Assembly: GCA_023205875.1 (NCBI GenBank) | Contig: CP060761.1 | Location: 796,322-860,321, forward strand | Origin: Chloropicon primus | Lineage: Eukaryota > Chlorophyta > Chloropicophyceae > Chloropicales > Chloropicaceae | Direction of reading: 5' to 3' | Length of the DNA: 64,000 nucleotides | In this document: positions 1-64,000 of the stretch, one piece after another | Position numbering within the stretch: the stretch's first letter is position 1 | How the letters are laid out: every line of letters begins with the position of its first letter | Position numbers and translations under genes: made by a program | The notes under the pieces: generated by a model | The model's input: only the letters and a program-made list of their open reading frames with translations | What the model was told of the DNA's origin: nothing | The model's database searches: none

Positions 1-2509
1 TGTGAGCTCAGGTCAACGTCCCACACAGCTTCCATCAGTGAAGATGGCGTCAAAGGTTTCCTCATCATCTCAGTGGTAGCACTCGCGGCAAGATCTGGAA
101 GTTTCCTGGCCCTGCTGATGGCATTCCTCAACGAGTTGTCTTCCACCGAAGTGATCACATTGTTCACCATTCCGAGATCGCACAAGCCGGCTGCACTCAC
201 GGGTTCACTCGCAGACAGACAGTTGTACAGTGCAGTGGTCCCCATTCGGTGATCCAGGCACTTCAACGTGATTGGGCCGAGTGCATTGATGCTGCTCATC
301 TGTGACACAGGAAGAGCAGCATCCGAATATGCACTGACCCAATCGCATGACGATGTGATGCCCAAACCCATTGCGCTCAAGTCGCCACTGCAGGTGCACG
401 CCGTGAAGTGCGAGAGGCTTTGGAGGTATTCAAGCAATGCTATCATCTGCATCTGCGCACGCCTGATTGCAGAGGCATCACCCAAGTTGACATCCTCGGC
501 AGTGCTTGCGCTTGCATCCCGTGAGCCGGCAGTCAACTCTATCAAGAGAACGCGCACGCCGGTGGCGTCTCTCTCTCCGATGCCTGCGCCTGCCAGAGCG
601 AGCATGACTTTTTCAATGCTTTGTCCAATCTCCAGTGCACCGCAAAGATGCGTCTTGTCCTTGATGACCAAGGTGCAAACACCATCTTTTACTTCAACGG
701 TGCAATCAAGGCAGTCAACCTTGGCTGCAGAAGGCTCGGTCACCTTGTCGTCCGCGAACGCCAGGCAGTGATAGAGGCCCTCGCTCCAACAGGACGACTT
801 GGTCAATCTCTTCGTGTGAGTGCTCACGTCCCGGTGCTTGGAGAGACTCGCCACAAAATCACCCTCCAGATCGTCCGTCCCCCTCACGGTGAAGTCCACG
901 AGACCGAGATTCACTGCTTCGAGGCTCCCGATCTGTTCGCCCGTGAGCATCAGGCGCCTGCACACGTGCTCTGGAATCCTCTGCTTTGCCGCAAGGGACA
1001 CCATGCCTGGCACCAGCCCCCTCTTGACTTCCGGGAAGGAGAAGGTCGCCGAATCCTGTGCCACCACAACATCGGCGTATCCCAAGGCGACAAGGGCATC
1101 TGATGTCATAGCGCCTTTGCACACGACGATGAGAACGCCCTTGAACTGCATCAATTTGCGGATGAGGGACGTCTGCGCGTGGATGAAAGAGTATTTCGTG
1201 TCCTGCGGTGGCTCAGAGAAAGAGGTGAAATCGCCCTCCTTCGACGAGTTTTCAAGAACAAGGAGCCTTTGCTCACCTGCACTCGTTGCCACGTCAAGGA
1301 CCGCAGCGATATTCCTCAACACTGAGATCCTCTCCCCAAACGCGTCCACGGGGCACGATACATCAACGGTGAAGATGCTCGCAGAGATGCTGTCCGACTC
1401 CGTCACCGCAAAGGTAGGGGCGAAGTCTTCGGGCGACTGCTGTGAGCTCAGGTCAACGTCCCACACAGCTTCCATCAGTGAAGATGGCGTCAAAGGTTTC
1501 CTCATCATCTCAGTGGTAGCACTCGCGGCAAGATCTGGAAGTTTCCTGGCCCTGCTGATGGCATTCCTCAACGAGTTGTCTTCCACCGAAGTGATCACAT
1601 TGTTCACCATTCCGAGATCGCACAAGCCGGCTGCACTCACGGGTTCACTCGCAGACAGACAGTTGTACAGTGCAGTGGTCCCCATTCGGTGATCCAGGCA
1701 CTTCAACGTGATTGGGCCGAGTGCATTGATGCTGCTCATCTGTGACACAGGAAGAGCAGCATCCGAATATGCACTGACCCAATCGCATGACGATGTGATG
1801 CCCAAACCCATTGCGCTCAAGTCGCCACTGCAGGTGCACGCCGTGAAGTGCGAGAGGCTTTGGAGGTATTCAAGCAATGCTATCATCTGCATCTGCGCAC
1901 GCCTGATTGCAGAGGCATCACCCAAGTTGACATCCTCGGCAGTGCTTGCGCTTGCATCCCGTGAGCCGGCAGTCAACTCTATCAAGAGAACGCGCACGCC
2001 GGTGGCGTCTCTCTCTCCGATGCCTGCGCCTGCCAGAGCGAGCATGACTTTTTCAATGCTTTGTCCAATCTCCAGTGCACCGCAAAGATGCGTCTTGTCC
2101 TTGATGACCAAGGTGCAAACACCATCTTTTACTTCAACGGTGCAATCAAGGCAGTCAACCTTGGCTGCAGAAGGCTCGGTCACCTTGTCGTCCGCGAACG
2201 CCAGGCAGTGATAGAGGCCCTCGCTCCAACAGGACGACTTGGTCAATCTCTTCGTGTGAGTGCTCACGTCCCGGTGCTTGGAGAGACTCGCCACAAAATC
2301 ACCCTCCAGATCGTCCGTCCCCCTCACGGTGAAGTCCACGAGACCGAGATTCACTGCTTCGAGGCTCCCGATCTGTTCGCCCGTGAGCATCAGGCGCCTG
2401 CACACGTGCTCTGGAATCCTCTGCTTTGCCGCAAGGGACACCATGCCTGGCACCAGCCCCCTCTTGACTTCCGGGAAGGAGAAGGTCGCCGAATCCTGTG
2501 CCACCACAA
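1..2509 (-). repeat. 1440-bp in-frame tandem repeat encoding crotonase domains of the PKS
   Basis: Bases 1441-2509 match 1-1069 base for base by eye, with a period of 1440 bp (480 codons, frame kept). Identity stops at 1070/2510. The left limit is set by the window edge, so more copies may lie outside. In protein order: crotonase A (about 2880-2230) has an FCFGAK segment, a GGG oxyanion-type loop and FSFPEVKRGLVPG; B (about 2170-1530) is degenerate; C (about 1395-790) has a different, degenerate N half joined to a C half identical to A; D repeats B. Identity includes synonymous sites, so the duplication or gene conversion is recent. Confidence 0.95.
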
Positions 2510-5500
2510 TGTCTGCCAAGCATGGAAATAGCATGCCCCCACCATAGGTGTTTCCATGGCATGTCACGATGATGGGATGCTCATAAGCAAGCAGTGCACT
2601 GTACAGGTTTCCAAAGAGTTCAAGTCCCTTCATGAAGTTTTCCATCTCTGACACTTTAGCACCAAAGCAAAAGTTTCTACCATTTGCCTTCAGGTGGATA
2701 GGCTTCGAGGCCTTGGAGAAAATCTGATTCAATTCAGAAAGCATTTCGATGCCAAGGGCATTGTCGGAATCTGGATCATTCAATACGACGGTGAGAACTT
2801 CGCCTTCGTAACAGATCACTTTGTCATGACCGTCTGCCCGTGGCGACCGCGTGAAGCCTACTTGCACACCCTCTAAAGCGGGTCCCGTGCCATCTGCTGA
2901 CATGCCAGCAGCATTCAAGCTCACGCGGAGTGCATTGTTTTGATGAATCGCATTCAAGTTGCTGTGGATGCAGTCCACAGAGGAAAGTAGGGAGATTCTG
3001 CTCAACCTGTCCGCGAGGAAATCCGTTGCGTTGATCAACGTCCCAAAGGGAATGCCCACGAAATTGAAGATATCATCACGCTCAGAGCGCCTTTGAAGCT
3101 CAAAAATCGCCTCGACACTCTGACCTGTACCAGAAACCTTCTCGCCCCCAAGAGTCTCGCCAGAAGAAAAGAAATTGCAGTGGCCGCGCAGTAATTCACG
3201 GGTTTCAGGCTCTGGACCACTCCCCTCCAAGGAGAAACTCCCCAACGAAGGGAATGAGCTTGATGAAAGGTATGCTGGAAGCATTGGCGTGCGTGAAAAC
3301 GAACAATTTACGAGAAAATGCTTCACATTCGCATCCCTCTTCATGATCTGCAACTGCGAATCAGCAATCTCAAGGAGTACAGATTCGTCCAAGGTTTTCC
3401 TCGAGTGGATTGTTGAGGTAAAGTGGCAAAGAGGCACATTCGAATCAACGCGCACAGTGTGTTTCACCGGATTCACTGAATTGCCCTTGACTTCACTGTA
3501 AAGAACAAACGAAGAGGCGGATTGATGGACATATAGATGCTTTGTGCTGCCATCTACAATTCGTTTGGGTATGGAGCTACTGCGCAACGCAGTCAATGAG
3601 CAATGACTGTTCACTCCACTCATTCCAAACGAGCTTGTCCCAGCAATCTCGCTGTGGGCCAAAGATGTTGCAGAAAGAGGTGCCTTCGCAAGCGAGGTCC
3701 AGCCCTTCAAGGCCGAGGTGACATAAGGATTCATGTTGCGGAATCTAAAAGGAGCGCCGATGGACTTTGTCAAAGCGAAGGAAGCCAAGAGCAAGCCAGC
3801 CAGACCTGCTGTGCTTTCAGTATGCCCTATGGAGGCCTTGCTCGATCCCAAGGCCAAGACGTGAGCATCAGGTGATTCGCCGCTACCAAACTTTGCGCTT
3901 TGCAGCATTCCACCAATAGCACCAACCTCGATGGGATCACCAAGACTGGTCCCCGTGCCATGCAGAGAGACGTAGTCGACATGCTGGGGGCTCTTCTTTC
4001 CTCGTTGAAGTGCACGCAATATCAACGATTGTTGCGATGGACCATGTGGCGCTGTGAAACTGCTCGATCGTCCGTCTTGATTGACTGCAGAGCCGAGAAC
4101 AGCAACACCTGCCCCCGTATCACCAGAAGGTGCACCCATGTGGATGACTGCGAAGCCCTCCCCTCTACCATAACCATCAGCGTCGGCATCAAAGGTTTTG
4201 CAACGCCCTGAAGGGGAGAGTGCCCCAAGCTGGCAGAGCTGGACAACGGTGTCTGCCAAGAGTATCGCGTTCACTCCTGCAACAAGAGCGGATGGGCAAG
4301 ATTCTCCTTGGATGTCATGTAACCCCAGGTGCATCGCAACGAGGGAAGAGGAGCAAGCAGTGTCCGTAACGATGCAAGGACCATTCAGACCAAATTGGTA
4401 AGAAACTCTGCCTACCATGAAACTCCTGCCATTTCCGACAATCCCAAATACGGTGTGGCCATGCCCATGTGAGGACAAGACTTCTTTGTACTCATCCCAC
4501 ATGCAGCCAAGATAAACGCCGGCCTGACTCATGACATCTGTTGTCAGCGGCGACAGCAAAAGAATCTTTGATGTCTCCTGAAGGAGGATGCGTTGCTGTG
4601 GATCAATATGGGTTGCCTCCTGTATAGACATTTTGAAGGACCTCGCATCAAAGCTCTTTATGTCCCTACAATAAGCAGCAAAGCGGCAGTAAGAAGTTCC
4701 AACAGTTCGAGCGGGGGAATAATCAGCTTCAATGTCCCATCTATCGTAGGGCGTCTTGGTATGAGGTGTATTCAAACGAAGAAAGGAGCTGGAGTGTGAG
4801 CCCTCATCAAGGGTTGGAATTTTGAACACCATATCCAAAATTTCTACCACACTCACGGGGAGCTCCTGAGGATCAGGCTGGGTAGAAGAAATCTGCGTCT
4901 TGTCACCACCTAGTGGCTTTTCGACAATGCTCCCTTGAAGAAAGCGTGCGATCTCTTGGATTGTGGGATAATCAAAAACAAGTGTTGGTGGAAGCTCCAA
5001 CCCAAACATTTGTGATAAGTTGCTTCTGAATTCCACAGCTCCCAGGGAGTCCATACCCGACTCAATCAAAGGAGAGTCTACATCGGCTTCGACTCCCACT
5101 ATATCTTCAAATGCGCCCTTGATTTGAGAAATCACTTTCTCACTCTTCGCTTCGCTCACAATCTCCTCGGGGACCGGCTCGGCGCCACCACTCAATGCCT
5201 TTGACGCATGAAGCGCCACCTGCGAGTAGATGGGGTGATATTCGTCCAGCGGCCTGTCAACGGACGGGTTGATCACCCCGTAGAATCCAGATTCAAAGTC
5301 CCCTCGCAACGGCGCGCCGATGCCAAAGGTGTTCATCGATTTCTGTAAAGCAAGGAGTCCATCCGATGGGTTCAGAAGTCCTAAACCTAGCCTATTGAAC
5401 CTATGCTGCAAGCTTTGGTTCGATCCCATTCCCGACTGTCCCCAAGGTCCATAGTTTAAAGCAGACACCGAGCAACCCTTTTGTCTTTGCGCAAGAGCAA

Positions 5501-8500
5501 AGTGGTTGAGTGCAGCGTTTGCACCAGCGTAGCTGCTTTGGCCGGGAGCACCAAGCAAGGAAGCAGAGGAAGAGAAAAGGACGGCCTTCCCCTTCAAATT
5601 CTTTAAAGAATCGCAAACAACATCTCCCACGACAACTTTGGAAGAAAAAGTCGACCTGAGATCCTTTGCTCTCTGGTTCATGAAGACAGAGTCTGCAAGT
5701 GCTCCACTCGCGTGGACGAAGGTCATGTTGGGAGAGTGGAAGTTCCCATTCCTGAGCAGGCAGTCCCTCTCCTCCAGCGATGACATGTCACAGCGAACCA
5801 CAACAGTAGTGAGACTCTCTTGAGACAGGACTTCCTCCATGTTGTACCTTGCGTTCCTCGACGCCAAGGAGATGTTCTTGCATCCCAGTTCCGACATCAT
5901 GGCTTTCACAGTCCGACCCAGGGCCCCGCTTCCGCCCGTGATGAGTGCATGCTCCGCCTTGTCCATGCGATTCAATACGGTGAGACGTCCCACGGGTCTC
6001 TGGCATATTTTGAAGCTACTGCTATAGCCACCCTCCAACTGGATTTCTCTCCAGCAGTCCTCCCCTTTCTGACCAGTTACGCCGAACACAAAACCACTCT
6101 GGCCAGACTCGTAAGCAGACACCTGCACATTGAGGGGCACAAACTCTGCATTTTCACAGTGCAAGGAACGAGATATGCTCCGCAGCATGTGAGAGTGCAA
6201 ACTCGACATCTCACCAACCATGGGCAACCTGTTGTGAGACCTTGATACCGTGTGAACAGATGCCTTCAAGTTAAGCGCCTGGGAACTTTGAATGCAGTGC
6301 ATAATCTGAAGAGCGTGGCGTGCGGAGGGCACTGTCGCGTCCAGATCGTCGAAAGCGATGTGAGGACTCGACCTGTTGCCAAACAAACCAGCACTTTCTC
6401 TGGGGTTTTCCGCCCTGAAAGTTGTAAAGTACAACATCGCCATGCTTTTCTGTGGCATTTGAGCTTTCCTTGGAGCTTCGTCGGATGCCAAGGCCTTCGG
6501 CATCTTCACTTGCAACCCCAGCGCCAAGGAGAGAACCTTGTGGGGATAAGACTGACTAACGGAGTGGTTGCTCTCACTGTCATGCTTATCGCCATCGAGC
6601 CACGCATGCAAATCGTGCAAACCAGGTCCATGCGTGACGGTGCTCCAATACATTGATAGAGCAACTGGGATCCTGGCACGGCTCTCTTCAGTACTAGAGG
6701 ATTCAGGTACGGTGGCCAGCTGCAGACAGCAGTCCATCAAATTCGGAGGCACGCAATATTCATTCTCTCCTCCCTCCCACATTGTTCGACCTGATCTGCA
6801 CGAGCCATTCTCGTCTTGACGACGGAGGCGGGTCTCATTGGCCTTCTCATTGGAGTCAATGGAACAAGCGAGGCTTGTGGATCCAGTGAAGGAGGTCGCG
6901 GAAGACCCGCTTTTGAAAACATCGACAGCACCATGCTGGTTGCACCTGACTCTCACAGTTCCAACAGACTCTGGATTCTTCATGGTGAAAGGAGACGCGA
7001 TGATGCAATCTAAAAGAGAAGCCACGACGCTCTTTCTCTTCCCGTCGTTTGGAGCCATGAATGCAATAGCCTCGTACGCAATTTCAAAGAAAGCTGCTCC
7101 TGGGAAGAGCTTCCTTCCAAAGATCACGTGGTCCTGCAGGAAAACCGCTGGTTTGCTGCGGGAGTTCAATCCAAACCCAAATTCAACTTCTCTCAGCAAA
7201 GACACTCGGTCCACGAGTGCCCTTGGGGTGGATTCTATCGAGATCCACTGCTTGTGAGAGCAGCAAAGGTCTGGCACTCTGCTCCTCCTGGAGACGAACT
7301 GAAGTTTCTCCACCAAGACATTGGCATTGGTCCCCTGAAAGGCAAACGCACTTGCTGATCCAAGCATTCGGTCAGCGACCGCCGAGGAAGCAAATTGCCT
7401 CCCGACGCAGAAGTTCGGCCTTCCATTGGAAGCGCACTTATCCATCGGGTGGTGAAGGTGGGGGTTCATCTCCCTCAGGTGAAGGACAGGGACAGTGTAG
7501 TGAGCAGTCCATGCGAGCAGCTGCTCCAGGCCCACCATTCCGGCCCCTGCCTCCGCGTGGCCGACAGCAGATTTGGCGGCGCCAAGAACAAGCTTTTCTG
7601 TCCTGCTTTCCATTGCCACGTCCAAGGCTGAGAATGCTGCGGACACTTCAATCGGGTCACCGAGAGCTGTTCCTGTCCCATGCATCTGCAGCTTGGAAAC
7701 ATCGCAAGGGTGCATTCTCGATATCTCTAGCATGGAGAGGATGAGGCCAGCTTGAGCGGGCCCGCTGGGCGCCGTCAATCCACTTGAGCGGCCATCCTGG
7801 TTGACAAAGGATCCACGTAAAATCGCTTCTCTGCCCCTCGATAGATCCTCGTACCTCAATGGAGCCAGGGCCACTGATCCACAAGCTTCGGAGCGGACGT
7901 ATCCATCCGCGGAGCTATCCAAGGTCTTGCACCTGCCATCGAGAGTGAGCATCGACGCTTTCCAGCATATCATGCTCCAGCGCGGAGAGAGGATCAAGTT
8001 GACACCACAAGCCACACCGCATTCGACCTGGTTGATGGACATGCCCACTCTTGTCAGATGCAACGAGACCAAAGATGAGGAGCACGCTGTGTCGACAGAC
8101 ATTGAGAATCCACTGTAGCCAAACGTGTAAGAGAGGCGACCTGAAGCTGCGCTCAGGTGCCCTCCAGTTGCCATGTACGCTCCAGGCTGATTCGCTGGGT
8201 ACTTTTCTGCGTAGTCATTCAGAGAGATTCCCACAACCACGCCAACTGATGCACCCAGTTTGGCCTCGCCCCTCAAAGAATGGTTGAGGCAACTCACAGA
8301 CTCCAGCAAATGCCTTTGCTGCGGGTCAATGAAGGCCGTCTCTTGAAAGGACATTTTGAAGACTTCGTTGTCAAAGTTCATAACGCCAACAAGAAAGCCT
8401 CCAAAGTTTGGAAACATGGTATGCCTAGATCTGGCAGAGAAATCCCATCTCGACAGCGGAGTGCAAGATATCGCATCGTTCCACAAGCAGGTAAGACCTT

Positions 8501-10907
8501 CAGCAACTCTTGGGAGCTTCACAAAAGTCCCCACGATCGCGGTGGAGATTTCTTCCGCTCCCGGGGAGTCCAACCTCTTCTCGCTCACCGCTAGCGGCAA
8601 CTCCGTTCCCTTTTCCTCTGACACCAGAGCTTCCACGTATCTCGCAATGTTATCCACTGTCGGGTAATCAAAGACGAGAGTTGTTGGCAACTCGATCCCG
8701 ATGCTTTCCTGCAGCGAACTGCTAAACGCGACGGCTTGCATGGAGGACAAGCCGCTGTCAAACAGTGGGGAGTCGTCTTGAAGATTCTCAAGATCGAACG
8801 TTGCTAGCAACGACTTCACGGTGCTCTGGATCGCTTGACTTTGGCCACGTTCCCCTGCCCCCGAGGAAGCCAGCTTCTTCCGCGCACTGAGCACATCCAG
8901 AGCAGTCACCGGAAGCAAGCGCCTGTAGTAACCAAGGTCCTCGGGGGGCGACGAGACGACCCAAACCCAAATGTTCCTGTCAGAATGAGCTTCCAGCAAG
9001 GGCAAGATCTCCTCGAGATCCTTGTCGACTAGGGAATTCACAAATATCCCGACGCCGCGGGCGGGCGGAATTCTGTCCAGGACATTGACCAGGCATTCAA
9101 CCGAGTTCAAGCTCTCGTGGGGGTACTGGATCAAGACAGGGTTGTCTGCATCCATCTGTTGCACATCCCCGAGATCACCCGTTTCTGCCACAAGAGTCAA
9201 GGCCGAGCGGATCATCTTGGCTTCCGCAAAGTGACTTGACAGCATTCGTTTCAACACCTTCCCCGTCGCATTCGTTGGGAGCCTCGGCATGAAGTGGATG
9301 CTCGAAGGCACTTTGAAGTCCGAGAGCTGGCCCTGGCAAAAGCGAGTGAGCTCCTCCTTGGTGACATCCGTCCCTGGAGCGCACACCACCGCTGCCTCGA
9401 CCATCTCGCCCATCATCTCACTGGGGACTCCGAAGACAGAAGCAGCTTTGACATTCGGGTGCTGCAGGATCACGTTCTCGACCTCAACCGAGTACACGTT
9501 CTCGCTGCCGCACAGAATGACGTCCTTGCTCCTGTCCACAATCGTGATGTAGCCTTCGGAATTCATCCTTGCGAGGTCTCCGGTGTGGAACCACCCATCC
9601 TCCACGAAGGAGCTTTGGCCCCAGTAGCCATCAAACACCGTCGGGCCTTTCACAATGACCTCACCGACGTCAGTGTCGTCTGGCAAGATATCGCGCCCAT
9701 CAGAATCGACCACCCTGACATCGAGGATGGAGAACGCTCTTCCCGAAGTGGCGACGAGGTCGACCACTTGGGCAGGAGACGATTCTGCCATGAGCTCCTC
9801 GTCGACGAGGGACATGCTGATCTTCCCGCAACACTCCGTCATGCCATACGAAACGAAGAACCTGCACCCGAAGAGCGCGATGACCTTCTTTTGGGTCGCC
9901 GGCGCCAGCGGGGAGCCACCACAGGACAAGATCCTCATGCTGGAAAGGTCCATCACCTGAGCCACTGGGCTGTTGACGAGGATAGAAAGCATCGTGGATG
10001 CCATGTTCACGCAAGTCACACACTCCCTTTCCAAGGTCGACAGCACCCTCGAGACCTCGAACGCGGGGATGACCACATGCCTCCCGCCGCAGTACGTCAC
10101 CGAGTATATCGCGAAAGCATCCACAAGGTGAAACATCGGGGCAACGTGTGCCCACACGTCCTCCTTGCCCATCTCCATCTCGTGGACCATGGCGTAGCCG
10201 TGCTTGCACACAATGCTTTGGGTCAGCATCACCTGCTTTGGCTTGCCGGTCGTGCCGCTGGTGTAGTAAATCTGGTAGGGGGACTCCGGGTTCACGTGAA
10301 CCCCAAAACCAAACTCTTCGCCAGCCTTGCCACCGAACCTCTCACCGGACCCATCGGAGAGGTCGACCTTGCCGATCTCCTCGTCGAAGAACGTGTCAGT
10401 GTCGTGCTCGTGGTGCCTCCTCTGCATCCAGACGCTGCCCCGCTCGCCCACCCAGCAGACGGGCGGAACGCTCACGCTCCCGTCCCCCGCAAGCAAGTCC
10501 AAAGCACCGCAGACCACGTTCTGGTAGCTCACGTGAGCCACAAGGACGCTCAACGGGCTCGAGTCCTCCAGGACGTACGCCAGCTCGTTGGCGGTGGCGT
10601 GGGTGTTCACGTTGACCACCGCCGCCTGCATGGCCGCCGCCGCAAAGTGAACCCCCATGACGCGGAGGTCGTTGGGCATCATCACAGCGATCCTCTGGCC
10701 ACCAGGTCGAGGCCAGAACCTCTCCAGGAACACAGCCGTCCTCAGGACTAGGTCGCCCAGGTCCTTATACGTCATCACGGGCTCCCCGTCCTGGCAGACC
10801 GCGATGCGACTCTCATTACCTCGGATGCCGTGGACCAGCATGCTCCACACGTCGTGCACGGGCGGCGGCTCAAGCAGCCACTCCGCCATCGCCTTCGACG
10901 ACGGCAT
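1..10907 (-). CDS. Giant modular type I polyketide synthase, AMP-ligase loading, no AT domain seen (C-terminus outside window)
   Basis: One open frame runs from ATG 10907 to the left edge (3635 codons, no stop); an in-frame stop lies at 10923-10925. Domains read from translation: AMP-binding ligase at residues 1-560 (YYTSGTTGKPKQV near 213, ATGKVLKRML near 550); ACP1 (GLSSMQAV, carrier Ser about 722); KS1 with DTACSSS (Cys942), HGTGTALGDPIE (His1076) and KSAVGHAEAG (His1117); DH with HVIFGRKLFP (His1260) and DCCLQ (Asp1392); KR with GGSGALG (about 1656) and the Ser/SSYAGAN set (Tyr1793); ACP2 (MDSLG, Ser1954); KS2 with Cys2185, HGTGTSLGDPIE and KASIGHTES; an unrecognised linker at about 2450-2670; then four crotonase-like domains from 2676 onward. 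No AT GHSxG motif was seen, so malonyl loading would have to come in trans, as reported for some algal multimodular PKSs. The ligase predicts a fatty or aryl acid starter. The product is unknown. No intron is visible. Confidence 0.93.
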   Translation of the reverse strand, partial: MPSSKAMAEWLLEPPPVHDVWSMLVHGIRGNESRIAVCQDGEPVMTYKDLGDLVLRTAVFLERFWPRPGGQRIAVMMPNDLRVMGVHFAAAAMQAAVVNVNTHATANELAYVLEDSSPLSVLVAHVSYQNVVCGALDLLAGDGSVSVPPVCWVGERGSVWMQRRHHEHDTDTFFDEEIGKVDLSDGSGERFGGKAGEEFGFGVHVNPESPYQIYYTSGTTGKPKQVMLTQSIVCKHGYAMVHEMEMGKEDVWAHVAPMFHLVDAFAIYSVTYCGGRHVVIPAFEVSRVLSTLERECVTCVNMASTMLSILVNSPVAQVMDLSSMRILSCGGSPLAPATQKKVIALFGCRFFVSYGMTECCGKISMSLVDEELMAESSPAQVVDLVATSGRAFSILDVRVVDSDGRDILPDDTDVGEVIVKGPTVFDGYWGQSSFVEDGWFHTGDLARMNSEGYITIVDRSKDVILCGSENVYSVEVENVILQHPNVKAASVFGVPSEMMGEMVEAAVVCAPGTDVTKEELTRFCQGQLSDFKVPSSIHFMPRLPTNATGKVLKRMLSSHFAEAKMIRSALTLVAETGDLGDVQQMDADNPVLIQYPHESLNSVECLVNVLDRIPPARGVGIFVNSLVDKDLEEILPLLEAHSDRNIWVWVVSSPPEDLGYYRRLLPVTALDVLSARKKLASSGAGERGQSQAIQSTVKSLLATFDLENLQDDSPLFDSGLSSMQAVAFSSSLQESIGIELPTTLVFDYPTVDNIARYVEALVSEEKGTELPLAVSEKRLDSPGAEEISTAIVGTFVKLPRVAEGLTCLWNDAISCTPLSRWDFSARSRHTMFPNFGGFLVGVMNFDNEVFKMSFQETAFIDPQQRHLLESVSCLNHSLRGEAKLGASVGVVVGISLNDYAEKYPANQPGAYMATGGHLSAASGRLSYTFGYSGFSMSVDTACSSSLVSLHLTRVGMSINQVECGVACGVNLILSPRWSMICWKASMLTLDGRCKTLDSSADGYVRSEACGSVALAPLRYEDLSRGREAILRGSFVNQDGRSSGLTAPSGPAQAGLILSMLEISRMHPCDVSKLQMHGTGTALGDPIEVSAAFSALDVAMESRTEKLVLGAAKSAVGHAEAGAGMVGLEQLLAWTAHYTVPVLHLREMNPHLHHPMDKCASNGRPNFCVGRQFASSAVADRMLGSASAFAFQGTNANVLVEKLQFVSRRSRVPDLCCSHKQWISIESTPRALVDRVSLLREVEFGFGLNSRSKPAVFLQDHVIFGRKLFPGAAFFEIAYEAIAFMAPNDGKRKSVVASLLDCIIASPFTMKNPESVGTVRVRCNQHGAVDVFKSGSSATSFTGSTSLACSIDSNEKANETRLRRQDENGSCRSGRTMWEGGENEYCVPPNLMDCCLQLATVPESSSTEESRARIPVALSMYWSTVTHGPGLHDLHAWLDGDKHDSESNHSVSQSYPHKVLSLALGLQVKMPKALASDEAPRKAQMPQKSMAMLYFTTFRAENPRESAGLFGNRSSPHIAFDDLDATVPSARHALQIMHCIQSSQALNLKASVHTVSRSHNRLPMVGEMSSLHSHMLRSISRSLHCENAEFVPLNVQVSAYESGQSGFVFGVTGQKGEDCWREIQLEGGYSSSFKICQRPVGRLTVLNRMDKAEHALITGGSGALGRTVKAMMSELGCKNISLASRNARYNMEEVLSQESLTTVVVRCDMSSLEERDCLLRNGNFHSPNMTFVHASGALADSVFMNQRAKDLRSTFSSKVVVGDVVCDSLKNLKGKAVLFSSSASLLGAPGQSSYAGANAALNHFALAQRQKGCSVSALNYGPWGQSGMGSNQSLQHRFNRLGLGLLNPSDGLLALQKSMNTFGIGAPLRGDFESGFYGVINPSVDRPLDEYHPIYSQVALHASKALSGGAEPVPEEIVSEAKSEKVISQIKGAFEDIVGVEADVDSPLIESGMDSLGAVEFRSNLSQMFGLELPPTLVFDYPTIQEIARFLQGSIVEKPLGGDKTQISSTQPDPQELPVSVVEILDMVFKIPTLDEGSHSSSFLRLNTPHTKTPYDRWDIEADYSPARTVGTSYCRFAAYCRDIKSFDARSFKMSIQEATHIDPQQRILLQETSKILLLSPLTTDVMSQAGVYLGCMWDEYKEVLSSHGHGHTVFGIVGNGRSFMVGRVSYQFGLNGPCIVTDTACSSSLVAMHLGLHDIQGESCPSALVAGVNAILLADTVVQLCQLGALSPSGRCKTFDADADGYGRGEGFAVIHMGAPSGDTGAGVAVLGSAVNQDGRSSSFTAPHGPSQQSLILRALQRGKKSPQHVDYVSLHGTGTSLGDPIEVGAIGGMLQSAKFGSGESPDAHVLALGSSKASIGHTESTAGLAGLLLASFALTKSIGAPFRFRNMNPYVTSALKGWTSLAKAPLSATSLAHSEIAGTSSFGMSGVNSHCSLTALRSSSIPKRIVDGSTKHLYVHQSASSFVLYSEVKGNSVNPVKHTVRVDSNVPLCHFTSTIHSRKTLDESVLLEIADSQLQIMKRDANVKHFLVNCSFSRTPMLPAYLSSSSFPSLGSFSLEGSGPEPETRELLRGHCNFFSSGETLGGEKVSGTGQSVEAIFELQRRSERDDIFNFVGIPFGTLINATDFLADRLSRISLLSSVDCIHSNLNAIHQNNALRVSLNAAGMSADGTGPALEGVQVGFTRSPRADGHDKVICYEGEVLTVVLNDPDSDNALGIEMLSELNQIFSKASKPIHLKANGRNFCFGAKVSEMENFMKGLELFGNLYSALLAYEHPIIVTCHGNTYGGGMLFPCLADIVVAQDSATFSFPEVKRGLVPGMVSLAAKQRIPEHVCRRLMLTGEQIGSLEAVNLGLVDFTVRGTDDLEGDFVASLSKHRDVSTHTKRLTKSSCWSEGLYHCLAFADDKVTEPSAAKVDCLDCTVEVKDGVCTLVIKDKTHLCGALEIGQSIEKVMLALAGAGIGERDATGVRVLLIELTAGSRDASASTAEDVNLGDASAIRRAQMQMIALLEYLQSLSHFTACTCSGDLSAMGLGITSSCDWVSAYSDAALPVSQMSSINALGPITLKCLDHRMGTTALYNCLSASEPVSAAGLCDLGMVNNVITSVEDNSLRNAISRARKLPDLAASATTEMMRKPLTPSSLMEAVWDVDLSSQQSPEDFAPTFAVTESDSISASIFTVDVSCPVDAFGERISVLRNIAAVLDVATSAGEQRLLVLENSSKEGDFTSFSEPPQDTKYSFIHAQTSLIRKLMQFKGVLIVVCKGAMTSDALVALGYADVVVAQDSATFSFPEVKRGLVPGMVSLAAKQRIPEHVCRRLMLTGEQIGSLEAVNLGLVDFTVRGTDDLEGDFVASLSKHRDVSTHTKRLTKSSCWSEGLYHCLAFADDKVTEPSAAKVDCLDCTVEVKDGVCTLVIKDKTHLCGALEIGQSIEKVMLALAGAGIGERDATGVRVLLIELTAGSRDASASTAEDVNLGDASAIRRAQMQMIALLEYLQSLSHFTACTCSGDLSAMGLGITSSCDWVSAYSDAALPVSQMSSINALGPITLKCLDHRMGTTALYNCLSASEPVSAAGLCDLGMVNNVITSVEDNSLRNAISRARKLPDLAASATTEMMRKPLTPSSLMEAVWDVDLSS

Positions 10908-11868
10908 TGCGATCCCGCACTCTCACGCGGCAATCTCACAACAACAACAATCCCAGCTCCTCCGCTCCTCCTCTCGCGTTCGCGGAAAAACAAAAACCCA
11001 ACGACGAACGAAACGAAACGAAACGAAACGAAACCAAAAGGACGATCCTCTCTCACACTCGCTTCCTCACTCACTCACTCACTCGCACGCACGCTCTCTC
11101 GTTCGCTGCTCGCTCCTCCCAGCTCTCTCTCTCTCACACACACACCGACCCCTCTCGGCCCAAGGAAAAACGTCAACGCCGCGCCAGATCCTTCCGGTGC
11201 GAAGCACGCGCAAGTGTCTGCGGTCGGTCCTGTCACGCACGCACGCACACCTCGTCTTGGTTCGGTTCTGTCTCGCTCTTCGTGTCTCGTTCGCTCCGAT
11301 CGGTTAGGTTTTGCCGCGGCGGCTGGGCGTTACGATTTTTTCTCCCTTTATTATTAGGGGGGAACGAGGATCGGGGTGGCGGGAGAGTGAGGGGACTCAT
11401 CCACCTTTGGGGATAATGGAGGGAGGGGACGTCGACCAGGATGGAGGGGAGAGGGAGGAGGGGAGAGAGGAGAGGGGTCCTTGATCCTTGGATTGAATGA
11501 AACCTTACCGATTTTCTCCCTTTTTATTAGGGGGGAACGAGGATCGGGGTGGCGGGAGAGTGAGGGGACCCATCCACCTTTGGGGATAATGGAGGGAGGG
11601 GACGTCGACCAGGATGGAGGGGAGAGGGAGGAGGGATCCTTGATCCTTATCCTTGGATTGGGAGTCTCCTGAATCCGGTTCAGGAAGTCGTGCGTACGCA
11701 CAAATATTTTGTCGTATAGCTCGAGTTGGTTGATTGTTATATAAATGGCAGGGTTCATTATAGAAGAGAAAGGGAAGAGACGGTTCTTTCTCTCGGCCGC
11801 AGGCTCGCTCGAGGTGGGCCTCCCCTCCCCGAACCCCGGTACGACGCCGCCTCCGTCGTCGTCCTATC
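10908..11868. promoter_or_regulatory. PKS upstream region with paired 173-bp repeat and AAACG microsatellite
   Basis: This stretch lies between the PKS start and the 3' end of the SFT2-like gene. It holds an (AAACG)n run near 11007-11037, pyrimidine-rich and CACA tracts to 11150, and two direct copies of a 110-140 bp sequence starting TTATTAGGGG at 11351 and 11524 (173 bp apart). The second copy ends about 11640. The pair lies roughly 440-750 bp upstream of the PKS start. No gene was found. Confidence 0.6.
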
Positions 11869-12357
11869 CTACCAATCATCCATGTCGCCAAAGCACCGGC
11901 CGAGGCAGCCCTTGAGCATGCGCTGGCCAAAGGGAATGTACGTCATGCAGTACCACACCAGGGCGCAGATCTGCATCAGCAGGAAGATCAAGGTCAGGGG
12001 AAGGCTGTTGAGCTTGAGGGCGGCGTAGAGCGTGAACCCGATGGAAGAGAGGTAAACGCACGTCGCCGCGAGCCTGTGGCCCTTGACCATGTTCTTAATC
12101 TGTCTCCACGGACCCATTAGGAAACAGGTGCACCCTATCGACAGCATATTCCCCAACGTGTAGCAGGTGGCAAACTTCTTTATCCTGGAGACAAAGCAAA
12201 AGCAAGAAACGTCCGTCGTCGTCAGAGCACTGGATCGTTGGAAGTGAAGCAATGCGAGCTGAACGGAACTAAAGCGAAGTGCTGGGGGAGAACAACGACG
12301 AACTCCCCGTCCCTGGTCGCCCTCCTCCCGCACTGCATCCCTCTCTCTCTCTCCCTC

Positions 12358-12389
<32 letters not shown>

Positions 12390-12638
12390 AGCCGAGCAGC
12401 CGTGGCACACTTACTTTGGCACAGGGAACAGGAAGAATGACGAAAGGAGTGAGAGCAAAATACCCAGACCCAGGCAGATGGCGAACCCATAAAGCCTTTG
12501 CATCTTCGTCAAGGATATGCTGTCCTCCAAATCCCCCAAGAGCGACTCCTCCTTCTCCTTGAGTCCCACGGACTCCTTCATCTTGTCCAGAAAGTTCCCC
12601 GAGGACGAAGACCCCTTGAATGGGTTCGAAAAATCCAT
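11869..12638 (-). CDS. SFT2/GOT1-type vesicle transport membrane protein (2 exons)
   Basis: Exon 1 is 12638-12415 and exon 2 is 12184-11869, joined across a 230-bp intron (donor GTAAGT, acceptor CCAG). The spliced frame is 540 nt, 179 aa. It starts at the first ATG (MDFSNPFKG); an upstream TTG extension is ignored. The protein has a soluble N-terminus, then four hydrophobic segments. The MGPWRQIKNM...R..AT loop between helices 2 and 3 is characteristic of SFT2 proteins, which act in retrograde endosome-to-Golgi transport. The intron contains a (CA)n tract (about 12358-12385). Family assignment is firm; the transport step is inferred. Confidence 0.88.
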
Positions 12639-13238
12639 CACAAACCCTTCCCTCAAACCAATCCACTATAACTCTCCTCTCCTCTCCTCTCCTCTCCTCT
12701 GAGTATGTGCCTGTGCCTGTGTCTGTGTCTGGTCGCTCTCCGTCTCGTCTCGTGTGTTGGAGCGGGTGGCAGCGTGACAAGGCGCAAGCTCGCCGCGATG
12801 GTGTCCCCCCTCCTCGCCCCTCTCCTCCTCCTCGTCCCTCTTCGTCCCCTCGCGCGTCTTCCTCTTCCTCTTCCTCTCTCCGCGTCCTTGCCTTCCTCCT
12901 CGGAACGTTGCTCGGCTCGAGTGAGGGCTCTTTCGAAAGAGGAAGAGACGCTCTATCGTTCCCTTGCACCTTCCTCTTCACCCACTCCCGTCCCTCTCCG
13001 CCCTGCCTCTCTCTTTCTCGACCTCTCCCTCGCGCCTCTTCCTCCTCCGTGTTCGTCGCCAGCGCCAGAAGGAGGAGGCGCCAGCGCCAACGCCGGAACC
13101 AGGAGGAGAAGAGAAGAGGAGAGGAGAGGAGAGGAGGAGGAAAGGGCGCTGCACCTAAACCTTCTCGCATTCATTCATTCATTCATTCATTCATTCATTC
13201 ATTCGTTTGTTTGTTTGTTTGTTTGTTTGTTGACTGCG
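12639..13238. promoter_or_regulatory. Bidirectional promoter region between the SFT2-like and carrier genes
   Basis: A 600-bp divergent interval rich in CT and GA tracts. It holds a palindromic TTTCGAAA element (12921-12950, sense with the carrier gene) and a CATT run passing into a GTTT run (about 13168-13229) that ends just before the carrier ATG. No further gene is supported. Confidence 0.55.
12921..12950 (+). promoter_or_regulatory. Palindromic TTTCGAAA / GAGAC upstream element, single copy
   Basis: GAGGGCTCTTTCGAAAGAGG is followed by AAGAGACG. The same skeleton recurs upstream of PRP6, AHA1 and CAP-G2. Here it lies about 300 bp upstream of the mitochondrial carrier start, in the same orientation. 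Confidence 0.5.
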
Positions 13239-14581
13239 ATGATGGCTGGAAAGGAGCACCACCAGGAGGGGAACACCTTGCAGACGATGCACCCGGTGTT
13301 CAAGGTAAGTCCATCGAACTCAACCAACTCATGGAACATTGGATGGAATCCTTCCTTCCTTTCGTTTCGTTTCGTTTCGTTTCGTTCTCTTGATGGAAGG
13401 AAGGACGGACTGAGTTTCCATCACCTTTGCCACCTTTGGACCTGCTCCTGATGCTGATGCTGGTTTGATTCCCATTCCTATTCCTATTCCTGTTCCTGTT
13501 GCTGTTGCTGTTGCAGGAGCTGCTGTCGGGTGGGACGGCGGGTGCCTTTGCGAAGAGTGCGGTCGCTCCGCTGGAGCGGGTGAAGATTATTATACAGACC
13601 AGCGGGGCTCTGGCCCTCCAGGACTCGAGGAGAGCAGCAGCAGCAACAGCAGTGACCACCAGCACCAGCACCAGCGGAGGGTTGACGACGGCGGTGGCCA
13701 GGGGAGGCATCCCCATGGTCATGAGGAGCATAGTGACGAGCGAGGGCGTGAGGGGGCTGTGGAAGGGGAACGGGGCCAGCGTGCTGAGGGTCGTCCCTTA
13801 TGCGGCCTTGCACTTTTCTGCATACGAGAGGTACAGGACTTGGGTCTTGGACATCGACAGCGAGAGCCTTCCCCGGCACGTCCGGTCCCTTGGCCAGACT
13901 CCGGCGGTCGACCTGGTTGCTGGCTCGATGGCGGGGGCGACGGCCGTGAGCCTGACGTACCCCCTGGACCTGCTCAGGACCAGGATGGCTTGGAGGTCCT
14001 CGGGAATAAACGCGCCGCGGGGGCCAGGCGCCGAGGCCGTGGGCAGGGCCGCTGGTCTCCAGAGGTCCACCATCCTCAGCATGCTGGGCCAGATTGCCAG
14101 GAAGGAGGGCATCGCGGGGTTCTACAAGGGAGTGAGCCCCAGCCTGCTCGGGATATTTCCCTACGCCGGCCTCAAGTTCTTCGTGTACCAGTACTTGAAG
14201 ACCCTGTACGTCAAGGGGAGCCCAGGGTCCGAGGGGGGGAGCGGGGACCTGGCTGGCGTCAGGGTCGCCACCTCCATGAAGCTGGTATTCGGAGCCTGCG
14301 CGGGGCTCGTAGCGCAGACGGTGACCTACCCCCTGGACGTCGTGAGGAGGAGGATGCAGGTGCAGGACATGGTCACCGCCGGGGACGGTGCCCAGGGCCA
14401 CCACCACCGCATCAGGAGCTCCTGGCACGGCCTGCGCTTGATTTACACCACCATGGGCGTCAGGAGGGGACTTTACGCGGGGCTCTCCATCAACTACTTG
14501 AAAGTGGTGCCGTCCACCGCGATAGGGTTCGCGGTCTACGACTGCGCCAAGGAGTACTTGCACCACAGGACCCACATCTGA
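13239..14581 (+). CDS. Mitochondrial carrier family protein, CoA-carrier-like (2 exons)
   Basis: Exon 1 is 13239-13304 (starts ATGATGGCT) and exon 2 is 13517-14581; the 212-bp intron has GTAAGT and TTGCAG borders. Spliced length is 376 aa, near the family norm. The three carrier signatures are visible: APLERVK, YPLDLLRTRM and YPLDVVRRRMQ, each opening one third of the protein, giving six predicted transmembrane helices in the inner mitochondrial membrane. The segments GFYKGVSPSLLGIFPYAGLK and GLSINYLKVVPSTAIGF resemble the plant and SLC25A42/A16-like coenzyme A carriers. Subfamily is inferred from these motifs; a different nucleotide substrate is possible. The intron contains a TTTCG microsatellite (about 13360-13386). 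Confidence 0.88.
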
Positions 14582-14923
14582 TGAGGGGGCGGCCTGTCGC
14601 AGGGAGGGGCGGGAGTCTTGGGCGCAAAAAAAAAAGCGGGAGAAATAATCTTCTAAAACAAACCAGACTCACTATTTATGATGGTATTGTTGTCGTCTTA
14701 TGATTTTTTGACTTTGGTACAAAATGAATCCTCCGCCGGCCGCTCGGTCGTGCCCAGCGACGCAAAGGAATCAAGAAAGAGAGAGAGAGAACGAGTATGC
14801 GCACGTGTGTGTGTGTGTGGTGGACCTCCTTCCGCGGCACCTCCCCTCGTGCGTTCGATCGTTCGTTCGGTTTCCCGCCGGGGGAGGGCGTCGCCCCTCC
14901 TCCTCCACCTCCTCCTCCACCTC
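14582..14923. other. Convergent 3' intergenic region
   Basis: Lies between two converging stop codons. It contains an A-rich stretch, a GAGA tract and a short (GT)n tract near 14800-14820. No gene, RNA or conserved element was recognised. Confidence 0.6.
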
Positions 14924-15388
14924 CTACATGACTACGCAGCAGGCCTTCTTCCCCTTCCTCTTACCTCCCGACGCCCGCGCCTTGTCCTCATTGGGCTGCC
15001 TCACCACCACGTGCATGGTCACCATCTTCTGCCCTTGCGGGTTCCCCATGGAGTGGTGGAGCTCCTTGACCAGCTTCTGATCGTCCAGCATCCTCCCACC
15101 GAATATTATCCGCAACTCCTGCGCTGTCCTGGGCACCACAGCAGTACCCGAAGAAGTTCCGCCCGTGGTTCCCACTCCCTGCGGACTCCCCGTGGTGGTC
15201 GCGCTCCCGTCACCCTCCTTGCTGTTGTTGTTGTCCCCTCCTCCTCCTCCTCTGTTGACCTTGGGCCATTCGTGTATGATCTTCTCCTTCAAGTTCAACA
15301 CCGTACAAGTCTTGGGAAAAACGTAAGGACCGAAGTCTCCCCCAACATGCCTGAACCTGATGTTATACCCCTCCATCTCCATCCCCAT
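14924..15388 (-). CDS. Membrane-anchored ubiquitin-fold protein (MUB) with prenylation box
   Basis: 154 aa, intronless. The ubiquitin-like fold is seen in IRFRHVGGDFGPYVFPKTCTV..LKEKIIHEWP and RTAQELRIIFGGRMLDDQKLVKEL, followed by a basic hinge (GGKRKGKKACC) and a C-terminal CVVM CaaX box; the Cys before it could be palmitoylated. In plants MUBs anchor E2 enzymes at the plasma membrane. This copy is longer than the usual ~115-120 aa because a Gly/Asn/Thr-rich loop of about 35 residues splits the fold after the first helix. The first of three close Met codons (15388, 15382, 15376) was chosen; the others cost only a few residues. Confidence 0.9.
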   Translation of the reverse strand: MGMEMEGYNIRFRHVGGDFGPYVFPKTCTVLNLKEKIIHEWPKVNRGGGGGDNNNSKEGDGSATTTGSPQGVGTTGGTSSGTAVVPRTAQELRIIFGGRMLDDQKLVKELHHSMGNPQGQKMVTMHVVVRQPNEDKARASGGKRKGKKACCVVM

Positions 15389-16104
15389 CCCCCCTTCCAC
15401 TCCCCTCCCCTTCCAAAAAAAAAAAAACACAAAGCGAGCGAGGAAGAGGTTCCTCCCGTGTCTCAAATTCCTCGTCCGCGGGTTCGATCGAAAGCTCTCT
15501 TCACGGCGGTTCGATCGGTTCAACTCCCCTCCCCTCCCCTCCCCTCCCCTCGCCTCGCCTCGCCTCGCCTCCCCTCGCCGTGTCTTCGTCTTGGTGCGCG
15601 ATGATCGATCGCCCGTCCCCTCGGCTCTTTGATCAGAAACCTTGATCCTCACAGGGAGGAAAACCTTTGAGCGTCGCGTGTCGGTTACGATCGAGCGGGA
15701 GAGAGAGGAAGAGGGAACGGGGTGGAGCGGGCGGGAGGGGAAGGGGGAGGGGAAGAGAGTTGAACCGATCGAACTGCCGTGAAGAGAGCTTTCGATCGAA
15801 CCCGCGGACGAGGAATTTGAGACACGGGAGGAGGAGGAAACGAACGGACGATCGGGACAACCTTGGGGGGGTGAGTCACGGGGGTGAGTCACGGGGTAGG
15901 GGACGGAACCAAGGGCGAACGGGGGAAGGGAGCGGAAGGGCGAGGCGAGAAATCGAACCGCCGTGAAGAGAGCTTTCGATCGAACCCGCGGACGAGGAAT
16001 TTGAGACACGGGAGGACGAGGAAACGACCGGGTTTGCCTCGATCGAGGGTTTGGGCTCGTGTGTGCGTGTCTAGTGGGACGGTGAAGGGAGAGGGAGCGT
16101 CACG
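15389..16104. promoter_or_regulatory. Divergent promoter region with three copies of a ~75-bp element
   Basis: Copy a (15451-15530) is inverted and reads with the MUB gene. Copies b (15761-15840) and c (15949-16025) are direct, 184 bp apart, and read with the C2 gene. All share CCGTGAAGAGAGCTTTCGAT and ATTTGAGACACGGGAGGA. The core CTTTCGATCGAA is palindromic, and a GAGAC follows about 25 nt downstream, recalling the TTTCGAAA elements elsewhere in the window. A CCCCT/CGCCT pyrimidine tract lies at about 15526-15580. Confidence 0.6.
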
Positions 16105-19100
16105 ATGCCGCCCTTCTTCAGCAGGAAGGGCTCGAAGAGGAAGGAGGCGGAGGGCGAGGGGACGGGAGCGGCGGAGGTGAGCGTGGAGGTGCTGGCAGAG
16201 CCGGGGTCGCCCACGATGAGCGACATGGAGGTGAAGTTCGAGGACGTGGACGCCGGGGAGGAGCAAGGTGGGGGGAACCTGGACGACTTGCTTTACACGA
16301 GCAAAATCCTGGACCTGGACAGCGGGCAAGGGATCGCCCTCGTGGTGTACGTCCACGACGCGGTCGGACTGGATCCCGTGGGCTCGGGATCGGGGCAGGC
16401 GATCGTGGAGCTCTGCTACACGTACACCAGGAAAGATGGCCAGGGGGTCGGCGAGAGCGAGGTGCTGCCGGTGTCGACGAGGGGCGGAGCGGATGAGAGC
16501 GGGACCTCGTTTCAGAGCGTGCCCCTGTCCGCGGGGGAGGTGGAGCTGACGCAAATGCCCGACCCGGCGAAGCAGGCCGCGCCGAAAAACGCGAGCAGCA
16601 GCCTAAACACGGTTCCCGTGGAGGCCCTGGAGCAGATGACGGACCAGACCTCCCTTCGAGGGATGGTGGCGGACATGAACATTCCGATGGACATCTGGGG
16701 CGGAGGCAAGCAGGAGAAGCAATTCGTGTTCACGACCCCGGAGGCGAACATTTTCAACGGCTTCTGCTCGTGGGGGAGCGCCGGGAGGGTCCTGAAGTTC
16801 CCCGCGGACCTCGAGGAGATCCCAGAGATCTCCATAAAGATCAAGGTGTGGCAGGTCGTGGGGCGGACCAAGATTCTGGGCGGCGCCAAGGTCCTGCTGG
16901 GCGAGTCCGTGCTCAAGGTCGGGGACCTCAAGGGGCAATCCGTGGGCATCGAGGGGATCCACGACCACGAGCTTGCTCTGTCTCACACCCAAGGGGGAGC
17001 CCAGGACACTGTGATTGACATCGGCCCGGCACCGAAGCTGAAGGTGAGCTGGAGGCTAGAGAGCCTCAGGGGCACGGGGGCGGACAAGGTCGAGATGAGG
17101 ATAAGCAAGCTGCCTCACAGAGGCCACTCCTACGCGCACGGGGGCTTCATGGGGGCGAGCATGAGCATGATGGGGGAGGAGAAGTGGAGGGAGATTCTCA
17201 AGGAGCTGGAGACCCCGAGCGTGTACAGGTCCTGCAAGAGCGCCTGGCAGAGCGAGGACTTCTCCAAAAGGCTGAAGCTGATGCCACTTTTGGAGAACAG
17301 CCCCATCCTGTGCGCTTACGGCCTGGTGAGGTGCAAGTCCATGAAGATGGTCGAGAGCCTGTCCAACGGGGCCTTGTCCAGGGTCAGCATAAGCCCGTTC
17401 ATCGCTCCGAGGCACGAGCCGCACCCTGACGACGTCTCGAACGCCTCCCCCTTCTCCTCTGCCCCGAACTCCGCGAGGGCGGACTCCGCGGGGGAGTTTG
17501 ATTTGACAAAATCCGCGTCCCCGAAATACGACTCGTCCTTCAGGACGATGTCCCCCGTGACGCCGGGCGAGCAGATCGACACGCCCTACGACACGCCGGG
17601 GAGGAACAAGGCGAACGCGAGCTTGTTGAGGATCGTTGCTACTTCGGAGTCCAGGGCCCAGATGAGGTGGAAGATGTACGCAAAGAGGCTGCTGAAGATA
17701 AGGAAGAGGTGGAGGTTTGCCATCAAAGCGGTGATGAGGCAGGTGCGGATATCCATGTCGTGGGAAAAGAGTCAGATGGGGACCAGGGTGAACAGGTACG
17801 GGTACTCTCCCGTGCCGCTGGAGTGGGACCTGTGGGTGTCCCCCTCGAAACCCTGGAGCATCGCGCATGCGACGGTGGATCACGGGAGTCCAGCAGCCCT
17901 CGTGCAGCAAGCGATTTTCACATCCTTGGGGCTGAAGAAGTGCGCAGGTGTTTTGGGATCCAAGCACATTAACGCCCAAGGCGTGCCTCCAGTGCAGTGG
18001 CTGATCCAGTTTGGTGAGGCCATCAACTTGGCCGTCAACGGCAACAAGCAGCAGCCCTTGCCCTTCCATCCGAGCTCCAAGGTCCAGGTTTTCTACGAGC
18101 TGGAGGTGAAGCTGATCTCGGGGAAGGACCTCGTGGCAATGGACATCACAAACACAAGCGACCCTTACTGCACGGTGTACGTGAAAGGAGATGCCCTGTA
18201 TCGCAAGAAAGAGAAGTCTTCTGTGAAGTCCTCCACGTTGAACCCCAAATGGAACGAGCTGCTGAAGGTTTGGCCAGTAGATGCGGAATCGGACGCTGAG
18301 CTGACCCTAGTCATCGAAGGTAAGCGGGTGGTTGCTCGAACGAAAAGTTGTGTCTGATTCACATGCCAATCGATTGAGCTGACTCTTTGTCTTTCTCTCT
18401 TTTTCCTTTTCTCGTAGTTTGGGACCACGACACGACCAGCGGGGACGACTTTATGGGCAAGGTGGAAGTGAAGCTGAATGATCTGAACCTGAATGAGGAC
18501 CACGAGTACGTCTCAGTGCCATTGCAAGCGGACGCGGAAAAGGGCACTGAGAACCTTGACTTGAATGCTGAGAACATCGGGACTCTCACGTTCGCGTGCA
18601 GGTTGCTGGAGAAGAGCGTCCTCGAGGCAGCAGAAGATTTTGAGATCCCAAGGCACGCGTTTCAGTCGTGCTTGTGCATGCTGTCTGAGCCAGGGGGCCT
18701 GTTTCTGGACGTGAAGTCCGCCTACTCAAAGGCCAAACACCTTTCCTTGTTCTCCACGACTTTGGCGGGACTTGGAATCTGTGTCAAGTCGATTTGCAGC
18801 TTTTCCCCGGCGCAGCTCAAACTTCCCAAGCACGAAGGGGTCCCCTCGCCGCTGCAGACTGTGAGGTTCTTCCACGGCCTGAGTGGCCTGGAGAACGCCT
18901 GCGACAACGGCCAGATCAAGAAGGATACTTGCGTTTTCTTCAACGGCGCGTCCTTTCTCATGGATCCCACCAAGGGAGACTCTGAGGGTGGCTCCCTGGC
19001 CCTGGCGAAACTGGGCACGCTGGACACGATGTACGTGAACAGGTACCAAGCCTTGGCAGAGACCTACCGATTCAATGGAGGAATCTACGTCCAGGAGACG

Positions 19101-20327
19101 GACTGCTGCACGGCCTGCCTGGAGTCTCTGACCATGCTAGTGAGCCAGAGGCCCGACATTTTCCCCCTGGGATTCGCCTACGGCCACGTGCCTGGGTTCT
19201 CCGTATCCTCGCTTGTCATGAGAGGCCGTGGATTTGCCTCTCAGCAGATCGTGGAGGAGTTCCAGGCGAGGGCGGAGCTCAGTGGAAAGGTCCAGAAGAG
19301 CATAGAAAGGGGGAAGCACAAGGAAGTGTCTCTGTCCGTCGCGACCTCCTGGATGGAGAGGCTTCTGTACGGAAGCAACTTTTTGTACATTAACGAGCAG
19401 AGGCTCGTCCTGAAGATGCTTGGGGACATTCAAGACGACACCCCACTCTCCAAGGTGATCGCGAACATAGGAGGGGTGGAGCGAATCTTCCTTCGATTTT
19501 TCGAGCATTTTGAAGCCACCTCGCCATTCACGCTGCACGAGACCGGGTTCAATTTCAATTACACCAAGAGGTTGATGAGGTTCCTCCGTGACCGCGGAGT
19601 GCTCGAGAGGCTTTCCTTGGAGAAGAAATTGAAGCTGGCCAAGTTCTTTGTGAGCCAGGCCTGCTATGGTTTTGGAGTCACGTACTACTTCCAAAAGAAG
19701 GGTTACAGAAAGAGCATCCACAAGTACGCAAAGGAGGGTCTGATGTGCCTGCTTGAATCGAGCACTCGAGTGGAATTCGACAAGCTCATCGAGGCGATAG
19801 GCGGCATGGACCAAGTCTTGTTGCAACTGAATGGCAAGTGGAGGCTGTCCAAGTCGTACGCGGTGAGAATGAAAGCCGTCGAAGATTGCCACGAGGCCTA
19901 TCCGGGCGAGCCTCAATACGTGGCTGACATGATCATCCAGCGCGCGTCCAACGTCAGCGCAGGGCGCAGGGGATCCAACAGGCCCAACACGCAGGCCACC
20001 TTTGACAAGGTCTTCAGACGGGCAGCCAAGGACACGGCTATAAAGACCAGGAAGGTTTTGAGGAAGTCGGCCTGCTGCTGCTTCACTGGCGTCTACGTCG
20101 CCGCCTTCACCCTGTCCTCCCTGACCCTCTTTGCCTGGCTGTACGCGATCCCAAGGACCCTGTGGCCCTACTGGGGCAAAGCCTGGAACAGCCAGCGGCT
20201 GAAGGGCCTGGGGATTATCTTCGGAGTGGTCCTCCTTACCGCAGGGGTGACCTTGGTCGTTGCATTCTTCTTTTGGTGGTTGATCTCTTTACCGAACCCG
20301 GAGTACAGCCTTCCTGAGCCAATATAA
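16105..20327 (+). CDS. Large C2-domain protein with C-terminal transmembrane hairpin (2 exons)
   Basis: Exon 1 is 16105-18319 and exon 2 is 18418-20327; the 98-bp intron (GTAAGC...CTCGTAG) splits the C2 domain and rejoins it in frame as ..VIE-VWDHDTTSGDDF.. The protein is 1374 aa. A canonical C2 domain lies at about 660-765 with the calcium-binding Asp set (AMDITNTSDPYC, WDHDTTSGDDF). A more diverged C2-like segment may lie at about 70-310 (IALVVYVHDAVGLDP... EISIKIKVWQVVG). A basic stretch lies at about 515-550 (RWKMYAKRLLKIRKRWR). Residues about 820-1270 match no family I recognise. Two hydrophobic helices (about 1289-1315 and 1332-1363) end the protein, as in tail-anchored multi-C2 tethers such as MCTPs. 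A calcium- or lipid-dependent membrane contact role is inferred from architecture only. Confidence 0.82.
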
Positions 20328-20415
20328 TAATCATACATAAAACCCCTTTTTGTCTGTTGTTTTGTGGAAAAAAAATAAATTCATTTTTGTGTTTGCGGTG
20401 TGAAGTGCCAGTTAT

Positions 20416-23070
20416 TCACTTCATCGCAAGCAAAACGGCAAACTTACTCGCGAGCTGCTTCACGTCAATCTTGGTCCAGAGCTCCATCCCGATGACAGAC
20501 GACGCGATCGCCATGACAAAGAGCAAAGGGACCACACCGCCTGGAAGCCATGGAAGTTCCCCGCTCTTCCTTCCCTTGTACACCATGAGGACTGGAATGA
20601 TACCGAACAGGATCAGCCTGAAGGTTCCCGAGAACTCCAGCGCGGCGTAGAACGCCCCAGGGGCCAGGATGGAGATCCCCAGAGGCGGCAAGATCGTCAG
20701 CACGAGGGCCACCAAGCCCCCCACCCTCTTCTTTGACGAGATCGAGTCCGGCAAGGCATCCTTCACAAAGTCGACGCACCCCATGCCGATGCCCAACAGG
20801 GACGTGACGATGGCGAAGAAGGAAAAGATGGTGACGTGCATGGAGACCTTGCTTGAGGCCACGCCGCCCACCGCTCTCACCACGTCCGTCCCAGACTTGA
20901 GGGAGCCCACAAGGGCCTCTGGCAGGGTTCCCAAGATGATGGCTTGCCAGATAATGTAAAGGGCAAAGGGGATGAAGCTCCCCAGGAATATCGCTTTGAC
21001 CACTGTCCTGGGACTCCCCAGGTATCCGACTAGGGAGGGAATGATGTTGTGGAACGTGAACGCGACGACCATGATGGGGAGGCACTTGTTCGCGACCTCC
21101 CAGTTGGCACGTGCCAACAGAGTGGGCTGCAGGCTCCCACTGCACCTCACGATCAGCTGGACGAAGGAGTAGAGAGCCGCCATGACACACACCCTGTTCA
21201 GCAAATCGATCTTCTTGGGTCCGGAGTACAGGGCAACGCCAGACACTGCCGTGAAGCCGGTGATGCCCAGCCAGCTTGGGATGGACGCGCCTTTGAAAAA
21301 GATCCTGGAGACCAAGGGCATGCACATGGCAGCCCCCTCGCTCAGGTAAGCCGTGAGCGTCGCGGCGTAGATGAACAAGTAGAGGCACATGCACACGGTC
21401 CTTCCCGTGATCCCCAAGGTGTTCTGCGCCATCGAGAGCAAGTTCACCTCGGGCCCGTACCACAAGCTCGCCTCGACGAGGAGCATGGCGGTGAGCACCA
21501 TGAAAAGCCAAGCCCCGGAGAGGGTGAAGATCGTCGGCAGGAACCCGGCCTGGGCCGTCTTCACAGGCATGGCGATAATCCCCGCGCCGACCGTCGATCC
21601 AGCGATCAGCAGGATAGCTCCAAGAAGCCTCCCGGACTTCGGCAGGTTCTTCTGCTCAATCCCCACGATGCAGTCGAGGAGCCTCCTTGCCTCCCTCAGG
21701 GGGATCTGTATGCCGTCCGCCCCGACGTTGAAGCTCGCCTTTGGTCCACCGACAGCTCTGCAAAAGTTGGAGGTCAGCACCATGTGGCTGCTGAGGCCCT
21801 TCCTGATGTCCTGCAGGGCCAGCACGGGCGACTTGCGGCTCTTGCTGCTAGCGTTGCCATTGCCATTCCCATTGTCGTTTACCTCGACCTCGCTGGTGTC
21901 GCCCTCAATGAGCACAAAGTCGTGCTCCTGCTTGGTCGCCTTCTTGGCTTCCTCCAGCGACCTCACAAAGCGTCCCGTCAGCACGCTCCTGGGCTCCTCT
22001 CCGTCCCCCTCTGGAACACCATGGTTGTCCCCCTCCATCTCCATCTCCTCCGCCTCCTCCACGTAGTCTTCATCCTCGTGGGAACTCAGGACATCGTAAT
22101 CGTACGCGATCCTCTCCTCCTTGGTCATCTCCCCCCTCTGCTTCATCTCCAGCTCGTACTCGGCTTTCTTCTGCTCCTCGATGGACTTGATCATGATCCT
22201 CGCCATCTGGGAGTCCACGCCGTTGAACAGGATCCCGTCCGCCAAGCTCGCGGCAACGATGTCAATCCTGTCCTCCACCAAGAACTTCACGCCCAACGCG
22301 CTGCACAGGGGGTACAGGGAGGATGCAATCTCGGTCATCATGGCGGAGCTCAGGTCCCCGTCCCGCAGCAGGACCGCATTCGCAAGTCCCTTGCTTACGC
22401 TCTGGTCCACAACCCTCTCCATGTCCTTCTGCTTCATGGCATCCAGGGCCTTGATCTCCAGCATGAACAGAGGTCGAGGCAGCAGGGGACAACCCTGCTT
22501 CCCCCTCACCTCCCCGTCCTCCTCCTCCCCGTCCTCCTTGCCGTATATCTCGGGCAACACCCTCGCCAAGGTCGTTGCCTCTATCATCTCAGAACTCGCG
22601 TTACCATTCGTAATCGTATTCGTATTCGTCTGATTCGTCTGATTCGTTTGGCTCTGCTTGTCCTCATCTTGGCCCAAGTCCGGTGCTCCCTCGCCGTCAT
22701 CCCCTGCGGATGCCCTCACCACCCCTTGCTTCCTCCTCCCAATGCCGTCCTCCTCCTCGCCACCATCCCAAGGCCTTACCTTTGCGTGGACCCCGACCTT
22801 GGCCTGGAGCCTTGTGGTGCGAGTATGACTCGAGCCAAACTTGTGGTGGTGTGCGTTGACGGTGAGTGTGTGGTTGAGGTTGAGGTGAGTCCTTGTCCTA
22901 GTCCTTGTCCTCCGCCTCAGACTCAAGCCCCCCGGCGCCCTCTTCCTAGTGAAGGTGTTGCTGACATTGCTGATGTTGTTCATGTTCATGGTATTGTTCC
23001 TCCACTGCCCGAGGGCGCCCCCTCTCGGCCGTCCTCCCCTCCCCTCCAACACCACCTGCTTCTCCATCAT
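20416..23070 (-). CDS. Plastid-type Trp/Tyr permease fused to a ThiE/TenI-like domain
   Basis: 884 aa, intronless. It starts at ATG 23070 (MMEKQVVLEG), the first ATG after a palindrome. The N-terminus is Arg/Ser/Thr-rich and transit-peptide-like, followed by a low-complexity QTNQTNQTN stretch. Residues about 203-290 (VLLRDGDLSS..., LVEDRIDIVAASLADGILF) follow the thiamin-phosphate synthase/TenI pattern (QLREK...NDRvDlAlAvgADGvHlG), but the usual Gln, Lys and Asn ligands are replaced, so catalysis is doubtful. An acidic insert of about 110 residues follows, then a second short segment ending NVGADGIQIP. From about 477 onward there are roughly eleven transmembrane helices of the tryptophan/tyrosine permease family (GAILLIAGSTVGAGIIAMP). 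Aromatic amino acid transport across a plastid membrane is inferred. The ThiE-like call is from pattern only. Confidence 0.85.
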   Translation of the reverse strand: MMEKQVVLEGRGGRPRGGALGQWRNNTMNMNNISNVSNTFTRKRAPGGLSLRRRTRTRTRTHLNLNHTLTVNAHHHKFGSSHTRTTRLQAKVGVHAKVRPWDGGEEEDGIGRRKQGVVRASAGDDGEGAPDLGQDEDKQSQTNQTNQTNTNTITNGNASSEMIEATTLARVLPEIYGKEDGEEEDGEVRGKQGCPLLPRPLFMLEIKALDAMKQKDMERVVDQSVSKGLANAVLLRDGDLSSAMMTEIASSLYPLCSALGVKFLVEDRIDIVAASLADGILFNGVDSQMARIMIKSIEEQKKAEYELEMKQRGEMTKEERIAYDYDVLSSHEDEDYVEEAEEMEMEGDNHGVPEGDGEEPRSVLTGRFVRSLEEAKKATKQEHDFVLIEGDTSEVEVNDNGNGNGNASSKSRKSPVLALQDIRKGLSSHMVLTSNFCRAVGGPKASFNVGADGIQIPLREARRLLDCIVGIEQKNLPKSGRLLGAILLIAGSTVGAGIIAMPVKTAQAGFLPTIFTLSGAWLFMVLTAMLLVEASLWYGPEVNLLSMAQNTLGITGRTVCMCLYLFIYAATLTAYLSEGAAMCMPLVSRIFFKGASIPSWLGITGFTAVSGVALYSGPKKIDLLNRVCVMAALYSFVQLIVRCSGSLQPTLLARANWEVANKCLPIMVVAFTFHNIIPSLVGYLGSPRTVVKAIFLGSFIPFALYIIWQAIILGTLPEALVGSLKSGTDVVRAVGGVASSKVSMHVTIFSFFAIVTSLLGIGMGCVDFVKDALPDSISSKKRVGGLVALVLTILPPLGISILAPGAFYAALEFSGTFRLILFGIIPVLMVYKGRKSGELPWLPGGVVPLLFVMAIASSVIGMELWTKIDVKQLASKFAVLLAMK

Positions 23071-23114
23071 ACTCCGTTCGGGTGGCCGAAAATTTTCGGC
23101 CACCCGAACGGAGT
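23071..23114. promoter_or_regulatory. Perfect 44-bp palindrome ending at the permease-fusion start codon
   Basis: Two 22-nt arms with no spacer: ACTCCGTTCGGGTGGCCGAA plus AA, then the exact reverse complement, centred between 23092 and 23093. Its minus-strand end abuts ATG 23070. In the mRNA it could form a very stable hairpin directly before the start codon. It could equally be a dimeric protein-binding site in DNA. Confidence 0.9.
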
Positions 23115-23582
23115 CCTCGAGTTCAAGAGAGAGGAGTCACTTTCGAACCTCAGAGGAACAGGAGGGGAGGCATGGGGAATGGGAACGAGAAGGCGGGGCG
23201 TGGGGGGCGTGGGGGGTGAGGGGAAGAATTGTCACACACACACACATGCGCATATGCACACGAACGACTAGGAAAGGCGCGGCGAGGCAAGGCAAGGGAA
23301 GGGAAAGGAGATCATTTTTTTCATCGGTGATGATTCATCATCATCATTAGGCAGAAACTGGGAACTGGGAGCGAGAAGGTCGTGGGCGAGGAAGGGGGGA
23401 ATGGGGTGCGAAGGGTTGAACACCGGGGGTGGGTCTCACACTGGCCGTCTTTCTTGTCCTTCCTTCAAGCAAGGGGAAATGTTTTCTTCATTTCATTTCT
23501 CATTCTATGTTCATGCAGCGATCCATATCACATGAGGAATCGGAATCATCATAACATACATAATGGGACGGAATCACGTCCG
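23115..23582. other. Intergenic region between permease-fusion 5' end and PRP6 3' end
   Basis: Contains a diverged TTCGAAAG segment near 23127-23150 (minus sense, close to the palindrome), a (CA)n stretch (about 23234-23252) and an ATCATC run near 23335. The right part would be PRP6 3' UTR. No gene was recognised. Confidence 0.5.
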
Positions 23583-26500
23583 TCACGGCAAGGGTATGGG
23601 GTTTGTTTCAATGTCCAATGCGGTCTTCGCCAGGACATTCTGGGTGGAGGCCTGGTCTTTCGGCAAGGTTTTCGAGATCCTCTGCCAGCGCTCACCGTGT
23701 TTCGGGTCGGCCTCCACGCACCTCCTCTCGACCTCCCTCTCCCGCTCCCCGGTGCCCACCCCACCCGAGTTGGTGTTGCCGCCGTAGTAGCACTCGAAGC
23801 GGTAGTAGTGCGCCCACAGGTCCCCGGCGTCCGGGTCCAGGGTGACCGACCTGTTGAACCAGCTCCTGGCCTTCTCGGTCTTGTGGTCCACCATGAAGAG
23901 CTGCGCGACCGCGCTGACGACGTGGGGGTCGTTGCTGCATCTCTTGAGGGCATCCACCGACTTGGCCTTCCTTTGAGGCCGCGGCGCGGTTGTGATGACC
24001 TCGTTCCACAGGATCCCGCTGTCCGGGCACTCCTGAAGGGCCTTGGCCATGATGGCCTCGGCCTGCTTGGCGTTGCCCGCCCTCCTCTCCGTCCTGATGG
24101 CCGCGAGCCAGAGCTCTGGGCACCCTGGAATCTTGAACCGTGCCTGCTCCAATATCGCACGGGCCCTGCCGATGCTGCCCAGCCTCTCCTCGAGGGAAGC
24201 GTGGCTTTGCCTGAGCTGGTAGCACATTGGAACGGAGCGGACGCCCTTCTCGTAGGCCTGCCTGGCGAGGTCCGTCTCCCCACGCCTCACGCGGGCCTGG
24301 GCCAGCATCAGGTGCATCTTCCACGAGTCCTCCGACTTGCCGTGGACCTCAAGACCCTCCGTGAGGATGTCAATCTCCTCCTGGGCATTCCCGAGGTCGC
24401 GCTCCAGGAGGGCAGACTTCATCCAGACCCTCTCCCCGCCCCCCTGCTGCCTTGCCCTCTGCAAAAGCATCTTGGCCCTCTCCGTCTCGTTGTTCTCGAA
24501 CTCGAGCTTGAAGGCCGCCAGGACAATCTGCTCCGAGTCTGGGTTGGCGGTGAAGGCCTCCTGGAGCACCATCCGCGCCCCAGGGACGTCGCCCTTCAGC
24601 CACCTCTCCTTGGCCCCCATCAGCCAGAGCATCTCGCTCTGCGGGCAGTAGGTCACCGCCCGCTTCAAGATGCTGTCCAACATGCCAGGGTCCCCATGAT
24701 GCTTCTCGAGCATGGCAGCCCGCCTCCACAAGCCCTTCTTCGCGGGGAAGACGGTCAGGGCATGGGCCAGGATGCTCCTCGCCGAGTGAATCGACCCGCG
24801 CTTGACGCAATCCTCCGCGTCCGCCACCCACGTCGCCTTTGCGTCCTCCTCCTCCACCCCGATTCCGATGGTCTGCTTGACGATCTGCGCACAGACGTGG
24901 AGCGCGGGCGATGGGACTGCCCTCTCACAGTCCTCCGCGAAGGACAGCCACTTCTCCCTGGACACCACCGCGCCATGCTGCTTCAGGGACTTTATGGCGC
25001 GGTCCACAATCTTCCCCACGAGGCCGCACTCCTCGAAGACGCCAAAGCTGGTCTTGGGATCAAGCTCAGCCTCTTGGTCCTTCATCTCCACATCGTCTTG
25101 CTTCTTCTTCTCCCTGTTTTTCGTCTCCTCGAGCTTGGCTGCCGTGATCCAAATCAATGGCTCCGTTGGCAGCGTCTGCCTCGCCTTGTTGAGAACCTTC
25201 TTTGCCTTGTCGTAGGTCTCCAGCTTTGCCAAGGCGAGCCAGAGCTCCTTGTGCTGAGGGCAGCACTCCACCGCCCGTCTCAGCAAGATCCTGGCATCCT
25301 CCTCGGTGGAAAGATCGACCAAGGCGCGCCACAGCCTCACGCTGTTCGGCAACCGCTCGAGAGCCTTTCTCAGCACCCGCCTCTGGGCCTGGTTCGAGTC
25401 CCCGCCGCCGGTCTCGGTCCCCGGGGCGGTCTCCTCCAGCCTGGCCGCCTCCAGCCACAGCTTTACAGACTTTGGGATCTGTGCGAGGCCCCGAGCCACA
25501 CAAATCTTCTTCTCCTCCTGCGTCTGCTGCAGCAGCGAGGCGTGGAGCCAGATGTCCTCCGACTTTGGACAGGCAGCGCAACCCTTGGCGATTAGGCTCC
25601 TGGCCTTTTGACCCTTGCCCAGGTCGCTCTCCAACCTGGCCGCCGCGATCCAGCCCGGCGCGTGCGTGGGATTCGTCTGCGTCACGCTCTGCAGAAGCTT
25701 CCTGGCTTTCTTCACGTCCTGGATGTCCGTCTGCTGGAAGGTACCAGCCCCCAAAGGAAGCTGAGACTGCAGAGAGGTGAGGTATCCCTTTGGATCGACG
25801 CTGGTGGACAACCCCGACTGGGAGGCCACCTTGTCACCCAGCCTATCCAGCTTCATGGAGAGGACGGTGCCCCTTCCCTCTCCCACCGCCGTCAAGTCTG
25901 TCGTGGTGCTCACCCCGGCGCTCGTGCTGGTCTCCGCTCCTCCCCTCGGATCTATTCCTGCGTCGATGGTGCTGACGCTCTGCTTCTCCTGCGCCGCCCG
26001 GGCGAGCAGAGTATCCGGCACGGGGACGAAGCTCTGCTTCCCTCTCGGAGTCCGCTTCACGCTCCGGTCTCCGATCTCGGGAATCTGGTCCCAATCCTGC
26101 TCGCTCATCGACCCGAGAGCCCTCTTGAGATCGCTGAACTGCTCCGATATCTTGGGGTTTTCCTTCCTGTACTGCTCCAGCTCCTTCTTCATGTTCTCCT
26201 CCCTCTGCTTCCTCCTCCGCTCCAGCATGCGAGCATCAATTGCATCCCACACCTCGTCCGCCTCCTTGTCCTCCTCGTCGTACGCCGTCCCCCTCCTTTT
26301 CGCGAACAAACCCGCATCGTTCCCCATGAACTCATCAAACTGTCCCTCCTCCCTCTCCCCTCCATCCTCCTCCCTCTTCCTCTTCTCCGCCGCCGAGGAC
26401 GACGACCCTGCCGCTGCTGCTGCTGCTGCCGACGTCGGCTGCCCGCCCAGCGGAGGCCTCTGCGCGGAAGCCGGACCAATGTCGCTCCTCGTGGTGAACC

Positions 26501-26687
26501 CCAGCGCCCCTCGACCCACACCAGCGACGTAGCCCTTGGGACATGGTGGGAAACTTAATTTCGTGGCCCTCTGTCCCGTGCTTTGGATCTGTTTCTGTTG
26601 GGATACCAAAGGACGGCTCACCGTTGGACCACCGTAGCGAGCCTTCTGCTCAAGCAGCTCCTTGCTCTCCAATGCGCTGCGACTCAT
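23583..26687 (-). CDS. PRP6: Pre-mRNA splicing factor PRP6 (U4/U6.U5 tri-snRNP)
   Basis: 1034 aa, intronless. The PRP1-type N-terminal domain is plain: PKGYVAGVGRGALGFTTRSD and FDEFMGNDAGLFAKRRGTAYDEED, then an ERRRKQREE helix. From about residue 300 to the end there is a long array of HAT/TPR-like helical repeats with recurring W...A.LE.. units. PRP6 bridges U5 and U4/U6 in the tri-snRNP. Its length is close to other PRP6 proteins. An insert with an Ala run and Gly/Glu-rich stretch (about 75-105) is low complexity. Start is ATG 26687 (MSRSALESKE). Its paired upstream elements are listed separately. Confidence 0.93.
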   Translation of the reverse strand: MSRSALESKELLEQKARYGGPTVSRPLVSQQKQIQSTGQRATKLSFPPCPKGYVAGVGRGALGFTTRSDIGPASAQRPPLGGQPTSAAAAAAAGSSSSAAEKRKREEDGGEREEGQFDEFMGNDAGLFAKRRGTAYDEEDKEADEVWDAIDARMLERRRKQREENMKKELEQYRKENPKISEQFSDLKRALGSMSEQDWDQIPEIGDRSVKRTPRGKQSFVPVPDTLLARAAQEKQSVSTIDAGIDPRGGAETSTSAGVSTTTDLTAVGEGRGTVLSMKLDRLGDKVASQSGLSTSVDPKGYLTSLQSQLPLGAGTFQQTDIQDVKKARKLLQSVTQTNPTHAPGWIAAARLESDLGKGQKARSLIAKGCAACPKSEDIWLHASLLQQTQEEKKICVARGLAQIPKSVKLWLEAARLEETAPGTETGGGDSNQAQRRVLRKALERLPNSVRLWRALVDLSTEEDARILLRRAVECCPQHKELWLALAKLETYDKAKKVLNKARQTLPTEPLIWITAAKLEETKNREKKKQDDVEMKDQEAELDPKTSFGVFEECGLVGKIVDRAIKSLKQHGAVVSREKWLSFAEDCERAVPSPALHVCAQIVKQTIGIGVEEEDAKATWVADAEDCVKRGSIHSARSILAHALTVFPAKKGLWRRAAMLEKHHGDPGMLDSILKRAVTYCPQSEMLWLMGAKERWLKGDVPGARMVLQEAFTANPDSEQIVLAAFKLEFENNETERAKMLLQRARQQGGGERVWMKSALLERDLGNAQEEIDILTEGLEVHGKSEDSWKMHLMLAQARVRRGETDLARQAYEKGVRSVPMCYQLRQSHASLEERLGSIGRARAILEQARFKIPGCPELWLAAIRTERRAGNAKQAEAIMAKALQECPDSGILWNEVITTAPRPQRKAKSVDALKRCSNDPHVVSAVAQLFMVDHKTEKARSWFNRSVTLDPDAGDLWAHYYRFECYYGGNTNSGGVGTGEREREVERRCVEADPKHGERWQRISKTLPKDQASTQNVLAKTALDIETNPIPLP

Positions 26688-26870
26688 CCTAGCACGAACT
26701 CCAACTCAAACCCAAACCCCAAACGCCTCTCCTCTCCCTCTCCTCTGCTCTTCTCCTCTGACAGCTGCTCCTCTCCTCTCGGCTCTGGGAAGGGAGGAGA
26801 TGGTGGTGATGGTGGTGGTGGTGGGAGAGGGAAGGAAGGGAAGCAGGGGGTGAAGGGATGGATGTATTGT

Positions 26871-26900
26871 CTCTTGATCTTTCCAAAGAGCCCTCACTTG
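26871..26900 (-). promoter_or_regulatory. Palindromic upstream element, proximal copy (PRP6)
   Basis: On the minus strand: AAGTGAGGGCTCTTTGGAAA followed by GATCAAGAG(AC). It has the same skeleton as the AHA1 and CAP-G2 elements and lies about 185-215 bp upstream of the PRP6 ATG. Confidence 0.5.
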
Positions 26901-27027
26901 CTCAGTTTTGTTTCCTAGAGAATGGATGGTGGTGTGGAGGGTGCTGCTACTGGTGGTGATGGTGGTGGTGGTGGTGGTGGGAGAGGGAAGGAAGGGAAGC
27001 AGGGGGATGGAGGGATGGATGTATTGT

Positions 27028-27057
27028 CTCTTGATCTTTCCAAAGAGCCCTCACTTG
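27028..27057 (-). promoter_or_regulatory. Palindromic upstream element, distal copy (PRP6)
   Basis: An exact repeat of the proximal copy, 157 bp further upstream, in the same orientation. Confidence 0.5.
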
Positions 27058-27418
27058 CTCAGTTTTGTTTCCTAGAGAATGGATGGTGGTGTGGAGGGTG
27101 GTGTTGAAGGAGGAGGGTTGGGAGGGAGGGAGGGAAGGGTTTGGGTCTTGCATGGTGTCTTCCACTGGATCTTGCTCCTTCCAAAAGAAGTCCTTTGATG
27201 GATAGAGGAGGGAGGAGGAGAGGCAACACCAGGCACCTGCTGCTGCAGAGGGATGCCTAGGGGAGGGGGCGCAAGGTCGAGGCGAAGGGGGAGGCGGAGG
27301 GGCCGAGCCAGTGGCGGGAATAAATGCAAGGAGACGCTCGAAACGCGTCATTGCGGTCACAGCTCCTGGTAGCTTTGTCTTGTTTATAACGTTGATCCAA
27401 TGAAAACGAGAGCAGGCA

Positions 27419-28225
27419 TTACTTTCCAGCTTTCCTTCTGGGTCTGAGGACCTGGTCGATGATTCCGTATTCCTGGGCGGACTCGGGGGTGAAGTACCTG
27501 TTCCTGCTGAAGTCCTCCAAGAGCTGCTCTTGGGACTTGCCCGTCTGCTGCTCAAGGCACTTGAGCATGTATCCCCTGATCCTCAGAAGCTCCCTCGTCT
27601 CGTTCCACATGTCAGTACTGCTGCCGCGGGCCGCGCCGCTCGGCAAGTGCATCATGATCCTGGTGTGTCCCAGGGAAAGGCGCTTGCCTTTGGTTCCCGA
27701 GCACATGAGGAACGCTGCCATCCCCATCACGCCACCGAACCCAACCGTCACGATGTCGCTCTTCAGGTGCCTCATGGTATCGTAGAGCGCGAGCGAAGGC
27801 ACGAGCTGGCCTCCCTCGCAGGTGTTGATGTACATCTGGAGGTCCTTCTGAGACACGGAGTCCAAGTACAGCAACGTTCCCACGAGTTGGTTCCCGAGCT
27901 CCTCCGTCACCCCTTGCCCCAAGAACAAGATCCTTTCTCTGTACAAGCAGTTCCACAGGTCCACCCACTGCCAGTTCCCTTCCTGCGGCGTGCGGTACGG
28001 CACGCGAGGCACAGCAACAGGCATTTTGGTCACAAGTCTCCTCGCTCCCTGTCCCACTCCTCTCCCCCTCGTCGTCGTCGTCGTGTTCCTGGTCCTCGTG
28101 TGGCGCCCCTCCTGGAGGAGGCTCCTGGCGTGCTTCTGGAACTCCCACCCCAAGCCTCTGTTGTGTTGCGCCTCCTTGCTCCCTCCGAGCACGCCTCTCG
28201 CGCTCCTCCGTCCGAACACTTCCAT
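27419..28225 (-). CDS. CLPR2: Plastid Clp protease non-catalytic subunit ClpR2
   Basis: 268 aa. The mature region opens MPVAVPRVPYRTPQEGNWQW VDLWN, nearly the signature start of plant ClpR2. In the ClpP fold the nucleophile segment reads GGVMGMAAFLM where active ClpP has GQAASMGAFLL, so the catalytic Ser is Gly. The His motif is kept (RIMMHLPSG). ClpR subunits are structural members of the plastid ClpPR core. The first about 75 residues are Arg/Ser/Thr-rich and fit a chloroplast transit peptide. Start is ATG 28225; an upstream GTG extension is ignored. It is divergent from CSN2. Confidence 0.93.
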   Translation of the reverse strand: MEVFGRRSARGVLGGSKEAQHNRGLGWEFQKHARSLLQEGRHTRTRNTTTTTRGRGVGQGARRLVTKMPVAVPRVPYRTPQEGNWQWVDLWNCLYRERILFLGQGVTEELGNQLVGTLLYLDSVSQKDLQMYINTCEGGQLVPSLALYDTMRHLKSDIVTVGFGGVMGMAAFLMCSGTKGKRLSLGHTRIMMHLPSGAARGSSTDMWNETRELLRIRGYMLKCLEQQTGKSQEQLLEDFSRNRYFTPESAQEYGIIDQVLRPRRKAGK

Positions 28226-29158
28226 CCTCTTCCCTCTTCCCTCTTCCTGAACCCAACCCACCCGCCAACCCACCCGCTGACTCGCTCACCCACCGCTTCT
28301 TCCCTCTCCTCCTCTCTCTCTCCTTCCTCTTCACAACAAACCAAAGCCAAACCAACGCAAGGAATGAATGAATGAATGAATGAGTAAGCAAGCAAACCAA
28401 GGAAGGAAGGAAGGAGTAAGCAAGGAAGCAAACCAAGGAAGGAAGGAATGAGTCCCCCTCGTCGTCGTCGTTCTTCCTTTTCCTTTTCCTTTTCCTTTCG
28501 TTTCGTTTTGTGTGTTTGTGTTTGTAGGTCAGGAGTCCTGTCCCCCCTGTTCTGTGTCATGTGTCTCACCTCCTCGTCCTCGTCCTCGTCCTGGTCCTGG
28601 TGGTGGTCGCCCTCCTCCTCTGGTTCTCCGCCGCGTGAAGATCTTCTTCTTATCCACAAAACCCTAAAAAAACCCTTAAAAAAAACCTTAAAAAAAAGAA
28701 GAACACACAAGAGAGAGAGAGAGGAGCGACGCCCAACAACACCGAACACCAGGACGAGGACGAGGAACACCAGGAGGAGGCGTGTTGTTCTGTGGTGGTT
28801 TGGGTTTGTGCTGGGAAGGAACAACACCAACACCAACACCAACGACAACGACAACAACACCTTTCCTTCGCTTTCCCTTGAACAACCACACGAGGGACAT
28901 ACACAGAGAGAGAGAGGAAGGAAGGAGGAACGAGGAAGGAAGGTGTCTGCTTGGCGTCCTTACTTGTGTTCCTTGGGACGACGGGAGAGGGTTACGATCC
29001 ACAAACAACCTAAACACACTCTTGTTGTTTGTGTTCGGGTTTCGATCCGATCCGATCCGATCCGATCCGATCCGATCCGATTCAGCCGCGAGGGTCCCTC
29101 GTCCTCGTTACCCTCCTCAAACAAAACAAAGTGGAACAGGTGATCAGCAGGGAACAGG
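28226..29158. promoter_or_regulatory. Divergent promoter region between ClpR2 and CSN2
   Basis: Contains many simple repeats: a GAAT run (about 28357-28384), GGAAG runs to 28450, a TTTTCC run (28475-28500), a CCTCGT run near 28570, and a CCGAT run of about 40 bp (29043-29082) close to CSN2. No palindromic TTTCGAAA element was found and no gene was supported. Confidence 0.55.
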
Positions 29159-30472
29159 ATGGACGAGGACATGGAAGATTATGGGTTCGAGTACAGCGAT
29201 GAGGACACGGAGGAGGAGAACGTGGACATCGAGAACCAGTACTACCACGCCAAGGAGTCACTCGAGGGAAACGAGTACGAGGAAGCGCTCGAGGGGTTTG
29301 CCGCCGTGGTCGACATGCAGGAGGAGAAGCAGGAGTGGGGCTTCAAAGCCCTGAAGCAGATCGTCAAGCTCAGGTTCAAGCTCCAGCAGTACGACAAGAT
29401 GATGGAGGCCTACAGGGAGATGCTCACGTACGTGAAGAGCTCCGTCACGAGGAACGACGCGGAGAAGAAGATCAACTCCTTGCTGGACTTTGTGTCCTCT
29501 TCCACCTCGACGGAGCTCCTCCAGGAGTTTTACGACATCACCCTCCAGGCCCTGCAGGACGCGAAGAACGAGAGGCTCTGGTTCAAGACCAACCTCAAGC
29601 TCTGCGGCCTGTACTTCCAGACCAAGGACTTTGGCCGACTGACGCGGACCTTGAAGGAGCTGCACAAGTCGTGCAAGAGGGAGGACGGGACCGACGACGT
29701 GAAGAAGGGAACCCAGCTGCTTGAGATTTACGCCATAGAGATCCAGATGTACACGGAGCAGAAGAATAACAAGAAGCTGAAGGAGCTGTATCACCAGGCC
29801 CTAGCCATCAAGTCGGCCATCCCTCACCCCAGGATCCTCGGGGTGATCCGGGAGTCCGGGGGGAAGATGCACATGACGGAAAGAAGCTTCGAGAACGCGG
29901 CGACCGACTTTTTCGAGGCCTTCAAGGCGTACGACGAGGCGGCGATAGGGAGGAGGATTCAGTGCCTCAAGTACCTCGTCCTGGCCAACATGCTGATGGA
30001 ATCGGAGGTGGACCCGTTCGATGCCCAGGAGGCAAAGCCTTACAAGAACGACCCGGAGGTCCTGGCCATGACGAACTTGATCGTGGCGTACCAAAAGAAC
30101 GAAATCAGCGAGTTCGAGCGCGTGCTGCGGGACAACAGGAAGTCGATCATGGACGACGCTTTCATTCGGGACTACATCGAAGATTTGCTGAAGAACATCA
30201 GGACGCAAGTTCTGCTCAAGCTGATCAAGCCTTACACGAGAATAAGGCTCCCGTTCATCTCCAAGGAGCTCAACATTCCCGAGCAGGACGTGGAGCAGCT
30301 CCTGGTGTCCCTGATTCTGGACAACCGCGTGTTTGGCCACATTGACCAGGTCAACCAGCTGCTGGAACTCTCCACCACCACGCAGGAGGCGAAAAAGTAC
30401 GAGCAAGCCAACAAGTGGGCCGCGCAGCTCAGCTCCCTCAACAAGGTGGTGGTCTCCAAGCTCAGGGTGTGA
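29159..30472 (+). CDS. CSN2: COP9 signalosome subunit 2
   Basis: 437 aa, intronless, the usual length. The acidic N-terminus ([20 protein letters not shown]) and following [20 protein letters not shown] are typical of CSN2. TPR-like helical repeats follow, and a PCI/winged-helix region lies at about 290-405 ([38 protein letters not shown]). CSN2 helps the CSN dock on cullin-RING ligases for deneddylation in nucleus and cytosol. The start ATG is preceded by a CCGAT microsatellite promoter. Confidence 0.95.
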
Positions 30473-30556
30473 GCGAGGGGCGAATCCTGGTGCTCATTGT
30501 ATCACTAAGCGTGTGTTTTGTGCGGTGTATTCTATATAGTTACAAAAGTCATTCCT

Positions 30557-31660
30557 TTACATGTAGATCAACTCCGATTCTGCTTTCAAGCTCGGTGACA
30601 TGCCGTAGGCCGCCTGCGGAGGGTGTTGCGGCGCGGGTCCCTGAGACCGCCCGAAGCGCCCCCCCTTCAGCTGAGGCCCTTGCCCGTACGTGTTGTTGTG
30701 GCCATGGCTACTGTTGCTGCTGCCAAAGGCTCCTCCCCCTCCTCCGGGACGACCAAACTTTTTGTGCTGAAAGTCAGAGATCCACTTGTCGAGCTGGTCC
30801 GGTTTGTAACCCATTCCGAACCCCCCCCGCTGCTGCTGAGGCGGCCTCCTGTTGTGACTAAAAGCATTAATGTTGTTGCTCTGGTTGTCCCTCCGCGCTT
30901 GCTGCTCCTTCTCCCTCACCTGCTGGTCAAGCAAGCTCGCGGCGTCGCCACCGAGCTGCTGGTACTCGAGCATCAGCTCCCGCCTCAACCTCTTGAGACC
31001 CTCCAAGGGACCTTGGGACATCCCGCCGTAGTAGCCTCGTGGAATCCGAAGCCAGTCCATCGACTGCTCGTGCAGGATGTTCCCGTTGTTGTTGTTGCCA
31101 CCCGAAACCTTTGTCTTTGGATTAAGGTTCGCCTGCCAAGGGTACTCCTTGAGACGGTCCAGGCCAACCACCTGGGGCTTGGAACCTTGCTGCTGCTGCT
31201 GCTGCTGCAAGTAGATCTGGTGCTGCCCGAGAAGGCTAGGAAGTTGGGGGACGGGGCGCCTCAGGGTGGCCTGACTCGTGGACGCCTGCTGCTGCTGCTG
31301 CTGTTGCTGCTGCTGATTGTTATTGTTGTTCTGTGCAACTGCCGCTTGCGCCGCTTGGGCGCGTTGGAAGTAGAACTCGTCTGCCTTCTTCAATGCATCT
31401 TTCTGCTTCTGACGCTCCGCTTGTTGCTCCACCATCTGTCGCCGGAGCTCCTCGCCGTACTTCAAGCGGTCCTCGGCCTTTCGGCAACAGCAAGCAAACA
31501 CATAATACAGTTGTCAGTCGTCCTCGTTCGTGCACTCACAGAGTCAGTCGCGATTACTCACCTGCTTCTTCTTTTCCTCCGGGTCCTCGTACATCTCCAC
31601 CATCGTCCGTCTCACTTGTGCCGCCCGCTTGGCGTGAGGAGTCCTCTCCACCGGGAACAT
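30557..31660 (-). CDS. PolyQ/Asn-rich coiled-coil protein of unknown function (2 exons)
   Basis: Exon 1 is 31660-31562 (MFPVERTPHAKRAAQV...EEKKKQ) and exon 2 is 31477-30557; the 84-bp intron has CAG|GTGAGT and AAAG|GCC borders, phase 0. The product is 339 aa. The N-terminus is a charged helix with AEDRLKYGEELRRQMVEQQA, a Y..ELRxQ pattern also seen in some centrosomal or ciliary coiled-coil proteins (weak). The middle has Asn and Gln runs (about 10 and 7 Q) encoded by CAG/CAA repeats. The C-terminus is Gly/Asn/Arg-rich with short motifs such as SMDWLRIPRGYYGG. I do not recognise the family. Homopolymer length probably varies between strains. Confidence 0.7.
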
Positions 31661-31943
31661 CTTGGGTACTGGATGGTTGCGAAAGGAGAACTGTCTGTCG
31701 CTCTGTGTTGCTCTCAGGTGCTGTCCAAGGTGAGGCCAAGGTGGACCAAGATTGGGGAACGTCCTTCGTCCTCAAGCAATTTTGCAACGCGTGAGTCGAT
31801 TCAGTCCGTCCATGCTCCCCCCTCCCGGGACCCTTCCTTGCTCCTCCCCTCCTGGTCCACAACCTTTCTTTCCCTTCCCTTCCCCTCCTCAAGCCTCTTT
31901 CTCAACCCCACCAGAGGGCAAACTATCGAGCCAAACCACGCAA

Positions 31944-31975
31944 CCAAGGGCTCTTCCGAAAGACCTTGAGACGTA
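31944..31975 (+). promoter_or_regulatory. Palindromic upstream element, distal copy (AHA1)
   Basis: CAAGGGCTCTTCCGAAAGAC followed by CTTGAGACGTAC. One mismatch breaks the TTTCGAAA core. It is in the same orientation as AHA1, about 560-590 bp upstream. Confidence 0.5.
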
Positions 31976-32129
31976 CTATCGTTCTTATTCACTTGATGTT
32001 GCGTCTTTCGAGCTTGCAGTCCTCCACTGGATGCCAAAGTTCCTCCAATCCTGTCCTCCTCTGCTTCTCTCCTCCTCTGCTTCTCTTCCTCCACCCACCC
32101 AGGGACCAATACCGAACCAAATCACGCAA

Positions 32130-32160
32130 CCGAGGGCTCTTTCGAAAGCCCGTGAGACGC
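32130..32160 (+). promoter_or_regulatory. Palindromic upstream element, proximal copy (AHA1)
   Basis: CGAGGGCTCTTTCGAAAGCC followed by CGTGAGACGC. The palindromic core is intact. It lies about 380-410 bp upstream of the AHA1 ATG, in the same orientation. Confidence 0.5.
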
Positions 32161-32537
32161 ACTATTGTTCCTCGTTCCTTCTTATCGCGTCCACTGGACC
32201 GTCCTCCCTCCACCGGACTCCAAAGTCTCTCTCTCGAGTTTCCAAGAATTCTGCCCAGAAGGCCAAACTCGTCGATTAATTTTTTTTTGAAAATCTAAAG
32301 AGAAGAGAAGAGCGACGGAGGCGAGAGCGGAGGTTTGTTTGCGCAACCGGTGACGGTCGAGTGATCGAGAGAGGGGAGGAGGGAGGGGGACAGACGGAAG
32401 GATCATCGCTTCATCTTTCCATCCGTGTGAACGCGGACTCAAGCAGACGCGTGACGGGGAAACGGCAGGGACAAACACCGCATCGCATCGCATCGCATCG
32501 CATCGTATCGCATCGTATATCGTATAATTGTTTTGTG

Positions 32538-33593
32538 ATGGCGAAGGTGGGAGAAGGTGACGCGCGTTGGATTGTGAGCGATCGTGAGGACGGGACGAAC
32601 GTGAACGCGTGGCATTGGCAGGAGACGGACGTCCTGTCGTGGTCTCAGAAGAGGATCACGGAAGAGTTCTTGAGGTTGAACCTGAACGAGGACCCTCGAG
32701 GGGATTTCAAGATCACGGTGAGGGGGGAGGAGGTGAGGGCGGAGGGGGAGGCGTATGTGAACACGAGGAAGGGGAAGCTAATCGTGGGGTACGAGATGAA
32801 GGTGAGCGTCCCCTTCACGGCCTCGAGGGAGGGGAAGGACGCGGTGGAGGGGAAGGTGGAGTTCCCTTATGTCGGGGACGAGAACGCCGACGAGGACGCC
32901 GAGCTCACGGTGAACATGGGTTCAGGGCAGGACAGGGATGTCGCGGACGCGGCCAAGAGGGAGATCCTCACGCTCCACAAGAAGAAGCTCGTGGGTGCGA
33001 TGAACGACTTCGTCAAGGTCTTGTCCAAGGGAGGCCCCGCGCTCGAGAAGCAGGGACCGGGAGGGGCGTCGCCGAAAGGGACGACGGCGGCCGAGGCAGC
33101 GGCTCCGAAACCTTCTTCGGCTCCGGCAGAGAAGCCGAAAGAGAAGCCCAAGCCCAAGCCCAGCAGCGATCTCAGGGGAAAGAGCGTCGAGCTGAAAGAG
33201 GAGTTCTACTGCAGGCCCAGCGACCTCTACGAGTGCTACATGGACCCTGGGCGGGTCCAGGCGTACACCCGAAGCGAGGCGAGGATCGTGCCCAAGGCCG
33301 GCGAGGAGTTTTCGCTCTTCGGCGGATCGATCACGGGGAAGCAGGTCGAGATCGTCCCCAACGAGCGCATCGTGCAGCTGTGGAGGAACAGCTCCTGGCC
33401 TCAAGGCGTCTTGTCCCGCGTGGAGATCACCTTCAGCTCCCCCTCGGAGGGCAAGACGGTGATGAAGTTGAAGCAGACGGGGATACCCGAGGAAGATGAT
33501 TATGGGAACGCCAACACGGTGGACGTGACCCTCCAGGGCTGGAGGATGCAGATATGGGGAAGGGTGAGGCAGTGCTTTGGCTACGGATGCTAG
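32538..33593 (+). CDS. AHA1: Activator of Hsp90 ATPase (AHA1)
   Basis: 351 aa, starting at ATG 32538 (MAKVGEGDARWIV). The Aha1 N-terminal domain shows the hallmark NVNAWHWQE plus RKGKLIVGYEMKV and the strand/helix pattern to about residue 155. An Ala/Pro/Lys linker follows (about 178-212), then an AHSA1/SRPBCC domain (VELKEEFYCRPSDLYECYMDP ... LQGWRMQIWGRVRQCFG) to the end. Aha1 stimulates the Hsp90 ATPase cycle in the cytosol. The length and two-domain layout match the family. The frame is open upstream, but no earlier ATG gives homologous sequence. Confidence 0.94.
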   Translation: MAKVGEGDARWIVSDREDGTNVNAWHWQETDVLSWSQKRITEEFLRLNLNEDPRGDFKITVRGEEVRAEGEAYVNTRKGKLIVGYEMKVSVPFTASREGKDAVEGKVEFPYVGDENADEDAELTVNMGSGQDRDVADAAKREILTLHKKKLVGAMNDFVKVLSKGGPALEKQGPGGASPKGTTAAEAAAPKPSSAPAEKPKEKPKPKPSSDLRGKSVELKEEFYCRPSDLYECYMDPGRVQAYTRSEARIVPKAGEEFSLFGGSITGKQVEIVPNERIVQLWRNSSWPQGVLSRVEITFSSPSEGKTVMKLKQTGIPEEDDYGNANTVDVTLQGWRMQIWGRVRQCFGYGC

Positions 33594-33681
33594 AAAAGAA
33601 GAAGAAGAAAAGCAAAACCCAAACCCGTTTTCGCTTTTTAAAGAATTTATTGAATAATAATCATTTTTCCTGGTCCTGTCG

Positions 33682-35181
33682 TCACACGAGGATCGCTTGG
33701 AGCATCATCTTCTTCAGGGTGTCCACGTTCAATCCCGTCATTGTCGAAATCCAAAGAGCGTTCGGCACTTGCTTCAAGGCCAAGTTGTAATCGGGGTCCA
33801 GGAACTCGTGGTCCACGTGGTACTTGTCCCGCGAGTCCCGGTCCTCAATGACCCGCGCCTCCCCTCCCCACTCTGTGCTCCCCGCCCCGCCCTCGTCCTC
33901 CTTGATGGAGAACATGTCGGCCTTGGTGAAGATGTCGACCCACTTTGCTTTCATTTCCGGAAACCTCGTCATGATCTCCCTCCTGATGTCGAGCTGGTCC
34001 TTCACCGTCGTGCCGCACTCCCCCGTGAGGTCCATGACGAAGAGAACCACGAGGTTGTCAAGGTGCTCCAGCGCCGCCATCGTCAGCCCTTCCATCTCGT
34101 TCCTCTCCTCGTCCGACCGGGAGAGGAGGCCAGGGGTGTCCGTGACCTGGTAGCGCTCCCCCGCAACATCAAAGTGCCCCATCTTGATCGTCTTGGTGGT
34201 GAAGGGATAGTTGCAAACCTCCGGCTGCCCAGACGAAAGGGAAACGACCAGGCTCGACTTGCCCACGTTCGGAGCACCGGCCAGGACGAAGGTCTCGAGC
34301 TTGGGGTCCACGAACGGCAGCCTCCGAAGCTGCTGGGCAAAGTACAGGAGCTTGTCCATGGTGGTCTCCTCCTTCTTGTAGATGTTCTCCAGGACGCCAA
34401 GGCCTTCCTCAAGCACGAGGCCGGCCTCCTTGGGGCTCTTGCACTTGGAAGCCCGGCTCGCATTTGCCTTGCCGGCGTCCAGAATCTTCTTCCTCACCCC
34501 GTTCACCCGACTCAGCAGCGCCTCGTACTTGTCCGCTCCCACGGTGAGGTGGAGCAGCGCCGCTTCGAACGGGTGCAAGCGGTCCACGGCCGGAAACCCC
34601 TTGACGTACTTGCCCAGGGGAACCGCGAGCTCCTTTGTCAGAGCGTCCAGCTTCATGGCACACGCCGAGATCTCCCTCTTGTGCTTGGACTTGACGGTCT
34701 TCGGAGGCGTCACCCTGTTCACCCTCCTCAGCGCCGAGCCCAGGTGCTCCCCGTGCGGCGCCACTTGCGGCAGCCCCTGCAGCCTCCCCGTCAGCCTCCC
34801 CCTCCCCCCCTGAAGCTCAAGCTCAAGCTCAAGCCCCTCCCCCTCCTCCTCCGCCTTCCAGTCCGACCCCTGGTGCTCCTTGACTGCAGAACACGCCACG
34901 CCCCTCCATCCCCTCGACGCCGATGCCGATGCCGAAGCCGATGCCGCTCCGCTGTTCCCCCTCCCTCCCACCGAGGGGAAGGCCAAGGCCAAGGTGAACC
35001 TTCCCTCGACTTCTCTCCTGCTTGAACTCGTCCACCCTCCCGAGGGTGCTCCTGTTCGTGTTGGTGTTGGTGTTGGTGTTGGTGTTGGGGATGAGGATGG
35101 AGTTGGTGTCCACATCGTGGTGGTCCTCGTCCACCTCCCTTGTTGCGCCCCCTGGTGCCGACACACGCGGTTGAGGTTCAT
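33682..35181 (-). CDS. NOG1-like organellar GTPase (Obg/TRAFAC class)
   Basis: 499 aa, intronless. About 150 N-terminal residues are low complexity (Thr-Pro runs, Ala-Ser runs) and suit a plastid targeting region. A NOG1-type helical domain follows, then the G domain: G1 GAPNVGKSS (about 300), G3 DTPGL (about 347), G4 TKAD (about 416; the usual Asn is Thr). The switch region YPFTTKTIKMGHFDV matches the NOG1 pattern. It is much shorter than nucleolar NOG1 and lacks its basic tail, as in the chloroplast NOG1-like proteins of plants. A role in plastid ribosome assembly is inferred. Confidence 0.88.
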   Translation of the reverse strand: MNLNRVCRHQGAQQGRWTRTTTMWTPTPSSSPTPTPTPTPTRTGAPSGGWTSSSRREVEGRFTLALAFPSVGGRGNSGAASASASASASRGWRGVACSAVKEHQGSDWKAEEEGEGLELELELQGGRGRLTGRLQGLPQVAPHGEHLGSALRRVNRVTPPKTVKSKHKREISACAMKLDALTKELAVPLGKYVKGFPAVDRLHPFEAALLHLTVGADKYEALLSRVNGVRKKILDAGKANASRASKCKSPKEAGLVLEEGLGVLENIYKKEETTMDKLLYFAQQLRRLPFVDPKLETFVLAGAPNVGKSSLVVSLSSGQPEVCNYPFTTKTIKMGHFDVAGERYQVTDTPGLLSRSDEERNEMEGLTMAALEHLDNLVVLFVMDLTGECGTTVKDQLDIRREIMTRFPEMKAKWVDIFTKADMFSIKEDEGGAGSTEWGGEARVIEDRDSRDKYHVDHEFLDPDYNLALKQVPNALWISTMTGLNVDTLKKMMLQAILV

Positions 35182-35654
35182 CGCGTGTCAATGCCCTCCG
35201 TGACTCACGTAACTCCAGGTCTCCTCTCCTCCCGTCTCGTCTTCGTCTTGTCTTCGTCCTCTGCTCCTCCGCCTTCTGGTGCTGCAGACTTTAGGTTTGG
35301 GTTTTTAGGTTTGGGTTTTTAGGTTTAGGTTTTAGAGGAGGAGGGCGGAGCGGAGGGGGAACACAAGACAACACAAGACATGGCAAGACATGGATGGATG
35401 GATAGGGATCGCAAGAGGTTTCTCTTCTTCTTCTTTTCTTGTGCTTCTTCTTTTCTTTCTTGCTTTTCTGGTGAGGGACACTGGTGTTTGGGGTGTTGGA
35501 GGACACTTCGGAGCGAGGAGACCGGTCAGGAGGACCAGAAAGAAGGAACGAGGACGGGGCTGGGCAGAAGAACACAGTCTGATGCTTGTGTATGTTACAC
35601 GGTGTAATGTAATCATCTACCTAGTGTATAACCAGGCCAGGCCAGGGTTTCCCC
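35182..35654. other. Intergenic region with interstitial telomere-like block
   Basis: Lies between the GTPase 5' end and the kinase 3' end. Besides the telomere-like block (listed separately) there are ACAAGACA repeats near 35360, a TTCTTCTTC tract and a CATGGATGGATGG run. No gene was recognised. Confidence 0.55.
35290..35336 (+). repeat. Interstitial telomere-like repeat
   Basis: TTTAGGTTTGGGTTTTTAGG and continuing similar units, about 47 bp. It is built from the same degenerate T3-5AGG / TTTGGG units as the chromosome end at 63.68-64.0 kb and is in the same orientation. Confidence 0.8.
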
Positions 35655-36962
35655 TCAGTGGACGAGGTCCAAGTCCTCCAAGAGCTCCTCGATGTCTTCC
35701 GGTTCGCACGCCAAAGGCTCTTCTCCAAAGTAGCCGTGGGAGGAGAGCTCCTCGGCACTCCAACGCTCCGCCGGGTTCAGGCAAAGGAACTTGCTCATGA
35801 AATCGACGAGGGAGGGAGGCACCTGGTGCGAAAAGTGCTCACTCAGAGGAGGGGCGTCGAAATCGTCAAAGATGATCTTGCCGTAGTCGGGAAGGTTGGC
35901 AATGCCCGGCCAAGTCTCCTCGTTCGGCGTCCCAAAAGTCCTGAAGACTTTGGCCATCTGGTCGATGTCGCTCTCCCCCTTGACGAAGGGCTCCCCCCCC
36001 CTCACCAGCTCCGCAAGGGTCATCCCAAGGGACCACACGTCCACCTTCTCGTCGTAGCATCGGCTGCCGTAGAGAAGCTCGGGAGCTCGGTACCACCGCG
36101 TGGAGACGGCGTGGGTCATCGCCCCGGTCGGGCACGCCCCGTCCTCCTCCTCCTTTGCCTCCTCCTCGTAGTACCTCTTCATGGTGGCCTGCCCAAAGTC
36201 GCCCATCTTCACCTTCCCCCGGGAAGACACGAGGCAGTTGCTCGGCTTCACGTCCCTGTGGATGATCCCGTTCCTGTGGCACGCCCCCAGGCCGCTCAGG
36301 AGGTCCAGCATGACCCTCTTCAGGTAGGGCTCCCGGGCCAGGGCCAGGGGCGCCTTGTCCATCACCCGCCGGAGGTCCGAGGAGCAGTACTCGAGGGCCA
36401 GGGACAGCACCGAGTCGCTGTGCCACGCGTCTCGGATCCCAACGACGTGGTCGCTCTCCTCGCCCACCGTCCTCAGGGTGGCCGCCTCCCTCATGGCGTG
36501 GTCCAGGGTGTTGGCGTAGCAGCTCTCCTTGCTCCTCACCGCCTTTTGCAGGAACACCCGCTTGACGGCCACGAGGTCGCTCCCCTCCCGGCACTTGAGG
36601 ACCTCCCCGAAGGTCCCGTGCCCCACCAGCCTCACCACCCGGTACCTCCCCTCCCTCAGCGTCCTCTCCGCCTCCACGGACGCCTTGGGCGAGCAGGCTT
36701 CCTCCTCGTTGTCCTCCACGTCGATGTCGTCCATCGCGACCTGGTGCTTGCTCGTGTTGGTCGCACACAGCTGGAACTCCTCCAGGAGTTTGGTCCTCAG
36801 GGTCTTGGCCCTCCCCTCCCCCGAGGTCCACCTCGAGAGCCTTCCGCTGCCAACCCCCCCGGGGCTCGACCGATTCGTGGACGTCATCGTCGACCCTGCC
36901 GTCGTCGTTGCTCCGGGGCTCCCCATCATCAGACCCCTCACCTCAAGCACGTCCTCCATCAT
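35655..36962 (-). CDS. CMGC protein kinase, CDK20/CCRK (LF2)-like
   Basis: 435 aa. The kinase domain spans about 108-415: glycine loop GHGTFGEV, VAVKR lysine, catalytic HRDVKPSN (about 233), metal motif DFGQA (about 253), and activation segment VSTRWYRAPELLYG (about 286). The stretch FGTPNEETWPGIANLPDYGKIIF is close to the CDK20/CCRK pattern (LGTP...WPEI..LPDYNKI.F). In Chlamydomonas the CDK20 relative LF2 controls flagellar length; that role is not shown here. Oddities: DFGQ instead of DFGL, an acidic insert (EEEAKEEEDGACP) in the activation loop, and an N-terminal Ser/Thr-rich extension of about 100 residues. Start is the first of two adjacent ATGs. Confidence 0.85.
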   Translation of the reverse strand: MMEDVLEVRGLMMGSPGATTTAGSTMTSTNRSSPGGVGSGRLSRWTSGEGRAKTLRTKLLEEFQLCATNTSKHQVAMDDIDVEDNEEEACSPKASVEAERTLREGRYRVVRLVGHGTFGEVLKCREGSDLVAVKRVFLQKAVRSKESCYANTLDHAMREAATLRTVGEESDHVVGIRDAWHSDSVLSLALEYCSSDLRRVMDKAPLALAREPYLKRVMLDLLSGLGACHRNGIIHRDVKPSNCLVSSRGKVKMGDFGQATMKRYYEEEAKEEEDGACPTGAMTHAVSTRWYRAPELLYGSRCYDEKVDVWSLGMTLAELVRGGEPFVKGESDIDQMAKVFRTFGTPNEETWPGIANLPDYGKIIFDDFDAPPLSEHFSHQVPPSLVDFMSKFLCLNPAERWSAEELSSHGYFGEEPLACEPEDIEELLEDLDLVH

Positions 36963-37051
36963 CTCTCTCTATCAATCTAAAATCTAAAAGGCAACACACC
37001 ACACAAAGTCCAAAGTGCAAGCCCAGAACAACAAGGCAGCAAGACAGTGCG

Positions 37052-37105
<54 letters not shown>

Positions 37106-37593
37106 TTTGTTTGTTTGTTTGGATAGATGTTGTGCCCCAGTCCAGTCCTTCCTCCTCCCGTGTTCTTGTTGCTTGTTCTCTTCCTAGGCTATCCTCTAGT
37201 GTCTCTGGTTTCCTCTGGTGTTTGTGTTTGTGTTTGTGTCTGTGTTCCCCTGCGGTCCCTCCCCGGGATTGCGTAAGCCAGCAGCGTACAACCCCCCTTC
37301 CTGTGTGATGATCCTATCCCAATGTTCTCGTACGATGGGTGCAAGAGTCTCCCCCCCTCCCCCCCTCCCCCTCCCCCTCACGCCCGTCGTACAACACTAG
37401 GGCCAGGTCTCTCCTCTCCCTCGTACCCGGTCGTTAATTCGTGTACATTACACTCCTATGTACTCTCTTCTTGGCGGCGAAGGGCTTCTTCCCCCTCGTT
37501 CGTGTCAAGGTGTGTTTTGTACTCTCCACCTCCACGAGCTCCGTCAGCCTCAAACGAGCCTCAGGATAAGAAAAACAAAACAAAACACGAGCC

Positions 37594-37637
<44 letters not shown>

Positions 37638-37933
37638 GACCACGACGACGAGGACCACGACCACGAGGAGGACGAGGTAGCAGTGGACGCACTTGGTGAG
37701 GAGGTCAGTGACGTACGGACGAGGTTGGAACACAACACAACACAACACCCAGGGAACACCCAGCACCAGGAAGGATCAGGAAGGATCAGGAAGGATCAGG
37801 AAGGAGTTCTCCCATCACAGCACAGCACGTCACATCACATCATATCATATCATATCATATCATATCATATCGATATTCCATCCTATCCTATCATAAGTCA
37901 TAAGTGACATAAGGTTAGGTTGCAGGTTGATTG
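36963..37933. promoter_or_regulatory. Divergent promoter region packed with microsatellites
   Basis: Between the kinase and HSP70. Holds (GT)n of about 46 bp (37057-37102) followed by GTTT repeats, a (C)n/CCCCCT tract near 37350, an ACG run of about 44 bp (37593-37636), AAGGATCAGG three to four times (37768-37806), and a CATAT run (about 37835-37872). No heat-shock element was confidently placed and no gene was supported. Confidence 0.6.
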
Positions 37934-40045
37934 ATGAAGTTGAGCAGTGGAACGATGAGGATGAGGTGCTCTTCGAGCAGGAGGTGTGGGTTCGTGAGGG
38001 GAGCGCACGCGGTACAAGCGAGGAGGAACAACACCAACACCAACACCAGGAGCGCCAAGGCCATGCTGAGGAGGAGGCAGAGAGGGGGACCCGTGCAGGC
38101 GAGGTGCGAGAAGGTGGTGGGGATTGACCTGGGGACCACGAACAGTGCGGTGGCGGCCATGGAGGGAGGGAAGCCGACGATAGTGACGAACGCGGAGGGG
38201 CAGAGAACGACGCCCTCGGTCATCGCGTACACCAAGACGGGGGACCAGCTCGTGGGCCAGATCGCCAAGAGGCAGGGGGTGGTGAACCCGGACAACACCT
38301 TCTTCTCCGTCAAGAGGTTCATCGGGAGGAAGATGTCCGAGGTCGACGAGGAGCTCAAGCAGGTCCCTTACATCGTGCTCAAGGACGCCAACGGGAACGT
38401 CAAGCTCAGCTGCCCGGCCCTCGGGAAGGAGTTTGCGGCCGAGGAGCTCTCCGCTCAGGTGCTGAGGAAGCTCACGGAGGACGCCAGCAAGTTCCTGAAC
38501 GACAAGGTCGACAAGGCCGTGATCACGGTGCCCGCCTACTTCAACGACTCGCAGAGGCAGGCCACCAAGGACGCCGGCAAGATCGCGGGGCTGGACGTGC
38601 TGAGGATCATCAACGAGCCCACCGCGGCCTCGCTGGCGTACGGCTTCGAGAAGAAGGCCAACGAGACCATCCTGGTCTTCGACTTGGGCGGCGGGACCTT
38701 CGACGTCTCCGTGCTGGAGGTCGGGGACGGCGTCTTCGAGGTGCTCAGCACCTCGGGGGACACCCACCTCGGGGGGGACGACTTTGACAAGAGGATCACC
38801 GACTTCTTGGCGGACGACTTCCAGAAGAACGAGGGGATCGACCTGAGGAAGGACAGGCAGGCCCTGCAGAGACTGACGGAGGCCAGCGAGAAGGCCAAGA
38901 TGGAGCTGAGCACCCTCACCCAGACCTCGATCAGCTTGCCGTTCATCACCGCCACCGCCGACGGCCCGAAGCACATCGAGAACAACCTGACCAGGGCCGG
39001 GTTCGAGGAGCTGTGCTCCGACTTGCTGGACAGGTGCAGGATCCCCGTGGAGAACGCCCTCAGGGACGCCAAGCTCGACCTCAGCGAGATCGACGAGATC
39101 ATCCTGGTCGGGGGCTCCACGAGAATTCCAGCCGTCCAGGCCCTCGTCAAGTCCCTCACCGGGAAGGACCCCAACGTGACGGTGAACCCGGACGAGGTCG
39201 TGGCCCTCGGCGCGGCCGTCCAGGCCGGAGTCTTGGGCGGGGAGGTCAGCGACATCGTCCTGCTCGACGTCACCCCGCTTTCCCTCGGGCTCGAGACCCT
39301 CGGGGGGGTGATGACCAAGCTTATCCCCAGGAACACCACCTTGCCCACCAGCAAGAGCGAGGTGTTCTCCACCGCGGCGGACAACCAGACCTCCGTGGAG
39401 ATCAACGTGTACCAGGGCGAGAGAGAGTTCGTGAGGGACAATAAGCTCTTGGGCAACTTCAGGCTCGACGGCATCCCTCCCGCGCCGAGGGGCGTGCCCC
39501 AGGTGGAGGTGAAGTTCGACATCGACGCCAACGGAATCCTCTCGGTGGAGGCCCTCGACAAGGGGACCAACAAGAAGGCCGACATCAAGATCACGGGGGC
39601 CAGCACCCTGTCCGACGACGAGGTCAACAGGATGGTGAACGAGGCCGAGAAGTTCTCCGAGGCCGACAAGCAGAAGCGCGAGGCGGTCGACGTCAGGAAC
39701 CAGGCCGACAGCATGGTGTACCAGACGGAGAAGCAGCTCAACGAGCTCGCGGACAAGGTCCCCGCGGACATCAAGGAGAAGGTGGAGGCCAAGTTGAACG
39801 ACCTCAAGTCCTCCCTGCAGACGGAGGACGTCGAGGCCATCAAGGCGGCCCAGGAGGCCCTGCAGCAGGAGGTGGTCCAGCTCGGCCAGGCCATCTACAG
39901 CAACACCGAGGGAGGTGACCAGGGGGCTCCAGGAGCGGGCGACGCGGGAATGGGACCCGACCCTACGGGAACCGAGAGTTCCAAGAGCGACGTGTCTGAC
40001 GACGACAACGTCGTCGACGCCGAGTTCAAGGAGACCGACAATTAG
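37934..40045 (+). CDS. Plastid stromal HSP70 (DnaK type)
   Basis: 703 aa from ATG 37934. About 62 N-terminal residues are Arg/Ser/Asn/Thr-rich (transit peptide), then [19 protein letters not shown] opens the ATPase domain. Other Hsp70 marks: [48 protein letters not shown], then the substrate domain ([19 protein letters not shown]) and lid. The C-terminus ends in [15 protein letters not shown], the form found in chloroplast and cyanobacterial DnaK rather than cytosolic EEVD or ER KDEL types. It is an ATP-dependent folding chaperone in the stroma. It is intronless with strongly GC-biased codons, consistent with high expression. Confidence 0.95.
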
Positions 40046-40270
40046 GCGCAGAGGACGAGAAACCCCAGACCAGAAAAAGAAAAAGAAAAGTCTATTAAAC
40101 CACCAACCACAGAAGAAGCGGGCGGAGGCTTGACGGATTAGCTGTGTATTGTAAACCACCAATGTCATTTTGAAACAGAACCACTTAGCAAGCATTTGAT
40201 TCTGACAGACATGGATGAATGATGAACGATGAACTTGAACTTCTCCCCTCCCCGCCTCTCCCTCTCTCTC
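40046..40270. other. Convergent 3' intergenic region
   Basis: 3' flanks of HSP70 and CAP-G2; contains an AAAAAGAAAAAG tract and a GATGAATGATGAACG stretch. No feature was recognised. Confidence 0.6.
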
Positions 40271-43200
40271 TCACAGGCAGAGTCCTTGCAGCCTCTGGAA
40301 GACCTTGTGGTACTCCTGCAAGACCTTAACGTCCGTAACGTCCCTGGTGCACTCCTGGACGAGGCCCCTCCTCTCCCAGTCCTCCTCCACGACGGCGAGG
40401 GCGGCGAGGAGGAGGGGGGCCAGCCGCCTCATCTGGACCTCGATCGACCGCACCGCCGCGGCCACCTCACCTCCCTCGCCCTCATCACGGCTGGAGAAAC
40501 TCAGGGCGAAGGCCGTCACCTTGCGTGCAAACTGGATGGCGCCATCGACGTTGGCCACGGTGGAGAAAATCTCCAGGAGAACAGCGTCGCAGCACAGGCT
40601 GGTGAGGCCCTCCAACACCCCAAGCACCGCCGCCCTCGCCTCCTCGTGTTGTTTGTGGTGGTGCTGCTGTCCCTCCTCAGGCGAAGGGGTCAACTCATCC
40701 ATGCGGTTCCCTATGGTGGCGGAGAGGTCCTGGAGCACTGCGCCTGCCACGTCCTTCCTGCCCGTCTCGTGGGAGTGGAGGAGGGCGAGCTTGCCGAGGG
40801 AGAAGACGCACTTCTTGATGAGGACTCCGCTTCCCTCAGTCTCCACCACCGGGAGGGCGTCGACGGCGATGGTCCTCAGAAGTTCGAGGAGGCCCTCGCA
40901 ACCGTCCGCGCCAGCAAAGGCCTTGCTGGACTCCTTGGCGTGGAGGACGCACCCGAGGTAATTCACAATGCCCTCCGCGCCCTCGATGCCTGCGGGTGAA
41001 GCAGGGGCCCTCCTGCAGACCCTCTTGGCGTCCGGAGTGCCGCCCGTCCTCGCCAGGGCGCCCTGCAGGTGGGAGGCCATCATCGCGGTGAGGTCGCTGG
41101 CGAAGCCCCACCTGCAGAGTGCCCTCAGGGCGGCCGCCACCTCCAGGCTCATCTCCTGCACTTGGCCCAGGACAAGCTCCTTGCACAGGTTGGCGACCTC
41201 GCCGCAGTGGGCGAGCGGAACCTGGGAGGCCAGGTGGATCACCGCGGCCCTCCCCCCGGATGAGGGGGCCAGCTGGTGCAGACTGTGGAGGACGGACCCC
41301 GAGTGGTCCCTGTCCAGGGCCTTGAGGGTCTCCACAAGGATCTTCTTGTCCTTGCTGCCCTCGCTCAGGAGGCTCCTCGCCAAGTTCGAGATGCCTTGCA
41401 TCACGTGGCACCAGACCTGCTTCTCCAGCGCGGCGGCCTCCTGCTCCTTCTCCTCCTTGTCCCCCCTCCTGGAGCTGGAGCGCCTCTTCTTGCCCTTGGA
41501 GTTGGAGGCCGGTCCCTCCGAGGCGTACACCAGGTGGGTGACGAGCTCCCTGATGATCCTCGACACGGTGCCGGCGTCACAGCCGGCCCTCCTGGCGTGC
41601 CTGCAGAAGCCCTTCCCGGCCTCGGGCTGCTGCTGCAGGAGGGCCATCACGAAGCTGGCGCCCTCCTCCTCGCTCGGGATGTACGAGGACAGCAGGAGCC
41701 TGCTCACCTTTCCCCTCACTTCCTCCTCCGGGTCGGAGGCCAGGAGTCTCAGGAGCTGGGTCACCTCCACCGCCTCGTAGAAGGGCAGGACGGTCCTCAC
41801 CCTCTCGTGCAGGTCCAGCAGGATGCTCAGGGAGGCAAGCCTCACCCTCTTGGCCGAGTCGCTCACCCTGAGGCCGAGCACGGCGGGGAGGACCTTCCTC
41901 ATGGCGTCCTGGGCGTGGGCGCAGTCCAGGAGGCAGCCCAGGGCCTCCACCGCCTTGCACCTCACCGCCGACGAGCACGAGTCGTGGCACAGCTCGGCGA
42001 TCTTGTTGACCATGTTCTTCACGTCCGCCGCCGGGAGGGCGTCCCAGTGGCCCTTGAGGACGAAGCCCACGCTCGTGGCGGCCTGACCCCTCACCTCCAC
42101 GCAGTCGTCCATCAGGAGGGATGCCATGGCGTCGATCTGCTTGGCCAGCAAGTTCTGGTTCAGCTGCTTCCACTCCTCGAGGGGCTGCCTGCTAGAACCG
42201 CCCTGGCCCCCGCCGGCGGTCTGCTGCCTGGCGTGGGTCAGGGGGAAGCACTCGGTGACGAGGCAGCAGGCGTTCCTCCTCACCTCGGCGTTCGCGGCGT
42301 TCAGGGCCCTGAAGATCAGGGGCTCGTGGGTCTTCGTGATGACCTCCTCCACCGCCACCAGCTTGGTCCTCTTCTGGTACAGGGCAGACCTCAGCAGCCT
42401 CCTGAGCATGTCGCTGAGCTTGGGGGTCTTGGCGTGGAGGCACGAGCTCACCAGGCCGGGGAGGAGCTCCCCCTCCAGCACCAGGAGGCACCTGGCCTCC
42501 AGCGCCATCCTCCCGCTCTCCCTCTGCCGCTCCTCTTGCCTCCTCTCCTCCTTGAGGTTCCTCCAGGCCAGGAAAAGGATGTCCCCGTAGTGGTCCGCCA
42601 GGGACTTCCTCCCCGCCAGCAGCTGGTTCCTCACCACCGCCGTCATCTCCCTGGAGAAGGAGGGGTCCAGGCCGAAGCACCTCGCCAGCATCTTCCTGCC
42701 GTGCGCAGTCCTCAAGAAGGGCGGGCAGAAAAGACAACGAAGCAGCATGCGCTTCAGGCTCAGGGCGCTCTCGTCGCACCAGTCGAACAGGCTCAGCGTC
42801 TTGGCCGCGAACCGGCTGGCTCGCTTGCACCACGACCCGCCCTCCGACTCCGCCGCGTCCCCCCCCGCCGCCGTCGACCTCGTCAGGCACTGCACCAGGA
42901 GCCAAGGCAGCGTCCTGGCAGCCAGGGCGTGTCCCATGTCCTCCACCTTCCCCTTGCCCTCCCCCCACTCCTCCAGTACCCAGCACTCGCACAGCCTCGC
43001 CACGGCGTCCTCGCAAGAGTGAACCGTGGACACGTCCGCAACAACACCTTCCTCCTCCGCTTGCTCCTCCTCCTCCACGACCTGCGCCGCCTGCTGGAGG
43101 AGGACCTTGTTGTGCATCACCACCGCCGCCTCGTGGAGGTCGAGGAACCACTCGTCGCTCCACGACGTCCCCGTCCTCTCCCCCGCTGCCTTGCTCTTGC

Positions 43201-43558
43201 TTTTGGTTTGGATGAGGGCCACGCCGGTGTTGGCCAGTCGGGTGACTCTCTCGAAGTTTTCTTTGGTACGAAGCGGACCTCCTATGCCTTCGCACACCTC
43301 CAGGCACGACGCCTTCACCCTCCTCGCCATGTCCACCACCACTCCCTCCCCTCCTTCCTCCTTCCTCAACAACAAACCTTCCACCTCCTCCAAACTCCAG
43401 TCCTCCCCTTCCCCCTCCACCGCCTCGGTCCTGGCCTCGGTCCTGGCCTCGGTCCTGGCCTCGGTCATGACCTCCTTGTTCTTGTCGTCACCGTCGTGGC
43501 GGTGTTGGTGGTCCTCCGCCGTCGTGGTCCTCCTCGTCGCCCTCCTCGTCACGCTCAT
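40271..43558 (-). CDS. CAPG2: Condensin II complex subunit G2 (CAP-G2)
   Basis: 1095 aa, intronless, starting at ATG 43558 (MSVTRRATRRTTT). The N-terminus is charged with an EARTEARTEAR repeat. HEAT-type helical repeats fill the rest. The block LLRSALYQKRTKLVAVEEVITKTHEPLIFRALNAANAEVRRNACCLVTECFPL matches the condensin-2 G2 pattern (RSALY...L.RAL...NA.VR.NA...FVE.FPL) and is followed by MASLLMDDCVEVRGQAATSVGFVL. CAP-G2 works with CAP-H2/CAP-D3 and SMC2/SMC4 in chromosome compaction. A basic KGKKRRSSSRRGDKEEK segment at about 690-710 could be a nuclear signal. Family call rests on that block and length. Confidence 0.82.
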   Translation of the reverse strand: MSVTRRATRRTTTAEDHQHRHDGDDKNKEVMTEARTEARTEARTEAVEGEGEDWSLEEVEGLLLRKEEGGEGVVVDMARRVKASCLEVCEGIGGPLRTKENFERVTRLANTGVALIQTKSKSKAAGERTGTSWSDEWFLDLHEAAVVMHNKVLLQQAAQVVEEEEQAEEEGVVADVSTVHSCEDAVARLCECWVLEEWGEGKGKVEDMGHALAARTLPWLLVQCLTRSTAAGGDAAESEGGSWCKRASRFAAKTLSLFDWCDESALSLKRMLLRCLFCPPFLRTAHGRKMLARCFGLDPSFSREMTAVVRNQLLAGRKSLADHYGDILFLAWRNLKEERRQEERQRESGRMALEARCLLVLEGELLPGLVSSCLHAKTPKLSDMLRRLLRSALYQKRTKLVAVEEVITKTHEPLIFRALNAANAEVRRNACCLVTECFPLTHARQQTAGGGQGGSSRQPLEEWKQLNQNLLAKQIDAMASLLMDDCVEVRGQAATSVGFVLKGHWDALPAADVKNMVNKIAELCHDSCSSAVRCKAVEALGCLLDCAHAQDAMRKVLPAVLGLRVSDSAKRVRLASLSILLDLHERVRTVLPFYEAVEVTQLLRLLASDPEEEVRGKVSRLLLSSYIPSEEEGASFVMALLQQQPEAGKGFCRHARRAGCDAGTVSRIIRELVTHLVYASEGPASNSKGKKRRSSSRRGDKEEKEQEAAALEKQVWCHVMQGISNLARSLLSEGSKDKKILVETLKALDRDHSGSVLHSLHQLAPSSGGRAAVIHLASQVPLAHCGEVANLCKELVLGQVQEMSLEVAAALRALCRWGFASDLTAMMASHLQGALARTGGTPDAKRVCRRAPASPAGIEGAEGIVNYLGCVLHAKESSKAFAGADGCEGLLELLRTIAVDALPVVETEGSGVLIKKCVFSLGKLALLHSHETGRKDVAGAVLQDLSATIGNRMDELTPSPEEGQQHHHKQHEEARAAVLGVLEGLTSLCCDAVLLEIFSTVANVDGAIQFARKVTAFALSFSSRDEGEGGEVAAAVRSIEVQMRRLAPLLLAALAVVEEDWERRGLVQECTRDVTDVKVLQEYHKVFQRLQGLCL

Positions 43559-43740
43559 GATCACCGCCTCGGCCTCGTTCGTTTTTTTTCTTTTTTCTCG
43601 TTGCCGTTGGCTGTCACTCCCTCCATTCAAAATAGAAGAGAAGAAGATATCGCAAAAGGAGGGGGAGGAGGAGGGGGGGAGGGAGGGGGGATGGTGGAGG
43701 GAGGGGAGAGGGGAGAAGGGATCATGGATGGATGGATGCG

Positions 43741-43772
43741 TCGTCTCTTGCTCTTTCCAAAGAGCCCTCACT
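43741..43772 (-). promoter_or_regulatory. Palindromic upstream element, proximal copy (CAP-G2)
   Basis: On the minus strand: AAGTGAGGGCTCTTTGGAAA followed by GAGCAAGAGACGA. It is sense with CAP-G2, about 185-215 bp upstream of its ATG, the same spacing as the proximal PRP6 copy. Confidence 0.5.
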
Positions 43773-43911
43773 TGGGACGAATGGTGACAGAGATCATGGT
43801 GAGGAGACAGAGGGAAGAGGGGGGGAGGAGGGGGGGAAGGAGGGGGGGAGGGAGGGGGATGGTGGAGGGAGGGGGAGAGGGGGGAGAAGGGATCATGGAT
43901 GGATGGATGCG

Positions 43912-43943
43912 TCGTCTCTTGCTCTTTCCAAAGAGCCCTCACT
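43912..43943 (-). promoter_or_regulatory. Palindromic upstream element, distal copy (CAP-G2)
   Basis: Identical to the proximal copy, 171 bp further upstream. Confidence 0.5.
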
Positions 43944-44087
43944 TGGGACGAATGGTGACAGAGATCACGGTGAGGAGACAGAGGGAAGAGGGGGAGGAGG
44001 AGCATGATGGGATGATGGTGGAGGAGGAGGGGAACGACGCGAGGGTTGGAGGGACGGGAGCAGCAACAAGGTTAGGGTTCTTCAGGG

Positions 44088-44359
44088 TTGAATGGGACAC
44101 GAATGACTTCCATCGTTGCGCATGGATTAAAACCAAGGACCTTTCAAGCTCCTTCCCCTCGACATGTTTTCAGAGTCCGCTTCGCTTCGTCTTTGTGGGG
44201 TGGCCGGTGTAGCGGCCGGGGGGGGGGGGCGGCCTAATTCTGGAGCGGTTACAGTTTGGAAGGAGCGCGGGGCGACGAGGGCGAGAGACAACGCCGCTGC
44301 AAGTCGACAAGGAGAAGGAGAACCGAGCGAGCGGGACCGAGACGAGGGGAAGGAGTGAC
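44088..44359 (+). promoter_or_regulatory. Promoter cassette of acyltransferase 1 (short minisatellite)
   Basis: Begins inside the array's intergenic sequence (AATGGGACACGAATGACTTC), lacks the TTATTGTAAAC segment of other cassettes, and has only about two GTGGGGYGGCCG-type units followed by a run of ten or eleven G. It ends at the GAGTGACATG start context. Confidence 0.7.
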
Positions 44360-46759
44360 ATGTCACGAGACAGACATCGCAGGAAGCAACCCTGCAAGTT
44401 CATGACTTCTGAGGACGTCAACGTGCTTCTAAGTGTCGAGCAGGGCGAGAATGGAGAGAAGAAGGGTGGCGAAGCAAGCGCGGCCGAGGCCTCCTGGAGG
44501 TTCGTCTACCGTCCCGAAATCGATGGGTTGAGGTTCTGGGCCGTCATGCCGGTCCTCTTCTACCACTACGGCGCGGTGTTCGGCTTCACGGGGGGCTACG
44601 CCGGGGTTGACGTGTTTTTTGTCATCTCCGGGTACCTCATCACCTCCATCGTGCTGAGGGAGCTGTGCATGGGGAAGTCCGTCCTGCGCCACTTCTGGGA
44701 GCGCCGGGTGCGGAGACTCTTTCCCGCCATCGCTACCATGTTCGTGTGCCTGTACATTCACGGCTGGTTCATGCTGTCCCCCAACGTGTACAACAACTTT
44801 GTTGGGGAGTCGATCTTCGGTCTCATCGCGGGCTCAAACTTTTATTACTACGTGACGACCAAGGACCTGGGAGGTTACGTGGCCGCGGGGCCCGAGGCCT
44901 ACCCTTTGCTCCATTTCTGGTCCCTGGCAGTGGAGGAGCAGTTCTACATGGTCTTGCCGGTCGTGCTGACATGCGTGTGGAGGTTCTGCAAGACTGACCG
45001 CAAGCGTTGGATGTGGACTCTGGGGCTTTTGGGGTTTGTGCTCCTCGCCTCCTTTGCCTTCTCCGTAGGCTACACACCGATCAACAACCCCTTTTGCTTC
45101 TACTTGCTCTTTGCGCGGGCCTGGGAGCTGGCCATCGGCAGCTTTGTGGGCATCGCGACGTCGGACGTGGGAATGACTACCATGAGCAGAGTTCTGGGTC
45201 TCCACCTGGGCAAACGTGTCTCCCCTCTTGCCAAGCGCTTGATGCTGGAGGCGACGGGCTGGCTTGGCTTTGGGTTGATCCTCTTTGTGTACTTTTACTT
45301 CACCAGGGAAATGGAGTACACATATCCTTACTACTACGCCTTGGGGCCTTGCGTTGGTGCGTTAATGGTGATTGTTGGGAACACCCCAGTCTTCAAGCCC
45401 TCCAAGGACCTCAGCGGTGACAGTGGTGACGGGGAACAGAGGATCATGACCACGTGCGGGTTGTTCTTGTCCTTTGCCCCTTTTGTTTGGATTGGGAAGA
45501 TCTCTTACGCCCTCTATCTTTGGCACTGGCCACTCTGGTGCTTTCAGGGGGGAGTCCGCTTGAGTCAAAATAACGTGGTCTCTGCACTGGTGCTGACCAT
45601 GGTAGCCATCGGACTTTCTGCTGTAAGTACTCAGTTGATTGAGCAGCCCTTTCGTTCCGCGAAACGGGTCGGTAGGAAGCCCTTGTGGATTCTCTCTGGC
45701 ATCGTGTGGACTGCTTTGCTCAGTTTCAGCATTGCAGTGCATGTGCTAGAGGTCGGGGGATCCAACAAGACGATTGCGGCGCCCCAAGTGGAGGACGGGA
45801 TGGACAGCAGCAGCACTGTTTTTGTGCCCACTGGAAGTGAACCCCAATCCTTCTTTTTGGAAGATGCGAATCCCGAGCTCTTCTCCGTGGAAGGAATAGA
45901 GAAAAGCTCTACCTTGAGTAGGAAGTACAGGGAGGAGCTGACGATGCTTATGGGTGACGACCCCCCTGATGAAAAATGCGAAGTTATCAGCGACAAGAGC
46001 CCTGCCTTTGATGAGTGCCCTGGTGCAGAGGACATGATCGTGTACAACGAGGCGGGGGACCCTCCTTGTCTGGCATTTTTGGGAAACTCTCACCTGGGAC
46101 ATCATATACTCACCATTGCTTCTTTGGCCAAGGAATATGACGTCTCTTACCTATGGCTTAAGAGATCCGGGCGAGGGGACCGTTTTGGTGGTTGTGAATC
46201 GACACCTGATCCGCCAACGCCTTGGGATGAGCAGAGAATCAGAATCCTGAAGCAATGGAAGCCCAAAAGGGTGATTTTCGCAACCCATCGTCCCTATTGT
46301 TTACTGGCAAACAATAGCACCTTGGATGGCTTGATGAGTGGCGCCCCCGAGAAGGTCTTGATCATGGGAGACAATCCACACCTTGATTATGGATCTTTTC
46401 CTTTCAAAATCAGACAAAAGTTGCAGAAAGAGCTTTTGAATGCCATCAAGAATGGGGATGTATCAAGCCTTGACTTTCTCTCTACCATAAAGCCCAAGAA
46501 GTTTGATGATTTTCTTCGTACTGAGGACGGACTGAGGAAAGCAATAGAAAGCAACCCAAAGTACAATGGCACAATCCAGTTTGAAAGCACATACCCTGCA
46601 TTCATGGACCAGAACAACGCCTTTGTGCAGGTTGTTGGTGCGGAAACGGAAGGTGGCAACCGCATGACATACGCCGACTTATCACACTTGAGCGCTGACG
46701 GATCGGAACGTTTAAGGGAGTACTTCAGAGAGCACATCTTCGGGGACCTCGATTGCTGA
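44360..46759 (+). CDS. OafA-like acyltransferase-3 with SGNH domain, copy 1 (3' type I)
   Basis: 799 aa. The acyltransferase-3 membrane domain starts YRPEIDGLRFWAVMPVLFYH (catalytic-type His69), GGYAGVDVFFVISGYLITS, a basic RRVRRLFPA loop, FWSLAVEEQFY, and IEQPFR at the end of about ten helices (to about residue 475). The C-terminal SGNH domain has FLGNSH (Ser577) and ADLSHLSADG (Asp773, His776). Bacterial relatives O-acetylate surface polysaccharides, moving acetyl across the membrane to the SGNH domain. Secretory-pathway glycan acetylation is inferred here. Start is MSRDRHRRKQ in a GAGTGACATG context; the open frame upstream lacks an ATG and encodes minisatellite. Confidence 0.9.
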   Translation: MSRDRHRRKQPCKFMTSEDVNVLLSVEQGENGEKKGGEASAAEASWRFVYRPEIDGLRFWAVMPVLFYHYGAVFGFTGGYAGVDVFFVISGYLITSIVLRELCMGKSVLRHFWERRVRRLFPAIATMFVCLYIHGWFMLSPNVYNNFVGESIFGLIAGSNFYYYVTTKDLGGYVAAGPEAYPLLHFWSLAVEEQFYMVLPVVLTCVWRFCKTDRKRWMWTLGLLGFVLLASFAFSVGYTPINNPFCFYLLFARAWELAIGSFVGIATSDVGMTTMSRVLGLHLGKRVSPLAKRLMLEATGWLGFGLILFVYFYFTREMEYTYPYYYALGPCVGALMVIVGNTPVFKPSKDLSGDSGDGEQRIMTTCGLFLSFAPFVWIGKISYALYLWHWPLWCFQGGVRLSQNNVVSALVLTMVAIGLSAVSTQLIEQPFRSAKRVGRKPLWILSGIVWTALLSFSIAVHVLEVGGSNKTIAAPQVEDGMDSSSTVFVPTGSEPQSFFLEDANPELFSVEGIEKSSTLSRKYREELTMLMGDDPPDEKCEVISDKSPAFDECPGAEDMIVYNEAGDPPCLAFLGNSHLGHHILTIASLAKEYDVSYLWLKRSGRGDRFGGCESTPDPPTPWDEQRIRILKQWKPKRVIFATHRPYCLLANNSTLDGLMSGAPEKVLIMGDNPHLDYGSFPFKIRQKLQKELLNAIKNGDVSSLDFLSTIKPKKFDDFLRTEDGLRKAIESNPKYNGTIQFESTYPAFMDQNNAFVQVVGAETEGGNRMTYADLSHLSADGSERLREYFREHIFGDLDC

Positions 46760-47147
46760 GAGAAAGGCTATTGGAATGGGACACGAATGACTCTCATCGT
46801 TGCACGCGGATTAAAATCAGTTATTGTAAACCAAGGACCTTTGAAGCTCCTTCCCCTCGATCTTTCTTCTCCTGGTATGATCGGCCCCGACTGCCCCTCG
46901 AAATGTTTTCAGAGTCCGCTTCGCTTCGTCTTTGTGGGGCGGCCCGTGGGGCGGCCGGTGGGGCGGCCGGTGTAGCGGCCGGTGGGGCGGCCGGTGTAGC
47001 GGCCGGTGGGGGGGGGGCGGCCTAATTCTGGAGCGGTTACAGTTTGGAAGGAGCGCGGGGCGACGAGGGCGAGAGACAACGCCGCTGCAAGTCGACAAGG
47101 AGAAGGAGAACCGAGCGAGCGGGACCGAGACGAGGGGAAGGAGTGAC
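46760..47147 (+). promoter_or_regulatory. Promoter cassette of acyltransferase 2 (longest minisatellite)
   Basis: 388 bp, the whole spacer between copies 1 and 2, so it must hold both the 3' end signals and the next promoter. The G-rich minisatellite (about 46935-47020) has about six 12-bp units of GTGGGGCGGCCG or GTGTAGCGGCCG, then a run of nine or ten G and the conserved CTAATTCTGGAGCGG. Confidence 0.7.
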
Positions 47148-49556
47148 ATGTCACGGGACAGACATCGCAGGAAGCAACCCTGCAAGTTCATGACTTCTGA
47201 GGACGTCAACGTGCTTCTAAGTGTCGAGCAGGGCGAGAATGGAGAGAAGAATGGTGGCGAAGCAAGCGCGGCCGAGGCCTCCTGGAGGTTCGTCTACCGT
47301 CCCGAAATCGATGGGTTGAGGTTCTGGGCCGTCATGCCGGTCCTCTTCTACCACTACGGCGCGGTGTTCGGCTTCACGGGGGGCTACGCCGGGGTTGACG
47401 TGTTTTTTGTCATCTCCGGGTACCTCATCACCTCCATCGTGCTGAGGGAGCTGTGCATGGGGAAGTCCGTCCTGCGCCACTTCTGGGAGCGCCGGGTGCG
47501 GAGACTCTTTCCCGCCATCGCTACCATGTTCGTGTGCCTGTACATCTACGGCTGGTTCATGCTGTCCCCCAACGTGTACAACAACTTTGTTGGGGAGTCG
47601 ATCTTCGGTCTCATCGCGGGCTCAAACTTTTATTACTACGTGACGACCAAGGACCTGGGAGGTTACGTGGCCGCGGGGCCCGAGGCCTACCCTTTGCTCC
47701 ATTTCTGGTCCCTGGCAGTGGAGGAGCAGTTCTACATGGTCTTGCCGGTCGTGCTGACATGCGTGTGGAGGTTCTGCAAGACTGACCGCAAGCGTTGGAT
47801 GTGGACTCTGGGGCTTTTGGGGTTTGTGCTCCTCGCCTCCTTTGCCTTCTCCGTAGGCTACACACCGATCAACAACCCCTTTTGCTTCTACTTGCTCTTT
47901 GCGCGGGCCTGGGAGCTGGCCATCGGCAGCTTTGTGGGCATCGCGACGTCGGACGTGGGAATGACTACCATGAGCAGAGTTCTGGGTCTCCACCTGGGCA
48001 AACGTGTCTCCCCTCTTGCCAAGCGCTTGATGCTGGAGGCGACGGGCTGGCTTGGCTTTGGGTTGATCCTCTTTGTGTACTTTTACTTCACCAGGGAAAT
48101 GGAGTACACATATCCTTACTACTACGCCTTGGGGCCTTGCGTTGGTGCGTTAATGGTGATTGTTGGGAACACCCCAGTCTTCAAGCCCTCCAAGGACCTC
48201 AGCGGTGACAGTGGTGACGGGGAACAGAGGATCATGACCACGTGCGGGTTGTTCTTGTCCTTTGCCCCTTTTGTTTGGATTGGGAAGATCTCTTACGCCC
48301 TCTATCTTTGGCACTGGCCACTCTGGTGCTTTCAGGGGGGAGTCCGCTTGAGTCAAAATAACGTGGTCTCTGCACTGGTGCTGACCATGGTAGCCATCGG
48401 ACTTTCTGCTGTAAGTACTCAGTTGATTGAGCAGCCCTTTCGTTCCGCGAAACGGGTCGGTAGGAAGCCCTTGTGGATTCTCTCTGGCATCGTGTGGACT
48501 GCTTTGCTCAGTTTCAGCATTGCAGTGCATGTGCTAGAGGTCGGGGGATCCAACAAGACGATTGCGGCGCCCCAAGTGGAGGACGGGATGGACAGCAGCA
48601 GCACTGTTTTTGTGCCCACTGGAAGTGAACCCCAATCCTTCTTTTTGGAAGATGCGAATCCCGAGCTCTTCTCCGTAGAAGGAATAGAGAAAAGCTCTAC
48701 CTTGAGTAGGAAGTACAGGGAGGAGGTGACGATGCTTATGGGTGACGACCCCCCTGATGGAAAATGCAAAGTTATCAGCGACAAGAGCCCTGCCTTTGAT
48801 GAGTGCCCTGGTGCAGAGGACATGATCGTGTACAACGAGGCGGGGGACCCTCCTTGTCTGGCATTTTTGGGAAACTCTCACATGTGGCATCATATACTCA
48901 CCATTGCTTCTTTGGCCAAGGAATATGACGTCTCTTACCTATGGCTTACGAGAACCGGGCGAGGGGACCGTTTTGGTGGTTGTGAATCGACACCTGATCC
49001 GCCAACGCCTTGGGATGAGCAGAGAATCAGAATCCTGAAGCAATGGAAGCCCAAAAGGGTGATTTTCGCAACCCATCGTCCCTATTGTTTACTGGCAAAC
49101 AATAGCACCTTGGATGGCTTGATGAGTGGCGCCCCCGAGAAGGTCTTGATCATGGGAGACAATCCACACCTTGATTCTGGATCTTTTCCTTTCGAAATCA
49201 GACGCGGTTTTGGTGTGTTGCAGAAAGAGCTTTTGAATGCCATCAAGGTTGGGGATGTATCAAGCCTTGACTTTCTATCCACCATAAAGCCCGAGCGCTT
49301 TGATTTTTTTCTTCGTACTGAGGACCGACTGAGGAAAGCAATAGAAAGCAACCCAAAGTACAATGGCACAATCCAGTTTGAAAGCACATACCCTGCATTC
49401 ATGGACCAGAACAACACCTTTGTGCAGGTTGTTGGTGCGGAAACGGAAGGTGGCAACCGTATGTTATACGTTGACGGAGGACACGTGAACCGTGACGGAT
49501 CGGAACGTTTAAGGGAGTACTTCAGAGAGCACATCTTCGGGGACCTCGATTGCTGA
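47148..49556 (+). CDS. OafA-like acyltransferase-3 with SGNH domain, copy 2 (3' type II)
   Basis: 802 aa. The membrane half is essentially that of copy 1. The SGNH half switches to an alternative type from about 48.88 kb: GNSHMWHH, LTRTGRGDRF, FEIRRGFGVLQ, KPERFDFFLRTEDRL and DGGHVNRDG in place of DLSHLSADG. The Ser/Asp/His set is retained, so it should be active with altered surface residues. It shares this 3' type only with copy 6. Confidence 0.9.
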   Translation: MSRDRHRRKQPCKFMTSEDVNVLLSVEQGENGEKNGGEASAAEASWRFVYRPEIDGLRFWAVMPVLFYHYGAVFGFTGGYAGVDVFFVISGYLITSIVLRELCMGKSVLRHFWERRVRRLFPAIATMFVCLYIYGWFMLSPNVYNNFVGESIFGLIAGSNFYYYVTTKDLGGYVAAGPEAYPLLHFWSLAVEEQFYMVLPVVLTCVWRFCKTDRKRWMWTLGLLGFVLLASFAFSVGYTPINNPFCFYLLFARAWELAIGSFVGIATSDVGMTTMSRVLGLHLGKRVSPLAKRLMLEATGWLGFGLILFVYFYFTREMEYTYPYYYALGPCVGALMVIVGNTPVFKPSKDLSGDSGDGEQRIMTTCGLFLSFAPFVWIGKISYALYLWHWPLWCFQGGVRLSQNNVVSALVLTMVAIGLSAVSTQLIEQPFRSAKRVGRKPLWILSGIVWTALLSFSIAVHVLEVGGSNKTIAAPQVEDGMDSSSTVFVPTGSEPQSFFLEDANPELFSVEGIEKSSTLSRKYREEVTMLMGDDPPDGKCKVISDKSPAFDECPGAEDMIVYNEAGDPPCLAFLGNSHMWHHILTIASLAKEYDVSYLWLTRTGRGDRFGGCESTPDPPTPWDEQRIRILKQWKPKRVIFATHRPYCLLANNSTLDGLMSGAPEKVLIMGDNPHLDSGSFPFEIRRGFGVLQKELLNAIKVGDVSSLDFLSTIKPERFDFFLRTEDRLRKAIESNPKYNGTIQFESTYPAFMDQNNTFVQVVGAETEGGNRMLYVDGGHVNRDGSERLREYFREHIFGDLDC

Positions 49557-49920
49557 GAGAAAGGCTATTGGAATGGGACACGAATGACTTCCATCGTTGC
49601 GCATGGATTAAAACCAGTTATTGTAAACGAAGGACCTTTGAAGCTCCTTCCCCTCGATCTTTCTTCTCCTGGTACGATCGGCCCCGACTGCCCCTCGAAA
49701 TGTTTTCAGAGTCCGCTTCGCTTCGTCTTTGTGGGGCGGGCTGTGGGGCGCCCCGTGGGGCGGCCGGTGGGGCGGCCGGTGGGGGGGGGGCGGCCTAATT
49801 CTGGAGCGGTTACAGTTTGGAAGGAGCGCGGGGCGACGAGGGCGAGAGACAACGCCGCTGCAAGTCGACAAGGAGAAGGAGAACCGAGCGAGCGGGACCG
49901 AGACGAGGGGAAGGAGTGAC
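49557..49920 (+). promoter_or_regulatory. Promoter cassette of acyltransferase 3 (type II spacer)
   Basis: Follows a type II gene and carries the type II spacer marks: GACTTCCATCG, AAACGAAGGACC, GGTACGATCGG and GGGCGGGCTGTGGGGCGCCCC at the minisatellite start. The same spacer follows copy 6. Confidence 0.7.
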
Positions 49921-52320
49921 ATGTCACGAGACAGACATCGCAGGAAGCAACCCTGCAAGTTCATGACTTCTGAGGACGTCAACGTGCTTCTAAGTGTCGA
50001 GCAGGGCGAGAATGGAGAGAAGAAGGGTGGCGAAGCAAGCGCGGCCGAGGCCTCCTGGAGGTTCGTCTACCGTCCCGAAATCGATGGGTTGAGGTTCTGG
50101 GCCGTCATGCCGGTCCTCTTCTACCACTACGGCGCGGTGTTCGGCTTCACGGGAGGCTACGCCGGGGTTGACGTGTTCTTTGTCATCTCCGGGTACCTCA
50201 TCACCTCCATCGTGCTGAGGGAGCTGTGCATGGGGAAGTCCGTCCTGCGCCACTTCTGGGAGCGCCGGGTGCGGAGACTCTTTCCCGCCATCGCTACCAT
50301 GTTCGTGTGCCTGTACATCTACGGCTGGTTCATGCTGTCCCCCAACGTGTACAACAACTTTGTTGGGGAGTCGATCTTCGGTCTCATCGCGGGCTCAAAC
50401 TTTTATTACTACGTGACGACCAAGGACCTGGGAGGTTACATGGCCGCGGGGCCCGAGGCCTACCCTTTGCTCCATTTCTGGTCCCTGGCAGTGGAGGAGC
50501 AGTTCTACATGGTCTTGCCGGTCGTGCTGACATGCGTGTGGAGGTTCTGCAAGACTGACCGCAAGCGTTGGATGTGGACTCTGGGGTTTTTGGGGTTTGT
50601 GCTCCTCGCCTCCTTTGCCTTCTCCGTAGGCTACACACCGATCAACAACCCCTTTTGCTTCTACTTGCTCTTTGCGCGGGCCTGGGAGCTGGCCATCGGC
50701 AGCTTTGTGGGCATCGCGACGTCGGACGTGGGAATGGCTACCATGAGCAGAGTTCTGGGTCTCCACCTGGGCAAACGTGTCTCCCCTCTTGCCAAGCGCT
50801 TGATGCTGGAGGCGACGGGCTGGCTTGGCTTTGGGTTGATCCTCTTTGTGTACTTTTACTTCACCAGGGAAATGGAGTACACATATCCTTACTACTACGC
50901 CTTGGGGCCTTGCGTTGGTGCGTTAATGGTGATTGTTGGGAACACCCCAGTCTTCAAGCCCTCCAAGGACCTCAGCGGTGACAGTGGTGACGGGGAACAG
51001 AGGATCATGACCACGTGCGGGTTGTTCTTGTCCTTTGCCCCTTTTGTTTGGATTGGGAAGATCTCTTACGCCCTCTATCTTTGGCACTGGCCACTCTGGT
51101 GCTTTCAGGGGGGAGTCCGCTTGAGTCAAAATAACGTGGTCTCTGCACTGGTGCTGACCATGGTAGCCATCGGACTTTCTGCTGTAAGTACTCAGTTGAT
51201 TGAGCAGCCCTTTCGTTCCGCGAAACGGGTCGGTAGGAAGCCCTTGTGGATTCTCTCTGGCATCGTGTGGACTGCTTTGCTCAGTTTCAGCATTGCAGTG
51301 CATGTGCTAGAGGTCGGGGGATCCAACAAGACGATTGCGGTGCCCCAAGTGGAGGACGGGATGGACAGCAGCAGCACTGTTTTTGTGCCCACTGGAAGTG
51401 AACCCCAATCCTTCTTTTTGGAAGATGCGAATCCCGAGCTCTTCTCCGTGGAAGGAATAGAGAAAAGCTCTACCTTGAGTAGGAGGTACAGGGAGGAGCT
51501 GAAGATGCTTATGGGTGACGAACCCCCTGATGGAGAATGCAAATCTATCAACGACAAGAGCCCTGCCTTTGATGAGTGCCCTGGTGCAGAGGACATGATC
51601 GTGTACAACGAGGCGGGGGACCCTCCTTGTCTGGCATTTTTGGGAAACTCTCACCTGGGACATCATATACTCACCATTGCTTCTTTGGCCAAGGAATATG
51701 ACGTCTCTTACCTATGGCTTAAGAGACCCGGGCGAGGGGACCGTTTTGGTGGTTGTGAATCGACACCTGATCCGCCAACGCCTTGGGATGAGCAGAGAAT
51801 CAGAATCCTGAAGCAATGGAAGCCCAAAAGGGTGATTTTCGCAACCCATCGTCCCTATTGTTTACTGGCAAACAATAGCACCTTGGATGGCTTGATGAGT
51901 GGCGCCCCCGAGAAGGTCTTGATCATGGGAGACAATCCACTTCTTGATTATGGATCTTTTCCTTTCAAAATCAGACAAAAGTTGCAGAAAGAGCTTTTGA
52001 ATGCCATCAAGGTTGGGGATGTATCAAGCCTTGACTTTCTCTCTACCATAAAGCCCAAGAAATTTGATGATTTTCTTCGTACTGAGGACGGACTGAGGAA
52101 AGCAATAGAAAGCAACCCAAAGTACAATGGCACAATCCAGTTTGAAAGCACATACCCTGCATTCATGGACCAGAACAACGCCTTTGTGCAGGTTGTTGGT
52201 GCGGAAACGGAAGGTGGCAACCGCATGACATACGCCGACTTATCACACTTGAGCGCTGACGGATCGGAACGTTTAAGGGAGTACTTCAGAGAGCACATCT
52301 TCGGGGACCTCGATTGCTGA
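49921..52320 (+). CDS. OafA-like acyltransferase-3 with SGNH domain, copy 3 (3' type I)
   Basis: 799 aa, the same domains as copy 1. It differs at scattered sites, mainly in the SGNH half: RRYREELKMLMGDEPPDGECKSINDK, LKRPGRGDRF, LLDYGSFPFKIRQ, and DLSHLSADG retained. The only frequent membrane-half changes (VAAGPE to MAAGPE, GMTTMS to GMATMS) are shared with copies 4-6. Confidence 0.9.
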   Translation: MSRDRHRRKQPCKFMTSEDVNVLLSVEQGENGEKKGGEASAAEASWRFVYRPEIDGLRFWAVMPVLFYHYGAVFGFTGGYAGVDVFFVISGYLITSIVLRELCMGKSVLRHFWERRVRRLFPAIATMFVCLYIYGWFMLSPNVYNNFVGESIFGLIAGSNFYYYVTTKDLGGYMAAGPEAYPLLHFWSLAVEEQFYMVLPVVLTCVWRFCKTDRKRWMWTLGFLGFVLLASFAFSVGYTPINNPFCFYLLFARAWELAIGSFVGIATSDVGMATMSRVLGLHLGKRVSPLAKRLMLEATGWLGFGLILFVYFYFTREMEYTYPYYYALGPCVGALMVIVGNTPVFKPSKDLSGDSGDGEQRIMTTCGLFLSFAPFVWIGKISYALYLWHWPLWCFQGGVRLSQNNVVSALVLTMVAIGLSAVSTQLIEQPFRSAKRVGRKPLWILSGIVWTALLSFSIAVHVLEVGGSNKTIAVPQVEDGMDSSSTVFVPTGSEPQSFFLEDANPELFSVEGIEKSSTLSRRYREELKMLMGDEPPDGECKSINDKSPAFDECPGAEDMIVYNEAGDPPCLAFLGNSHLGHHILTIASLAKEYDVSYLWLKRPGRGDRFGGCESTPDPPTPWDEQRIRILKQWKPKRVIFATHRPYCLLANNSTLDGLMSGAPEKVLIMGDNPLLDYGSFPFKIRQKLQKELLNAIKVGDVSSLDFLSTIKPKKFDDFLRTEDGLRKAIESNPKYNGTIQFESTYPAFMDQNNAFVQVVGAETEGGNRMTYADLSHLSADGSERLREYFREHIFGDLDC

Positions 52321-52684
52321 GAGAAAGGCTATTGGAATGGGACACGAATGACTCTCATCGTTGCGCATGGATTAAAATCAGTTATTGTAAACCAAGGACC
52401 TTTGAAGCTCCTTCCCCTCGATCTTTCTTCTCCTGGTATGATCGGCCCCGACTGCCCCTCGAAATGTTTTCAGAGTCCGCTTCGCTTCGTCTTTGTGGGG
52501 CGGCCCGTGGGGCGGCCGGTGGGGCGGCCGGTGGGGCGGCCGGTGGGGGGGGGGCGGCCTAATTCTGGAGCGGTTACAGTTTGGAAGGAGCGCGGGGCGA
52601 CGAGGGCGAGAGACAACGCCGCTGCAAGTCGACAAGGAGAAGGAGAACCGAGCGAGCGGGACCGAGACGAGGGGAAGGAGTGAC
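52321..52684 (+). promoter_or_regulatory. Promoter cassette of acyltransferase 4
   Basis: Type I spacer (GACTCTCATCG, AAACCAAGGACC, GGTATGATCGG) with four GTGGGGCGGCCG-type units and a G run. Essentially identical to the cassette of copy 5. Confidence 0.7.
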
Positions 52685-55084
52685 ATGTCACGGGGCAGAC
52701 ATCGCAGGAAGCAACCCTGCAAGTTCATGACTTCTGAGGACGTCAACGTGCTTCTAAGTGTCGAGCAGGGCGAGAATGGAGAGAAGAAGGGTGGCGAAGC
52801 AAGCGCGGCCGAGGCCTCCTGGAGGTTCGTCTACCGTCCCGAAATCGATGGGTTGAGGTTCTGGGCCGTCATGCCGGTCCTCTTCTACCACTACGGCGCG
52901 GTGTTCGGCTTCACGGGAGGCTACGCCGGGGTTGACGTGTTCTTTGTCATCTCCGGGTACCTCATCACCTCCATCGTGCTGAGGGAGCTGTGCATGGGGA
53001 AGTCCGTCCTGCGCCACTTCTGGGAGCGCCGGGTGCGGAGACTCTTTCCCGCCATCGCTACCATGTTCGTGTGCCTGTACATTCACGGCTGGTTCATGCT
53101 GTCCCCCAACGTGTACAACAACTTTGTTGGGGAGTCGATCTTCGGTCTCATCGCGGGCTCAAACTTTTATTACTACGTGACGACCAAGGACCTGGGAGGT
53201 TACATGGCCGCGGGGCCCGAGGCCTACCCTTTGCTCCATTTCTGGTCCCTGGCAGTGGAGGAGCAGTTCTACATGGTCTTGCCGGTCGTGCTGACATGCG
53301 TGTGGAGGTTCTGCAAGACTGACCGCAAGCGTTGGATGTGGACTCTGGGGCTTTTGGGGTTTGTGCTCCTCGCCTCCTTTGCCTTCTCCGTAGGCTACAC
53401 ACCGATCAACAACCCCTTTTGCTTCTACTTGCTCTTTGCGCGGGCCTGGGAGCTGGCCATCGGCAGCTTTGTGGGCATCGCGACGTCGGACGTGGGAATG
53501 GCTACCATGAGCAGAGTTCTGGGTCTCCACCTGGGCAAACGTGTCTCCCCTCTTGCCAAGCGCTTGATGCTGGAGGCGACGGGCTGGCTTGGCTTTGGGT
53601 TGATCCTCTTTGTGTACTTTTACTTCACCAGGGAAATGGAGTACACATATCCTTACTACTACGCCTTGGGGCCTTGCGTTGGTGCGTTAATGGTGATTGT
53701 TGGGAACACCCCAGTCTTCAAGCCCTCCAAGGACCTCAGCGGTGACAGTGGTGACGGGGAACAGAGGATCATGACCACGTGCGGGTTGTTCTTGTCCTTT
53801 GCCCCTTTTGTTTGGATTGGGAAGATCTCTTACGCCCTCTATCTTTGGCACTGGCCACTCTGGTGCTTTCAGGGGGGAGTCCGCTTGAGTCAAAATAACG
53901 TGGTCTCTGCACTGGTGCTGACCATGGTAGCCATCGGACTTTCTGATGTAAGTACTCAGTTGATTGAGCAGCCCTTTCGTTCCGCGAAACGGGTCGGTAG
54001 GAAGCCCTTGTGGATTCTCTCTGGCATCGTGTGGACTGCTTTGCTCAGTTTCAGCATTGCAGTGCATGTGCTAGAGGTCGGGGGATCCAACAAGACGATT
54101 GCGGTGCCCCAAGTGGAGGACGGGATGGACAGCAGCAGCACTGTTTTTGTGCCCACTGGAAGTGAACCCCAATCCTTCTTTTTGGAAGATGCGAATCCCG
54201 AGCTCTTCTCCGTGGAAGGAATAGAGAAAAGCTCTACCTTGAGTAGGAGGTACAGGGAGGAGCTGAAGATGCTTATGGGTGACGAACTCCCTGATGGAGA
54301 ATGCAAAGTTATCAGCGACAAGAGCCCTGCCTTTGATGAGTGCCCTGGTGCAGAGGACATGATCGTGTACAACGAGGCGGGGGACCCTCCTTGTCTGGCA
54401 TTTTTGGGAAACTCTCACCTGGGACATCATATACTCACCATTGCTTCTTTGGCCAAGGAATATGACGTCTCTTACCTATGGCTTAAGAGACCCGGGCGAG
54501 GGGACCTTTTTGGTGGTTGTGGTTCGACACCTGATCCGCCATCGCCTTGGGATGAGCAGAGAATCAGGATCCTGAAGCAATGGAAGCCCAAAAGGGTGAT
54601 TTTCGCAACCCATCGTCCCTATTGTTTACTGGCAAACAATAGCACCTTGGATGGCTTGATGAGTGGCGCCCCCGAGAAGGTCTTGATCATGGGAGACAAT
54701 CCACTTCTTGATTATGGATCTTTTCCTTTCAAAATCAGACAAAAGTTGCAGAAAGAGCTTTTGAATGCCATCAAGGTTGGGGATGTATCAAGCCTTGACT
54801 TTCTCTCTACCATAAAGCCCAAGAAATTTGATGATTTTCTTCGTACTGAGGACGGACTGAGGAAAGCAATAGAAAGCAACCCAAAGTACAATGGCACAAT
54901 CCAGTTTGAAAGCACATACCCTGCATTCATGGACCAGAACAACGCCTTTGTGCAGGTTGTTGGTGCGGAAACGGAAGGTGGCAACCGCATGACATACGCC
55001 GACTTATCACACTTGAGCGCTGACGGATCGGAACGTTTAAGGGAGTACTTCAGAGAGCACATCTTCGGGGACCTCGATTGCTGA
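52685..55084 (+). CDS. OafA-like acyltransferase-3 with SGNH domain, copy 4 (3' type I)
   Basis: 799 aa. All catalytic motifs are intact. Variable-region marks are GDELPDGECKVISDK, LKRPGRGDLFGGCGSTPDPPSPW and GLSDVSTQLIEQPF (Asp for Ala). Together with copy 5 it forms the most recent duplication in the array; I noticed His/Tyr in CLYIHGWF and the G-run indel as differences. Confidence 0.9.
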   Translation: MSRGRHRRKQPCKFMTSEDVNVLLSVEQGENGEKKGGEASAAEASWRFVYRPEIDGLRFWAVMPVLFYHYGAVFGFTGGYAGVDVFFVISGYLITSIVLRELCMGKSVLRHFWERRVRRLFPAIATMFVCLYIHGWFMLSPNVYNNFVGESIFGLIAGSNFYYYVTTKDLGGYMAAGPEAYPLLHFWSLAVEEQFYMVLPVVLTCVWRFCKTDRKRWMWTLGLLGFVLLASFAFSVGYTPINNPFCFYLLFARAWELAIGSFVGIATSDVGMATMSRVLGLHLGKRVSPLAKRLMLEATGWLGFGLILFVYFYFTREMEYTYPYYYALGPCVGALMVIVGNTPVFKPSKDLSGDSGDGEQRIMTTCGLFLSFAPFVWIGKISYALYLWHWPLWCFQGGVRLSQNNVVSALVLTMVAIGLSDVSTQLIEQPFRSAKRVGRKPLWILSGIVWTALLSFSIAVHVLEVGGSNKTIAVPQVEDGMDSSSTVFVPTGSEPQSFFLEDANPELFSVEGIEKSSTLSRRYREELKMLMGDELPDGECKVISDKSPAFDECPGAEDMIVYNEAGDPPCLAFLGNSHLGHHILTIASLAKEYDVSYLWLKRPGRGDLFGGCGSTPDPPSPWDEQRIRILKQWKPKRVIFATHRPYCLLANNSTLDGLMSGAPEKVLIMGDNPLLDYGSFPFKIRQKLQKELLNAIKVGDVSSLDFLSTIKPKKFDDFLRTEDGLRKAIESNPKYNGTIQFESTYPAFMDQNNAFVQVVGAETEGGNRMTYADLSHLSADGSERLREYFREHIFGDLDC

Positions 55085-55448
55085 GAGAAAGGCTATTGGA
55101 ATGGGACACGAATGACTCTCATCGTTGCGCATGGATTAAAATCAGTTATTGTAAACCAAGGACCTTTGAAGCTCCTTCCCCTCGATCTTTCTTCTCCTGG
55201 TATGATCGGCCCCGACTGCCCCTCGAAATGTTTTCAGAGTCCGCTTCGCTTCGTCTTTGTGGGGCGGCCCGTGGGGCGGCCGGTGGGGCGGCCGGTGGGG
55301 CGGCCGGTGGGGGGGGGGCGGCCTAATTCTGGAGCGGTTACAGTTTGGAAGGAGCGCGGGGCGACGAGGGCGAGAGACAACGCCGCTGCAAGTCGACAAG
55401 GAGAAGGAGAACCGAGCGAGCGGGACCGAGACGAGGGGAAGGAGTGAC
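55085..55448 (+). promoter_or_regulatory. Promoter cassette of acyltransferase 5
   Basis: Same as the copy 4 cassette: type I spacer, four minisatellite units and a G run. Confidence 0.7.
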
Positions 55449-57847
55449 ATGTCACGGGGCAGACATCGCAGGAAGCAACCCTGCAAGTTCATGACTTCTG
55501 AGGACGTCAACGTGCTTCTAAGTGTCGAGCAGGGCGAGAATGGAGAGAAGAAGGGTGGCGAAGCAAGCGCGGCCGAGGCCTCCTGGAGGTTCGTCTACCG
55601 TCCCGAAATCGATGGGTTGAGGTTCTGGGCCGTCATGCCGGTCCTCTTCTACCACTACGGCGCGGTGTTCGGCTTCACGGGAGGCTACGCCGGGGTTGAC
55701 GTGTTCTTTGTCATCTCCGGGTACCTCATCACCTCCATCGTGCTGAGGGAGCTGTGCATGGGGAAGTCCGTCCTGCGCCACTTCTGGGAGCGCCGGGTGC
55801 GGAGACTCTTTCCCGCCATCGCTACCATGTTCGTGTGCCTGTACATCTACGGCTGGTTCATGCTGTCCCCCAACGTGTACAACAACTTTGTTGGGGAGTC
55901 GATCTTCGGTCTCATCGCGGGCTCAAACTTTTATTACTACGTGACGACCAAGGACCTGGGAGGTTACATGGCCGCGGGGCCCGAGGCCTACCCTTTGCTC
56001 CATTTCTGGTCCCTGGCAGTGGAGGAGCAGTTCTACATGGTCTTGCCGGTCGTGCTGACATGCGTGTGGAGGTTCTGCAAGACTGACCGCAAGCGTTGGA
56101 TGTGGACTCTGGGGCTTTTGGGGTTTGTGCTCCTCGCCTCCTTTGCCTTCTCCGTAGGCTACACACCGATCAACAACCCCTTTTGCTTCTACTTGCTCTT
56201 TGCGCGGGCCTGGGAGCTGGCCATCGGCAGCTTTGTGGGCATCGCGACGTCGGACGTGGGAATGGCTACCATGAGCAGAGTTCTGGGTCTCCACCTGGGC
56301 AAACGTGTCTCCCCTCTTGCCAAGCGCTTGATGCTGGAGGCGACGGGCTGGCTTGGCTTTGGGTTGATCCTCTTTGTGTACTTTTACTTCACCAGGGAAA
56401 TGGAGTACACATATCCTTACTACTACGCCTTGGGGCCTTGCGTTGGTGCGTTAATGGTGATTGTTGGGAACACCCCAGTCTTCAAGCCCTCCAAGGACCT
56501 CAGCGGTGACAGTGGTGACGGGGAACAGAGGATCATGACCACGTGCGGGTTGTTCTTGTCCTTTGCCCCTTTTGTTTGGATTGGGAAGATCTCTTACGCC
56601 CTCTATCTTTGGCACTGGCCACTCTGGTGCTTTCAGGGGGAGTCCGCTTGAGTCAAAATAACGTGGTCTCTGCACTGGTGCTGACCATGGTAGCCATCGG
56701 ACTTTCTGATGTAAGTACTCAGTTGATTGAGCAGCCCTTTCGTTCCGCGAAACGGGTCGGTAGGAAGCCCTTGTGGATTCTCTCTGGCATCGTGTGGACT
56801 GCTTTGCTCAGTTTCAGCATTGCAGTGCATGTGCTAGAGGTCGGGGGATCCAACAAGACGATTGCGGTGCCCCAAGTGGAGGACGGGATGGACAGCAGCA
56901 GCACTGTTTTTGTGCCCACTGGAAGTGAACCCCAATCCTTCTTTTTGGAAGATGCGAATCCCGAGCTCTTCTCCGTGGAAGGAATAGAGAAAAGCTCTAC
57001 CTTGAGTAGGAGGTACAGGGAGGAGCTGAAGATGCTTATGGGTGACGAACTCCCTGATGGAGAATGCAAAGTTATCAGCGACAAGAGCCCTGCCTTTGAT
57101 GAGTGCCCTGGTGCAGAGGACATGATCGTGTACAACGAGGCGGGGGACCCTCCTTGTCTGGCATTTTTGGGAAACTCTCACCTGGGACATCATATACTCA
57201 CCATTGCTTCTTTGGCCAAGGAATATGACGTCTCTTACCTATGGCTTAAGAGACCCGGGCGAGGGGACCTTTTTGGTGGTTGTGGTTCGACACCTGATCC
57301 GCCATCGCCTTGGGATGAGCAGAGAATCAGGATCCTGAAGCAATGGAAGCCCAAAAGGGTGATTTTCGCAACCCATCGTCCCTATTGTTTACTGGCAAAC
57401 AATAGCACCTTGGATGGCTTGATGAGTGGCGCCCCCGAGAAGGTCTTGATCATGGGAGACAATCCACTTCTTGATTATGGATCTTTTCCTTTCAAAATCA
57501 GACAAAAGTTGCAGAAAGAGCTTTTGAATGCCATCAAGGTTGGGGATGTATCAAGCCTTGACTTTCTCTCTACCATAAAGCCCAAGAAATTTGATGATTT
57601 TCTTCGTACTGAGGACGGACTGAGGAAAGCAATAGAAAGCAACCCAAAGTACAATGGCACAATCCAGTTTGAAAGCACATACCCTGCATTCATGGACCAG
57701 AACAACGCCTTTGTGCAGGTTGTTGGTGCGGAAACGGAAGGTGGCAACCGCATGACATACGCCGACTTATCACACTTGAGCGCTGACGGATCGGAACGTT
57801 TAAGGGAGTACTTCAGAGAGCACATCTTCGGGGACCTCGATTGCTGA
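55449..57847 (+). pseudogene. OafA-like acyltransferase-3, copy 5, frameshifted in a G run
   Basis: Near-identical to copy 4, but the CAGGGGGGAGT of the other copies is CAGGGGGAGT at 56635-56642 (five G, 56636-56640, instead of six). The frame shifts after WHWPLWCFQG and stops at 56649-56651, giving a 400-aa protein without the last membrane helices and the SGNH domain. The remainder to 57847 is intact in the other frame. Either a very young pseudogene, a slippage-prone switch, or a homopolymer sequencing error. Confidence 0.85.
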
Positions 57848-58425
57848 GAGAAAGGCTATTGGAATGGGACACGATGACTCTCATCGTTGCGCATGGATTA
57901 AAATCAGTTATTGTAAACCAAGGACCTTTGAAGCTCCTTCCCCTCGATCTTTCTTCTCCTGGTACGATCGCAAGCAAGCTTTGGACCGAGAGGAAGACCC
58001 TTCCTGGAAGGGCACGGCAGGAGGGAGCAAGGGCGGCGAAGTCAGTGATCGTGCTCTGTAGTGCTTAAAGGAGGTGGATCCCAATGCAACGAAGCCACTC
58101 ACCTTGGCCAGCCCCCCGTATTGCCCCTCGACATGTTTTCCGAGTCCGCTTCGCTTGGTCTTTGTGGGGCGGCCGGTGTCCCCCCCTGGGGTCCCGCCCC
58201 TGGTTCACTCCTCCCCAGGGTAGGCTCTGGTCTCCACCCGCCTCAACCTAAAATCTTAATTCTGGAGCGGTTACAGTTTGGAAGGAGCGCGGGGCGACGA
58301 GGGCGAGAGACAACGCCGCTGCAAGTCGACAAGGACAAGGACAAGGAGAACCGAGCGAGCGGGACCGAGACGAGGGGAAGGACTGCAGGCGGGACAGACA
58401 TCGCACAAAGCAACCCTGCAAGTTC
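57848..58425 (+). promoter_or_regulatory. Rearranged promoter cassette of acyltransferase 6
   Basis: The array spacer is interrupted at about 57967 by about 150 bp of unrelated sequence (AAGCAAGCTTTGGACCGAGA onward). The promoter then resumes with one minisatellite unit, a CCCCTGGGG...CCCCAGGG stem-like segment and, from about 58258, the conserved AATTCTGGAGCGGTTACAG. The G run is missing. One base is also lost just after the copy 5 stop (CACGATGAC for CACGAATGAC). Confidence 0.65.
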
Positions 58426-60810
58426 ATGGCTTCTGCGGAAGTCAACATGCTTCTAAGCGACGAGCAGGGCGAGAATGGAGAGAAGAAGGGTGGCGAAGCA
58501 AGCGCGGCCGAGGCCTCCTGGAGGTTCGTCTACCGTCCCGAAATCGATGGGTTGAGGTTCTGGGCCGTCATGCCGGTCCTCTTCTACCACTACGGCGCGG
58601 TGTTCGGCTTCACGGGAGGCTACGCCGGGGTTGACGTGTTCTTTGTCATCTCCGGGTACCTCATCACCTCCATCGTGCTGAGGGAGCTGTGCATGGGGAA
58701 GTCCGTCCTGCGCCACTTCTGGGAGCGCCGGGTGCGGAGACTCTTTCCCGCCATCGCTACCATGTTCGTGTGCCTGTACATCTACGGCTGGTTCATGCTG
58801 TCCCCCAACGTGTACAACAACTTTGTTGGGGAGTCGATCTTCGGTCTCATCGCGGGCTCAAACTTTTATTACTACGTGACGACCAAGGACCTGGGAGGTT
58901 ACATGGCCGCGGGGCCCGAGGCCTACCCTTTGCTCCATTTCTGGTCCCTGGCAGTGGAGGAGCAGTTCTACATGGTCTTGCCGGTCGTGCTGACATGCGT
59001 GTGGAGGTTCTGCAAGACTGACCGCAAGCGTTGGATGTGGACTCTGGGGCTTTTGGGGTTTGTGCTCCTCGCCTCCTTTGCCTTCTCCGTAGGCTACACA
59101 CCGATCAACAACCCCTTTTGCTTCTACTTGCTCTTTGCGCGGGCCTGGGAGCTGGCCATCGGCAGCTTTGTGGGCATCGCGACGTCGGACGTGGGAATGG
59201 CTACCATGAGCAGAGTTCTGGGTCCCCACCTGGGCAAACGTGTCTCCCCTCTTGCCAAGCGCTTGATGCTGGAGGCGACGGGCTGGCTTGGCTTTGGGTT
59301 GATCCTCTTTGTGTACTTTTACTTCACCAGGGAAATGGAGTACACATATCCTTACTACTACGCCTTGGGGCCTTGCGTTGGTGCGTTAATGGTGATTGTT
59401 GGGAACACCCCAGTCTTCAAGCCCTCCAAGGACCTCAGCGGTGACAGTGGTGACGGGGAACAGAGGATCATGACCACGTGCGGGTTGTTCTTGTCCTTTG
59501 CCCCTTTTGTTTGGATTGGGAAGATCTCTTACGCCCTCTATCTTTGGCACTGGCCACTCTGGTGCTTTCAGGGGGGAGTCCGCTTGAGTCAAAATAACGT
59601 GGTCTCTGCACTGGTGCTGACCATGGTAGCCATCGGACTTTCTGCTGTAAGTACTCAGTTGATTGAGCAGCCCTTTCGTTCCGCGAAACGGGTCGGTAGG
59701 AAGCCCTTGTGGATTCTCTCTGGCATCGTGTGGACTGCTTTGCTCAGTTTCAGCATTGCAGTGCATGTGCTAGAGGTCGGGGGATCCAACAAGACGATTG
59801 CGGCGCCCCAAGTGGAGGACGGGATGGACAGCAGCAGCACTGTTTTTGTGCCCACTGGAAGTGAACCCCAATCCTTCTTTTTGGAAGATGCGAATCCCGA
59901 GCTCTTCTCCGTGGAAGGAATAGAGAAAAGCTCTACCTTGAGTAGGAAGTACAGGGAGGAGCTGACGATGCTTATGAGTGACTTCTCTTGGATTACAAAT
60001 GGAAAGGGGGGACTTTGTCACCCAGGTCCCAACTCCCCAAAGAGCCTTGGTGAATGTGCTGAAGCTGAGGAGGAAAGCATCGTGTACAACGAGGCGGGGG
60101 ACCCTCCTTGTCTGGCATTTTTGGGAAACTCTCACATGGGGCATCATATACGCACTATCGCTTCCTTGGCGAAAGAATATGACGTCTCTTTCCTATGGCT
60201 TGCGAGACACTCTTGGGGGGACCTTTTTGGTGGTTGTGGTTCGACACCTGATCCGCCATCGCCTTGGGATGAGCAGAGAATCAGAATCCTGAAGCAATGG
60301 AAGCCCAAAAGGGTGATTTTCGCAACCCATCGTCCCCGATGCTTACTGGAAAACAATAGCACCCTGGATGGCTTGATGAGTGGCGCCCCCGAGAAGGTCT
60401 TGATCATGGGAGACAATCCACACCTTGATTCTGGATCTTTTCCTTTCGAAAGCAGGCACGGTTTTAATGCGTTGCAGAAAGAGCTTTTGAATGCCATCAA
60501 GGTTGGGGATGTATCAAGCCTTGACTTTCTATCCACCATAAAGCCCGAGCGCTTTGATTTTTTTCTTCGTACTGAGGACCGACTGAGGAAAGCAATAGAA
60601 AGCAACCCAAAGTACAATGGCACAATCCAGTTTGAAAGCACATACCCTGCATTCATGGACCAGAACAACACCTTTGTGCAGGTTGTTGGTGCGGAAACGG
60701 AAGGTGGCAACCGTATGTTATACGTTGACGGAGGACACGTGAACCGTGACGGATCGGAACGTTTAAGGGAGTACTTCAGAGAGCACATCTTCGGGGACCT
60801 CGATTGCTGA
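58426..60810 (+). CDS. OafA-like acyltransferase-3 with SGNH domain, copy 6 (3' type II, most diverged)
   Basis: 794 aa from ATG 58426 (MASAEVNMLLSDEQ). The MSRDRHRRKQ start of the other copies is destroyed (ACTGCAGGCGGGAC replaces the ATGTCACGGGAC context), so the start moves 14 codons in. The membrane half matches the others. The SGNH half carries a unique segment (SDFSWITNGKGGLCHPGPNS, then ECAEAEEESI) plus type II marks: GNSHMGHH, ARHSWGDLF, RPRCLLENN, FESRHGFNALQ and DGGHVNRDG. The catalytic Ser, Asp and His are kept. Confidence 0.88.
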   Translation: MASAEVNMLLSDEQGENGEKKGGEASAAEASWRFVYRPEIDGLRFWAVMPVLFYHYGAVFGFTGGYAGVDVFFVISGYLITSIVLRELCMGKSVLRHFWERRVRRLFPAIATMFVCLYIYGWFMLSPNVYNNFVGESIFGLIAGSNFYYYVTTKDLGGYMAAGPEAYPLLHFWSLAVEEQFYMVLPVVLTCVWRFCKTDRKRWMWTLGLLGFVLLASFAFSVGYTPINNPFCFYLLFARAWELAIGSFVGIATSDVGMATMSRVLGPHLGKRVSPLAKRLMLEATGWLGFGLILFVYFYFTREMEYTYPYYYALGPCVGALMVIVGNTPVFKPSKDLSGDSGDGEQRIMTTCGLFLSFAPFVWIGKISYALYLWHWPLWCFQGGVRLSQNNVVSALVLTMVAIGLSAVSTQLIEQPFRSAKRVGRKPLWILSGIVWTALLSFSIAVHVLEVGGSNKTIAAPQVEDGMDSSSTVFVPTGSEPQSFFLEDANPELFSVEGIEKSSTLSRKYREELTMLMSDFSWITNGKGGLCHPGPNSPKSLGECAEAEEESIVYNEAGDPPCLAFLGNSHMGHHIRTIASLAKEYDVSFLWLARHSWGDLFGGCGSTPDPPSPWDEQRIRILKQWKPKRVIFATHRPRCLLENNSTLDGLMSGAPEKVLIMGDNPHLDSGSFPFESRHGFNALQKELLNAIKVGDVSSLDFLSTIKPERFDFFLRTEDRLRKAIESNPKYNGTIQFESTYPAFMDQNNTFVQVVGAETEGGNRMLYVDGGHVNRDGSERLREYFREHIFGDLDC

Positions 60811-61196
60811 GAGAAAGGCTATTGGAATGGGACACGAATGACTTCCATCGTTGCGCATGGATTAAAACCAGTTATTGTAAACGAAGGACCTTTGAAGCTC
60901 CTTCCCCTCGATCTTTCTTCTCCTGGTACGATCGGCCCCGACTGCCCCTCGAAATGTTTTCAGAGTCCGCTTCGCTTCGTCTTTGTGGGGCGGGCTGTGG
61001 GGCGCCCCGTGGGGCGGCCGGTGGGGCGGCCGGTGGGGGGGGGGCGGCCTAATTCTGGAGCGGTTACAGTTTGGAAGGAGCCTTGGCCCGCGACGGGGGG
61101 CGAGGGAGACACGACTCGGAAACGAACTCCCCGCTTCTCTGGGCGAGAGCTTTGAGGGATTGGGGTCGTTGCGTCGCGCGGGACCGAACGAGACGG
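60811..61196 (+). promoter_or_regulatory. Seventh array promoter cassette, now in front of a GT47 gene
   Basis: Matches the type II spacer and promoter of copy 3 through the minisatellite, G run and GCGGTTACAGTTTGGAAGGAGC (to about 61081), then changes to unrelated sequence leading to the GT47 ATG. The array promoter therefore appears to have been placed upstream of a different gene. Confidence 0.75.
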
Positions 61197-62669
61197 ATGA
61201 GGTACGCGGCTGCGTTGAAGAGAACTTGGCCGTGTTCCCTGGCGCGCGTCGCCCTGGCCACGGTCATCGTTGTCCTGTTTTTCTATTTGTTCTCCGTGCC
61301 ATTCTGGCATGGTAATGGGGAACTGAGCCGGTTGTCGTCCAGTCACGTGGCCTGGGCCTTAGAATCGGTGCACGGAAAGGTCAGGGCATATCGCGGAGCA
61401 CGCAACGGCACAGGCAAAAGAGAGGCACCCATGAACAACGCCAAGCAGGGCGAGAATCCCGTGCGATTCTACCTGTACCCGTTTGACGCGTTTCCTACAT
61501 CCTGGGGGAACCACTCTGGCAACGGATGTGACCACAAGAGGGTGGGCGACGTCAAGCACGACCACGCTGATTGGGTGTGGAACGCCCTCTATTTCCATCC
61601 TTGGCGGACGCATGAGCCGAAGCTGGCCGAGCTGGCTGTGCTGCCAATATCGTTTGACTTGATGGCTAATGGTCGCTGCGTTCGGAGGTTCGGGCCAGAA
61701 ACGACGGCGCTGATAGTTGCCGAGATCTCTGCGGCATTGAATCGCAGTGGCATCTTTCCGAAGGTTCGCCATCTTGTTATTGCCAATGACTTTAAGTCGA
61801 AACCATTCATGAAAGCAATAGATCCTGTCCTTGCACCCGCAGGTGTGTGGGCCGGGATGGAAGGTCGCGGCGAGTGCCGAACCAGTCTTGGTTATTCGAC
61901 AGTCAACTCTGTGTACCTGTCTATGCGAGACCCCAACCACTTTAAGGGACTTCCCGGGATGTCCATATTCTCGAGGCCACCCGCGCAACGCAGGTACTCC
62001 ATAACCTTCGTGGGGCAGCTGGACTCCCGCAAGGCATACCAGGACCGTGTGGCACTGTTTCAGTCTAACGGCAGCATCCCTGCAGCACATATGACGACGG
62101 TGATTATGAATCCCTTGGAAAGGAAGAAGGACCTCCATTTGAGGTATTGCACCTCCACTGAGGATGTGGACCGGTGCGTTCTTCGCAAAAAAACGTCGCG
62201 TGTTGAGACGCAGCGCTTGATGGAACAGTCCAACTACACGCTATGTTTGCGTGGCGATACGCTCGGTTCAGACCGATGGGTCAACGGGATGGCCGCGGGG
62301 ACCGCACTGATCGCGGTGGTCGACGAAGACAAGGACCTCGACTGGCTTCCTTTTCCTGATGCCGTGCCATGGCGTTCGCTAGTCATCACTATCCAGAGAA
62401 GCACTTTCAGGCGCGACCCCGCAGCCGCACTGCGGCAAGTCATGAAAGACACGTCAACAGAGAGGCTTGCTGAATTACAACAGTTATCTAGGCACTATCT
62501 TGCTGATTTGGACTGGAGCTCCTACAAATCGAGGGCGGTCGACAACTTGCTCCGGGAGGCCATCTCTGTGCCTTGTCACCCAGCGGATTTGAGGGGGGGC
62601 GCATTCGCTCCCGCTCCCCCGGCACCAGAGTCAACCGGGGACGAGATCAACAGCAGCACAAGTGGTTGA
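61197..62669 (+). CDS. Exostosin-like glycosyltransferase (GT47 family)
   Basis: 490 aa, type II membrane protein: short basic N-terminus (MRYAAALKRTW) and one anchor helix (VALATVIVVLFFYLFSVPFW). The exostosin-like catalytic half shows RRYSITFVGQLDSRKAYQDR, then RLMEQSNYTLCLRGDTLGSD RW..GMAAGTALIAVVDE and LPFPDAVPWRSLVITI, the usual order of the nucleotide-sugar binding part. It is probably a Golgi enzyme adding sugar to cell-surface or secreted glycans; donor and acceptor cannot be told. The in-frame upstream extension has only a TTG start and runs into the array cassette, so ATG 61197 was chosen. The shared promoter suggests co-regulation with the acyltransferases. Confidence 0.82.
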   Translation: MRYAAALKRTWPCSLARVALATVIVVLFFYLFSVPFWHGNGELSRLSSSHVAWALESVHGKVRAYRGARNGTGKREAPMNNAKQGENPVRFYLYPFDAFPTSWGNHSGNGCDHKRVGDVKHDHADWVWNALYFHPWRTHEPKLAELAVLPISFDLMANGRCVRRFGPETTALIVAEISAALNRSGIFPKVRHLVIANDFKSKPFMKAIDPVLAPAGVWAGMEGRGECRTSLGYSTVNSVYLSMRDPNHFKGLPGMSIFSRPPAQRRYSITFVGQLDSRKAYQDRVALFQSNGSIPAAHMTTVIMNPLERKKDLHLRYCTSTEDVDRCVLRKKTSRVETQRLMEQSNYTLCLRGDTLGSDRWVNGMAAGTALIAVVDEDKDLDWLPFPDAVPWRSLVITIQRSTFRRDPAAALRQVMKDTSTERLAELQQLSRHYLADLDWSSYKSRAVDNLLREAISVPCHPADLRGGAFAPAPPAPESTGDEINSSTSG

Positions 62670-62742
62670 CAAAACAGGGCAGGCAAGGGCGAGCGATCTC
62701 TTATAATCTCCTCGTCACCGGTCGGCCAATCCAAGCCAGTGT

Positions 62743-62793
62743 GAATTTGTCATTCCCACCTCAGTGTTAATTTGTCATTCCCACCTCAGTGTT
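62743..62793 (+). repeat. Two-copy 25-bp tandem repeat
   Basis: AATTTGTCATTCCCACCTCAGTGTT is present twice head to tail (first copy from about 62744, second from 62769). It lies about 75 bp after the GT47 stop. Confidence 0.85.
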
Positions 62794-63032
62794 TTATTTT
62801 TCGTTCAGAATTTACTCCTTGTTCGTGGGACTTCCACTCCAACTTCCAAAGGCAGTCCCGAGAACCTCACCTCCCTCCCTTTCCAAACAATCTCAAGCTC
62901 TCCCTCCTTCCCTTCACCAATCATCTTCCTCCTTGAAGCTTCATGGGATGAGGGCTTCCCTCCTCTCGCTCTCACATTGCACAACGGAGGCCGTCTGCCG
63001 TTACGTGAGTTGGAGGGGCTTCGTTGTTCGCC

Positions 63033-63089
63033 ATGGCGAAGATGGGAAAGAAGGAGAAGAACAGCGTCGTGTCCTTCTCGGAATCGACG
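63033..63089 (+). pseudogene. Possible orphan first exon
   Basis: ATG GCG AAG ATG GGA AAG... encodes MAKMGKKEKNSVVSFSEST and is followed at once by GTAAGG, a good donor context. No downstream exon was recognised, so this may be the 5' end of a gene broken by subtelomeric rearrangement, or chance. Confidence 0.25.
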
Positions 63090-63441
63090 GTAAGGCGGAG
63101 GGAATGCGGCAGGCACTTTTGTGTGCCTCTCTGAGTGCAATGCACATGAGCTTTCAGTACCCTGTCCATGCTCATCAGGACCTAGCTTTGCATGGCATTA
63201 GGTAAGAGGATTCACTGTGGTTTGTTTTACTTATCGTGAAGGTTTATTTGGAAGGGATGGTAGGTTGGTATCATCTCTCTCATCATACTTTGGTGCCGTG
63301 ATGACGGCAAGGCGCGCGCCTTGTCTTTTCTGGGAGATTGGGGTCCCTCATCTTGGGACGGGCCGCCTAGGGCCGCCTTAACCTTTACGGTGGATTTCTT
63401 CCCCCTGCCTTCCCTCGGGGGGGGTCCTTGCCCCCCCCTTG

Positions 63442-63679
63442 CCGCCCTGGAGTAAGAGGGACGTCTTCCTCGAGCTCGGCGGGTTTTACAAGAACCTGTC
63501 GTGCCCTGGCGAGCCCGGAATCGGATTTGACTTTGAGTACTCGGTGAGGCTGTGGTACAACAACTTTCAGGTGGCGCTCATGTACTCTGACTTCATGCGG
63601 TCTCACGGGGCCAAGGCAGGCACGAGGGCCAACTCGAAGATCTGGAACAAGAGAAGAAGGACGGAGATCAGGAACAAGC
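63442..63679 (+). pseudogene. Glycosyltransferase fragment truncated at both ends by subtelomeric rearrangement
   Basis: An ATG-less open frame reading PPWSKRDVFLELGGFYKNLS, then PGEPGIGFDFEYSVRLWYNNFQVALMYSDF and GTRANSKIWNKRRRTE. The LGGF...PGIG.D.E.S.RLW...QV pattern is that of the acceptor-side part of GT-A (GT2-like) glycosyltransferases. The 5' part is absent and the 3' end passes directly into telomeric repeat (RNKLRFRF is read from telomere sequence). Confidence 0.6.
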
Positions 63680-64000
63680 TTAGGTTTAGGTTTTAGGTTT
63701 TAGGTTTTAGGTTTTAGGTTTAGGTTTTAGGTTTTAGGTTTTTAGGTTTTAGGTTTAGGTTTTTAGGGTTTAGGTTTTAGGTTTTAGGTTTTAGGGTTTA
63801 GGTTTTAGGTTTTAGGTTTAGGTTTTAGGTTTAGGTTTTAGGTTTAGGTTTAGGTTTTAGGTTTAGGTTTAGGTTTAGGTTTTAGGTTTAGGTTTGGGTT
63901 TAGGTTTTAGGTTTAGGTTTAGGTTTAGGTTTAGGTTTAGGTTTAGGTTTGGTTTAGGTTTAGGTTTAGGTTTTAGGTTTTAGGTTTAGGTTTTAGGTTT
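63680..64000 (+). repeat. Telomere (degenerate T3-4AG2-3 repeats)
   Basis: Continuous TTTAGG, TTTTAGG, and occasional TTTAGGG or TTTGGG units up to the window end, with the G-rich strand running toward the right edge as expected for a right-hand chromosome end. The mixture is closest to the TTTAGGG/TTTTAGGG types of plants and green algae, but most units have two G. Confidence 0.93.

Follow-up and report, generated by a model that had tools for sequence, protein, structure and literature searches.

Chloropicon primus RCC138, a marine picoplanktonic green alga (PMC12301720), carries at the right end of chromosome 8 an array of six tandem, same-strand genes for fused AT3-SGNH proteins, in which the membrane (AT3) half is nearly constant and the SGNH half is variable and mosaic. 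The recombination mechanism behind this pattern is solid. Our suggestion is that conversion evens out the donor module, while the acceptor module retains old and possibly selected variants that are shuffled between copies; we hold this reading evenly poised between right and wrong.

The window analysed, a stretch of 64,000 nucleotides (C8:796322-860321), ends where the contig ends, at 860321, and the array lies less than 20 kb from the telomere. Toward the telomere, a condensin-II-like gene on the opposite strand is followed by the six copies, which repeat every 2.76-2.94 kb or so, then by a GT47-like ORF, about 1 kb of further sequence and the telomere (Table 1). Telomeric repeats, of the T-rich TTTAGG type reported for this alga (PMC12301720), start 2.9 kb beyond the end of copy 6. 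The GT47-like gene has the same upstream sequence as the array copies and may therefore share their promoter. Exchange between chromosome ends is hinted at by C16, where a sequence matching 112 bases of array spacer at 82% lies some 1.5 kb short of the right end.

Other features were recorded alongside the array. GT47-like matches outside the window number seven, three of which (C12:7659, C6:1146783 and C11:716176) are likewise no more than about 15 kb from a chromosome end. Local tandem repeats at window positions 26804-27100 and 43657-44002 (units of 157 and 171 bp) belong to one dispersed family with at least 59 genome matches, 40 of those among the matches listed being on C18, C19 and C20. 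Window positions 1-2509 fall in a perfect 1440-bp tandem repeat of about 2.1 copies, 100% identical (C8:795764-798830), which is either a true duplication or an assembly effect; three ORFs of this repeat gave no Pfam match.

Table 1. Features of the AT3-SGNH array and its telomeric flank, in window positions; coding sequences of the copies are counted from the conserved ATG
Feature	Position	Strand	Remarks
AT3-SGNH copy 1	44402..46759	+	Intact, 785 aa; ORF and Pfam PF01757+PF19040; upstream in-frame ATG at 44360
AT3-SGNH copy 2	47190..49556	+	Intact, 788 aa; membrane half resembles copy 1, SGNH 3' block resembles copy 6
AT3-SGNH copy 3	49963..52320	+	Intact, 785 aa; ORF and Pfam
AT3-SGNH copy 4	52727..55084	+	Intact, 785 aa; ORF and Pfam; copy used for the structure model
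Constant AT3 membrane domain	52823..54079	+	Copy 4 residues 33-451
Hypervariable segment	54251..54385	+	Copy 4 residues 509-553; position of the SGNH extension
SGNH core	54386..55081	+	Copy 4 residues 554-785
AT3-SGNH copy 5	55491..57847	+	Frameshifted as assembled; AT3 and SGNH in separate ORFs (Pfam)
AT3-SGNH copy 6	58426..60810	+	Intact, 794 aa; SGNH half most divergent; 3' block and 3' flank in common with copy 2
3' flank of copy 6	60811..61081	+	Matches the spacer following copy 2 at all 271 bases; the GT47-like gene has it upstream too
GT47/exostosin-like ORF	61053..62669	+	Between array and telomere; PF03016 falls short of its curated cut-off (29.3 against 33.4 bits)
Telomeric repeat	63680..64000	+	T-rich TTTAGG variants, end of contig

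The domain content supports the array genes as AT3-SGNH fused acyltransferases of the OafA/OafB type, for which acyl transfer to a surface carbohydrate is predicted. All six copies match PF01757 (AT3) above its cut-off (76.3-79.6 bits against 31), and five of the six carry PF19040 (SGNH) in the same ORF (33.5-39.2 bits against 27). Copy 4 has the AT3 motifs R/K-x10-H from residue 44, GG-F/Y-xGV-D at 64, FFxISG at 72 and RxxR at 101, and an SGNH triad of Ser563, Asp759 and His762. In 69 aligned sequences S563 is invariant, and D759 and H762 are kept at 90% or more; the family alignment leaves out copy 5, P0021, P0023 and P0024. Hydropathy of the AT3-SGNH protein put 10 windows above the cut-off, of which two pairs overlap; the OafA/OafB type has 11 transmembrane helices and an extracytoplasmic SGNH domain. 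The linker and SGNH part of 12 algal rows holds 51 sequons where 24.6 are expected, but an excess is seen in 52 non-algal rows as well (81 against 55.5). The best solved match to the copy 4 model was 6se1, in which OafB residues 380-640 align with model residues 496-781; confidence in the model is low over residues 501-540 (pLDDT 52-68), in the region of the SGNH extension, which in the OafA/OafB type is a structured stretch linking TMH11 to the SGNH domain.

A PF01757 search of the genome (17,584,162 bases, 20 contigs) found 18 places, six in the array and 12 elsewhere. Pfam shows the SGNH domain to be absent from six of the 12 outside loci, and five tandem AT3 frames on C16, of 509-563 residues, are too short for both domains. 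No second AT3-SGNH locus came to light in the genome, with 11 of the 12 other AT3 loci covered (all but the one on C13). Silent SGNH donors outside the array were not found: a protein search of the genome at E 0.1 with the SGNH half of copy 6 gave six matches, all of them array copies.

An earlier note on this DNA had described six tandem copies of an OafA-type enzyme, with a nearly invariant membrane half, differences clustered in the SGNH half and catalytic residues always kept. The six copies are present, but only five are intact ORFs as assembled; the rest of this description holds. Among the five intact copies, with copy 5 and gap columns left out, residues vary at 6/419 positions in the membrane domain, 2/57 in the linker, 24/45 in the hypervariable segment and 32/232 in the SGNH core (membrane domain against core, Fisher p 3e-10). 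The catalytic Ser, Asp and His are not among the variable sites, and copy 5 is the same as copy 4 there. The active-site variants quoted by the note also occur as given, with GNSHLGHH in copies 1, 3, 4 and 5, GNSHMWHH in copy 2 and GNSHMGHH in copy 6, and with DLSHLSADG in copies 1, 3, 4 and 5 and DGGHVNRDG in copies 2 and 6. The loop that it placed after CxxxISDK is variable, but the variable segment takes in the CxxxISDK stretch itself and not only the part downstream. Alignment of the copy 4 model with 6se1 puts this hypervariable segment at the position of the OafB SGNH extension, a region described as restricting acceptor specificity in OafB.

The SGNH halves form three types, A (e.g. copy 4), B (copy 2) and C (copy 6), and not six, because the cores of copies 1, 3, 4 and 5 are much alike. 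The types differ by 7-13% in the core at no more than 1% AT3 difference. The ratio of core to AT3 distance is 9.5-38 in seven of ten pairs and 1.4-3.6 in the other three, all of them type A pairs (copies 1, 3 and 4). Core substitutions favour loops on the active-site face (23/91 residues against 9/141), in a test designed after the positions of the changes had been seen and in which converted sites are not independent.

That the SGNH half is a mosaic built by exchange between copies, as had also been claimed, is borne out by the order of the variable sites. The 50 informative sites across all six copies fall into 13 runs against 31.3 expected, a number as low as in none of 10,000 shuffles, and an Rmin of 7 means at least seven recombination events in the array. 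Along the gene the sites mainly group copies 1 and 2, then 1, 2 and 6, then 1, 2 and 3 against 4, 5 and 6, and then 2 and 6 against the rest. From roughly CDS position 2020 (numbered as in copy 1) onward, copies 2 and 6 do not differ, and their identity extends past the stop codon over 271 bases of spacer. Trees agree with this, the AT3 half joining copies 1 and 2 (support 0.91) and the SGNH half joining copies 2 and 6 (0.69).

Synonymous and replacement changes are both concentrated in the SGNH half, which indicates a more recent common descent, and hence homogenisation, of the AT3 halves. Nei-Gojobori estimates, made with one codon of copy 5 masked, gave dS of 0-0.010 and dN of 0.001-0.004 for AT3 over all 15 pairs, and dS of up to 0.13 and dN of up to 0.086 for the SGNH core over the same number of pairs; in the hypervariable segment, copy 6 against the rest gave dS of 0.59-0.67 and dN of 0.46-0.48. 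Four-fold sites vary at 1/211 in AT3 and 6/78 in the SGNH core. Because the synonymous excess accompanies the replacement excess, most of the contrast between constant and variable halves reflects gene conversion of the membrane half. Maximum-likelihood pair models for seven of the 15 pairs gave omega in the SGNH parts of 0.60-2.31, none significantly different from 1 (largest 2dlnL 2.16). The excess of replacement changes expected in the SGNH half is thus present as counts but not as a rate ratio, and the split that the earlier note had read as a diversification of specificity does not prove diversifying selection.

A search of about 5.8 billion proteins returned, among the matches listed, at least 22 relatives (P0003-P0024) at 50-86% identity, presumably from metagenomes. 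The same constant and variable parts appear in two other lineages, known as separate protein sequences in which assembly chimeras are possible. Lineage B (P0006-P0009) varies at 4/423 sites in AT3, 12/40 in the hypervariable segment and 45/238 in the core, and lineage C (P0010-P0015) at 5/421, 9/36 and 52/247, respectively. Region borders differ slightly between the within-array and lineage counts, the hypervariable segment of the array giving 25/51 with the borders used here. Nearly all of the core differences in lineage C separate P0015 from the rest; P0010-P0014 are identical over 421 AT3 residues and differ at 4/247 core and 9/36 hypervariable sites. Lineage B is also mosaic, with 23 informative sites in three runs against 13.1 expected, and a wider set with partial proteins gave 22 runs against 31.1; one five-member subset was not significant (p 0.076). 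The partial proteins P0019, P0020 and P0022 were left out of the lineage counts and trees, yet were used in one mosaic test.

Divergence of the SGNH half ahead of the AT3 half is found in the wider family as well. Pairs of different lineages in the algal clade, taken up to an AT3 distance of 0.20, have core to AT3 ratios of 2.1-4.9, and the nine of 1,326 non-algal pairs with AT3 distance below 0.3 have ratios of 1.1-4.0 (median 2.06). Four of these nine pairs (rows P0060, P0113, P0116, P0055 and P0074) differ by 11-13% in AT3 and 42-51% in SGNH, so the SGNH half may be replaced on a retained AT3 outside algae too. The ratios in seven of the ten array pairs exceed both ranges, and the SGNH excess within the array therefore goes beyond the habit of the family. 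The C16 array (C16:130000-139999) is a chromosome-internal, AT3-only tandem of five copies, with near-identical and divergent members; its divergence is spread along the gene and not confined to one half, and its uncorrected dN/dS is about 0.5-1.1 (six of ten pairs).

The strongest rival is neutral concerted evolution, in which tandem copies exchange without hindrance while alike, and indels and old duplicates made the SGNH halves diverge until mismatch suppressed conversion there, with weak constraint and no useful difference in specificity. We consider it somewhat improbable but a serious contender. Synonymous sites split as replacement sites do, omega does not depart from 1, SGNH outpaces AT3 in non-algal pairs, and the C16 array also has a high dN/dS. 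Against this, no SGNH half has a stop codon, length differences are net in-frame only, the catalytic residues are unchanged and the changes favour the active-site face. The same split in two other lineages also argues against a neutral origin, as does the mosaic, since it implies that exchange continued inside the SGNH half.

On the conversion and shuffling explanation, we infer a division of labour in catalysis. On the cytosolic side, the AT3 bundle would accept an acyl (probably acetyl) group from CoA and pass it on to a lumenal SGNH domain for transfer to an acceptor; a glycan en route to the cell surface is the likeliest candidate. The six genes would have arisen by tandem duplication, and recurrent gene conversion or unequal crossing over would keep their AT3 donor modules almost alike. 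Old, divergent and possibly selected variants would persist in the SGNH extension and the active-site loops, shuffled in blocks between copies, and the likely effect would be a small repertoire of acceptor preferences on one donor module. Any selection for diversity, any driving role of the telomere and any ecological role would likewise be inferences from this arrangement.

The acceptor could instead be a small secreted molecule, as for the OAC proteins of Caenorhabditis elegans, four genes of which are needed for volatile pheromones according to PMC12799122. This appears unlikely; the closest relative with a solved structure is an O-antigen acetyltransferase and a GT47-like gene adjoins the array, both of which tell weakly against it. 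We think it quite unlikely that amplification serves to raise the amount of one enzyme with one substrate, the SGNH differences being incidental. The small core differences among copies 1, 3 and 4 and the near identity of copies 4 and 5 would fit such a dosage array, but the presence of three SGNH types on an almost unchanged AT3 half would not.

Copy 5 has one G fewer than the other five copies in a G-run (56636-56640), which puts its AT3 and SGNH parts in two ORFs; otherwise its CDS is two substitutions from copy 4. The database protein P0002 (709 residues) leaves out the stretch around this frameshift. Because the assembly of this mostly diploid genome combined nanopore reads with Illumina polishing (PMC12301720), the frameshift may be an assembly error in a tandem repeat. 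That nanopore assembly of the repeats, polishing reads not uniquely placed, or merged haplotypes made some of the copies or mosaic joins is very unlikely even with this homopolymer loss, since the spacers also differ between copies and lineage B has the split and the mosaic in separate sequences, though these may be chimeric too.

If the conversion and shuffling explanation is true, a marine picoalga diversifies its surface chemistry through recombination in the acceptor half of a single enzyme, as a eukaryotic counterpart of bacterial O-antigen variation, and the array is a concrete locus at which to test how Chloropicon responds to its enemies. Acceptor choice by AT3-SGNH enzymes could also be studied with the array, whose natural SGNH variants share one donor scaffold. 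The broadest form of the idea is that Chloropicophyceae possess a modular system of surface-glycan acylation diversity, with a constant donor and a hypervariable, reshuffled acceptor module in at least three related lineages, that changes the surface toward viruses, grazers or bacteria; this we regard as doubtful, if possible.

VSG and var genes are subtelomeric antigenic-variation families that undergo mosaic conversion. The C. primus array resembles them as a multigene family adjoining a telomere, with mosaic conversion, but differs in having no silent donors found elsewhere in the genome and in encoding an enzyme, not a coat antigen. The likeness to OafA/OafB, O-antigen acetyltransferases of Salmonella, lies in domain order, AT3 motifs, catalytic triad and the best solved match, whereas the C. 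primus genes are nuclear, eukaryotic and arranged as a tandem array of six with a constant AT3 and a mosaic SGNH half. In Salmonella, acetylation by OafB alters phage susceptibility (PMC9833829).

C. elegans has 42 OAC proteins of AT3-SGNH architecture, some of them tandemly duplicated, and a bacterial pathogen has no effect on mutants of bus-1, a gene that shares the AT3 domain (PMC12799122). Likened by description and not by sequence, this family is a eukaryotic, partly tandem AT3-SGNH expansion; it differs in that its products include pheromones, and the available part of its description (PMC12799122) holds no constant and variable conversion pattern. Among the matches listed in the open-access literature on Chloropicon virus resistance, no title concerns viruses of Chloropicon. 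Chromosome 19 (SOC) of Ostreococcus tauri is plastic, rich in glycan genes and changed in expression in virus-resistant lines (PMC5082852). It is likewise a picoalgal glycan-gene region with structural plasticity, but it comprises a whole chromosome with expression changes tied to virus resistance, and the C. primus locus is one short array of one family, known from sequence. Comparison with C. elegans, Ostreococcus and Salmonella OafB makes a role in surface defence plausible for the array.
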